Below, one piece after another: positions 1-64,000 of a DNA stretch of 64,000 nucleotides. Positions within the stretch are counted from its first letter, which is position 1. The number at the start of each line of letters is the position of its first letter. The stretch lies in assembly GCA_949358305.1 (NCBI GenBank), contig OX442323.1, positions 558,001 to 622,000 on the forward strand, written 5' to 3'. The translations under genes and the position numbers were made by a program. Source of the stretch: Strigamia acuminata (taxonomy: Eukaryota; Arthropoda; Chilopoda; Geophilomorpha; Linotaeniidae). The notes beneath the pieces are model-generated. The model searched no databases and was not told the origin of the DNA. It saw nothing but the letters and a program-made list of their open reading frames with translations.

Positions 1-39
1 AACTAAATTATTTCACTTTGGAAACCGCCAGTTTCCACA
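1..39 (-). repeat. 3' LTR of the first BEL element (partial)
   Basis: These 39 bases are identical to 5593-5631, the outer end of the complete 5' LTR. They are the U3 start on the element's own strand. The remaining roughly 261 bp lie outside the window. The gag-pol stop codon is inside this segment. Confidence 0.93.
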
Positions 40-3000
40 GTCCCCCCGTCCCGGCGGACTGGAACTTCGGTTTCTACTTCGAGGTTGCACAGTCTCTGGA
101 TGGGTCTTCGAAGCAGAGTTCCATTCGACATCCGAATTTCACAGGAGCGAATCAAACCGTCTCGTCCTTCCTTCACGGAGGTGATGCGACCCAGCTTCCA
201 CGTCATTCTCGGTTTGTTCTGGTCTTCGATGATGACAACGTCGCCAACATCAAATTTCGTTTGACTTGTATTTCCACGATGTTGTCGAAGCTCAATGAGG
301 TATTCTTTGGTCCAACGATCCCAAAACCGACTCAGCAACGTCTGACGATATTTCCACGCTCTCAAAACAATTTCCTTCGATCCCGTGCCGGTTGAATACT
401 TCTGTAGTGTTGGCAGGAATGATATTCGTCTTCCTATTAAAAAATGAGAAGGGGAAAGGGGTAATTGCTCACTAGGATTATCATACACATAGGTTAAAGG
501 CCTCGAATTTACAACGGCCTCAACTTCTGCCAAAATCGTAACAAGTCCTTCGTAGTCAAGCGAGTTTTTCCCGATCGTTTTCTTCAATGTAAGTTTTACG
601 GAACGCACCATGCGTTCCCAGAAACCGCCCCACCAAGGTGCGGTCTCAACTATGTACTTCCATTTAATTTGTTTCTCCGTAACGAATCCCTGAAATTGGT
701 CTTCTGGCAAACTTTTTAAAAATAAATTCAACTCCTTATCTGCTCGTATAAATGTTTTCGCATTATCGGAATATATCGTTTTCGGGATTCCTCGCCGACA
801 AATAAAACGCTTCATTGCATCTATGAAACGTTCGGTGGACAAACTCGAAACTAACTCAAGGTGGACTGCTCTCGTGACTGCACATGTGAACAGCGCAATA
901 TACGTTTTTGCTCCTAACTTGGTGTAGAGAGGTCCGGCAAAGTCAATACCACAAATTGCAAAAGGTTCACAAGGTGTAATTCGATCCACAGGCAGTAAAC
1001 CCCACTTTTCTTTAGCCAGCCGCCCCTGTACTTTCCTGCACTGCACGCATTTGTTGATCACACTCTTGATGGTTTTTCGCGCTCGTAATACCCAAAACTG
1101 CTCTCGAAAACTGGCTAGTGTGTCGGCCAGTCCACCGTGGAGTAATCTCTCGTGTTCACCACGTATGATTAGTTTGGTAATCGGGTGCGAATGAGGAAGA
1201 ATACAGGGCTCTCGAACGTCTCGAGGCATGTCTGCCAGTTGCCATCTGTGGGTTGCTCGAATTATTTCGTTGTCATCTAGAATAGGCGCAAGTTTAAATA
1301 TTAGCGAGGTTTTTTGCAACAGTTTTTTGTTTTTTAATTGTTTAAGTTCATCTCCGAAGTTGGTTTGCTGCAAGTATTTCACCCAATATTGTTCACTTAG
1401 TTTCAGTTCGTTGTTTGTTAACGGTTCACCATTTCGAGTTTTCGTTTTCAGATTTGTTATGAATCGAAACGTCCAAGCGGTGGCTCTTTTTAATTTCTTC
1501 CAAGTGCTAAATCGAGTGTAATCGATGTCTGGTTCTGCAATTGTTATTAATGTCACTTTTACTTCTTCTTCGTCGTCCTCGATGATTGGATTCACGTTCA
1601 CGTCTTCATTTGGCCATCTCGATTCGTTGTCTGCAAGCCACGCCGGTCCTTTCAACCAAAATGGTTCTTCGGTGAGCTGTTTTACGTTCACTCCCCTCGT
1701 AACCAGGTCGGCTGGATTATCTTTCCCTGGGCAGTGGCGCCAATCGTCTCTCGATGTATTTTCGACAATTTCTCGTACACGATTGTACACGAATGTCGCT
1801 GGTCGGTTTTTGGTGTCGCGGATCCAGTGCAAAACTATCTTGGAATCGGTCCAAATTGTGAAATCTTCACACCCAAGAGTCGCTTTCAATGTTGGAATCA
1901 GTCTTGTTGCCAGTAGCGCGCCCATCAGTTCCAGCTTTGGTAATGTTAGTTCCTTTACAGGCGCCACTCTACACTTGGAAATGATAAAATCAACATTAAC
2001 AGTATTTGTTTCGTCCAGAACTCGAGTGTAGGCTACTACGCCATACGCTCTCGGACTGGCATCACAGAAGATGTGAATCCTTTTCCCACAATTTCCTCCC
2101 CAATTTAATAATTTGCGCTCTAAATTTAAATTTTCGAGGTAGGGTATCTGAACATACCAATTTTCCCATTTTATCTTCACATATTCTGGAATGACGTCAT
2201 CCCACCCAACATTTAATTTCCAAAGTTCCTGAAAAATAATTTTAGCAGTTATCACAAAGGGGTTTGCCATTCCCAACGGGTCAAAAATCATGGCGGTAAT
2301 TCTTACAATAAATCTCTTGGTGTATTTGGTCAAGTTAATCTCGTTAATCAATGCACTAATGTCTAATCCCAATTTATCTAACTCAATATCCCAAACTACC
2401 CCCAAAACCTTAGTTTTCTTTTGAAAAACTGTCACGTCACAATCTGGGTCATCTCGTATAATTTTCTCTTGTAATTTCACATCATTCGACTTCCATTTGG
2501 TTAATTTCATGTTCGCGGCTTGCAAAATCTCACGACTCTCATCATAAATTTGAATTAACTTGTTCGAATTGTCAATACTTGTTACAAAATCGTCTACATA
2601 CAAGTCTTCTTTCAGCTTGTCGCATGTGTCCGGGTATTGGTCTTCAAACTTGTCGACGTGTTCTTTTACTGTTGCATTTAGTAAAAATGGACTGGGTCCT
2701 GTCCCAAATGGAACTCGAGTTTGGCGTAATTCAATTAGTTTTACCGACTCTTCACCGTTCCACCCGTCCTCAATCCAATAAAGTCGTGTGACGTCTCGTT
2801 CGTCCGTCTTGAGATGTATTCGATGGAAGGCTTTCTCGATGTCGCCGATTGCGCCGTATTTGCCGGTTCGGAACTTCAAAACAATGTTTATTAGATGAGG
2901 TAACATATTCGGACCCTTACTCAGACAGTCGTTTAGCGATAAACATCCTTTTGCGTGTGACGACGCGTCATACACAATCCTTAGCTTTGTTGTGGCTCGA

Positions 3001-5282
3001 GTTTCGTCAATTACTGGTCGATGAGGGATATAATACGGGTTGTCTGGTTTCGAGTTCTTCGGAACTTTTTCCAAGATTCCGGAGGCGAGTTGTTCGTCGA
3101 TCACTTTTTTATAGTCTAAATACAATTTGGGATTTTTTCGGAAACGGTTAATTAAGCTCCACAAACGCTTTTTTGCGACATCTCGATTGTCGCTCAATTC
3201 TTTGCGGTCGATCTTCCACGGGAATCCCACTTCGTAATGGTCATCCACCCACTCAATCTGGTCTTTGAAGCGTTTCAACGTGTCCACTTCATCGATTCCC
3301 GGTTCCATAGTCTCGTGACGAATCCCAATCGACTCCAAGTTCCAAAATTTCTCTAAAAGTTCGTTTGTATTATCGGCAACAATCACTTTATTTACCCGCA
3401 CCAAAGATGACATTGTTGTTTCTGTCTTCCCAGCTGATCCGTGCAGTGTCCAACCAAAGATGGTTTCGATCGCCATCAAATTTTCGTCGATACGCTGCTG
3501 TTTTCCCGTTGTAACGCGCCAAAAGTTGTCGACGCCGATCAAAATGGACACTCCATCGTCTCGTTGAATGTTGCTATCGTGGGTTAGTTTAATATCGAAT
3601 TTTCTTAACTTTTCCATCACCTGCTCATCTGGTTTTCCATGTAGGGTCGGCGTTATCCAAGGTGATTCGAGGGCTTCGATCTCTAAACTACAATTTCTAT
3701 TTTCACAGTTATTCAAACTCAATTTCACCTTTTTCCTTTTTGTAATTGTTGGCTCAGTGGATCCGAAAGTCAAGAGGGCGAGGGATTGTTCTCCAGTTTT
3801 TTCCAGTTGTAATTCGCGCGACAGTTTTTCTGTGATGAAACTTCTTTGTGATCCCCCATCCAAAAAACACTGGACTTTTCTTTTCTTGTTGCTTCCGTTG
3901 GCTTCCAGAACGACGACTTGCAGGAACATCACGGTTTCCATAGCTGTAGACTCTTGTACGGCTGAAGTTAAAGTTGTTTCTGTTTTCTTCGTGTCTTCTT
4001 TGTCGCACAAATACGTGTGATGTTTCTGCTCACATTTTCGGCATTTAAATCGGGTGTTGCATTGGCGAGCCTGATGATTCTCTTTTAAGCATCGATAACA
4101 ACGTCGGGCCTTGAAACACGCTTCCTTTCGTTTCTCCACGGACAACGGACAGTCTGGACTCTTGTGATCTTCTTTCTCGCAAAACGTGCATTTGTAGACA
4201 ATGTTGGAGAGGGCTGAAGCGGAACTGTGATTATTAGACTTGTAATTGGTTTTCTTCACTTCTTCCTTTCTGGTATTCGGAGCTTCCGTCGATTCTTGTG
4301 TTTTATTATTGGTTTTGTCTGCGGCTTCCGTACGCTCCCTCATCGCGACCTCGAATCTGAAGAAATCAAGAAATTCTTTTACTTTCCACGGCGCATCTCC
4401 TCGTGGACGCGCAAAATCGTGCTGGATACTGTTTGGTACAGCACGCGCTAATATTGGGCACAACAATGGTCCAAAGGTTTCCGCAGGTACGCCGAGGTTC
4501 TCGAGACTTTTGATGTGGAGGTCGCAAAAGTCGTACAGCTTCCGTAACGCCGTTATATCCTCCGCTCGTTTCACTGGTTGCATCTCGAGGAGTTTTGCCA
4601 TGTGTGCACCTACAATCTGTTCTTTTTGACCAAAACGATTAGTTAAAAGTTCTATTGCAGTGTCATAGTTGAGTTCCGTCACGGTGAGCCCGCTAATTGC
4701 ATTTGCTGCGAGTCCCTCGACGAGTGAGCGCAGATACACAAACTTGGCGGTTTTGGGTAAAGCTGTATTGTTGTGCACGCTCAATTCAAAATCGGACCAG
4801 AACCCCGTCCAGGTTTCCGGCGTGCCTTTAAACTTGGCGACCTCGAGCTTCGGCAGTTTCATCACTGCACATTGCGGTTGAATTGGGTTTGGGTTTTGCA
4901 CAGGTGGAACGAAAAGAGGGTTAACTGGTGGTATATTTACGAGTGGTACTTGCGGTGGTTGTTGTGGTGGTGTTTGTTTCATTTGCGCGAGTTCTTTCAA
5001 GGCGACTTCGAGTGTGATTCGGGCGGCGGTCATCTCGTCTTGTAGTTCTTCCGCTTCGAATTCGTCTTGGTCCACCTCGTTCACGTCGGTGATCCCGTCG
5101 GCGATTATTGTGTCCAGTTTATCGATTTTCAAACGTTTTGTGATTAGTTGGGCTTGTATGCATAATAATCGTACCTCGTTGAGGGGATCCTCGGCCATTT
5201 CTTTCTTCAATTTCGCAAAAAGCGCACGCACGCTCCTTCTCTGTGTTTCCCTTTGTGCACGACTTCTTGCCAAATCGTCCAT
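3..5282 (-). CDS. gag-pol: BEL/Pao Gag-Pol polyprotein
   Basis: Single frame of 1759 aa from the first ATG (5280-5282); the frame is open 8 codons further upstream but without an ATG. An N-terminal coiled-coil-like charged region and a proline-rich linker (about 100-140) precede a DUF1759-like Gag domain (about 140-320). Three zinc knuckles follow (about 365-426; two C-X2-C-X4-H-X4-C and one C-X2-C-X4-H-X3-C). The protease Asp is in FLDGGSQRSF (about 473-482), where the usual S/T after Asp is G. Reverse transcriptase spans about 760-920 with a first Asp in GDIEKAF and YVDD at 895-898. An A17-like connecting region is followed by RNase H (about 1070-1195; Asp 1074, Glu 1118, Asp 1146, Asp 1189). 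Integrase has an HHCC finger (about 1375-1420) and catalytic D1447, D1506, E1556, then a DUF5641-like tail (about 1645-1735). No stop or frameshift interrupts it, so it looks functional. It should provide capsid, processing, reverse transcription and integration. The last codons run into the 3' LTR. Confidence 0.95.
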   Translation of the reverse strand: MDDLARSRAQRETQRRSVRALFAKLKKEMAEDPLNEVRLLCIQAQLITKRLKIDKLDTIIADGITDVNEVDQDEFEAEELQDEMTAARITLEVALKELAQMKQTPPQQPPQVPLVNIPPVNPLFVPPVQNPNPIQPQCAVMKLPKLEVAKFKGTPETWTGFWSDFELSVHNNTALPKTAKFVYLRSLVEGLAANAISGLTVTELNYDTAIELLTNRFGQKEQIVGAHMAKLLEMQPVKRAEDITALRKLYDFCDLHIKSLENLGVPAETFGPLLCPILARAVPNSIQHDFARPRGDAPWKVKEFLDFFRFEVAMRERTEAADKTNNKTQESTEAPNTRKEEVKKTNYKSNNHSSASALSNIVYKCTFCEKEDHKSPDCPLSVEKRKEACFKARRCYRCLKENHQARQCNTRFKCRKCEQKHHTYLCDKEDTKKTETTLTSAVQESTAMETVMFLQVVVLEANGSNKKRKVQCFLDGGSQRSFITEKLSRELQLEKTGEQSLALLTFGSTEPTITKRKKVKLSLNNCENRNCSLEIEALESPWITPTLHGKPDEQVMEKLRKFDIKLTHDSNIQRDDGVSILIGVDNFWRVTTGKQQRIDENLMAIETIFGWTLHGSAGKTETTMSSLVRVNKVIVADNTNELLEKFWNLESIGIRHETMEPGIDEVDTLKRFKDQIEWVDDHYEVGFPWKIDRKELSDNRDVAKKRLWSLINRFRKNPKLYLDYKKVIDEQLASGILEKVPKNSKPDNPYYIPHRPVIDETRATTKLRIVYDASSHAKGCLSLNDCLSKGPNMLPHLINIVLKFRTGKYGAIGDIEKAFHRIHLKTDERDVTRLYWIEDGWNGEESVKLIELRQTRVPFGTGPSPFLLNATVKEHVDKFEDQYPDTCDKLKEDLYVDDFVTSIDNSNKLIQIYDESREILQAANMKLTKWKSNDVKLQEKIIRDDPDCDVTVFQKKTKVLGVVWDIELDKLGLDISALINEINLTKYTKRFIVRITAMIFDPLGMANPFVITAKIIFQELWKLNVGWDDVIPEYVKIKWENWYVQIPYLENLNLERKLLNWGGNCGKRIHIFCDASPRAYGVVAYTRVLDETNTVNVDFIISKCRVAPVKELTLPKLELMGALLATRLIPTLKATLGCEDFTIWTDSKIVLHWIRDTKNRPATFVYNRVREIVENTSRDDWRHCPGKDNPADLVTRGVNVKQLTEEPFWLKGPAWLADNESRWPNEDVNVNPIIEDDEEEVKVTLITIAEPDIDYTRFSTWKKLKRATAWTFRFITNLKTKTRNGEPLTNNELKLSEQYWVKYLQQTNFGDELKQLKNKKLLQKTSLIFKLAPILDDNEIIRATHRWQLADMPRDVREPCILPHSHPITKLIIRGEHERLLHGGLADTLASFREQFWVLRARKTIKSVINKCVQCRKVQGRLAKEKWGLLPVDRITPCEPFAICGIDFAGPLYTKLGAKTYIALFTCAVTRAVHLELVSSLSTERFIDAMKRFICRRGIPKTIYSDNAKTFIRADKELNLFLKSLPEDQFQGFVTEKQIKWKYIVETAPWWGGFWERMVRSVKLTLKKTIGKNSLDYEGLVTILAEVEAVVNSRPLTYVYDNPSEQLPLSPSHFLIGRRISFLPTLQKYSTGTGSKEIVLRAWKYRQTLLSRFWDRWTKEYLIELRQHRGNTSQTKFDVGDVVIIEDQNKPRMTWKLGRITSVKEGRDGLIRSCEIRMSNGTLLRRPIQRLCNLEVETEVPVRRDGGTVETGGFQSEII
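40..50 (-). promoter_or_regulatory. Polypurine tract (plus-strand primer site)
   Basis: The minus strand reads GACGGGGGGAC immediately before the TG that opens the 3' LTR. This is the expected place and composition for the RNase H-resistant primer of plus-strand DNA synthesis. It lies inside the coding frame, since gag-pol continues through it for about a dozen more codons. Confidence 0.8.
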
Positions 5283-5313
5283 TTTCGCGTTCTGGTTCGT
5301 TTTCAAAAATGTT

Positions 5314-5331
5314 TCCCGGGTTTCGGCACCA
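5314..5331 (-). promoter_or_regulatory. Primer binding site, tRNA-Phe type
   Basis: On the minus strand TGGTGCCGAAACCCGGGA directly abuts the CA end of the 5' LTR. It is complementary over 18 nt to the 3' end of metazoan tRNA-Phe(GAA), including its CCA, as I recall that tRNA. It fixes the LTR boundary and the element's orientation. Confidence 0.87.
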
Positions 5332-5631
5332 TGAGACGTTGCACGAGCAACTTGTATAAATGAAACACTCCTAAAACTTGTTAAAACGACGGATGGAGTC
5401 GGATTCGGATCGAAGTTTGTTGTAGACTCAAAGAAACGATGTAGACAAGGTTACATTTGAAAAGACAGTGAGTTTTTATTCAAAATTTTAGATATATAAA
5501 ACAAGAGGATTAAGTTAATCCTTAAATTCCAATAATATAGATCCGGGTCACAAGTGAACTTTTCCACTTGCGCCACGGTGGTCAAAACACTCAACTAAAT
5601 TATTTCACTTTGGAAACCGCCAGTTTCCACA
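5332..5631 (-). repeat. 5' LTR of the first BEL element, 300 bp
   Basis: Bounded by TG...CA, it starts right after the primer site and ends where satellite resumes. The outer (U3) end carries a hairpin-capable inverted repeat, TGGAAAC and GTTTCCA separated by 5 nt (about 5611-5629). A TATA-like and a poly(A)-like signal lie in its middle. Confidence 0.93.
5475..5502 (-). promoter_or_regulatory. Putative TATA-like and poly(A) signals in the LTR
   Basis: On the minus strand TTTTATATATC (5491-5501) is followed by AATAAA (5475-5480). A TATA-like box and a polyadenylation hexamer close together are typical of a compact LTR in which R is short. The assignment is by motif only; transcription start and cleavage sites are not visible. 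Confidence 0.4.
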
Positions 5632-5738
5632 CCTTAGTAGAAGACTTCAATGTAAGTTTTAGCAACATCCAAGCACTGATTTGGGAGAATAGACTTTTGA
5701 TCTCATCACAGTTGACTTAGCACAAACACCACAAGATT

Positions 5739-8163
5739 AATGTCTCTGAATGTTCAGAAATAGTGTTTAAACCTTAGTAGAAGGCTCCAATGTAAGTTTT
5801 AGAAACATCTAACTAATGATTTGGGAGAATAGACTTTTGATCTCATCACAGTTGACTTAGCACAAACACCACAAGTCCAATGTCTCTGAATGTTCAGAAA
5901 TAGTGTTTAAACCTTAGTAGAAGACTTCAATGTAAGTTTTAGCAACATCCAAGCACTGATTTGGGAGAATAGACTTTTGATCTCATCACAGTTGACTTAG
6001 CACAAACACCACAAGATTAATGTCTCTGAATGTTCAGAAATAGTGTTTAAACCTTAGTAGAAGGCTCCAATGTAAGTTTTAGAAACATCTAACTAATGAT
6101 TTGGGAGAATAGACTTTTGATCTCATCACAGTTGACTTAGCACAAACACCACAAGACCAATGTCTCTGAATGTTCAGAAATAGTGTTTAAACCTTAGTAG
6201 AAGGCTCCAATTTAAGTTTTAGAAACATCTAACTAATGATTTGGGAGAATAGACTTTTGATCTTATCACAGTTGACTTAGCACAAACACCACAACACCAA
6301 TGTTTCTGAATGTTCAGAAATAGTGTTTAAACCTTAGTAGAAGGCTCCAATGTAAGTTTTAGAAACATCTAACCAATGATTTGGGAGAATAGACTTTTGA
6401 TCTCATCACAGTTGACTTAGCACAAACACCACAAGACCAATGTCTCTGAATGTTCAGAAATAGGGTTTAAACCTTAGTAGAAGGCTCCAATGTAAGTTTT
6501 AGAAACATCTAACTAATGATTTGGGAGAATAGACTTTTGATCTCATCACAGTTGACTTAGCACAAACACCACAAGACCAATGTCTCTGAATGTTCAGAAA
6601 TAGCGTTTAAACATTAGTAGAAGGCTCCAATGTAAGTTTTAGAAACATCTAACTAATGATTTGGGAGAATAGACTTTTGATCTCATCACAGTTGACTTAG
6701 CACAAACACCACAACACCAATGTTTCTGAATGTTCAGAAATAGTGTTTAAACCTTAGTAGAAGGCTCCAATGTAAGTTTTAGAAACATCTAACCAATGAT
6801 TTGGGAGAATAGACTTTTGATCTCATCACAGTTGACTTAGCACAAACACCACAAGTCCAATGTCTCTGAATGTTCAGAAATAGTGTTTAAACCTTAGTAG
6901 AAGGCTCCAATGTAAGTTTTAGAAACATCTAACTAATGATTTGGGAGAATAGACTTTTGATCTCATCACAGTTGACTTAGCACAAACACCACAAGTCCAA
7001 TGTCTCTGAATGTTCAGAAATAGTGTTTAAACCTTAGTAGAAGACTTCAATGTAAGTTTTAGCAACATCCAAGCACTGATTTGGGAGAATAGACTTTTGA
7101 TCTCATCACAGTTGACTTAGCACAAACACCACAAGATTAATGTCTCTGAATGTTCAGAAATAGTGTTTAAACCTTAGTAGAAGGCTCCAATGTAAGTTTT
7201 AGAAACATCTAACTAATGATTTGGGAGAATAGACTTTTGATCTCATCACAGTTGACTTAGCACAAACACCACAAGACCAATGTCTCTGAATGTTCAGAAA
7301 TAGTGTTTAAACCTTAGTAGAAGGCTCCAATTTAAGTTTTAGAAACATCTAACTAATGATTTGGGAGAATAGACTTTTGATCTTATCACAGTTGACTTAG
7401 CACAAACACCACAACACCAATGTTTCTGAATGTTCAGAAATAGTGTTTAAACCTTAGTAGAAGGCTCCAATGTAAGTTTTAGAAACATCTAACCAATGAT
7501 TTGGGAGAATAGACTTTTGATCTCATCACAGTTGACTTAGCACAAACACCACAAGACCAATGTCTCTGAATGTTCAGAAATAGGGTTTAAACCTTAGTAG
7601 AAGGCTCCAATGTAAGTTTTAGAAACATCTAACTAATGATTTGGGAGAATAGACTTTTGATCTCATCACAGTTGACTTAGCACAAACACCACAAGACCAA
7701 TGTCTCTGAATGTTCAGAAATAGCGTTTAAACATTAGTAGAAGGCTCCAATGTAAGTTTTAGAAACATCTAACTAATGATTTGGGAGAATAGACTTTTGA
7801 TCTCATCACAGTTGACTTAGCACAAACACCACAACACCAATGTTTCTGAATGTTCAGAAATAGTGTTTAAACCTTAGTAGAAGGCTCCAATGTAAGTTTT
7901 AGAAACATCTAACCAATGATTTGGGAGAATAGACTTTTGATCTCATCACAGTTGACTTAGCACAAACACCACAAGTCCAATGTCTCTGAATGTTCAGAAA
8001 TAGTGTTTAAACCTTAGTAGAAGGCTCCAATGTAAGTTTTAGAAACATCTAACTAATGATTTGGGAGAATAGACTTTTGATCTCATCACAGTTGACTTAG
8101 CACAAACACCACAAGTCCAATGTCTCTGAATGTTCAGAAATAGTGTTTAAACCTTAGTAGAAG
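5739..8163 (+). repeat. Tandem 8-monomer higher-order repeat, 1120 bp
   Basis: 5739-7043 and 6859-8163 match at an offset of exactly 1120 bp, including rare markers such as the tttaagtttt monomer with tcttatcaca, the aggg junction and the agcg/acattag monomer. Divergence begins where one side reads gattaa rather than gtccaa, and on the right where aagcc replaces aagac. Confidence 0.88.
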
Positions 8164-8297
8164 CCTTCAATGTAAGTTTTAGCAACATCCAAGCAATACA
8201 TTTTGAAAAAAAAATTTTGAGCTTATTTCACATCGCAGTTGACTTAGCACAAACACCACAAGACCAATCTCTCTGAATGTTCAGAAATAGTGTTTAA
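8151..8297 (+). repeat. 147 bp variant satellite monomer (representative)
   Basis: This subtype replaces the ctgatttgggagaatagac segment with aatacattttg, a run of nine A followed by tttt, then gagcttatttcacatcgcag, giving 147 rather than 140 bp. The same subtype recurs many times (for example near 17280, 20370, 24340, 26450, 39720, 50100, 57840). A related form reads aatccatttt (near 21240, 24060, 29720, 33810, 40580, 63500). The A9T4 tract is expected to be intrinsically bent. Confidence 0.9.
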
Positions 8298-8820
8298 ACC
8301 CTAGTAGAAGCCTTCAATTTAAATTTTAGCAACATCCAAGCACTGATTTGGGAGAATAGACTTTTGAGCTCATCACAGATGACTTAGCACAAACACCACA
8401 AGACCAATGTCTCTGAATGTTCAGAAATAGGGTTTAAACCTTAGTAGAAGGCTCCAATGTAAGTTTTAGAAACATCTAACTAATCATTTGGGAGAATAGA
8501 CTTTTGATCTCATCACAGTTGACTTAGCACAAACACCACAAGACCAATGTCTCTGAATGTTCAGAAATAGGGTTTAAACCTTAGTAGAAGGCTCCAATGT
8601 AAGTTTTAGAAACATCTAACTAATCATTTGGGAGAATAGACTTTTGATCTCATCACAGTTGACTTAGCACAAACACCACAAGACCAATGTCTCTGAATGT
8701 TCAGAAATAGTGTTTAAACCTTAGTAGAAGGCTCCAATGTAAGTTTTAGAAACATCTAACTAATGATTTGGAAGAATAGACTTTTGATCTCATCACAGTT
8801 GACTTAGCACAAACACCACA

Positions 8821-8824
8821 AGAC
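8821..8824 (+). repeat. Target-site duplication AGAC (left copy)
   Basis: AGAC precedes the left LTR and AGAC follows the right LTR (15414-15417). The uninterrupted satellite reads caccacaagaccaatg, so only one copy belongs to the empty site. Four bases is at the short end for BEL/Pao, where about 5 is usual. Confidence 0.88.
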
Positions 8825-10182
8825 TGTTTCTGGCAAGGTCGCAGGCGACAACCAGGCCAGAAGGAGGGGCGGCAATACTTGACTGCTGCTTGGCTAAAAT
8901 TGATACACAGAAGTTGGCCAAAGACTTGAAGAAATGCAAACACTGGACTTGAACTTGCTGCTTCACATGATGATCTGCCACTGGTGAGTTCAAGGAGGAG
9001 GAAGGAGGATTTTTCTACTCACTGCACATTGCTTTCTGGTTGTATAGAGAAATGAGACTTGGAGAGAAATAAAAAGCAACCATTTTATTCTCTAAATTCT
9101 TAACAAGACTACTACAATTGAATCACGAGGATTTTACAAAGAAGTCACACTTTAACAATAATAAGAAACAACAAGTGTAACTATCTCCACATTGTATAAG
9201 GACACTTGCACTTAAAGTTACAGAGGTCTCTAAGTGCTTGTAAAGAGAAATAAGTACTGCTGTTACACTAAAACTACCGTAGAAGTTAATAGTTGAAAAC
9301 ACCTAAGCCTAACAGCAAGTATTTGACATTAAATGCAAAAGTATACATTAACAACAGTCTCTAAACACAATGCTCATTGAGAACTAAATCATTCACTCTA
9401 AAACACACTGAACAACTCATAAAATAGAGAAAAGAATAAGTAAAGACATTTTAGACCAATGAGCTGGCAACTTTACAGTAAGTGCAGAAGTTAAGTTATA
9501 AATCAACACAGATAAATCTCAAACTTAACACTTTTACATTGCATAATAATTAAGTGATTAATTATTAATCAGAACCCACAAAAACTCTTTGGGATTAAAC
9601 ATTTTCTCCTCTCTTTACAGATACAAGTAGACCACTCCCACAGTAATGGCCGACAATGTAAACAGAGATCACTTGCAGAAGGATAAAAAGGCTTGAAATT
9701 AGCTCACTAGACAGGCTACACACAATCTAAGTTAACAAAACGCTTAATTGGTTAGTAATATACAGAAAACAAACAGAAATTGATTGAAACAGCTTAAAAC
9801 TGATAATAACATACATTTCTCATTCTAGTACACTTTTGCTGTCTGAGAGCATCATTACACCTTGTCACTACATTGACAGTAGTGGACTGGAAACAGGAAA
9901 ACACTTGGAAACATCAAAACATGCATAACACAGGTAAACAAGATAGAAAATAAATCCTAAGTGGATAAATAACTAATGTAAAAACTCTTTTCTTCCCAGA
10001 TTTATCCGGTCAGATCAACCAGTACTGAGAAATTCACTCAAACTAACTCAAAGAAGACTTATATTCAGATAAGTGTCTAATTAAATTCCCAATCTAAGAT
10101 AAATATTAAAAACCCTTTTTAATAATTCCAGATGACTAATTTTTAAGACGTTTAGCAGCTTTCCTTTATGTTGCTAGCAACA
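8825..10182 (-). repeat. 3' LTR of the kinase-bearing element, 1358 bp
   Basis: Same length as 14056-15413 and identical in every line compared by eye. It begins TGTTTCTGGC and ends TAGCAACA on the plus strand. The terminal 14 bp (10169-10182, TGTTGCTAGCAACA) form a perfect palindrome. A minus-strand AATAAA lies at 9084-9089. Short open frames inside it show no recognisable domain. Confidence 0.95.
9084..9089 (-). promoter_or_regulatory. Putative poly(A) signal in the 3' LTR
   Basis: AATAAA on the minus strand, about 260 bp from the U5 end. The twin copy in the 5' LTR is at 14315-14320. Motif evidence only. Confidence 0.35.
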
Positions 10183-10217
10183 TAGATTGCCGGCGAAAAG
10201 AAAGTGCGAACAACCCA
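10183..10217 (-). other. Short spacer between stop codon and 3' LTR, no clear polypurine tract
   Basis: The 35 bp between the TGA (10218-10220) and the 3' LTR should hold the polypurine tract. On the minus strand it is pyrimidine-rich (CTTTCTTTTCGCC) and ends CAATCTA before the LTR. The purine run GAAAAGAAAG is on the wrong strand. This contrasts with the clear G-rich tract of the first element. Confidence 0.6.
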
Positions 10218-13200
10218 TCATTTAGTTTGATTACTTCTGGTCTTTGATGATAATATTTGGGAGACCTCTTTCACCTTTTCGTATTCCACTCTGGGTGGCA
10301 TGATTCTTTGACGGATCAAATTTGGTATCCACGGAGGTATTCTTCGGTTGACAATCATACAACTAAGTCGAATAATTCCGTTGATGATTTTCCTTTTCGT
10401 CTCTAGGGACTTCATGGGCTTTGAGAAACATACTCGACAGGTTGGTTTGTATTTGTCGATCCCTCCTATCATCTTGACTCTGGTTTCGTGCGAAATTCGT
10501 CTTGAAAATTCAGCTTTATCTCCGCAAAAATAACATTTTGCTTGTAGTTTCACAACAGACTCGGCTAGTGGAACTAACTTGGATATCTGATCAAATGGCT
10601 TCCTCTTGAAGTCGACGTCTAATGCGGCGACTATTACCTTTTTCTTTTGCTCAGCCATTTCATTTGAAAAAGTAAAAATGTCGGGAAAAAACTGTCCTTC
10701 GTCAATTCCGATTGTCTTCACTAATTTCGTTTTTTCCACAGCATTGGTTAGGCTACTGGTCGCGATTGCTTCTCGTCGATGACCGTCGTGGGTCACGACT
10801 TCGGTTTTACTGTAACGATCGTCATTGGAGTGTTTAATTAGCAGGGACGACGTCTTCTCTTCCTTTTCTAAAAGCTTCAATAACTTGGTCGTTTTCCCCG
10901 CATACATTGGACCAATGATGAGATAAATTCCCTTTTGATTGGTTGACAAATCAATTTTCTTTTTCCAGAAATTCAGAATCACGTTTCCACTCCATCTCAC
11001 GATTGCACACAATTTTTGCAAACTGTGCACTTGATTTGTAAGTAATTCGACGTTCTTTCTCCCTGACTCTAACTGATTTCGCCCTCGTAATTCCGGCTTC
11101 ATGTCCGAGCTTGGAGTTCTGTTGACCAATCCTCCATCCTTGAACGACTTTTTCGTTTTTTGGAGGGTGGTGTCCAGTTCCTCTTTCTCCAGACCACTGG
11201 AGAGGCTCGCGGCAAAACAAGAAGGTGTGACGTCTGTCTGTTTATTCACACCGGGTTCGCCATTCATGTCGGACAGTGATTTCGGAATTAATTGGACTAT
11301 TTTGTTTTCGTCATTTTCAGGTTGATTTGAGATCACTTCTTCTTTGGACTCGACCGCCATGCAAGAAATGTTGCACGCTGCCATGTTTTCTTCAAGCGGG
11401 TTGTTTGGTTTCAGTCGACCGTTTAGAATCCACCCAAAAATTGTCTCCATTAATCCCAACTCGTCGTTGATTTTTCGGCTTCCACCTTGACAAATCTTCC
11501 ACCATGCGTTGCTTCCTAATAAGACGTCAATGTCTTCCGATTCTGACGGATGTATCTCAGCCATCTCAAGTCCGAGTGATTGGACTTGCTTTATGGCTTC
11601 TGCTCCAATTATCCCTTTGACTTTCGGGAGTGTGTCGGTTTCTAATGCAAGGATTGATGTCTTTTTTGTTCCGTGTCTTGATTGTAGTTCGAATCTAAAG
11701 ACATCATGTGTCGTCGGAACTGGCCTTTTGTTGAGCAGACACTGTGTCATCGTGTGTAGTGTCTCGATCTTTTGCATCCGGAATTTATTTACTAGTCTCT
11801 TCGTGACGTAGGAGCGATGGCTTCCTGGATCTAGTAATCCGCGGACAGGGTACATGTGTCCATTTTTCTTCACAAAAAGAGCAGTGAAGACCATCAGTTG
11901 AATCTCCACCGACTCGGTAAGCGATACATTAGTCGACACGTTTTCTTCTTTTGGTGTAATCGCTTTTTCTTTGTTGTTTTTGTTGCAGATCGATGTGTGA
12001 TGTCTTCCACCACACAAGCGACAACAAAACTTCACGGTACATTCTTTGGCTGTGTGGTTATATCTCAAGCAGTTGAAACAAAGTCGTTTCTTCTTCACTA
12101 TTTCGATCCTCGCTGGTACATCGAGATCCGCATCACAATTTGCGTGTGCGTGATCACCATCACAATAAGCGCAGGCGGGTTTGCGGTTTGGATTTAACTT
12201 GGAATTCATACTCAATTTTCCATTCTCGGAAGTCACGAATGAGGACATGGTTCCAGTTGGTCTTTCTCTTGTTTCCTTTGAAGTTTTCTCAAATTTTTCT
12301 GACTTCTTCAGATGAGCGCGCTTAAGGAGAACGCTTTCTTCCGACAATTCAGCCAGTTGTATCTCGGTTGCTACGAAGTCCAGAAAAACGTTAACATCAT
12401 CAACTTTTCCTTGATGCTTTCGGTAAAAACGTTGGGAGATCTCCGGTGGAAATTTTCTAAGTAGTTCTGGAATAAGGTACGTTCCAGTAGTGTCAACTGA
12501 CACAGACAGTTGCGCCATGGTCCGGACAGCAGATGCCAATGACGTGAATAGAGCTTTGAGTGGCTCGATTGGGTAGAGATCGAAAACGGGTTTCGACTCC
12601 CTAATCATCTTTGAAATAGCATTTCTCTGCGTGTTTTCAGAACCGAATAGACTCTCCAATGTATTTTTCGCTAATGGGTAGGCGTCATCAGTTATTGGGT
12701 ACGACTTGATTGCGGATTCTGCAGCCCCAGTGCAGCATGACCTCAGATATATAAGCTTTTCCACGTTCGAAAGCTCCGTGTTCTGATCAACTGCTGATTC
12801 GAATAAATTCGCAAAACCTCTATATTCAGTTGCATCGCCACTAAATTTGGCAATGTCGGTTTTCGGCAATCTCGTGTTTCTCCTAGATGAAGCGGACGTC
12901 TGGTTTAAACTGGAATTCTGTCCCGGATGGGAACCAAATTGCCCTGCCATTTTTCCAGACACTTTTGCTCTTTGCTTCAATAAATTTACTCTGGTTCTAA
13001 TGTCTTCAATTCGTTGAAGCCCCGCTAAATAGTCCTCTCTTTTTGACTCGTCTTTAAGAGCTTTCAATTCGTCGGCGAGATCACTCAATTGCTGGTCAAC
13101 CGTTATTTGCATGGCTTCCAGCTCTCCTCCGTCTAGAATGTTGACTGAAGATCCCAGCAGATCCTCGGCTCCTTGAGCCTTTGCTTTCCAAATGACCTCC

Positions 13201-13235
13201 TTTTCCTCGAGATCAGCAGCGGATAATGTAGCCAT
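10218..13235 (-). CDS. Gag-protease-thymidine kinase fusion protein
   Basis: 1005 aa from the first ATG (13233-13235); the frame extends 3 codons upstream without an ATG. Residues about 5-95 are charged and helical. A BEL Gag (DUF1759-like) covers about 125-300. Three zinc knuckles lie at about 355-417. A DUF1758/retropepsin-like segment follows, with its Asp in LLDPGSHRSYV (about 468-478) and the BEL-typical ETIFGWILNG near 596-605. A low-complexity linker (about 607-760) leads to a full TK1-type kinase (about 767-942). A basic 60-residue tail has no recognised domain. Polymerase and integrase regions are absent, compared with about 1280 residues after the protease Asp in the neighbouring gag-pol. 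No frameshift or stop interrupts it. Predicted role (inference): structural protein that builds particles and carries the kinase into them. Chimerism by assembly error is unlikely, since Gag and kinase share one frame inside clean LTRs. Confidence 0.92.
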   Translation of the reverse strand: MATLSAADLEEKEVIWKAKAQGAEDLLGSSVNILDGGELEAMQITVDQQLSDLADELKALKDESKREDYLAGLQRIEDIRTRVNLLKQRAKVSGKMAGQFGSHPGQNSSLNQTSASSRRNTRLPKTDIAKFSGDATEYRGFANLFESAVDQNTELSNVEKLIYLRSCCTGAAESAIKSYPITDDAYPLAKNTLESLFGSENTQRNAISKMIRESKPVFDLYPIEPLKALFTSLASAVRTMAQLSVSVDTTGTYLIPELLRKFPPEISQRFYRKHQGKVDDVNVFLDFVATEIQLAELSEESVLLKRAHLKKSEKFEKTSKETRERPTGTMSSFVTSENGKLSMNSKLNPNRKPACAYCDGDHAHANCDADLDVPARIEIVKKKRLCFNCLRYNHTAKECTVKFCCRLCGGRHHTSICNKNNKEKAITPKEENVSTNVSLTESVEIQLMVFTALFVKKNGHMYPVRGLLDPGSHRSYVTKRLVNKFRMQKIETLHTMTQCLLNKRPVPTTHDVFRFELQSRHGTKKTSILALETDTLPKVKGIIGAEAIKQVQSLGLEMAEIHPSESEDIDVLLGSNAWWKICQGGSRKINDELGLMETIFGWILNGRLKPNNPLEENMAACNISCMAVESKEEVISNQPENDENKIVQLIPKSLSDMNGEPGVNKQTDVTPSCFAASLSSGLEKEELDTTLQKTKKSFKDGGLVNRTPSSDMKPELRGRNQLESGRKNVELLTNQVHSLQKLCAIVRWSGNVILNFWKKKIDLSTNQKGIYLIIGPMYAGKTTKLLKLLEKEEKTSSLLIKHSNDDRYSKTEVVTHDGHRREAIATSSLTNAVEKTKLVKTIGIDEGQFFPDIFTFSNEMAEQKKKVIVAALDVDFKRKPFDQISKLVPLAESVVKLQAKCYFCGDKAEFSRRISHETRVKMIGGIDKYKPTCRVCFSKPMKSLETKRKIINGIIRLSCMIVNRRIPPWIPNLIRQRIMPPRVEYEKVKEVSQILSSKTRSNQTK
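10410..10937 (-). other. Thymidine kinase (TK1 type) domain of the fusion protein
   Basis: Type II thymidine kinases transfer phosphate from ATP to thymidine, giving dTMP. Visible motifs in fusion numbering from the ATG: P-loop GPMYAGKTT (775-783, Lys 781), the DDRY segment (Asp 805, Arg 807) with a following THD, and IDEGQFFPDI with the expected catalytic Glu 846. AALDVDFKRKPF matches the substrate-lid region. PLAESVVKLQAKC leads into a structural zinc site, Cys 901, 904, 933 and 936. IGGIDKYKPTC carries the thymidine-contacting loop. Every hallmark residue I can name for TK1 is present, so activity is plausible. The motifs resemble animal TK1 closely, pointing to capture of a cellular gene. 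No intron is visible over about 175 codons, which fits capture from spliced mRNA. No KEN degradation motif follows the domain. Confidence 0.93.
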
Positions 13236-14055
13236 AATCCTCACCGAGAAATGAAGAATTCAAGGATCAGTTCAGGATTCAAACTCAACTTAACTGACTA
13301 AATTGGTTAACAAGAAATTGTCTAATTCTTTAACAATCTAGGATTTACTGAACACACAAAAACAGGATGGATATCCACAAGCTGTTAACAGGATTGAAAC
13401 ACACGAGATGTTAACAGGATTGGCAATTTAACCCCCAAAATTCAATAATTAAAGGTAATTGACAATTCTCTTATTTTCACAATTGAGTTTCTGACTAGAT
13501 ACTCGTTTTAAATTGGGATACCAACACTAAAGCTTGGTATTATTCACTAATTCACTGGATATTCTCTAAATTCCACAAACTGGAATCGAGAATTTATTCA
13601 AACTGTTAAGACTTAAACTTCTTCTCCCCCCAACTACACCAGTTTCTAATCAAAAACTCCTTTGAAATGATTACAGCAGCAAATTCGGATATTATTCTAT
13701 TTAAATAATAATTCTTAATAATTATTTCTTCAAATCTTCTTGTAGGATGTACATTGCGTTGTGTTTGGAATTGATTGTCGTGCAGGATCGCTCGTACTCT
13801 CGAAGCCTTGCTTGATCCAAGTTGAAAAACCTCTTGACCATCTTGACAATTTGAGAATCCAACTTGAAAAACCCACTTTTTTGCCTGTGAAAGGCGGACG
13901 AGAGCATACACTTCACTGTAGTGGCACAGCTTCAATGGCACTTTACACATAAAAGCTTTGCACAGCTTGAGAACAAAACCCACTGATGAATTTTGCAGCA
14001 CACATGAAGGTCCACTGAGATAACTGGAAGAAATCCTGGGTTCACGGCACCAAAT
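13236..14055 (-). other. Leader of the kinase-bearing element
   Basis: 820 bp between the 5' LTR and the Gag ATG. It starts with the primer site and otherwise holds no recognisable domain. It probably contains packaging and dimerisation signals, as retroelement leaders do, but none can be located by eye. A 64-codon frame (13722-13916) and a longer one that begins in the LTR (13606-14106) have no family resemblance and are treated as chance. Confidence 0.6.
14042..14052 (-). promoter_or_regulatory. Primer binding site, tRNA-His-like
   Basis: On the minus strand, 3 nt after the 5' LTR, TGGTGCCGTGA is complementary to 11 nt of the 3' end of animal tRNA-His (acceptor stem, discriminator and CCA) as I recall it. 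The match stops there (next bases ACCCAGG). The match is shorter than that of the first element and the tRNA identity is less sure, but position and TGG start fit. Confidence 0.7.
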
Positions 14056-15413
14056 TGTTTCTGGCAAGGTCGCAGGCGACAACCAGGCCAGAAGGAGGGG
14101 CGGCAATACTTGACTGCTGCTTGGCTAAAATTGATACACAGAAGTTGGCCAAAGACTTGAAGAAATGCAAACACTGGACTTGAACTTGCTGCTTCACATG
14201 ATGATCTGCCACTGGTGAGTTCAAGGAGGAGGAAGGAGGATTTTTCTACTCACTGCACATTGCTTTCTGGTTGTATAGAGAAATGAGACTTGGAGAGAAA
14301 TAAAAAGCAACCATTTTATTCTCTAAATTCTTAACAAGACTACTACAATTGAATCACGAGGATTTTACAAAGAAGTCACACTTTAACAATAATAAGAAAC
14401 AACAAGTGTAACTATCTCCACATTGTATAAGGACACTTGCACTTAAAGTTACAGAGGTCTCTAAGTGCTTGTAAAGAGAAATAAGTACTGCTGTTACACT
14501 AAAACTACCGTAGAAGTTAATAGTTGAAAACACCTAAGCCTAACAGCAAGTATTTGACATTAAATGCAAAAGTATACATTAACAACAGTCTCTAAACACA
14601 ATGCTCATTGAGAACTAAATCATTCACTCTAAAACACACTGAACAACTCATAAAATAGAGAAAAGAATAAGTAAAGACATTTTAGACCAATGAGCTGGCA
14701 ACTTTACAGTAAGTGCAGAAGTTAAGTTATAAATCAACACAGATAAATCTCAAACTTAACACTTTTACATTGCATAATAATTAAGTGATTAATTATTAAT
14801 CAGAACCCACAAAAACTCTTTGGGATTAAACATTTTCTCCTCTCTTTACAGATACAAGTAGACCACTCCCACAGTAATGGCCGACAATGTAAACAGAGAT
14901 CACTTGCAGAAGGATAAAAAGGCTTGAAATTAGCTCACTAGACAGGCTACACACAATCTAAGTTAACAAAACGCTTAATTGGTTAGTAATATACAGAAAA
15001 CAAACAGAAATTGATTGAAACAGCTTAAAACTGATAATAACATACATTTCTCATTCTAGTACACTTTTGCTGTCTGAGAGCATCATTACACCTTGTCACT
15101 ACATTGACAGTAGTGGACTGGAAACAGGAAAACACTTGGAAACATCAAAACATGCATAACACAGGTAAACAAGATAGAAAATAAATCCTAAGTGGATAAA
15201 TAACTAATGTAAAAACTCTTTTCTTCCCAGATTTATCCGGTCAGATCAACCAGTACTGAGAAATTCACTCAAACTAACTCAAAGAAGACTTATATTCAGA
15301 TAAGTGTCTAATTAAATTCCCAATCTAAGATAAATATTAAAAACCCTTTTTAATAATTCCAGATGACTAATTTTTAAGACGTTTAGCAGCTTTCCTTTAT
15401 GTTGCTAGCAACA
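14056..15413 (-). repeat. 5' LTR of the kinase-bearing element, 1358 bp
   Basis: Twin of 8825-10182 at a constant offset of 5231 bp. It should hold the promoter; no convincing TATA box could be singled out. The palindrome TGTTGCTAGCAACA recurs at its outer end (15400-15413), followed by the AGAC duplication. Confidence 0.95.
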
Positions 15414-15417
15414 AGAC
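15414..15417 (+). repeat. Target-site duplication AGAC (right copy)
   Basis: Matches 8821-8824. The satellite monomer then continues in phase with caatgtttctg. Confidence 0.88.
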
Positions 15418-15978
15418 CAATGTTTCTGAATGTTCAGAAATAGTGTTTAAACCTTAGTAGAAGGCTCCAATGTAAGTTTTAGAAACATCTAACTAATGAT
15501 TTGGGAGAATAGACTTTTGATCTCATCACAGTTGACTTAGCACAAACACCACAAAACCAATGTTTCTGAATGTTCAGAAATAGTGTTTAAACCTTAGTAG
15601 AAGGCTCCAATGTAAGTTTTAGAAACATCCAAGCACTAATTTGGGAGAATAGACTTTTGATCTCATCACAGTTGACTTAGCACAAACACCACAAGACCAA
15701 TGTCTCTGAATGTTCAGAAATAGTGTTTAAACCTTAGTAGAAGGCTCCAATGTAAGTTTTAGAAACATCTAACTAATGATTTGTGAGAATAGAATTTTGA
15801 TCTCATCACAGTTGACTTAGCACAAACACCACAAGACAAATGTCTCTAAATGTTCAGAAATAGTGTTTAAACCTTAGTAGAAGACTTCAATGTAAGTTTT
15901 AGCAACATCCAAGCACTGATTTGGGAGAATAGACTTTTGATCTCATCACAGTTGACTTAGCACAAACACCACAAGATT

Positions 15979-18364
15979 AATGTCTCTGAATGTTCAGAAA
16001 TAGTGTTTAAACCTTAGTAGAAGGCTCCAATGTAAGTTTTAGAAACATCTAACTAATGATTTGGGAGAATAGACTTTTGATCTCATCACAGTTGACTTAG
16101 CACAAACACCACAAGTCCAATGTCTCTGAATGTTCAGAAATAGTGTTTAAACCTTAGTAGAAGACTTCAATGTAAGTTTTAGCAACATCCAAGCACTGAT
16201 TTGGGAGAATAGACTTTTGATCTCATCACAGTTGACTTAGCACAAACACCACAAGATTAATGTCTCTGAATGTTCAGAAATAGTGTTTAAACCTTAGTAG
16301 AAGGCTCCAATGTAAGTTTTAGAAACATCTAACTAATGATTTGGGAGAATAGACTTTTGATCTCATCACAGTTGACTTAGCACAAACACCACAAGACCAA
16401 TGTCTCTGAATGTTCAGAAATAGTGTTTAAACCTTAGTAGAAGGCTCCAATTTAAGTTTTAGAAACATCTAACTAATGATTTGGGAGAATAGACTTTTGA
16501 TCTTATCACAGTTGACTTAGCACAAACACCACAACACCAATGTTTCTGAATGTTCAGAAATAGTGTTTAAACCTTAGTAGAAGGCTCCAATGTAAGTTTT
16601 AGAAACATCTAACCAATGATTTGGGAGAATAGACTTTTGATCTCATCACAGTTGACTTAGCACAAACACCACAAGACCAATGTCTCTGAATGTTCAGAAA
16701 TAGGGTTTAAACCTTAGTAGAAGGCTCCAATGTAAGTTTTAGAAACATCTAACTAATGATTTGGGAGAATAGACTTTTGATCTCATCACAGTTGACTTAG
16801 CACAAACACCACAAGACCAATGTCTCTGAATGTTCAGAAATAGCGTTTAAACATTAGTAGAAGGCTCCAATGTAAGTTTTAGAAACATCTAACTAATGAT
16901 TTGGGAGAATAGACTTTTGATCTCATCACAGTTGACTTAGCACAAACACCACAACACCAATGTTTCTGAATGTTCAGAAATAGTGTTTAAACCTTAGTAG
17001 AAGGCTCCAATGTAAGTTTTAGAAACATCTAACCAATGATTTGGGAGAATAGACTTTTGATCTCATCACAGTTGACTTAGCACAAACACCACAAGTCCAA
17101 TGTCTCTGAATGTTCAGAAATAGTGTTTAAACCTTAGTAGAAGGCTCCAATGTAAGTTTTAGAAACATCTAACTAATGATTTGGGAGAATAGACTTTTGA
17201 TCTCATCACAGTTGACTTAGCACAAACACCACAAGTCCAATGTCTCTGAATGTTCAGAAATAGTGTTTAAACCTTAGTAGAAGCCTTCAATGTAAGTTTT
17301 AGCAACATCCAAGCAATACATTTTGAAAAAAAAATTTTGAGCTTATTTCACATCGCAGTTGACTTAGCACAAACACCACAAGACCAATCTCTCTGAATGT
17401 TCAGAAATAGTGTTTAAACCCTAGTAGAAGCCTTCAATTTAAATTTTAGCAACATCCAAGCACTGATTTGGGAGAATAGACTTTTGAGCTCATCACAGAT
17501 GACTTAGCACAAACACCACAAGACCAATGTCTCTGAATGTTCAGAAATAGGGTTTAAACCTTAGTAGAAGGCTCCAATGTAAGTTTTAGAAACATCTAAC
17601 TAATCATTTGGGAGAATAGACTTTTGATCTCATCACAGTTGACTTAGCACAAACACCACAAGACCAATGTCTCTGAATGTTCAGAAATAGGGTTTAAACC
17701 TTAGTAGAAGGCTCCAATGTAAGTTTTAGAAACATCTAACTAATCATTTGGGAGAATAGACTTTTGATCTCATCACAGTTGACTTAGCACAAACACCACA
17801 AGACCAATGTCTCTGAATGTTCAGAAATAGTGTTTAAACCTTAGTAGAAGGCTCCAATGTAAGTTTTAGAAACATCTAACTAATGATTTGGAAGAATAGA
17901 CTTTTGATCTCATCACAGTTGACTTAGCACAAACACCACAAGACCAATGTTTCTGAATGTTCAGAAATAGTGTTTAAACCTTAGTAGAAGGCTCCAATGT
18001 AAGTTTTAGAAACATCTAACTAATGATTTGGGAGAATAGACTTTTGATCTCATCACAGTTGACTTAGCACAAACACCACAAAACCAATGTTTCTGAATGT
18101 TCAGAAATAGTGTTTAAACCTTAGTAGAAGGCTCCAATGTAAGTTTTAGAAACATCCAAGCACTAATTTGGGAGAATAGACTTTTGATCTCATCACAGTT
18201 GACTTAGCACAAACACCACAAGACCAATGTCTCTGAATGTTCAGAAATAGTGTTTAAACCTTAGTAGAAGGCTCCAATGTAAGTTTTAGAAACATCTAAC
18301 TAATGATTTGTGAGAATAGAATTTTGATCTCATCACAGTTGACTTAGCACAAACACCACAAGAC
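15979..18364 (+). repeat. 18-monomer higher-order repeat (2527 bp), element-free copy
   Basis: 15979-17944 matches 6859-8824 (offset 9120), and 17941-18364 matches 15414-15837 (offset 2527). The two offsets differ by 6593 bp, exactly the second element plus its 4 bp duplication. The unit is 2527 bp, that is 17 monomers of 140 plus one of 147. This copy is therefore the empty-site sister of the copy that carries the kinase element. Confidence 0.87.
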
Positions 18365-21300
18365 CAATGTCTCTGAATGTTCAGAAATAGTGTTTAAACT
18401 TTAGTAGAAGGCTCCAATGTAAGTTTTAGAAACATCTAACTAATGATTTGGGAGAATAGACTTTTGATCTCATCACAGTTGACTTAGCACAAACACCACA
18501 AGACCAATGTCTCTGAATGTTCAGAAATAGTGTTTAAACCTTAGTAGAAGGCTCCAATGTAAGTTTTAGAAACATCTAACTAATGATTTGGGAGAATAGA
18601 CTTTTGATCTCATCACAGTTGACTTAGCACAAACACCACAACACCAATGTTTCTGAATGTTCAGAAATAGTGTTTAAACCTTAGTAGAAGGCTCCAATGT
18701 AAGTTTTAGAAACATCTAACCAATGATTTGGGAGAATAGACTTTTGATCTCATCACAGTTGACTTAGCACAAACACCACAAGACCAATATTTCTGAATGT
18801 TCAGAAATAGTGTTTAAACCTTAGTAGAAGGCTCCAATGTAAGTTTTAGAAACATCTAACCAATGATTTGGGAGAATAGACTTTTGATCTCATCACAGTT
18901 GACTTAGCACAAACACCACAAGACCAATGTCTCTGAATGTTCAGAAATAGGGTTTAAACCTTAGTAGAAGGCTCCAATGTAAGTTTTAGAAACATCTAAC
19001 TAATGATTTGGGAGAATAGACTTTTGATCTCATCACAGTTGACTTAGCACAAACACCACAAGTCCAATGTCTCTGAATGTTCAGAAATAGTGTTTAAACC
19101 TTAGTAGAAGGCTCCAATGTAAGTTTTAGAAACATCTAACTAATGATTTGGGAGAATAGACTTTTGATCTCATCACAGTTGACTTAGCACAAACACCACA
19201 ACACCAATGTTTCTGAATGTTCAGAAATAGTGTTTAAACCTTAGTAGAAGGCTCCAATGTAAGTTTTAGAAACATCTAACCAATGATTTGGGAGAATAGA
19301 CTTTTGATCTCATCACAGTTGACTTAGCACAAACACCACAAGACCAATATTTCTGAATGTTCAGAAATAGTGTTTAAACCTTAGTAGAAGGCTCCAATGT
19401 AAGTTTTAGAAACATCTAACCAATGATTTGGGAGAATAGACTTTTGATCTCATCACAGTTGACTTAGCACAAACACCACAAGTCCAATGTCTCTGAATGT
19501 TCAGAAATAGTGTTTAAACCTTAGTAGAAGGCTCCAATGTAAGTTTTAGAAACATCTAACTAATGATTTGGGAGAATAGACTTTTGATCTCATCACAGTT
19601 GACTTAGCACAAACACCACAACACCAATGTTTCTGAATGTTCAGAAATAGTGTTTAAACCTTAGTAGAAGGCTCCAATGTAAGTTTTAGAAACATCTAAC
19701 CAATGATTTGGGAGAATAGACTTTTGATCTCATCACAGTTGACTTAGCACAAACACCACAAGACCAATGTCTCTGAATGTTCAGAAATAGGGTTTAAACC
19801 TTAGTAGAAGGCTCCAATGTAAGTTTTAGAAACATCTAACTAATGATTTGGGAGAATAGACTTTTGATCTCATCACAGTTGACTTAGCACAAACACCACA
19901 AGACCAATGTCTCTGAATGTTCAGAAATAGCGTTTAAACATTAGTAGAAGGCTCCAATGTAAGTTTTAGAAACATCTAACTAATGATTTGGGAGAATAGA
20001 CTTTTGATCTCATCACAGTTGACTTAGCACAAACACCACAACACCAATGTTTCTGAATGTTCAGAAATAGTGTTTAAACCTTAGTAGAAGGCTCCAATGT
20101 AAGTTTTAGAAACATCTAACCAATGATTTGGGAGAATAGACTTTTGATCTCATCACAGTTGACTTAGCACAAACACCACAAGTCCAATGTCTCTGAATGT
20201 TCAGAAATAGTGTTTAAACCTTAGTAGAAGGCTCCAATGTAAGTTTTAGAAACATCTAACTAATGATTTGGGAGAATAGACTTTTGATCTCATCACAGTT
20301 GACTTAGCACAAACACCACAAGTCCAATGTCTCTGAATGTTCAGAAATAGTGTTTAAACCTTAGTAGAAGCCTTCAATGTAAGTTTTAGCAACATCCAAG
20401 CAATACATTTTAAAAAAAAAATTTTGAGCTTATTTCACATCGCAGTTGACTTAGCACAAACACCACAAGACCAATCTCTCTGAATGTTCAGAAATAGTGT
20501 TTAAACCCTAGTAGAAGCCTTCAATTTAAATTTTAGCAACATCCAAGCACTGATTTGGGAGAATAGACTTTTGAGCTCATCACAGATGACTTAGCACAAA
20601 CACCACAAGACCAATGTCTCTGAATGTTCAGAAATAGGGTTTAAACCTTAGTAGAAGGCTCCAATGTAAGTTTTAGAAACATCTAACTAATCATTTGGGA
20701 GAATAGACTTTTGATCTCATCACAGTTGACTTAGCACAAACACCACAAGACCAATGTCTCTGAATGTTCAGAAATAGTGTTTAAACCTTAGTAGAAGGCT
20801 CCAATGTAAGTTTTAGAAACATCTAACTAATGATTTGGAAGAATAGACTTTTGATCTCATCACAGTTGACTTAGCACAAACACCACAAGACCAATGTTTC
20901 TGAATGTTCAGAAATAGTGTTTAAACCTTAGTAGAAGGCTCCAATGTAAGTTTTAGAAACATCTAACTAATGATTTGGGAGAATAGACTTTTGATCTCAT
21001 CACAGTTGACTTAGCACAAACACCAAAAACCAATGTTTCTGAATGTTCAGAAATAGTGTTTAAACCTTAGTAGAAGGCTCCAATGTAAGTTTTAGAAACA
21101 TCCAAGCACTAATTTGGGAGAATAGACTTTTGATCTCATCACAGTTGACTTAGCACAAACACCACAAGACCAATCTCTCTGAATGTTCAGAAATAGTGTT
21201 TAAACCTTAGTAGAAGCCTTCAATGTAAGTTTTAGCAACATCCAAGCAATCCATTTTGAAAAAAAAATTTTGAGCTTATTTCACATCGCAGTTGACTTAG

Positions 21301-24300
21301 CACAAACACCACAAGACCAATGTCTTTGAATGTTCAGAAATAGTGTTTAAACCTTAGTAGAAGGCTCCAATGTAAGTTTTAGAAACATTTAACTAATGAT
21401 TTGGGAGAATAGACTTTTGATCTCATCACAGTTGACTTAGCACAAACACCACAAGTCCAATGTCTCTGAATGTTCAGAAATAGTGTTTAAACCTTAGTAG
21501 AAGCCTTCAATGTAAGTTTTAGCAACATCCAAGCAATACATTTTGAAAAAAAAATTTTGAGCTTATTTCACATCGCAGTTGACTTAGCACAAACACCACA
21601 AGACCAATGTCTCTGAATGTTCAGAAATAGTGTTTAAACCTTAGTAGAAAGCTCCAATGTAAGTTTTAGAAACATCTAACTAATGATTTGGGAGAATAGA
21701 CTTTTGATCTCATCACAGTTGACTTAGCACAAACACCACAAGTCCAATGTCTCTGAATGTTCAGAAATAGTGTTTAAACCCTAGTAGAAGCCTTCAATTT
21801 AAATTTTAGCAACATCCAAGCACTGATTTGGGAGAATAGACTTTTGATCTCATCACAGATGACTTAGCACAAACACCACAAGACCAATGTCTCTGAATGT
21901 TCAGAAATAGGGTTTAAACCTTAGTAGAAGGCTCCAATGTAAGTTTTAGAAACATCTAACTAATCATTTGGGAGAATAGACTTTTGATCTCATCACAGTT
22001 GACTTAGCACAAACACCACAAGACCAATGTCTCTGAATGTTCAGAAATAGCGTTTAAACCTTAGTAGAAGGCTCCAATGTAAGTTTTAGAAACATCTAAC
22101 TAATGATTTGAGAGAATAGACTTTTGATCTCATCACAGTTGACTTAGCACAAACACCACAACACCAATGTTTCTGAATGTTCAGAAATAGTGTTTAAACC
22201 TTAGTAGAAAGCTCCAATGTAAGTTTTAGAAACATCTAACTAATGATTTGGGAGAATAGACTTTTGATCTCATCACAGTTGACTTAGCACAAACACCACA
22301 AGACCAATGTCTCTGAATGTTCAGAAATAGTGTTTAAACCTTAGTAGAAGGCTCCAATGTAAGTTTTAGAAACATCTAACTAATGATTTGGGAGAATAGA
22401 CTTTTGATCTCATCACAGTTGACTTAGCACAAACACCACAAGACCAATGTCTCTGAATGTTCAGAAATAGTGTTTAAACCTTAGTAGAAGGCTCCAATGT
22501 AAGTTTTAGAAACATCTAACTAATGATTTGTGAGAATAGAATTTTGATCTCATCACAGTTGACTTAGCACAAACACCATAAGACCAATGTCTCTGAATGT
22601 TCAGAAATAGTGTTTAAACTTTAGTAGAAGGCTCCAATGTAAGTTTTAGAAACATCTAACTAATGATTTGGGAGAATAGACTTTTGATCTCATCACAGTT
22701 GACTTAGCACAAACACCACAAGACCAATGTCTCTGAATGTTCAGAAATAGTGTTTAAACCTTAGTAGAAGGCTCCAATGTAAGTTTTAGAAACATCTAAC
22801 TAATGATTTGGGAGAATAGACTTTTGATCTCATCACAGTTGACTTAGCACAAACACCACAACACCAATGTTTCTGAATGTTCAGAAATAGTGTTTAAACC
22901 TTAGTAGAAGGCTCCAATGTAAGTTTTAGAAACATCTAACCAATGATTTGGGAGAATAGACTTTTGATCTCATCACAGTTGACTTAGCACAAACACCACA
23001 AGACCAATATTTCTGAATGTTCAGAAATAGTGTTTAAACCTTAGTAGAAGGCTCCAATGTAAGTTTTAGAAACATCTAACCAATGATTTGGGAGAATAGA
23101 CTTTTGATCTCATCACAGTTGACTTAGCACAAACACCACAAGACCAATGTCTCTGAATGTTCAGAAATAGGGTTTAAACCTTAGTAGAAGGCTCCAATGT
23201 AAGTTTTAGAAACATCTAACTAATGATTTGGGAGAATAGACTTTTGATCTCATCACAGTTGACTTAGCACAAACACCACAAGACCAATGTCTCTGAATGT
23301 TCAGAAATAGCGTTTAAACATTAGTAGAAGGCTCCAATGTAAGTTTTAGAAACATCTAACTAATGATTTGGGAGAATAGACTTTTGATCTCATCACAGTT
23401 GACTTAGCACAAACACCACAACACCAATGTTTCTGAATGTTCAGAAATAGTGTTTAAACCTTAGTAGAAGGCTCCAATGTAAGTTTTAGAAACATCTAAC
23501 CAATGATTTGGGAGAATAGACTTTTGATCTCATCACAGTTGACTTAGCACAAACACCACAAGTCCAATGTCTCTGAATGTTCAGAAATAGTGTTTAAACC
23601 TTAGTAGAAGGCTCCAATGTAAGTTTTAGAAACATCTAACTAATGATTTGGGAGAATAGACTTTTGATCTCATCACAGTTGACTTAGCACAAACACCACA
23701 ACACCAATGTTTCTGAATGTTCAGAAATAGTGTTTAAACCTTAGTAGAAGGCTCCAATGTAAGTTTTAGAAACATCTAACCAATGATTTGGGAGAATAGA
23801 CTTTTGATCTCATCACAGTTGACTTAGCACAAACACCACAAGACCAATATTTCTGAATGTTCAGAAATAGTGTTTAAACCTTAGTAGAAGCCTTCAATGT
23901 AAGTTTTAGCAACATCCAAGCAATACATTTTGAAAAAAAAATTTTGAGCTTATTTCACATCGCAGTTGACTTAGCACAAACACCACAAGACCAATCTCTC
24001 TGAATGTTCAGAAATAGTGTTTAAACCTTAGTAGAAGCCTTCAATGTAAGTTTTAGCAACATCCAAGCAATCCATTTTGAAAAAAAAATTTTGAGCTTAT
24101 TTCACATCGCAGTTGACTTAGCACAAACACCACAAGACCAATGTCTTTGAATGTTCAGAAATAGTGTTTAAACCTTAGTAGAAGGCTCCAATGTAAGTTT
24201 TAGAAACATTTAACTAATGATTTGGGAGAATAGACTTTTGATCTCATCACAGTTGACTTAGCACAAACACCACAAGTCCAATGTCTCTGAATGTTCAGAA

Positions 24301-26059
24301 ATAGTGTTTAAACCTTAGTAGAAGCCTTCAATGTAAGTTTTAGCAACATCCAAGCAATACATTTTGAAAAAAAAATTTTGAGCTTATTTCACATCGCAGT
24401 TGACTTAGCACAAACACCACAAGACCAATGTCTCTGAATGTTCAGAAATAGTGTTTAAACCTTAGTAGAAAGCTCCAATGTAAGTTTTAGAAACATCTAA
24501 CTAATGATTTGGGAGAATAGACTTTTGATCTCATCACAGTTGACTTAGCACAAACACCACAAGTCCAATGTCTCTGAATGTTCAGAAATAGTGTTTAAAC
24601 CCTAGTAGAAGCCTTCAATTTAAATTTTAGCAACATCCAAGCACTGATTTGGGAGAATAGACTTTTGATCTCATCACAGATGACTTAGCACAAACACCAC
24701 AAGACCAATGTCTCTGAATGTTCAGAAATAGGGTTTAAACCTTAGTAGAAGGCTCCAATGTAAGTTTTAGAAACATCTAACTAATCATTTGGGAGAATAG
24801 ACTTTTGATCTCATCACAGTTGACTTAGCACAAACACCACAAGACCAATGTCTCTGAATGTTCAGAAATAGCGTTTAAACCTTAGTAGAAGGCTCCAATG
24901 TAAGTTTTAGAAACATCTAACTAATGATTTGAGAGAATAGACTTTTGATCTCATCACAGTTGACTTAGCACAAACACCACAACACCAATGTTTCTGAATG
25001 TTCAGAAATAGTGTTTAAACCTTAGTAGAAAGCTCCAATGTAAGTTTTAGAAACATCTAACTAATGATTTGGGAGAATAGACTTTTGATCTCATCACAGT
25101 TGACTTAGCACAAACACCACAAGTCCAATGTCTCTGAATGTTCAGAAATAGTGTTTAAACCTTAGTAGAAGCCTTCAATGTAAGTTTTAGCAACATCCAA
25201 GCAATACATTTTGAAAAAAAAATTTTGAGCTTATTTCACATCGCAGTTGACTTAGCACAAACACCACAAGACCAATGTCTCTGAATGTTCAGAAATAGTG
25301 TTTAAACCTTAGTAGAAAGCTCCAATGTAAGTTTTAGAAACATCTAACTAATGATTTGGGAGAATAGACTTTTGATCTCATCACAGTTGACTTAGCACAA
25401 ACACCACAAGTCCAATGTCTCTGAATGTTCAGAAATAGTGTTTAAACCCTAGTAGAAGCCTTCAATTTAAATTTTAGCAACATCCAAGCACTGATTTGGG
25501 AGAATAGACTTTTGATCTCATCACAGATGACTTAGCACAAACACCACAAGACCAATGTCTCTGAATGTTCAGAAATAGGGTTTAAACCTTAGTAGAAGGC
25601 TCCAATGTAAGTTTTAGAAACATCTAACTAATCATTTGGGAGAATAGACTTTTGATCTCATCACAGTTGACTTAGCACAAACACCACAAGACCAATGTCT
25701 CTGAATGTTCAGAAATAGCGTTTAAACCTTAGTAGAAGGCTCCAATGTAAGTTTTAGAAACATCTAACTAATGATTTGGGAGAATAGACTTTTGATCTCA
25801 TCACAGTTGACTTAGCACAAACACCACAACACCAATGTTTCTGAATGTTCAGAAATAGTGTTTAAACCTTAGTAGAAGGCTCCAATGTAAGTTTTAGAAA
25901 CATCTAACCAATGATTTGGGAGAATAGACTTTTGATCTCATCACAGTTGACTTAGCACAAACACCACAAGACCAATATTTCTGAATGTTCAGAAATAGTG
26001 TTTAAACCTTAGTAGAAGGCTCCAATGTAAGTTTTAGAAACATCTAACCAATGATTTGG

Positions 26060-29000
26060 GAGAATAGACTTTTGATCTCATCACAGTTGACTTAGCACAA
26101 ACACCACAACACCAATGTTTCTGAATGTTCAGAAATAGTGTTTAAACCTTAGTAGAAGGCTCCAATGTAAGTTTTAGAAACATCTAACCAATGATTTGGG
26201 AGAATAGACTTTTGATCTCATCACAGTTGACTTAGCACAAACACCACAAGACCAATATTTCTGAATGTTCAGAAATAGTGTTTAAACCTTAGTAGAAGGC
26301 TCCAATGTAAGTTTTAGAAACATCTAACCAATGATTTGGGAGAATAGACTTTTGATCTCATCACAGTTGACTTAGCACAAACACCACAAGTCCAATGTCT
26401 CTGAATGTTCAGAAATAGTGTTTAAACCTTAGTAGAAGCCTTCAATGTAAGTTTTAGCAACATCCAAGCAATACATTTTGAAAAAAAAATTTTGAGCTTA
26501 TTTCACATCGCAGTTGACTTAGCACAAACACCACAAGACCAATCTCTCTGAATGTTCAGAAATAGTGTTTAAACCTTAGTAGAAGCCTTCAATGTAAGTT
26601 TTAGCAACATCCAAGCAATCCATTTTGAAAAAAAAATTTTGAGCTTATTTCACATCGCAGTTGACTTAGCACAAACACCACAAGACCAATGTCTTTGAAT
26701 GTTCAGAAATAGTGTTTAAACCTTAGTAGAAGGCTCCAATGTAAGTTTTAGAAACATTTAACTAATGATTTGGGAGAATAGACTTTTGATCTCATCACAG
26801 TTGACTTAGCACAAACACCACAAGTCCAATGTCTCTGAATGTTCAGAAATAGTGTTTAAACCTTAGTAGAAGCCTTCAATGTAAGTTTTAGCAACATCCA
26901 AGCAATACATTTTGAAAAAAAAATTTTGAGCTTATTTCACATCGCAGTTGACTTAGCACAAACACCACAAGACCAATGTCTCTGAATGTTCAGAAATAGT
27001 GTTTAAACCTTAGTAGAAAGCTCCAATGTAAGTTTTAGAAACATCTAACTAATGATTTGGGAGAATAGACTTTTGATCTCATCACAGTTGACTTAGCACA
27101 AACACCACAAGTCCAATGTCTCTGAATGTTCAGAAATAGTGTTTAAACCCTAGTAGAAGCCTTCAATTTAAATTTTAGCAACATCCAAGCACTGATTTGG
27201 GAGAATAGACTTTTGATCTCATCACAGATGACTTAGCACAAACACCACAAGACCAATGTCTCTGAATGTTCAGAAATAGGGTTTAAACCTTAGTAGAAGG
27301 CTCCAATGTAAGTTTTAGAAACATCTAACTAATCATTTGGGAGAATAGACTTTTGATCTCATCACAGTTGACTTAGCACAAACACCACAAGACCAATGTC
27401 TCTGAATGTTCAGAAATAGCGTTTAAACCTTAGTAGAAGGCTCCAATGTAAGTTTTAGAAACATCTAACTAATGATTTGAGAGAATAGACTTTTGATCTC
27501 ATCACAGTTGACTTAGCACAAACACCACAACACCAATGTTTCTGAATGTTCAGAAATAGTGTTTAAACCTTAGTAGAAAGCTCCAATGTAAGTTTTAGAA
27601 ACATCTAACTAATGATTTGGGAGAATAGACTTTTGATCTCATCACAGTTGACTTAGCACAAACACCACAAGTCCAATGTCTCTGAATGTTCAGAAATAGT
27701 GTTTAAACCTTAGTAGAAGCCTTCAATGTAAGTTTTAGCAACATCCAAGCAATACATTTTGAAAAAAAAATTTTGAGCTTATTTCACATCGCAGTTGACT
27801 TAGCACAAACACCACAAGACCAATGTCTCTGAATGTTCAGAAATAGTGTTTAAACCTTAGTAGAAAGCTCCAATGTAAGTTTTAGAAACATCTAACTAAT
27901 GATTTGGGAGAATAGACTTTTGATCTCATCACAGTTGACTTAGCACAAACACCACAAGTCCAATGTCTCTGAATGTTCAGAAATAGTGTTTAAACCCTAG
28001 TAGAAGCCTTCAATTTAAATTTTAGCAACATCCAAGCACTGATTTGGGAGAATAGACTTTTGATCTCATCACAGATGACTTAGCACAAACACCACAAGAC
28101 CAATGTCTCTGAATGTTCAGAAATAGGGTTTAAACCTTAGTAGAAGGCTCCAATGTAAGTTTTAGAAACATCTAACTAATCATTTGGGAGAATAGACTTT
28201 TGATCTCATCACAGTTGACTTAGCACAAACACCACAAGACCAATGTCTCTGAATGTTCAGAAATAGCGTTTAAACCTTAGTAGAAGGCTCCAATGTAAGT
28301 TTTAGAAACATCTAACTAATGATTTGAGAGAATAGACTTTTGATCTCATCACAGTTGACTTAGCACAAACACCACAACACCAATGTTTCTGAATGTTCAG
28401 AAATAGTGTTTAAACCTTAGTAGAAAGCTCCAATGTAAGTTTTAGAAACATCTAACTAATGATTTGGGAGAATAGACTTTTGATCTCATCACAGTTGACT
28501 TAGCACAAACACCACAAGACCAATGTCTCTGAATGTTCAGAAATAGTGTTTAAACCTTAGTAGAAGGCTCCAATGTAAGTTTTAGAAACATCTAACTAAT
28601 GATTTGGGAGAATAGACTTTTGATCTCATCACAGTTGACTTAGCACAAACACCACAAGACCAATGTCTCTGAATGTTCAGAAATAGTGTTTAAACCTTAG
28701 TAGAAGGCTCCAATGTAAGTTTTAGAAACATCTAACTAATGATTTGTGAGAATAGAATTTTGATCTCATCACAGTTGACTTAGCACAAACACCACAAGAC
28801 CAATGTCTCTGAATGTTCAGAAATAGTGTTTAAACTTTAGTAGAAGGCTCCAATGTAAGTTTTAGAAACATCTAACTAATGATTTGGGAGAATAGACTTT
28901 TGATCTCATCACAGTTGACTTAGCACAAACACCACAAGACCAATGTCTCTGAATGTTCAGAAATAGTGTTTAAACCTTAGTAGAAGGCTCCAATGTAAGT

Positions 29001-32000
29001 TTTAGAAACATCTAACCAATGATTTGGGAGAATAGACTTTTGATCTCATCACAGTTGACTTAGCACAAACACCACAAGTCCAATGTCTCTGAATGTTCAG
29101 AAATAGTGTTTAAACCTTAGTAGAAGGCTCCAATGTAAGTTTTAGAAACATCTAACTAATGATTTGGGAGAATAGACTTTTGATCTCATCACAGTTGACT
29201 TAGCACAAACACCACAACACCAATGTTTCTGAATGTTCAGAAATAGTGTTTAAACCTTAGTAGAAGGCTCCAATGTAAGTTTTAGAAACATCTAACCAAT
29301 GATTTGGGAGAATAGACTTTTGATCTCATCACAGTTGACTTAGCACAAACACCACAAGACCAATATTTCTGAATGTTCAGAAATAGTGTTTAAACCTTAG
29401 TAGAAGGCTCCAATGTAAGTTTTAGAAACATCTAACCAATGATTTGGGAGAATAGACTTTTGATCTCATCACAGTTGACTTAGCACAAACACCACAAGTC
29501 CAATGTCTCTGAATGTTCAGAAATAGTGTTTAAACCTTAGTAGAAGCCTTCAATGTAAGTTTTAGCAACATCCAAGCAATACATTTTGAAAAAAAAATTT
29601 TGAGCTTATTTCACATCGCAGTTGACTTAGCACAAACACCACAAGACCAATCTCTCTGAATGTTCAGAAATAGTGTTTAAACCTTAGTAGAAGCCTTCAA
29701 TGTAAGTTTTAGCAACATCCAAGCAATCCATTTTGAAAAAAAAATTTTGAGCTTATTTCACATCGCAGTTGACTTAGCACAAACACCACAAGACCAATGT
29801 CTTTGAATGTTCAGAAATAGTGTTTAAACCTTAGTAGAAGGCTCCAATGTAAGTTTTAGAAACATTTAACTAATGATTTGGGAGAATAGACTTTTGATCT
29901 CATCACAGTTGACTTAGCACAAACACCACAAGTCCAATGTCTCTGAATGTTCAGAAATAGTGTTTAAACCTTAGTAGAAGCCTTCAATGTAAGTTTTAGC
30001 AACATCCAAGCAATACATTTTGAAAAAAAAATTTTGAGCTTATTTCACATCGCAGTTGACTTAGCACAAACACCACAAGACCAATGTCTCTGAATGTTCA
30101 GAAATAGTGTTTAAACCTTAGTAGAAAGCTCCAATGTAAGTTTTAGAAACATCTAACTAATGATTTGGGAGAATAGACTTTTGATCTCATCACAGTTGAC
30201 TTAGCACAAACACCACAAGTCCAATGTCTCTGAATGTTCAGAAATAGTGTTTAAACCCTAGTAGAAGCCTTCAATTTAAATTTTAGCAACATCCAAGCAC
30301 TGATTTGGGAGAATAGACTTTTGATCTCATCACAGATGACTTAGCACAAACACCACAAGACCAATGTCTCTGAATGTTCAGAAATAGGGTTTAAACCTTA
30401 GTAGAAGGCTCCAATGTAAGTTTTAGAAACATCTAACTAATCATTTGGGAGAATAGACTTTTGATCTCATCACAGTTGACTTAGCACAAACACCACAAGA
30501 CCAATGTCTCTGAATGTTCAGAAATAGCGTTTAAACCTTAGTAGAAGGCTCCAATGTAAGTTTTAGAAACATCTAACTAATGATTTGAGAGAATAGACTT
30601 TTGATCTCATCACAGTTGACTTAGCACAAACACCACAACACCAATGTTTCTGAATGTTCAGAAATAGTGTTTAAACCTTAGTAGAAAGCTCCAATGTAAG
30701 TTTTAGAAACATCTAACTAATGATTTGGGAGAATAGACTTTTGATCTCATCACAGTTGACTTAGCACAAACACCACAAGTCCAATGTCTCTGAATGTTCA
30801 GAAATAGTGTTTAAACCTTAGTAGAAGCCTTCAATGTAAGTTTTAGCAACATCCAAGCAATACATTTTGAAAAAAAAATTTTGAGCTTATTTCACATCGC
30901 AGTTGACTTAGCACAAACACCACAAGACCAATGTCTCTGAATGTTCAGAAATAGTGTTTAAACCTTAGTAGAAAGCTCCAATGTAAGTTTTAGAAACATC
31001 TAACTAATGATTTGGGAGAATAGACTTTTGATCTCATCACAGTTGACTTAGCACAAACACCACAAGTCCAATGTCTCTGAATGTTCAGAAATAGTGTTTA
31101 AACCCTAGTAGAAGCCTTCAATTTAAATTTTAGCAACATCCAAGCACTGATTTGGGAGAATAGACTTTTGATCTCATCACAGATGACTTAGCACAAACAC
31201 CACAAGACCAATGTCTCTGAATGTTCAGAAATAGGGTTTAAACCTTAGTAGAAGGCTCCAATGTAAGTTTTAGAAACATCTAACTAATCATTTGGGAGAA
31301 TAGACTTTTGATCTCATCACAGTTGACTTAGCACAAACACCACAAGACCAATGTCTCTGAATGTTCAGAAATAGCGTTTAAACCTTAGTAGAAGGCTCCA
31401 ATGTAAGTTTTAGAAACATCTAACTAATGATTTGAGAGAATAGACTTTTGATCTCATCACAGTTGACTTAGCACAAACACCACAACACCAATGTTTCTGA
31501 ATGTTCAGAAATAGTGTTTAAACCTTAGTAGAAAGCTCCAATGTAAGTTTTAGAAACATCTAACTAATGATTTGGGAGAATAGACTTTTGATCTCATCAC
31601 AGTTGACTTAGCACAAACACCACAAGACCAATGTCTCTGAATGTTCAGAAATAGTGTTTAAACCTTAGTAGAAGGCTCCAATGTAAGTTTTAGAAACATC
31701 TAACTAATGATTTGGGAGAATAGACTTTTGATCTCATCACAGTTGACTTAGCACAAACACCACAAGACCAATGTCTCTGAATGTTCAGAAATAGTGTTTA
31801 AACCTTAGTAGAAGGCTCCAATGTAAGTTTTAGAAACATCTAACTAATGATTTGTGAGAATAGAATTTTGATCTCATCACAGTTGACTTAGCACAAACAC
31901 CACAAGACCAATGTCTCTGAATGTTCAGAAATAGTGTTTAAACTTTAGTAGAAGGCTCCAATGTAAGTTTTAGAAACATCTAACTAATGATTTGGGAGAA

Positions 32001-32606
32001 TAGACTTTTGATCTCATCACAGTTGACTTAGCACAAACACCACAAGACCAATGTCTCTGAATGTTCAGAAATAGTGTTTAAACCTTAGTAGAAGGCTCCA
32101 ATGTAAGTTTTAGAAACATCTAACCAATGATTTGGGAGAATAGACTTTTGATCTCATCACAGTTGACTTAGCACAAACACCACAAGTCCAATGTCTCTGA
32201 ATGTTCAGAAATAGTGTTTAAACCTTAGTAGAAGGCTCCAATGTAAGTTTTAGAAACATCTAACTAATGATTTGGGAGAATAGACTTTTGATCTCATCAC
32301 AGTTGACTTAGCACAAACACCACAACACCAATGTTTCTGAATGTTCAGAAATAGTGTTTAAACCTTAGTAGAAGGCTCCAATGTAAGTTTTAGAAACATC
32401 TAACCAATGATTTGGGAGAATAGACTTTTGATCTCATCACAGTTGACTTAGCACAAACACCACAAGACCAATATTTCTGAATGTTCAGAAATAGTGTTTA
32501 AACCTTAGTAGAAGGCTCCAATGTAAGTTTTAGAAACATCTAACCAATGATTTGGGAGAATAGACTTTTGATCTCATCACAGTTGACTTAGCACAAACAC
32601 CACAAG
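26060..32606 (+). repeat. Tandem 22-monomer higher-order repeat, 3108 bp
   Basis: From about 26060 to 29498 the array matches the sequence 3108 bp downstream, through to 32606, where gacc replaces gtcc. 3108 equals 18 monomers of 140 plus 4 of 147. Rare markers line up at this offset, such as gatttgtgagaatagaatttt at 28741 and 31849, and aatctctctg at 26541 and 29649. Checked at many points, not base by base. Confidence 0.83.
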
Positions 32607-35600
32607 ACCAATGTCTCTGAATGTTCAGAAATAGGGTTTAAACCTTAGTAGAAGGCTCCAATGTAAGTTTTACAAACATCTAACTAATGATTTGGGAGAA
32701 TAGACTTTTGATCTCATCACAGTTGACTTAGCACAAACACCACAAGACCAATGTCTCTGAATGTTCAGAAATAGCGTTTAAACATTAGTAGAAGGCTCCA
32801 ATGTAAGTTTTAGAAACATCTAACTAATGATTTGGGAGAATAGACTTTTGATCTCATCACAGTTGACTTAGCACAAACACCACAAGTCCAATGTCTCTGA
32901 ATGTTCAGAAATAGTGTTTAAACCTTAGTAGAAGCCTTCAATGTAAGTTTTAGCAACATCCAAGCAATACATTTTGAAAAAAAAATTTTGAGCTTATTTC
33001 ACATCGCAGTTGACTTAGCACAAACACCACAAGACCAATCTCTCTGAATGTTCAGAAATAGTGTTTAAACCCTAGTAGAAGCCTTCAATTTAAATTTTAG
33101 CAACATCCAAGCACTGATTTGGGAGAATAGACTTTTGAGCTCATCACAGATGACTTAGCACAAACACCACAAGACCAATGTCTCTGAATGTTCAGAAATA
33201 GGGTTTAAACCTTAGTAGAAGGCTCCAATGTAAGTTTTAGAAACATCTAACTAATCATTTGGGAGAATAGACTTTTGATCTCATCACAGTTGACTTAGCA
33301 CAAACACCACAAGACCAATGTCTCTGAATGTTCAGAAATAGTGTTTAAACCTTAGTAGAAGGCTCCAATGTAAGTTTTAGAAACATCTAACTAATGATTT
33401 GGAAGAATAGACTTTTGATCTCATCACAGTTGACTTAGCACAAACACCACAAGACCAATGTTTCTGAATGTTCAGAAATAGTGTTTAAACCTTAGTAGAA
33501 GGCTCCAATGTAAGTTTTAGAAACATCTAACTAATGATTTGGGAGAATAGACTTTTGATCTCATCACAGTTGACTTAGCACAAACACCACAAAACCAATG
33601 TTTCTGAATGTTCAGAAATAGTGTTTAAACCTTAGTAGAAGGCTCCAATGTAAGTTTTAGAAACATCCAAGCACTAATTTGGGAGAATAGACTTTTGATC
33701 TCATCACAGTTGACTTAGCACAAACACCACAAGACCAATCTCTCTGAATGTTCAGAAATAGTGTTTAAACCTTAGTAGAAGCCTTCAATGTAAGTTTTAG
33801 CAACATCCAAGCAATCCATTTTGAAAAAAAAATTTTGAGCTTATTTCACATCGCAGTTGACTTAGCACAAACACCACAAGACCAATGTCTTTGAATGTTC
33901 AGAAATAGTGTTTAAACCTTAGTAGAAGGCTCCAATGTAAGTTTTAGAAACATTTAACTAATGATTTGGGAGAATAGACTTTTGATCTCATCACAGTTGA
34001 CTTAGCACAAACACCACAAGTCCAATGTCTCTGAATGTTCAGAAATAGTGTTTAAACCTTAGTAGAAGCCTTCAATGTAAGTTTTAGCAACATCCAAGCA
34101 ATACATTTTGAAAAAAAAATTTTGAGCTTATTTCACATCGCAGTTGACTTAGCACAAACACCACAAGACCAATGTCTCTGAATGTTCAGAAATAGTGTTT
34201 AAACCTTAGTAGAAAGCTCCAATGTAAGTTTTAGAAACATCTAACTAATGATTTGGGAGAATAGACTTTTGATCTCATCACAGTTGACTTAGCACAAACA
34301 CCACAAAACCAATGTTTCTGAATGTTCAGAAATAGTGTTTAAACCTTAGTAGAAGGCTCCAATGTAAGTTTTAGAAACATCCAAGCACTAATTTGGGAGA
34401 ATAGACTTTTGATCTCATCACAGTTGACTTAGCACAAACACCACAAGACCAATCTCTCTGAATGTTCAGAAATAGTGTTTAAACCTTAGTAGAAGCCTTC
34501 AATGTAAGTTTTAGCAACATCCAAGCAATCCATTTTGAAAAAAAAATTTTGAGCTTATTTCACATCGCAGTTGACTTAGCACAAACACCACAAGACCAAT
34601 GTCTTTGAATGTTCAGAAATAGTGTTTAAACCTTAGTAGAAGGCTCCAATGTAAGTTTTAGAAACATTTAACTAATGATTTGGGAGAATAGACTTTTGAT
34701 CTCATCACAGTTGACTTAGCACAAACACCACAAGTCCAATGTCTCTGAATGTTCAGAAATAGTGTTTAAACCTTAGTAGAAGCCTTCAATGTAAGTTTTA
34801 GCAACATCCAAGCAATACATTTTGAAAAAAAAATTTTGAGCTTATTTCACATCGCAGTTGACTTAGCACAAACACCACAAGACCAATGTCTCTGAATGTT
34901 CAGAAATAGTGTTTAAACCTTAGTAGAAAGCTCCAATGTAAGTTTTAGAAACATCTAACTAATGATTTGGGAGAATAGACTTTTGATCTCATCACAGTTG
35001 ACTTAGCACAAACACCACAAGTCCAATGTCTCTGAATGTTCAGAAATAGTGTTTAAACCCTAGTAGAAGCCTTCAATTTAAATTTTAGCAACATCCAAGC
35101 ACTGATTTGGGAGAATAGACTTTTGATCTCATCACAGATGACTTAGCACAAACACCACAAGACCAATGTCTCTGAATGTTCAGAAATAGGGTTTAAACCT
35201 TAGTAGAAGGCTCCAATGTAAGTTTTAGAAACATCTAACTAATCATTTGGGAGAATAGACTTTTGATCTCATCACAGTTGACTTAGCACAAACACCACAA
35301 GACCAATGTCTCTGAATGTTCAGAAATAGCGTTTAAACCTTAGTAGAAGGCTCCAATGTAAGTTTTAGAAACATCTAACTAATGATTTGAGAGAATAGAC
35401 TTTTGATCTCATCACAGTTGACTTAGCACAAACACCACAACACCAATGTTTCTGAATGTTCAGAAATAGTGTTTAAACCTTAGTAGAAAGCTCCAATGTA
35501 AGTTTTAGAAACATCTAACTAATGATTTGGGAGAATAGACTTTTGATCTCATCACAGTTGACTTAGCACAAACACCACAAGACCAATGTCTCTGAATGTT

Positions 35601-38600
35601 CAGAAATAGTGTTTAAACCTTAGTAGAAGGCTCCAATGTAAGTTTTAGAAACATCTAACTAATGATTTGGGAGAATAGACTTTTGATCTCATCACAGTTG
35701 ACTTAGCACAAACACCACAAGACCAATGTCTCTGAATGTTCAGAAATAGTGTTTAAACCTTAGTAGAAGGCTCCAATGTAAGTTTTAGAAACATCTAACT
35801 AATGATTTGTGAGAATAGAATTTTGATCTCATCACAGTTGACTTAGCACAAACACCACAAGACCAATGTCTCTGAATGTTCAGAAATAGTGTTTAAACTT
35901 TAGTAGAAGGCTCCAATGTAAGTTTTAGAAACATCTAACTAATGATTTGAGAGAATAGACTTTTGATCTCATCACAGTTGACTTAGCACAAACACCACAA
36001 AACCAATGTTTCTGAATGTTCAGAAATAGTGTTTAAACCTTAGTAGAAGGCTCCAATGTAAGTTTTAGAAACATCCAAGCACTAATTTGGGAGAATAGAC
36101 TTTTGATCTCATCACAGTTGACTTAGCACAAACACCACAAGACCAATCTCTCTGAATGTTCAGAAATAGTGTTTAAACCTTAGTAGAAGCCTTCAATGTA
36201 AGTTTTAGCAACATCCAAGCAATCCATTTTGAAAAAAAAATTTTGAGCTTATTTCACATCGCAGTTGACTTAGCACAAACACCACAAGACCAATGTCTTT
36301 GAATGTTCAGAAATAGTGTTTAAACCTTAGTAGAAGGCTCCAATGTAAGTTTTAGAAACATTTAACTAATGATTTGGGAGAATAGACTTTTGATCTCATC
36401 ACAGTTGACTTAGCACAAACACCACAAGTCCAATGTCTCTGAATGTTCAGAAATAGTGTTTAAACCTTAGTAGAAGCCTTCAATGTAAGTTTTAGCAACA
36501 TCCAAGCAATACATTTTAAAAAAAAAATTTTGAGCTTATTTCACATCGCAGTTGACTTAGCACAAACACCACAAGACCAATGTCTCTGAATGTTCAGAAA
36601 TAGTGTTTAAACCTTAGTAGAAAGCTCCAATGTAAGTTTTAGAAACATCTAACTAATGATTTGGGAGAATAGACTTTTGATCTCATCACAGTTGACTTAG
36701 CACAAACACCACAAGTCCAATGTCTCTGAATGTTCAGAAATAGTGTTTAAACCCTAGTAGAAGCCTTCAATTTAAATTTTAGCAACATCCAAGCACTGAT
36801 TTGGGAGAATAGACTTTTGATCTCATCACAGATGACTTAGCACAAACACCACAAGACCAATGTCTCTGAATGTTCAGAAATAGGGTTTAAACCTTAGTAG
36901 AAGGCTCCAATGTAAGTTTTAGAAACATCTAACTAATCATTTGGGAGAATAGACTTTTGATCTCATCACAGTTGACTTAGCACAAACACCACAAGACCAA
37001 TGTCTCTGAATGTTCAGAAATAGCGTTTAAACCTTAGTAGAACGCTCCAATGTAAGTTTTAGAAACATCTAACTAATGATTTGAGAGAATAGACTTTTGA
37101 TCTCATCACAGTTGACTTAGCACAAACACCACAACACCAATGTTTCTGAATGTTCAGAAATAGTGTTTAAACCTTAGTAGAAAGCTCCAATGTAAGTTTT
37201 AGAAACATCTAACTAATGATTTGGGAGAATAGACTTTTGATCTCATCACAGTTGACTTAGCACAAACACCACAAGACCAATGTCTCTGAATGTTCAGAAA
37301 TAGTGTTTAAACCTTAGTAGAAGGCTCCAATGTAAGTTTTAGAAACATTTAACTAATGATTTGGGAGAATAGACTTTTGATCTCATCACAGTTGACTTAG
37401 CACAAACACCACAAGTCCAATGTCTCTGAATGTTCAGAAATAGTGTTTAAACCTTAGTAGAAGCCTTCAATGTAAGTTTTAGCAACATCCAAGCAATACA
37501 TTTTGAAAAAAAAATTTTGAGCTTATTTCACATCGCAGTTGACTTAGCACAAACACCACAAGACCAATGTCTCTGAATGTTCAGAAATAGTGTTTAAACC
37601 TTAGTAGAAAGCTCCAATGTAAGTTTTAGAAACATCTAACTAATGATTTGGGAGAATAGACTTTTGATCTCATCACAGTTGACTTAGCACAAACACCACA
37701 AGTCCAATGTCTCTGAATGTTCAGAAATAGTGTTTAAACCCTAGTAGAAGCCTTCAATTTAAATTTTAGCAACATCCAAGCACTGATTTGGGAGAATAGA
37801 CTTTTGATCTCATCACAGATGACTTAGCACAAACACCACAAGACCAATGTCTCTGAATGTTCAGAAATAGGGTTTAAACCTTAGTAGAAGGCTCCAATGT
37901 AAGTTTTAGAAACATCTAACTAATCATTTGGGAGAATAGACTTTTGATCTCATCACAGTTGACTTAGCACAAACACCACAAGACCAATGTCTCTGAATGT
38001 TCAGAAATAGCGTTTAAACCTTAGTAGAACGCTCCAATGTAAGTTTTAGAAACATCTAACTAATGATTTGAGAGAATAGACTTTTGATCTCATCACAGTT
38101 GACTTAGCACAAACACCACAACACCAATGTTTCTGAATGTTCAGAAATAGTGTTTAAACCTTAGTAGAAAGCTCCAATGTAAGTTTTAGAAACATCTAAC
38201 TAATGATTTGGGAGAATAGACTTTTGATCTCATCACAGTTGACTTAGCACAAACACCACAAGACCAATGTCTCTGAATGTTCAGAAATAGTGTTTAAACC
38301 TTAGTAGAAGGCTCCAATGTAAGTTTTAGAAACATCTAACTAATGATTTGGGAGAATAGACTTTTGATCTCATCACAGTTGACTTAGCACAAACACCACA
38401 AGACCAATGTCTCTGAATGTTCAGAAATAGTGTTTAAACCTTAGTAGAAGGCTCCAATGTAAGTTTTAGAAACATCTAACTAATGATTTGTGAGAATAGA
38501 ATTTTGATCTCATCACAGTTGACTTAGCACAAACACCACATGACCAATGTCTCTGAATGTTCAGAAATAGTGTTTAAACTTTAGTAGAAGGCTCCAATGT

Positions 38601-41600
38601 AAGTTTTAGAAACATCTAACTAATGATTTGGGAGAATAGACTTTTGATCTCATCACAGTTGACTTAGCACAAACACCACAAGACCAATGTCTCTGAATGT
38701 TCAGAAATAGTGTTTAAACCTTAGTAGAAGGCTCCAATGTAAGTTTTAGAAACATCTAACTAATGATTTGGGAGAATAGACTTTTGATCTCATCACAGTT
38801 GACTTAGCACAAACACCACAACACCAATGTTTCTGAATGTTCAGAAATAGTGTTTAAACCTTAGTAGAAGGCTCCAATGTAAGTTTTAGAAACATCTAAC
38901 CAATGATTTGGGAGAATAGACTTTTGATCTCATCACAGTTGACTTAGCACAAACACCACAAGACCAATATTTCTGAATGTTCAGAAATAGTGTTTAAACC
39001 TTAGTAGAAGGCTCCAATGTAAGTTTTAGAAACATCTAACCAATGATTTGGGAGAATAGACTTTTGATCTCATCACAGTTGACTTAGCACAAACACCACA
39101 AGACCAATGTCTCTGAATGTTCAGAAATAGGGTTTAAACCTTAGTAGAAGGCTCCAATGTAAGTTTTAGAAACATCTAACTAATGATTTGGGAGAATAGA
39201 CTTTTGATCTCATCACAGTTGACTTAGCACAAACACCACAAGACCAATGTCTCTGAATGTTCAGAAATAGCGTTTAAACATTAGTAGAAGGCTCCAATGT
39301 AAGTTTTAGAAACATCTAACTAATGATTTGGGAGAATAGACTTTTGATCTCATCACAGTTGACTTAGCACAAACACCACAACACCAATGTTTCTGAATGT
39401 TCAGAAATAGTGTTTAAACCTTAGTAGAAGGCTCCAATGTAAGTTTTAGAAACATCTAACCAATGATTTGGGAGAATAGACTTTTGATCTCATCACAGTT
39501 GACTTAGCACAAACACCACAAGTCCAATGTCTCTGAATGTTCAGAAATAGTGTTTAAACCTTAGTAGAAGGCTCCAATGTAAGTTTTAGAAACATCTAAC
39601 TAATGATTTGGGAGAATAGACTTTTGATCTCATCACAGTTGACTTAGCACAAACACCACAAGTCCAATGTCTCTGAATGTTCAGAAATAGTGTTTAAACC
39701 TTAGTAGAAGCCTTCAATGTAAGTTTTAGCAACATCCAAGCAATACATTTTGAAAAAAAAATTTTGAGCTTATTTCACATCGCAGTTGACTTAGCACAAA
39801 CACCACAAGACCAATCTCTCTGAATGTTCAGAAATAGTGTTTAAACCCTAGTAGAAGCCTTCAATTTAAATTTTAGCAACATCCAAGCACTGATTTGGGA
39901 GAATAGACTTTTGAGCTCATCACAGATGACTTAGCACAAACACCACAAGACCAATGTCTCTGAATGTTCAGAAATAGGGTTTAAACCTTAGTAGAAGGCT
40001 CCAATGTAAGTTTTAGAAACATCTAACTAATCATTTGGGAGAATAGACTTTTGATCTCATCACAGTTGACTTAGCACAAACACCACAAGACCAATGTCTC
40101 TGAATGTTCAGAAATAGTGTTTAAACCTTAGTAGAAGGCTCCAATGTAAGTTTTAGAAACATCTAACTAATGATTTGGAAGAATAGACTTTTGATCTCAT
40201 CACAGTTGACTTAGCACAAACACCACAAGACCAATGTTTCTGAATGTTCAGAAATAGTGTTTAAACCTTAGTAGAAGGCTCCAATGTAAGTTTTAGAAAC
40301 ATCTAACTAATGATTTGGGAGAATAGACTTTTGATCTCATCACAGTTGACTTAGCACAAACACCACAAAACCAATGTTTCTGAATGTTCAGAAATAGTGT
40401 TTAAACCTTAGTAGAAGGCTCCAATGTAAGTTTTAGAAACATCCAAGCACTAATTTGGGAGAATAGACTTTTGATCTCATCACAGTTGACTTAGCACAAA
40501 CACCACAAGACCAATCTCTCTGAATGTTCAGAAATAGTGTTTAAACCTTAGTAGAAGCCTTCAATGTAAGTTTTAGCAACATCCAAGCAATCCATTTTGA
40601 AAAAAAAATTTTGAGCTTATTTCACATCGCAGTTGACTTAGCACAAACACCACAAGACCAATGTCTTTGAATGTTCAGAAATAGTGTTTAAACCTTAGTA
40701 GAAGGCTCCAATGTAAGTTTTAGAAACATTTAACTAATGATTTGGGAGAATAGACTTTTGATCTCATCACAGTTGACTTAGCACAAACACCACAAGTCCA
40801 ATGTCTCTGAATGTTCAGAAATAGTGTTTAAACCTTAGTAGAAGCCTTCAATGTAAGTTTTAGCAACATCCAAGCAATACATTTTGAAAAAAAAATTTTG
40901 AGCTTATTTCACATCGCAGTTGACTTAGCACAAACACCACAAGACCAATGTCTCTGAATGTTCAGAAATAGTGTTTAAACCTTAGTAGAAAGCTCCAATG
41001 TAAGTTTTAGAAACATCTAACTAATGATTTGGGAGAATAGACTTTTGATCTCATCACAGATGACTTAGCACAAACACCACAAGACCAATGTCTCTGAATG
41101 TTCAGAAATAGGGTTTAAACCTTAGTAGAAGGCTCCAATGTAAGTTTTAGAAACATCTAACTAATCATTTGGGAGAATAGACTTTTGATCTCATCACAGT
41201 TGACTTAGCACAAACACCACAAGACCAATGTCTCTGAATGTTCAGAAATAGCGTTTAAACCTTAGTAGAAGGCTCCAATGTAAGTTTTAGAAACATCTAA
41301 CTAATGATTTGAGAGAATAGACTTTTGATCTCATCACAGTTGACTTAGCACAAACACCACAAGACCAATGTCTCTGAATGTTCAGAAATAGTGTTTAAAC
41401 CTTAGTAGAAGGCTCCAATGTAAGTTTTAGAAACATCTAACTAATGATTTGTGAGAATAGAATTTTGATCTCATCACAGTTGACTTAGCACAAACACCAC
41501 AAGACCAATGTCTCTGAATGTTCAGAAATAGTGTTTAAACCTTAGTAGAAGGCTCCAATGTAAGTTTTAGAAACATCTAACTAATGATTTGTGAGAATAG

Positions 41601-42199
41601 AATTTTGATCTCATCACAGTTGACTTAGCACAAACACCACAAGACCAATGTCTCTGAATGTTCAGAAATAGTGTTTAAACCTTAGTAGAAGCCTTCAATG
41701 TAAGTTTTAGAAACATCTAACTAATGATTTGGGAGAATAGACTTTTGATCTCATCACAGTTGACTTAGCACAAACACCACAAGTCCAATGTCTCTGAATG
41801 TTCAGAAATAGTGTTTAAACCTTAGTAGAAGACTTCAATGTAAGTTTTAGCAACATCCAAGCACTGATTTGGGAGAATAGACTTTTGATCTCATCACAGT
41901 TGACTTAGCACAAACACCACAAGATTAATGTCTCTGAATGTTCAGAAATAGTGTTTAAACCTTAGTAGAAGGCTCCAATGTAAGTTTTAGAAACATCTAA
42001 CTAATGATTTGGGAGAATAGACTTTTGATCTCATCACAGTTGACTTAGCACAAACACCACAAGACCAATGTCTCTGAATGTTCAGAAATAGTGTTTAAAC
42101 CTTAGTAGAAGGCTCCAATGTAAGTTTTAGAAACATCTAACTAATGATTTGGGAGAATAGACTTTTGATCTCATCACAGTTGACTTAGCACAAACACCA

Positions 42200-45100
42200 C
42201 AAGACCAATGTTTCTGAATGTTCAGAAATAGTGTTTAAACCTTAGTAGAAGGCTCCAATGTAAGTTTTAGAAACATCTAACCAATGATTTGGGAGAATAG
42301 ACTTTTGATCTCATCACAGTTGACTTAGCACAAACACCACAAGTCCAATGTCTCTGAATGTAAAGAAATAGTGTTTAAACCTTAGTAGAAGCCTTCAATG
42401 TAAGTTTTAGCAACATCCAAGCAATACATTTTGAAAAAAAAATTTTGAGCTTATTTCACATCGCAGTTGACTTAGCACAAACACCACAAGACCAATGTCT
42501 CTGAATGTTCAGAAATAGTGTTTAAACCTTAGTAGAAGGCTCCAATGTAAGTTTTAGAAACATCTAACCAATGATTTGGGAGAATAGACTTTTGATCTCA
42601 TCACAGTTGACTTAGCACAAACACCACAAGTCCAATGTCTCTGAATGTTCAGAAATAGTGTTTAAACCTTAGTAGAAGCCTTCAATGTAAGTTTTAGCAA
42701 CATCCAAGCAATACATTTTGAAAAAAAAATTTTGAGCTTATTTCACATCGCAGTTGACTTAGCACAAACACCACAAGACCAATGTCTCTGAATGTTCAGA
42801 AATAGTGTTTAAACCTTAGTAGAAGCCTTCAATGTAAGTTTTAGCAACATCCAAGCAATACATTTTGAAAAAAAAATTTTGAGCTTATTTCACATCGCAG
42901 TTGACTTAGCACAAACACCACAAGACCAATGTCTCTGAATGTTCAGAAATAGTGTTTAAACCTTAGTAGAAGGCTCCGATGTAAGTTTTAGAAACATCTA
43001 ACCAATGATTTGGGAGAATAGACTTTTGATCTCATCACAGTTGACTTAGCACAAACACCACAAGTCCAATGTCTCTGAATGTTCAGAAATAGTGTTTAAA
43101 CCTTAGTAGAAGCCTTCAATTTAAATTTTAGCAACATCCAAGCACTGATTTGGGAGAATAGACTTTTGATCTCATCACAGTTGACTTAGCACAAACACCA
43201 CAAGTCCAATGTCTCTGAATGTTCAGAAATAGTGTTTAAACCTTAGTAGAAGACTTCAATGTAAGTTTTAGCAACATCCAAGCGCTGATTTGGGAGAATA
43301 GACTTTTGATCTCATCACAGTTGACTTAGCACAAACACCACAAGACAAATGTCTCTGAATGTTCAGAAATAGTGTTTAAACCTTAGTAGAAGACTTCAAT
43401 GTAAGTTTTAGCAACATCCAAGCACTGATTTGGGAGAATAGACTTTTGATCTTATCACAGTTGACTTAGCACAAACACCACAAGACCAATGTTTCTGAAT
43501 GTTCAGAAATAGTGTTTAAACCTTAGTAGAAGGCTCCAATGTAAGTTTTAGAAACATCTAACCAATGATTTGGGAGAATAGACTTTTGATCTCATCACAG
43601 TTGACTTAGCACAAACACCACAAGTCCAATGTCTCTGAATGTTCAGAAATAGTGTTTAAACCTTAGTAGAAGGCTCCAATGTAAGTTTTAAAAACATCTA
43701 ACTAATGATTTGGGAGAATAGACTTTTGATCTCATCACAGTTGACTTAGCACAAACACCACAAGTCCAATGTCTCTGAATGTTCAGAAATAGTGTTTAAA
43801 CCTTAGTAGAAGACTTCAATGTAAGTTTTAGCAACATCCAAGCACTGATTTGGGAGAATAGACTTTTGATCTCATCACAGTTGACTTAGCACAAACACCA
43901 CAAGATTAATGTCTCTGAATGTTCAGAAATAGTGTTTAAACCTTAGTAGAAGGCTCCAATGTAAGTTTTAGAAACATCTAACTAATGATTTGGGAGAATA
44001 GACTTTTGATCTCATCACAGTTGACTTAGCACAAACACCACAAGACCAATGTCTCTGAATGTTCAGAAATAGTGTTTAAACCTTAGTAGAAGGCTCCAAT
44101 GTAAGTTTTAGAAACATCTAACTAATGATTTGGGAGAATAGACTTTTGATCTCATCACAGTTGACTTAGCACAAACACCACAAGACCAATGTCTCTGAAT
44201 GTTCAGAAATAGTGTTTAAACCTTAGTAGAAGGCTCCAATGTAAGTTTTAGAAACATCTAACGAATGATTTGGGAGAATAGACTTTTGATCTCATCACAG
44301 TTGACTTAGCACAAACACCACAAAACCAATGTTTCTGAATGTTCAGAAATAGTGTTTAAACCTTAGTAGAAGGCTCCAATGTAAGTTTTAGAAACATCTA
44401 ACCAATGATTTGGGAGAATAGACTTTTGATCTCATCACAGTTGACTTAGCACAAACACCACAAGTCCAATGTCTCTGAATGTAAAGAAATAGTGTTTAAA
44501 CCTTAGTAGAAGCCTTCAATGTAAGTTTTAGCAACATCCAAGCAATACATTTTGAAAAAAAAATTTTGAGCTTATTTCACATCGCAGTTGACTTAGCACA
44601 AACACCACAAGACCAATGTCTCTGAATGTTCAGAAATAGTGTTTAAACCTTAGTAGAAGGCTCCAATGTAAGTTTTAGAAACATCTAACCAATGATTTGG
44701 GAGAATAGACTTTTGATCTCATCACAGTTGACTTAGCACAAACACCACAAGTCCAATGTCTCTGAATGTTCAGAAATATTGTTTAAACCTTAGTAGAAGC
44801 CTTCAATGTAAGTTTTAGCAACATCCAAGCAATACATTTTGAAAAAAAAATTTTGAGTTTATTTCACATCGCAGTTGACTTAGCACAAACACCACAAGAC
44901 CAATGTCTCTGAATGTTCAGAAATAGTGTTTAAACCTTAGTAGAAGGCTCCGATGTAAGTTTTAGAAACATCTAACCAATGATTTGGGAGAATAGACTTT
45001 TGATCTCATCACAGTTGACTTAGCACAAACACCACAAGTCCAATGTCTCTGAATGTTCAGAAATAGTGTTTAAACCTTAGTAGAAGCCTTCAATTTAAAT

Positions 45101-46880
45101 TTTAGCAACATCCAAGCACTGATTTGGGAGAATAGACTTTTGATCTCATCACAGTTGACTTAGCACAAACACCACAAGTCCAATGTCTCTGAATGTTCAG
45201 AAATAGTGTTTAAACCTTAGTAGAAGACTTCAATGTAAGTTTTAGCAACATCCAAGCGCTGATTTGGGAGAATAGACTTTTGATCTCATCACAGTTGACT
45301 TAGCACAAACACCACAAGACAAATGTCTCTAAATGTTCAGAAATAGTGTTTAAACCTTAGTAGAAGACTTCAATGTAAGTTTTAGCAACATCCAAGCACT
45401 GATTTGGGAGAATAGACTTTTGATCTCATCACAGTTGACTTAGCACAAACACCACAAGATTAATGTCTCTGAATGTTCAGAAATAGTGTTTAAACCTTAG
45501 TAGAAGGCTCCAATGTAAGTTTTAGAAACATCTAACTAATGATTTGGGAGAATAGACTTTTGATCTCATCACAGTTGACTTAGCACAAACACCACAAGTC
45601 CAATGTCTCTGAATGTTCAGAAATAGTGTTTAAACCTTAGTAGAAGACTTCAATGTAAGTTTTAGCAACATCCAAGCACTGATTTGGGAGAATAGACTTT
45701 TGATCTCATCACAGTTGACTTAGCACAAACACCACAAGATTAATGTCTCTGAATGTTCAGAAATAGTGTTTAAACCTTAGTAGAAGGCTCCAATGTAAGT
45801 TTTAGAAACATCTAACTAATGATTTGGGAGAATAGACTTTTGATCTCATCACAGTTGACTTAGCACAAACACCACAAGACCAATGTCTCTGAATGTTCAG
45901 AAATAGTGTTTAAACCTTAGTAGAAAGCTCCAATGTAAGTTTTAGAAACATCTAACTAATGATTTGGGAGAATAGACTTTTGATCTCATCACAGTTGACT
46001 TAGCACAAACACCACAAGTCCAATGTCTCTGAATGTTCAGAAATAGTGTTTAAACCTTAGTAGAAGACTTCAATGTAAGTTTTAGCAACATCCAAGCACT
46101 GATTTGGGAGAATAAACTTTTGATCTCATCACAGTTGACTTAGCACAAACACCACAAGATTAATGTCTCTGAATGTTCAGAAATAGTGTTTAAACCTTAG
46201 TAGAAGGCTCCAATGTAAGTTTTAGAAACATCTAACTAATGATTTGGGAGAATAGACTTTTGATCTCATCACAGTTTACTTAGCACAAACACCACAAGAC
46301 CAATGTCTCTGAATGTTCAGAAATAGTGTTTAAACCTTAGTAGAAGGCTCCAATGTAAGTTTTAGAAACATCTAACTAATGATTTGGGAGAATAGACTTT
46401 TGCTCTCATTACAGTTGACTTAGCACAAACACCACAAGACCAATGTCTCTGAATGTTCAGAAATAGTGTTTAAACCTTAGTAGAAGGCTCCAATTTAAGT
46501 TTTAGAAACATCTAACTAATGATTTGGGAGAATAGACTTTTGATCTTATCACAGTTGACTTAGCACAAACACCACAAGACCAATGTTTCTGAATGTTCAG
46601 AAATAGTGTTTAAACCTTAGTAGAAGGCTCCAATGTAAGTTTTAGAAACATCTAACCAATGATTTGGGAGAATAGACTTTTGATCTCATCACAGTTGACT
46701 TAGCACAAACACCACAAGTCCAATGTCTCTGAATGTAAAGAAATAGTGTTTAAACCTTAGTAGAAGCCTTCAATGTAAGTTTTAGCAACATCCAAGCAAT
46801 ACATTTTGAAAAAAAAATTTTGAGCTTATTTCACATCGCAGTTGACTTAGCACAAACACCACAAGACCAATGTCTCTGAA
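42200..46880 (+). repeat. Roughly 2.1 kb higher-order repeats with a dyad-breaking variant
   Basis: A rare form, gaatgtaaagaaatag in place of gaatgttcagaaatag, occurs at 42361, 44482 and 46736. The first two are 2121 bp apart and the next pair 2254 bp. A second rare marker, ctccgatg, occurs at 42978 and 44952, 1974 bp apart. The 147 bp difference between 2121 and 1974 equals one long-type monomer, present twice in the first copy and once in the second. Confidence 0.8.
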
Positions 46881-49800
46881 TGTTCAGAAATAGCGTTTAA
46901 ACATTAGTAGAAGGCTCCAATGTAAGTTTTAGAAACATCTAACTAATGATTTGGGAGAATAGACTTTTGATCTCATCACAGTTGACTTAGCACAAACACC
47001 ACAACACCAATGTTTCTGAATGTTCAGAAATAGTGTTTAAACCTTAGTAGAAGGCTCCAATGTAAGTTTTAGAAACATCTAACCAATGATTTGGGAGAAT
47101 AGACTTTTGATCTCATCACAGTTGACTTAGCACAAACACCACAAGACCAATGTCTCTGAATGTTCAGAAATAGCGTTTAAACATTAGTAGAAGGCTCCAA
47201 TGTAAGTTTTAGAAAAATCTAACTAATGATTTGAGAGAATAGACTTGATCTCATCACAGTTGACTTAGCACAAACACCACAACACCAATGTTTCTGAATG
47301 TTCAGAAATAGTGTTTAAACCTTAGTAGAAGGCTCCAATGTAAGTTTTAGAAACATCTAACTAATGATTTGGGAGAATAGACTTTTGATCTCATCACAGT
47401 TGACTTAGCACAAACACCACAAGTCCAATGTCTCTGAACGTTCAGAAATAGTAGAAGCCTTCAATTTAAATTTTAGCAACATCCAAGCACTGATTTGGGA
47501 GAATAGACTTTTGATCTCATCACAGTTGACTTAGCACAAACACCACAACACCAATGTTTCTGAATGTTCAGAAATAGTGTTTAAACCTTAGTAGAAGGCT
47601 CCAATGTAAGTTTTAGAAACATCTAACCAATGATTTGGGAGAATAGACTTTTGATCTCATCACAGTTGACTTAGCACAAACACCACAAGTCCAATGTCTC
47701 TGAATGTTCAGAAATAGTGTTTAAACCTTAGTAGAAGGCTCCAATGTAAGTTTTAGAAACATCTAACTAATGATTTGGGAGAATAGACTTTTGATCTCAT
47801 CACAGTTGACTTAGCACAAACACCACAACACCAATGTTTCTGAATGTTCAGAAATAGTGTTTAAACCTTAGTAGAAGGCTCCAATGTAAGTTTTAGAAAC
47901 ATCTAACCAATGATTTGGGAGAATAGACTTTTGATCTCATCACAGTTGACTTAGCACAAACACCACAAGACCAATATTTCTGAATGTTCAGAAATAGTGT
48001 TTAAACCTTAGTAGAAGGCTCCAATGTAAGTTTTAGAAACATCTAACCAATGATTTGGGAGAATAGACTTTTGATCTCATCACAGTTGACTTAGCACAAA
48101 CACCACAAGACCAATGTCTCTGAATGTTCAGAAATAGGGTTTAAACCTTAGTAGAAGGCTCCAATGTAAGTTTTAGAAACATCTAACTAATGATTTGGGA
48201 GAATAGACTTTTGATCTCATCACAGTTGACTTAGCACAAACACCACAAGACCAATGTCTCTGAATGTTCAGAAATAGCGTTTAAACATTAGTAGAAGGCT
48301 CCAATGTAAGTTTTAGAAACATCTAACTAATGATTTGGGAGAATAGACTTTTGATCTCATCACAGTTGACTTAGCACAAACACCACAACACCAATGTTTC
48401 TGAATGTTCAGAAATAGTGTTTAAACCTTAGTAGAAGGCTCCAATGTAAGTTTTAGAAACATCTAACCAATGATTTGGGAGAATAGACTTTTGATCTCAT
48501 CACAGTTGACTTAGCACAAACACCACAAGACCAATGTCTCTGAATGTTCAGAAATAGCGTTTAAACATTAGTAGAAGGCTCCAATGTAAGTTTTAGAAAA
48601 ATCTAACTAATGATTTGAGAGAATAGACTTGATCTCATCACAGTTGACTTAGCACAAACACCACAACACCAATGTTTCTGAATGTTCAGAAATAGTGTTT
48701 AAACCTTAGTAGAAGGCTCCAATGTAAGTTTTAGAAACATCTAACTAATGATTTGGGAGAATAGACTTTTGATCTCATCACAGTTGACTTAGCACAAACA
48801 CCACAAGTCCAATGTCTCTGAACGTTCAGAAATAGTAGAAGCCTTCAATTTAAATTTTAGCAACATCCAAGCACTGATTTGGGAGAATAGACTTTTGATC
48901 TCATCACAGTTGACTTAGCACAAACACCACAACACCAATGTTTCTGAATGTTCAGAAATAGTGTTTAAACCTTAGTAGAAGGCTCCAATGTAAGTTTTAG
49001 AAACATCTAACCAATGATTTGGGAGAATAGACTTTTGATCTCATCACAGTTGACTTAGCACAAACACCACAAGTCCAATGTCTCTGAATGTTCAGAAATA
49101 GTGTTTAAACCTTAGTAGAAGGCTCCAATGTAAGTTTTAGAAACATCTAACTAATGATTTGGGAGAATAGACTTTTGATCTCATCACAGTTGACTTAGCA
49201 CAAACACCACAACACCAATGTTTCTGAATGTTCAGAAATAGTGTTTAAACCTTAGTAGAAGGCTCCAATGTAAGTTTTAGAAACATCTAACCAATGATTT
49301 GGGAGAATAGACTTTTGATCTCATCACAGTTGACTTAGCACAAACACCACAAGACCAATATTTCTGAATGTTCAGAAATAGTGTTTAAACCTTAGTAGAA
49401 GGCTCCAATGTAAGTTTTAGAAACATCTAACCAATGATTTGGGAGAATAGACTTTTGATCTCATCACAGTTGACTTAGCACAAACACCACAAGACCAATG
49501 TCTCTGAATGTTCAGAAATAGGGTTTAAACCTTAGTAGAAGGCTCCAATGTAAGTTTTAGAAACATCTAACTAATGATTTGGGAGAATAGACTTTTGATC
49601 TCATCACAGTTGACTTAGCACAAACACCACAAGACCAATGTCTCTGAATGTTCAGAAATAGCGTTTAAACATTAGTAGAAGGCTCCAATGTAAGTTTTAG
49701 AAACATCTAACTAATGATTTGGGAGAATAGACTTTTGATCTCATCACAGTTGACTTAGCACAAACACCACAACACCAATGTTTCTGAATGTTCAGAAATA

Positions 49801-49911
49801 GTGTTTAAACCTTAGTAGAAGGCTCCAATGTAAGTTTTAGAAACATCTAACCAATGATTTGGGAGAATAGACTTTTGATCTCATCACAGTTGACTTAGCA
49901 CAAACACCACA
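46851..49911 (+). repeat. Tandem 10-monomer higher-order repeat with private deletions, 1384 bp
   Basis: Two full copies and about 0.3 kb of a third, at an offset of 1384 bp. The unit is 10 monomers minus 16 bp: a 3 bp loss (agacttgatc for agacttttgatc, at 47241 and 48625) and a 13 bp loss (aaatagtagaagcc, just after 47437 and 48821). Shared private deletions show recent tandem duplication. Confidence 0.87.
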
Positions 49912-52900
49912 AGTCCAATGTCTCTGAATGTTCAGAAATAGTGTTTAAACCTTAGTAGAAGGCTCCAATGTAAGTTTTAGAAACATCTAACTAATGATTT
50001 GGGAGAATAGACTTTTGATCTCATCACAGTTGACTTAGCACAAACACCACAAGTCCAATGTCTCTGAATGTTCAGAAATAGTGTTTAAACCTTAGTAGAA
50101 GCCTTCAATGTAAGTTTTAGCAACATCCAAGCAATACATTTTGAAAAAAAAATTTTGAGCTTATTTCACATCGCAGTTGACTTAGCACAAACACCACAAG
50201 ACCAATCTCTCTGAATGTTCAGAAATAGTGTTTAAACCCTAGTAGAAGCCTTCAATTTAAATTTTAGCAACATCCAAGCACTGATTTGGGAGAATAGACT
50301 TTTGAGCTCATCACAGATGACTTAGCACAAACACCACAAGACCAATGTCTCTGAATGTTCAGAAATAGGGTTTAAACCTTAGTAGAAGGCTCCAATGTAA
50401 GTTTTAGAAACATCTAACTAATCATTTGGGAGAATAGACTTTTGATCTCATCACAGTTGACTTAGCACAAACACCACAAGACCAATGTCTCTGAATGTTC
50501 AGAAATAGTGTTTAAACCTTAGTAGAAGGCTCCAATGTAAGTTTTAGAAACATCTAACTAATGATTTGGGAGAATAGACTTTTGATCTCATCACAGTTGA
50601 CTTAGCACAAACACCACAAAACCAATGTTTCTGAATGTTCAGAAATAGTGTTTAAACCTTAGTAGAAGGCTCCAATGTAAGTTTTAGAAACATCCAAGCA
50701 CTAATTTGGGAGAATAGACTTTTGATCTCATCACAGTTGACTTAGCACAAACACCACAAGACCAATCTCTCTGAATGTTCAGAAATAGTGTTTAAACCTT
50801 AGTAGAAGCCTTCAATGTAAGTTTTAGCAACATCCAAGCAATCCATTTTGAAAAAAAAATTTTGAGCTTATTTCACATCGCAGTTGACTTAGCACAAACA
50901 CCACAAGACCAATGTCTTTGAATGTTCAGAAATAGTGTTTAAACCTTAGTAGAAGGCTCCAATGTAAGTTTTAGAAACATTTAACTAATGATTTGGGAGA
51001 ATAGACTTTTGATCTCATCACAGTTGACTTAGCACAAACACCACAAGTCCAATGTCTCTGAATGTTCAGAAATAGTGTTTAAACCTTAGTAGAAGCCTTC
51101 AATGTAAGTTTTAGCAACATCCAAGCAATACATTTTGAAAAAAAAATTTTGAGCTTATTTCACATCGCAGTTGACTTAGCACAAACACCACAAGACCAAT
51201 GTCTCTGAATGTTCAGAAATAGTGTTTAAACCTTAGTAGAAAGCTCCAATGTAAGTTTTAGAAACATCTAACTAATGATTTGGGAGAATAGACTTTTGAT
51301 CTCATCACAGTTGACTTAGCACAAACACCACAAGTCCAATGTCTCTGAATGTTCAGAAATAGTGTTTAAACCCTAGTAGAAGCCTTCAATTTAAATTTTA
51401 GCAACATCCAAGCACTGATTTGGGAGAATAGACTTTTGATCTCATCACAGATGACTTAGCACAAACACCACAAGACCAATGTCTCTGAATGTTCAGAAAT
51501 AGGGTTTAAACCTTAGTAGAAGGCTCCAATGTAAGTTTTAGAAACATCTAACTAATCATTTGGGAGAATAGACTTTTGATCTCATCACAGTTGACTTAGC
51601 ACAAACACCACAAGACCAATGTCTCTGAATGTTCAGAAATAGCGTTTAAACCTTAGTAGAAGGCTCCAATGTAAGTTTTAGAAACATCTAACTAATGATT
51701 TGAGAGAATAGACTTTTGATCTCATCACAGTTGACTTAGCACAAACACCACAAAACCAATGTTTCTGAATGTTCAGAAATAGTGTTTAAACCTTAGTAGA
51801 AGGCTCCAATGTAAGTTTTAGAAACATCCAAGCACTAATTTGGGAGAATAGACTTTTGATCTCATCACAGTTGACTTAGCACAAACACCACAAGACCAAT
51901 GTCTCTGAATGTTCAGAAATAGTGTTTAAACCTTAGTAGAAGGCTCCAATGTAAGTTTTAGAAACATCTAACTTAATGATTTGGGAGAATAGACTTTTGA
52001 TCTCATCACAGTTGACTTAGCACAAACACCACAAGTCCAATGTCTCTGAACGTTCAGAAATAGTAGAAGCCTTCAATTTAAATTTTAGCAACATCCAAGC
52101 ACTGATTTGGGAGAATAGACTTTTGATCTCATCACAGATGACTTAGCACAAACACCACAAGACCAATGTCTTTGAATGTTCAGAAATAGTGTTTAAACCT
52201 TAGTAGAAGGCTCCAATGTAAGTTTTAGAAACATTTAACTAATGATTTGGGAGAATAGACTTTTGATCTCATCACAGTTGACTTAGCACAAACACCACAA
52301 GTCCAATGTCTCTGAATGTTCAGAAATAGTGTTTAAACCTTAGTAGAAGCCTTCAATGTAAGTTTTAGCAACATCCAAGCAATACATTTTGAAAAAAAAA
52401 TTTTGAGCTTATTTCACATCGCAGTTGACTTAGCACAAACACCACAAGACCAATGTCTCTGAATGTTCAGAAATAGTGTTTAAACCTTAGTAGAAAGCTC
52501 CAATGTAAGTTTTAGAAACATCTAACTAATGATTTGGGAGAATAGACTTTTGATCTCATCACAGTTGACTTAGCACAAACACCACAAGTCCAATGTCTCT
52601 GAATGTTCAGAAATAGTGTTTAAACCCTAGTAGAAGCCTTCAATTTAAATTTTAGCAACATCCAAGCACTGATTTGGGAGAATAGACTTTTGATCTCATC
52701 ACAGATGACTTAGCACAAACACCACAAGACCAATGTCTCTGAATGTTCAGAAATAGGGTTTAAACCTTAGTAGAAGGCTCCAATGTAAGTTTTAGAAACA
52801 TCTAACTAATCATTTGGGAGAATAGACTTTTGATCTCATCACAGTTGACTTAGCACAAACACCACAAGACCAATGTCTCTGAATGTTCAGAAATAGCGTT

Positions 52901-54900
52901 TAAACCTTAGTAGAAGGCTCCAATGTAAGTTTTAGAAACATCTAACTAATGATTTGAGAGAATAGACTTTTGATCTCATCACAGTTGACTTAGCACAAAC
53001 ACCACAAAACCAATGTTTCTGAATGTTCAGAAATAGTGTTTAAACCTTAGTAGAAGGCTCCAATGTAAGTTTTAGAAACATCCAAGCACTAATTTGGGAG
53101 AATAGACTTTTGATCTCATCACAGTTGACTTAGCACAAACACCACAAGTCCAATGTCTCTGAATGTTCAGAAATAGTGTTTAAACCTTAGTAGAAGCCTT
53201 CAATGTAAGTTTTAGCAACATCCAAGCAATACATTTTGAAAAAAAAATTTTGAGCTTATTTCACATCGCAGTTGACTTAGCACAAACACCACAAGACCAA
53301 TCTCTCTGAATGTTCAGAAATAGTGTTTAAACCCTAGTAGAAGCCTTCAATTTAAATTTTAGCAACATCCAAGCACTGATTTGGGAGAATAGACTTTTGA
53401 GCTCATCACAGATGACTTAGCACAAACACCACAAGACCAATGTCTCTGAATGTTCAGAAATAGGGTTTAAACCTTAGTAGAAGGCTCCAATGTAAGTTTT
53501 AGAAACATCTAACTAATCATTTGGGAGAATAGACTTTTGATCTCATCACAGTTGACTTAGCACAAACACCACAAGACCAATGTCTCTGAATGTTCAGAAA
53601 TAGTGTTTAAACCTTAGTAGAAGGCTCCAATGTAAGTTTTAGAAACATCTAACTAATGATTTGGGAGAATAGACTTTTGATCTCATCACAGTTGACTTAG
53701 CACAAACACCACAAAACCAATGTTTCTGAATGTTCAGAAATAGTGTTTAAACCTTAGTAGAAGGCTCCAATGTAAGTTTTAGAAACATCCAAGCACTAAT
53801 TTGGGAGAATAGACTTTTGATCTCATCACAGTTGACTTAGCACAAACACCACAAGACCAATCTCTCTGAATGTTCAGAAATAGTGTTTAAACCTTAGTAG
53901 AAGCCTTCAATGTAAGTTTTAGCAACATCCAAGCAATCCATTTTGAAAAAAAAATTTTGAGCTTATTTCACATCGCAGTTGACTTAGCACAAACACCACA
54001 AGACCAATGTCTTTGAATGTTCAGAAATAGTGTTTAAACCTTAGTAGAAGGCTCCAATGTAAGTTTTAGAAACATTTAACTAATGATTTGGGAGAATAGA
54101 CTTTTGATCTCATCACAGTTGACTTAGCACAAACACCACAAGTCCAATGTCTCTGAATGTTCAGAAATAGTGTTTAAACCTTAGTAGAAGCCTTCAATGT
54201 AAGTTTTAGCAACATCCAAGCAATACATTTTGAAAAAAAAATTTTGAGCTTATTTCACATCGCAGTTGACTTAGCACAAACACCACAAGACCAATGTCTC
54301 TGAATGTTCAGAAATAGTGTTTAAACCTTAGTAGAAAGCTCCAATGTAAGTTTTAGAAACATCTAACTAATGATTTGGGAGAATAGACTTTTGATCTCAT
54401 CACAGTTGACTTAGCACAAACACCACAAGTCCAATGTCTCTGAATGTTCAGAAATAGTGTTTAAACCCTAGTAGAAGCCTTCAATTTAAATTTTAGCAAC
54501 ATCCAAGCACTGATTTGGGAGAATAGACTTTTGATCTCATCACAGATGACTTAGCACAAACACCACAAGACCAATGTCTCTGAATGTTCAGAAATAGGGT
54601 TTAAACCTTAGTAGAAGGCTCCAATGTAAGTTTTAGAAACATCTAACTAATCATTTGGGAGAATAGACTTTTGATCTCATCACAGTTGACTTAGCACAAA
54701 CACCACAAGACCAATGTCTCTGAATGTTCAGAAATAGCGTTTAAACCTTAGTAGAAGGCTCCAATGTAAGTTTTAGAAACATCTAACTAATGATTTGAGA
54801 GAATAGACTTTTGATCTCATCACAGTTGACTTAGCACAAACACCACAACACCAATGTTTCTGAATGTTCAGAAATAGTGTTTAAACCTTAGTAGAAAGCT

Positions 54901-57789
54901 CCAATGTAAGTTTTAGAAACATCTAACTAATGATTTGGGAGAATAGACTTTTGATCTCATCACAGTTGACTTAGCACAAACACCACAAGACCAATGTCTC
55001 TGAATGTTCAGAAATAGTGTTTAAACCTTAGTAGAAGGCTCCAATGTAAGTTTTAGAAACATCTAACTAATGATTTGGGAGAATAGACTTTTGATCTCAT
55101 CACAGTTGACTTAGCACAAACACCACAAGACCAATGTCTCTGAATGTTCAGAAATAGTGTTTAAACCTTAGTAGAAGGCTCCAATGTAAGTTTTAGAAAC
55201 ATCTAACTAATGATTTGTGAGAATAGAATTTTGATCTCATCACAGTTGACTTAGCACAAACACCACAAGACCAATGTCTCTGAATGTTCAGAAATAGTGT
55301 TTAAACTTTAGTAGAAGGCTCCAATGTAAGTTTTAGAAACATCTAACTAATGATTTGGGAGAATAGACTTTTGATCTCATCACAGTTGACTTAGCACAAA
55401 CACCACAAGACCAATGTCTCTGAATGTTCAGAAATAGTGTTTAAACCTTAGTAGAAGGCTCCAATGTAAGTTTTAGAAACATCTAACTAATGATTTGGGA
55501 GAATAGACTTTTGATCTCATCACAGTTGACTTAGCACAAACACCACAACACCAATGTTTCTGAATGTTCAGAAATAGTGTTTAAACCTTAGTAGAAGGCT
55601 CCAATGTAAGTTTTAGAAACATCTAACCAATGATTTGGGAGAATAGACTTTTGATCTCATCACAGTTGACTTAGCACAAACACCACAAGACCAATATTTC
55701 TGAATGTTCAGAAATAGTGTTTAAACCTTAGTAGAAGGCTCCAATGTAAGTTTTAGAAACATCTAACCAATGATTTGGGAGAATAGACTTTTGATCTCAT
55801 CACAGTTGACTTAGCACAAACACCACAAGACCAATGTCTCTGAATGTTCAGAAATAGGGTTTAAACCTTAGTAGAAGGCTCCAATGTAAGTTTTAGAAAC
55901 ATCTAACTAATGATTTGGGAGAATAGACTTTTGATCTCATCACAGTTGACTTAGCACAAACACCACAAGACCAATGTCTCTGAATGTTCAGAAATAGCGT
56001 TTAAACATTAGTAGAAGGCTCCAATGTAAGTTTTAGAAACATCTAACTAATGATTTGGGAGAATAGACTTTTGATCTCATCACAGTTGACTTAGCACAAA
56101 CACCACAACACCAATGTTTCTGAATGTTCAGAAATAGTGTTTAAACCTTAGTAGAAGGCTCCAATGTAAGTTTTAGAAACATCTAACCAATGATTTGGGA
56201 GAATAGACTTTTGATCTCATCACAGTTGACTTAGCACAAACACCACAAGTCCAATGTCTCTGAATGTTCAGAAATAGTGTTTAAACCTTAGTAGAAGGCT
56301 CCAATGTAAGTTTTAGAAACATCTAACTAATGATTTGGGAGAATAGACTTTTGATCTCATCACAGTTGACTTAGCACAAACACCACAAGACCAATGTCTC
56401 TGAATGTTCAGAAATAGTGTTTAAACCTTAGTAGAAGGCTCCAATGTAAGTTTTAGAAACATCTAACTAATGATTTGGGAGAATAGACTTTTGATCTCAT
56501 CACAGTTGACTTAGCACAAACACCACAAGACCAATGTCTCTGAATGTTCAGAAATAGTGTTTAAACCTTAGTAGAAGGCTCCAATGTAAGTTTTAGAAAC
56601 ATCTAACTAATGATTTGTGAGAATAGAATTTTGATCTCATCACAGTTGACTTAGCACAAACACCACAAGACCAATGTCTCTGAATGTTCAGAAATAGTGT
56701 TTAAACTTTAGTAGAAGGCTCTAATGTAAGTTTTAGAAACATCTAACTAATGATTTGGGAGAATAGACTTTTGATCTCATCACAGTTGACTTAGCACAAA
56801 CACCACAAGACCAATGTCTCTGAATGTTCAGAAATAGTGTTTAAACCTTAGTAGAAGGCTCCAATGTAAGTTTTAGAAACATCTAACTAATGATTTGGGA
56901 GAATAGACTTTTGATCTCATCACAGTTGACTTAGCACAAACACCACAACACCAATGTTTCTGAATGTTCAGAAATAGTGTTTAAACCTTAGTAGAAGGCT
57001 CCAATGTAAGTTTTAGAAACATCTAACCAATGATTTGGGAGAATAGACTTTTGATCTCATCACAGTTGACTTAGCACAAACACCACAAGACCAATATTTC
57101 TGAATGTTCAGAAATAGTGTTTAAACCTTAGTAGAAGGCTCCAATGTAAGTTTTAGAAACATCTAACCAATGATTTGGGAGAATAGACTTTTGATCTCAT
57201 CACAGTTGACTTAGCACAAACACCACAAGACCAATGTCTCTGAATGTTCAGAAATAGGGTTTAAACCTTAGTAGAAGGCTCCAATGTAAGTTTTAGAAAC
57301 ATCTAACTAATGATTTGGGAGAATAGACTTTTGATCTCATCACAGTTGACTTAGCACAAACACCACAAGACCAATGTCTCTGAATGTTCAGAAATAGCGT
57401 TTAAACATTAGTAGAAGGCTCCAATGTAAGTTTTAGAAACATCTAACTAATGATTTGGGAGAATAGACTTTTGATCTCATCACAGTTGACTTAGCACAAA
57501 CACCACAACACCAATGTTTCTGAATGTTCAGAAATAGTGTTTAAACCTTAGTAGAAGGCTCCAATGTAAGTTTTAGAAACATCTAACCAATGATTTGGGA
57601 GAATAGACTTTTGATCTCATCACAGTTGACTTAGCACAAACACCACAAGTCCAATGTCTCTGAATGTTCAGAAATAGTGTTTAAACCTTAGTAGAAGGCT
57701 CCAATGTAAGTTTTAGAAACATCTAACTAATGATTTGGGAGAATAGACTTTTGATCTCATCACAGTTGACTTAGCACAAACACCACAAG
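54901..57789 (+). repeat. Tandem 10-monomer higher-order repeat, 1400 bp
   Basis: 54901-56389 matches 56301-57789 at an offset of 1400 bp. One difference was noticed, ctctaatg at 56722 against ctccaatg in the first copy. The same order of monomers appears about 18.1 kb upstream (from about 38400), continuing through the 147 bp monomer at 39751 and 57878 (offset 18127). Confidence 0.82.
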
Positions 57790-60700
57790 TCCAATGTCTC
57801 TGAATGTTCAGAAATAGTGTTTAAACCTTAGTAGAAGCCTTCAATGTAAGTTTTAGCAACATCCAAGCAATACATTTTGAAAAAAAAATTTTGAGCTTAT
57901 TTCACATCGCAGTTGACTTAGCACAAACACCACAAGACCAATCTCTCTGAATGTTCAGAAATAGTGTTTAAACCCTAGTAGAAGCCTTCAATTTAAATTT
58001 TAGCAACATCCAAGCACTGATTTGGGAGAATAGACTTTTGAGCTCATCACAGATGACTTAGCACAAACACCACAAGACCAATGTCTCTGAATGTTCAGAA
58101 ATAGGGTTTAAACCTTAGTAGAAAGCTCCAATGTAAGTTTTAGAAACATCTAACTAATCATTTGGGAGAATAGACTTTTGATCTCATCACAGTTGACTTA
58201 GCACAAACACCACAAGACCAATGTCTCTGAATGTTCAGAAATAGTGTTTAAACCTTAGTAGAAGGCTCCAATGTAAGTTTTAGAAACATCTAACTAATGA
58301 TTTGGAAGAATAGACTTTTGATCTCATCACAGTTGACTTAGCACAAACACCACAAGACCAATGTTTCTGAATGTTCAGAAATAGTGTTTAAACCTTAGTA
58401 GAAGGCTCCAATGTAAGTTTTAGAAACATCTAACTAATGATTTGGGAGAATAGACTTTTGATCTCATCACAGTTGACTTAGCACAAACACCACAAGATTA
58501 ATGTCTCTGAATGTTCAGAAATAGTGTTTAAACCTTAGTAGAAGGCTCCAATGTAAGTTTTAGAAACATCTAACTAATGATTTGGGAGAATAGACTTTTG
58601 ATCTCATCACAGTTGACTTAGCACAAACACCACAAGACCAATGTCTCTGAATGTTCAGAAATAGTGTTTAAACCTTAGTAGAAGGCTCCAATGTAAGTTT
58701 TAGAAACATCTAACTAATGATTTGTGAGAATAGAATTTTGATCTCATCACAGTTGACTTAGCACAAACACCACAAGACCAATGTCTCTGAATGTTCAGAA
58801 ATAGTGTTTAAACTTTAGTAGAAGGCTCCAATGTAAGTTTTAGAAACATCTAACTAATGATTTGGGAGAATAGACTTTTGATCTCATCACAGTTGACTTA
58901 GCACAAACACCACAAGACCAATGTCTCTGAATGTTCAGAAATAGTGTTTAAACCTTAGTAGAAGGCTCCAATGTAAGTTTTAGAAACATCTAACTAATGA
59001 TTTGGGAGAATAGACTTTTGATCTCATCACAGTTGACTTAGCACAAACACCACAACACCAATGTTTCTGAATGTTCAGAAATAGTGTTTAAACCTTAGTA
59101 GAAGGCTCCAATGTAAGTTTTAGAAACATCTAACCAATGATTTGGGAGAATAGACTTTTGATCTCATCACAGTTGACTTAGCACAAACACCACAAGACCA
59201 ATATTTCTGAATGTTCAGAAATAGTGTTTAAACCTTAGTAGAAGGCTCCAATGTAAGTTTTAGAAACATCTAACCAATGATTTGGGAGAATAGACTTTTG
59301 ATCTCATCACAGTTGACTTAGCACAAACACCACAAGACCAATGTCTCTGAATGTTCAGAAATAGGGTTTAAACCTTAGTAGAAGGCTCCAATGTAAGTTT
59401 TAGAAACATCTAACTAATGATTTGGGAGAATAGACTTTTGATCTCATCACAGTTGACTTAGCACAAACACCACAAGACCAATGTCTCTGAATGTTCAGAA
59501 ATAGCGTTTAAACATTAGTAGAAGGCTCCAATGTAAGTTTTAGAAACATCTAACTAATGATTTGGGAGAATAGACTTTTGATCTCATCACAGTTGACTTA
59601 GCACAAACACCACAACACCAATGTTTCTGAATGTTCAGAAATAGTGTTTAAACCTTAGTAGAAGGCTCCAATGTAAGTTTTAGAAACATCTAACCAATGA
59701 TTTGGGAGAATAGACTTTTGATCTCATCACAGTTGACTTAGCACAAACACCACAAGTCCAATGTCTCTGAATGTTCAGAAATAGTGTTTAAACCTTAGTA
59801 GAAGGCTCCAATGTAAGTTTTAGAAACATCTAACTAATGATTTGGGAGAATAGACTTTTGATCTCATCACAGTTGACTTAGCACAAACACCACAAGTCCA
59901 ATGTCTCTGAATGTTCAGAAATAGTGTTTAAACCTTAGTAGAAGCCTTCAATGTAAGTTTTAGCAACATCCAAGCAATACATTTTGAAAAAAAAATTTTG
60001 AGCTTATTTCACATCGCAGTTGACTTAGCACAAACACCACAAGACCAATCTCTCTGAATGTTCAGAAATAGTGTTTAAACCCTAGTAGAAGCCTTCAATT
60101 TAAATTTTAGCAACATCCAAGCACTGATTTGGGAGAATAGACTTTTGAGCTCATCACAGATGACTTAGCACAAACACCACAAGACCAATGTCTCTGAATG
60201 TTCAGAAATAGGGTTTAAACCTTAGTAGAAAGCTCCAATGTAAGTTTTAGAAACATCTAACTAATCATTTGGGAGAATAGACTTTTGATCTCATCACAGT
60301 TGACTTAGCACAAACACCACAAGACCAATGTCTCTGAATGTTCAGAAATAGTGTTTAAACCTTAGTAGAAGGCTCCAATGTAAGTTTTAGAAACATCTAA
60401 CTAATGATTTGGAAGAATAGACTTTTGATCTCATCACAGTTGACTTAGCACAAACACCACAAGACCAATGTTTCTGAATGTTCAGAAATAGTGTTTAAAC
60501 CTTAGTAGAAGGCTCCAATGTAAGTTTTAGAAACATCTAACTAATGATTTGGGAGAATAGACTTTTGATCTCATCACAGTTGACTTAGCACAAACACCAC
60601 AAAACCAATGTTTCTGAATGTTCAGAAATAGTGTTTAAACCTTAGTAGAAGGCTCCAATGTAAGTTTTAGAAACATCCAAGCACTAATTTGGGAGAATAG

Positions 60701-63688
60701 ACTTTTGATCTCATCACAGTTGACTTAGCACAAACACCACAAGACCAATCTCTCTGAATGTTCAGAAATAGTGTTTAAACCTTAGTAGAAGCCTTCAATG
60801 TAAGTTTTAGCAACATCCAAGCAATCCATTTTGAAAAAAAAATTTTGAGCTTATTTCACATCGCAGTTGACTTAGCACAAACACCACAAGACCAATGTCT
60901 TTGAATGTTCAGAAATAGTGTTTAAACCTTAGTAGAAGGCTCCAATGTAAGTTTTAGAAACATTTAACTAATGATTTGGGAGAATAGACTTTTGATCTCA
61001 TCACAGTTGACTTAGCACAAACACCACAAGTCCAATGTCTCTGAATGTTCAGAAATAGTGTTTAAACCTTAGTAGAAGCCTTCAATGTAAGTTTTAGCAA
61101 CATCCAAGCAATACATTTTGAAAAAAAAATTTTGAGCTTATTTCACATCGCAGTTGACTTAGCACAAACACCACAAGACCAATGTCTCTGAATGTTCAGA
61201 AATAGTGTTTAAACCTTAGTAGAAAGCTCCAATGTAAGTTTTAGAAACATCTAACTAATGATTTGGGAGAATAGACTTTTGATCTCATCACAGATGACTT
61301 AGCACAAACACCACAAGACCAATGTCTCTGAATGTTCAGAAATAGGGTTTAAACCTTAGTAGAAGGCTCCAATGTAAGTTTTAGAAACATCTAACTAATC
61401 ATTTGGGAGAATAGACTTTTGATCTCATCACAGTTGACTTAGCACAAACACCACAAGACCAATGTCTCTGAATGTTCAGAAATAGCGTTTAAACCTTAGT
61501 AGAAGGCTCCAATGTAAGTTTTAGAAACATCTAACTAATGATTTGAGAGAATAGACTTTTGATCTCATCACAGTTGACTTAGCACAAACACCACAAGACC
61601 AATGTCTCTGAATGTTCAGAAATAGTGTTTAAACCTTAGTAGAAGGCTCCAATGTAAGTTTTAGAAACATCTAACTAATGATTTGTGAGAATAGAATTTT
61701 GATCTCATCACAGTTGACTTAGCACAAACACCACAAGACCAATGTCTCTGAATGTTCAGAAATAGTGTTTAAACTTTAGTAGAAGGCTCCAATGTAAGTT
61801 TTAGAAACATCTAACTAATGATTTGGGAGAATAGACTTTTGATCTCATCACAGTTGACTTAGCACAAACACCACAAGACCAATGTCTCTGAATGTTCAGA
61901 AATAGTGTTTAAACCTTAGTAGAAGGCTCCAATGTAAGTTTTAGAAACATCTAACTAATGATTTGGGAGAATAGACTTTTGATCTCATCACAGTTGACTT
62001 AGCACAAACACCACAAGACCAATGTCTCTGAATGTTCAGAAATAGGGTTTAAACATTAGTAGAAGGCTCCAATGTAAGTTTTAGAAACATCTAACCAATG
62101 ATTTGGGAGAATAGACTTTTGATCTCATCACAGTTGACTTAGCACAAACACCACAAGTCCAATGTCTCTGAATGTTCAGAAATAGTGTTTAAACCTTAGT
62201 AGAAGGCTCCAATGTAAGTTTTAGAAACATCTAACTAATGATTTGGGAGAATAGACTTTTGATCTCATCACAGTTGACTTAGCACAAACACCACAACACC
62301 AATGTTTCTGAATGTTCAGAAATAGTGTTTAAACCTTAGTAGAAGGCTCCAATGTAAGTTTTAGAAACATCTAACCAATGATTTGGGAGAATAGACTTTT
62401 GATCTCATCACAGTTGACTTAGCACAAACACCACAAGACCAATATTTCTGAATGTTCAGAAATAGTGTTTAAACCTTAGTAGAAGGCTCCAATGTAAGTT
62501 TTAGAAACATCTAACCAATGATTTGGGAGAATAGACTTTTGATCTCATCACAGTTGACTTAGCACAAACACCACAAGACCAATGTCTCTGAATGTTCAGA
62601 AATAGGGTTTAAACCTTAGTAGAAGGCTCCAATGTAAGTTTTAGAAACATCTAACTAATGATTTGGGAGAATAGACTTTTGATCTCATCACAGTTGACTT
62701 AGCACAAACACCACAAGACCAATGTCTTTGAATGTTCAGAAATAGCGTTTAAACATTAGTAGAAGGCTCCAATGTAAGTTTTAGAAACATCTAACTAATG
62801 ATTTGGGAGAATAGACTTTTGATCTCATCACAGTTGACTTAGCACAAACACCACAAGTCCAATGTTTCTGAATGTTCAGAAATAGTGTTTAAACCTTAGT
62901 AGAAGGCTCCAATGTAAGTTTTAGAAACATCCAAGCACTAATTTGGGAGAATAGACTTTTGATCTCATCACAGTTGACTTAGCACAAACACCACAAGACC
63001 AATCTCTCTGAATGTTCAGAAATAGTGTTTAAACCTTAGTAGAAGGCTCCAATGTAAGTTTTAGAAACATCTAACTAATGATTTGGAAGAATAGACTTTT
63101 GATCTCATCACAGTTGACTTAGCACAAACACCACAAGACCAATGTTTCTGAATGTTCAGAAATAGTGTTTAAACCTTAGTAGAAGGCTCCAATGTAAGTT
63201 TTAGAAACATCTAACTAATGATTTGGGAGAATAGACTTTTGATCTCATCACAGTTGACTTAGCACAAACACCACAAAACCAATGTTTCTGAATGTTCAGA
63301 AATAGTGTTTAAACCTTAGTAGAAGGCTCCAATGTAAGTTTTAGAAACATCCAAGCACTAATTTGGGAGAATAGACTTTTGATCTCATCACAGTTGACTT
63401 AGCACAAACACCACAAGACCAATCTCTCTGAATGTTCAGAAATAGTGTTTAAACCTTAGTAGAAGCCTTCAATGTAAGTTTTAGCAACATCCAAGCAATC
63501 CATTTTGAAAAAAAAATTTTGAGCTTATTTCACATCGCAGTTGACTTAGCACAAACACCACAAGACCAATGTCTTTGAATGTTCAGAAATAGTGTTTAAA
63601 CCTTAGTAGAAGGCTCCAATGTAAGTTTTAGAAACATTTAACTAATGATTTGGGAGAATAGACTTTTGATCTCATCACAGTTGACTTA

Positions 63689-64000
63689 CAAGGGGAGAGC
63701 ACCAATAAGCTATCACAGATTGTTGTAATATTAAACAAGAAGGATTGTTATATCATGCTGAATGAGACCCTAAAATAATTTCATTCCATGAACAGCCAAC
63801 AATGCAAACAATGAGCTGAAAGTTGGCACTATTTTGTCTGTGTATACATCAAATCTGAGCAATCAGGCCTAGTGTATGAATACTGTAAACAACAGTTGCT
63901 AGGTAAAAAATAGTTCCAAGATCCAAGTTCAATTTTACCATTTGAGATTCAATGATGTCATTTCCTCTTTTGATATCACATGACATATGACATCAGAACT
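63689..64000. other. Non-satellite flank, no recognisable gene
   Basis: Satellite stops inside a monomer after ttgactta; the expected gcacaaacacc is replaced by caaggggagagc. The remaining 312 bp is AT-rich and non-repetitive within the window. Near its end gatgtcattt and tgacatatgacatcag hint at a dispersed repeat or transposon end, but nothing identifiable. No coding frame is supported. Confidence 0.7.

Follow-up and report, generated by a model that had tools for sequence, protein, structure and literature searches.

Between two identical LTRs of Strigamia acuminata, a BEL/Pao-type Gag-protease and a TK1-type thymidine kinase (TK) are joined in one long reading frame from which the pol enzymes are missing. 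On balance we favour the view that this element, a copy of what we call family A, is a satellite-dwelling, non-autonomous BEL/Pao derivative with TK in place of pol, that a gag-pol lineage designated P is its helper, and that the kinase supplies dTTP. An earlier note on the window (the whole stretch of 64,000 nucleotides analysed here) had described a BEL/Pao element with TK fused to Gag-protease. The in-frame fusion holds and is present in many copies, whereas the element falls short of a complete BEL: neither Pfam nor the listing of open reading frames revealed reverse transcriptase (RT), RNase H or integrase in the ORF between the LTRs, and because it has none of these enzymes of its own we regard it as a non-autonomous derivative rather than a full BEL element.

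The layout of the family A copy is given in Table 1. The unbroken frame, the matching LTRs with their target duplication and the BEL-type Gag were all correctly recognised in the earlier note; the coding strand is the minus strand, the plus strand being rich in stops. Only 35 bp separate the stop codon from the 3' LTR, the only other frame of at least 150 codons in the element (166 codons) spans leader and LTR, and the surroundings consist of a 140-bp satellite.

Table 1. Features of the family A element and of the comparator element in the window
Feature	Position	Strand	Evidence
Single ORF, 1005 codons + stop, Gag-protease-linker-TK-tail	10218..13235	-	ORF listing, Pfam, genome copies
5' LTR, 1358 bp, TG...CA, start TGTTGCTAGCAACA	14056..15413	-	identity to 3' LTR, sequence
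3' LTR	8825..10182	-	1358 bp, identical to 5' LTR
Target site duplication, upstream copy, AGAC (+ strand)	15414..15417	.	sequence
Target site duplication, downstream copy, AGAC (+ strand)	8821..8824	.	sequence
Candidate primer binding site TGGTGCCGTGAACCCAGG, 3 nt beyond 5' LTR	14035..14052	-	position and form
Leader, 820 nt	13236..14055	-	sequence
DUF1759, BEL/Pao Gag domain, residues 131-272	12420..12845	-	Pfam E 1.8e-17
Gag cysteine/histidine knuckles, residues 355-417	11985..12173	-	sequence; alignment to window BEL
Protease-like segment, residues ~455-606, LLDPGS from 467	11418..11873	-	alignment to window BEL gag-pol
Fast-evolving linker, residues 607-765	10941..11417	-	alignment to window BEL stops at residue 606
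TK1-type thymidine kinase domain, residues 770-937	10425..10928	-	PF00265 E 3.5e-54; PDB chains
P-loop GPMYAGKTT, residues 775-783	10887..10913	-	sequence
DEGQFF motif, residues 845-850	10686..10703	-	sequence
C-terminal tail, residues 941-1005; first part common to families B and F	10221..10415	-	sequence
Pre-LTR motif TTTTCGCCGGCAATCTA directly upstream of 3' LTR; partly common to B, F and lineage P	10183..10199	-	genome matches
Second BEL element, open gag-pol frame without TK; comparator	3..5450	-	ORF, Pfam, alignment

The Gag of the A element clusters with those of P and other BEL elements in the Gag tree and is 27% identical to that of the comparator. Its CCHC knuckle scores below the Pfam cut-off (E 0.14); A-type knuckle motifs occur in 30 or 31 of 33 ORFs and are absent from the copies of a related family, B. 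All 33 ORFs contain LLDPGS, which has D-P-G-S where an aspartic protease has D-[S/T]-G, a form also present in lineage P and in a third family, F. Pfam reported no protease family in the A copy, and in family B it returned Asp_protease_2 (E 7.6e-4) and DUF1758 (E 0.005), both under the cut-off.

Family B has the same architecture as A, with a TK 56% identical to that of A, while F retains only an apparent TK remnant, most of the domain being gone, and still has the tail behind it. In the Gag tree these TK-type elements form one group (support 97/90), which is joined by P (100/100). As the Gags of A, B and F are one clade, a single capture of TK is the simplest account of the architecture; in their common ancestor a TK1-type kinase would have taken the place of the pol enzymes behind Gag-protease.

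A search of the PDB with the TK domain retrieved chains of cytosolic thymidine kinases (best E 5e-43), and the domain in A has the four cysteines that the earlier note had recognised along with P-loop and DEGQFF, as well as the lasso. DEGQFF and both cysteine pairs, the second together with the lasso, are found in 33 of 33 ORFs, and the P-loop has its usual form in all but one (32/33; L036 has GLM). The ALDG segment, nearly invariant across the aligned TKs, reads ALDV in A and ALNG in B, and since it departs in this way the kinase is probably best termed TK1-type by descent. The domain evolves under constraint: its dN/dS is 0.18-0.22 in three A pairs and 0.17 in a B pair, as opposed to 0.48-0.66 in the faster linker (residues 641-764), and its pN/pS over 30 A copies, which contain no stop, is 0.24. 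Purifying selection between copies, proposed earlier as a check, is thus borne out. A binomial test of selection on TK gave p values of 3.5e-4 and 4.5e-4 under a null without transition bias, for changes that are not independent because the copies share history.

Where does the kinase come from? Placing it in a TK1 tree together with the host TK1, as had been suggested, succeeded in part. In a tree of 33 database TKs (taken from the 120 listed of 5723 profile matches) and five TKs from the genome, it falls into a clade with three further TK families of this genome, the dispersed families D and E and one that belongs to an endogenous DNA virus with PIF genes, so that the donor need not have been the host; host TK1, however, was not found among the 100 listed of 175 genome matches to a codon-complete DEGQFF pattern (control 1), and it may be among the 75 further matches. 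Ten of the 100 listed places were new relative to our earlier list of genome TKs, and six matched a known family in their codon form. Four of the ten were inspected; two are decayed Gag-TK copies (L045, L046) and two are chance matches (L047, L048). Copies of D and E share stretches of 1.7-2.6 kb, in which no LTR or transposase was recognised. Viral contigs yielded no close relative of the TK, only eight distant TKs with 30-35% identity. A separate pattern search with four TTAGGN units gave 49 genome matches as compared to 13 in a control, and none of these matches formed a long TTAGGG or TTAGGC array. Mitochondrial COX1 gives a sensible translation when AGA is taken as serine, which in combination with the PIF-bearing virus indicates an arthropod host; a chelicerate-like look of COX1 is a weak resemblance.

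But what would such an element gain from a kinase? Judged from its sequence, a supply of dTMP for reverse transcription is our best guess. As part of Gag the kinase would probably enter the particle, or act in the cell before assembly, and would phosphorylate thymidine so that dTTP is ready for reverse transcription where cellular pools are low. The simple version of this proposal is weakened by the ALDG changes in A and B and by the copies left by F and L054, relatives whose TK is not whole. The more far-reaching version, namely a lineage with a nucleoside kinase of its own in the Gag particle, which trades Gag and dTMP supply for a sister element's polymerase and integrase within one satellite, is one that we put forward tentatively, as possible but somewhat short of probable. 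Alternatively, an active kinase could serve another purpose, such as raising dNTPs in the whole cell, aiding the helper or a co-resident DNA virus, or beating a host limit on dNTPs. That D, E and the PIF-bearing virus have a TK of the same clade makes nucleotide supply seem important in this genome and lends this some appeal, but the tie to those families is one of common descent only and the fusion to Gag points to the particle, so that we consider it unlikely, though not far-fetched. Slightly less credit is due to the idea that the TK no longer phosphorylates nucleosides and persists as a structural or nucleotide-binding module of Gag, for instance one for oligomerisation: TK1 proteins are tetramers, ALDG is altered in A and B, and the tail behind TK persists even in F, yet the near-complete conservation of P-loop, DEGQFF, cysteine pairs and lasso exceeds the needs of a scaffold. 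Finally, it is very unlikely that the TK is an unselected passenger amplified by hitch-hiking. Although the copies are young (LTR parts are identical in 25 of 28 testable ones) and have hence had little time to decay, and some relatives have an incomplete TK, the low dN/dS of the TK next to that of the adjoining linker argues against a passenger, as does the intact length of TK in A and B alike, even though A and the B relative L054 are just 53% identical (over 748 positions).

An assembly misjoin or a one-off chance fusion can practically be dismissed, since the whole frame without a stop is found in all 46 scored genome matches (the best of 1369 candidates) on many contigs, and all 13 readable other copies among 14 examined have target duplications of their own, 4-5 bp long. 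Satellite sequence follows the 3' LTR in 18 of 30 copies. The earlier note had asked for further copies with the same LTR and kinase, and many exist: TK follows in 37 of the 40 LTR-PBS matches scored among 116. The other three are damaged A copies, two broken within TK (L050, L052) and one ending after the leader with 107 bp kept (L051), and no long pol frame was seen in the 4.5-4.6 kb inspected; the idea of an autonomous element sharing this LTR was accordingly rejected. The A/B form of the pre-LTR junction has 98 genome matches, 91 of them with a listed TK at most 1.5 kb away. All of the remaining seven except C6:8646325 were examined: L054 is a B relative with an in-frame loss of the first part of TK; L055 and L058 are copies of B in which a cut or interruption falls just inside TK, residue 804 onward being kept; L056 contains a B remnant; L057 consists of a family F end with a B remnant behind it; and C127, to judge by its position, is part of L050, the interrupted A copy.

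Lacking RT, RNase H and integrase, A and B elements must be mobilised in trans. The BEL element of the window was considered as closest helper and rejected in view of its Gag, P being closer: the Gag-protease of P is 37-38% identical to those of A and B and 29% identical to that of the window BEL. On large contigs, 112 of 120 P copies lie within 500 kb of an A or B copy, as compared to two of 145 top-scoring BEL pols. A-type elements and the P classes examined have in common an LTR start TGTTGC and a preceding GGCAAT; TTTCGCCGGCAAT stands shortly 5' of TGTTGC in two of the four P classes (1751, 1783), and TCGCCGGCAAT or TCGCTGGCAAT takes its place in the other two. Primer sites of the TK-type elements and P are similar, not identical, and LTR pieces of A or B gave no blastn match to the 3' LTR region of the one P copy compared (L059). 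Sister Gag, pre-LTR motif and niche are correlative evidence that P is most likely the helper; the element would make its own Gag-protease-TK polyprotein and receive RT and integrase from P in trans.

A comparable pair comes from wheat centromeres, where RLG_Quinta has an intact GAG and DUF1, lacks RT and integrase, and lives in the same niche as its autonomous partner RLG_Cereba, the two being paired by identical PBS and LTR termini and a conserved second half of the LTR (PMC11302176). A and B resemble Quinta in combining an intact GAG with an extra domain, in having no RT or integrase, in being multi-copy and in sharing a niche with P. They differ in being BEL/Pao elements of an arthropod, with thymidine kinase as the extra domain, and they agree only in part with the published pattern of such pairs, because the LTR bodies are unmatched (in one P copy) and PBS and LTR ends are similar, not identical.

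Other systems are more distant. TR-GAG elements of plants have LTRs and GAG and no pol, as do A and B, but we know of none with a captured enzyme. The nearest mechanistic analogy is found in acutely transforming retroviruses, in which a captured gene fused to Gag replaces pol (gag-onc); these are helper-dependent and short-lived, whereas the fusion described here has lasted long enough for A, B and F to diverge and is passed on in many copies. The dUTPases of retroviruses and retroelements also place an enzyme of nucleotide metabolism in the polyprotein, but pol is kept there, and enzyme and reaction differ. The 78 database matches to the A Gag, the best about 28% identical, include DUF1759 in most cases, with knuckles and protease region in common, and none is annotated with PF00265. 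Nor was a retroelement with fused TK present among 3296 protein-database candidates of 0.55 to 1.75 times the ORF length, or among the papers listed by literature searches that covered a minority of subscription papers.

If our reading is true, nucleotide supply limits retrotransposition enough for selection to act on the element itself, and a captured enzyme can stand in for pol permanently given a nearby helper. Moreover, nucleotide salvage would be a repeated prize for selfish DNA within one host, taken by an element, a DNA virus and two dispersed repeats. A and B together with P would form an animal parallel to Cereba and Quinta. The finding opens the question whether the supply of dNTPs in and around the particle limits reverse transcription in the germ line.

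The element at 10218-13235 belongs to a multicopy, recently mobile family (family A) that joins a BEL-type Gag and protease-like segment to a TK1-type thymidine kinase (TK), and in its frame a Pfam search finds no reverse transcriptase, RNase H or integrase. The unbroken Gag-to-kinase frame, the matching LTRs and the target duplication which the earlier note had read are all borne out, the frame being open with Pfam matches to both domains (see table), the LTRs identical and 4 bp of satellite duplicated at both edges. The protease-like segment can be aligned up to residue 606 with the gag-pol frame of the separate BEL element of the window (27% identity, 490 positions); its motif, D-P-G-S, is not the D-[S/T]-G form. 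C-terminal of the TK follows a basic tail. The element is embedded in a 140-bp tandem satellite (region 5000-25000 analysed), which judged by composition continues to the window end. The window BEL element has an LTR-like start, TGTGGAAACTGGCGG, that by reading of the sequence seemingly recurs at both of its ends.

Features of the window and of TK-bearing loci elsewhere in the genome
Feature	Location	Strand	Basis or detail
BEL element, gag-pol	window 3-5450	-	open 1815-codon frame (stop to stop); satellite edge
Single open frame, 1005 codons	window 10218-13235	-	ORF reading
DUF1759, BEL Gag domain	residues 131-272		Pfam
Cysteine/histidine knuckles, then protease-like segment	between DUF1759 and TK		
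Linker	residues 607-765		between protease-like segment and TK
Thymidine kinase PF00265	residues 770-937		Pfam, E 3.5e-54
LTR pair	window 8825-10182 and 14056-15413		1358 bp each, identical
Viral blocks BAF-TK-PIF2-TS	C5:11.12-11.27 and 11.58-11.76 Mb, C3:1.82-2.01 Mb, C13:1.19-1.61 Mb		loci L037, L038, L053
Family D			loci L031, L032, L039-L042
Family E			loci, e.g. L033, L043, L044

The search for other copies that the earlier note had proposed was productive: in the surrounding genome (237.5 Mb, 157 contigs) the best 46 of 1369 whole-frame candidates were scored, and all 46 are free of stops. A TK search, in which 150 of 205 candidates were scored and sorted by open frame, recovered family A (1013/1009-aa frames), a sister Gag-protease-TK family, B (995/1002 aa; TK 56% identical to that of A), and truncated frames together with the short frames of three further TK families, C, D and E. 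The A/B form of the motif at the 3' LTR edge occurs 98 times with at most one mismatch, 91 of these within 1.5 kb of a listed TK. The A copies are independent, recent integrations. The stretch of about 104 bp that adjoins the 3' LTR matches the satellite in 18 of 30 copies and does not in 12 of 30 (window copy included), 4- or 5-bp duplications flank 13 of 13 readable copies (5' edge fetched for 14), and the LTR parts compared (~680 bp) show no differences in 25 of 28 testable copies. The remaining three differ at 3 (L015), 2 (L027) and 28 of 1358 (L030) positions, the last because its LTR is probably common in tandem with a neighbour; this locus (C8:7.132-7.140 Mb) has a pair of A elements, from two subfamilies, which lie close to each other and apparently have one LTR in common. 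Two decayed Gag-TK copies distant from satellite zones (C1:37.50 Mb and C1:45.92 Mb) are older members of the lineage; a copia-like frame, as read from the sequence, adjoins the latter.

The TK is under constraint. In three pairs between the 1013- and 1009-aa subfamilies of A, dN/dS is 0.07-0.12 for Gag-protease, 0.48-0.66 for the linker and 0.18-0.22 for the TK, and the single B pair gives 0.08, 0.54 and 0.17, which is the purifying signal (below 1 between kinase copies) that the earlier note had asked for. Across 30 A copies, with zero stops, pN/pS is 0.08, 0.32 and 0.24, respectively. Binomial tests on site counts without transition bias give an excess of silent changes in the TK (14 silent, 12 replacing, p 3.5e-4; second test 12 and 9, p 4.5e-4) and p 0.25 for the linker. 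The tail bears no sign of constraint, with 0 silent vs 4-5 replacing changes between A subfamilies and dN/dS of 0.62 in the B pair. The motifs described as intact are so almost throughout: DEGQFF, both cysteine pairs and the lasso are present in 33 of 33 ORFs and the usual P-loop in 32, the exception (L036) having GLM. The ALDG segment, near-invariant when A is aligned to 29 TKs from the database, is altered to ALDV in A and ALNG in B.

All five TK families of this genome group together (99/95) in a tree built from 38 TKs. Within the group A+B (98/97) is placed next to C+(D,E) (97/77), and the group falls close to one TK from Oikopleura and one from a metagenome (88/90), with long branches. 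The family C TK is preceded by a BAF gene, and in four of five copies (C5 twice, C3, C13) BAF, TK, PIF2 and thymidylate synthase (TS) stand in the same order, the TK, TS and PIF2 frames being open and BAF having a short intron; the fifth BAF-TK copy, at C13:7.71 Mb, has no PIF2 or TS matches nearby. Since PIF2 marks the baculovirus/nudivirus type of large DNA virus found in arthropods, we interpret the family C TK as belonging to an endogenous, PIF-bearing large DNA virus. The BEL lineage may have acquired its own TK from either the host or a virus. Families D and E are dispersed repeats with intronless TKs, E (190-codon frame) accounting for 40 of the 150 scored TK rows on many chromosomes. 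A further full-length TS frame lies outside the viral blocks, at C1:53.01 Mb and other places, and many decayed TS pieces occur as well.

As to the history of the capture, a related family, F (L059, L057), is 46% identical to A in Gag-protease and matches it in the tail (E 7e-9); Pfam finds no TK in F, where the TK position has just a short, weakly P-loop-like stretch (E 0.003). L054, 84% identical to B, misses the first part of the TK and retains an 855-codon frame. The simplest order is a capture predating the F/A/B split, with later loss in F and L054.

On contig C72 family F adjoins a BEL integrase end (L059 2-859), and among the best 136 of 1295 places scored in a genome search with this end many lie in open frames of 1750-1783 aa. 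The Gag-protease of this gag-pol lineage, P (L060), is 37-38% identical to those of A and B and has the D-P-G-S-H-R motif in common with them. In a midpoint-rooted Gag tree of 32 rows (7 of this genome, 25 of 78 database matches), F, A, B and L054 cluster together (97/90), and P joins this cluster (100/100). P also occupies the same niche: on contigs C1-C13 minus C7, at least one of the 92 A/B places known from the TK search is no more than 500 kb away for 112 of 120 P copies, vs 2 of 145 best-scoring BEL pols, which represent the 150 highest scores among 1068 candidates rather than a random sample. P junctions read CGCCGGCAATTC or CGCTGGCAATTC ahead of TGTTGC and the A junction CGCCGGCAATCTA ahead of TGTTGC. 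When the criteria used for the wheat pair Cereba/Quinta, as set out in PMC11302176, are applied, P and A/B are likely, rather than proven, to be an autonomous/non-autonomous pair, because nothing in the P 3' LTR region matches the A and B LTR pieces, and their primer sites resemble each other but are unequal.

Among the papers listed by literature searches, with few subscription papers covered, none dealt with a TK in a retroelement. We suggest that P may mobilise A and B in trans, and that the TK would be packaged and would supply dTMP.
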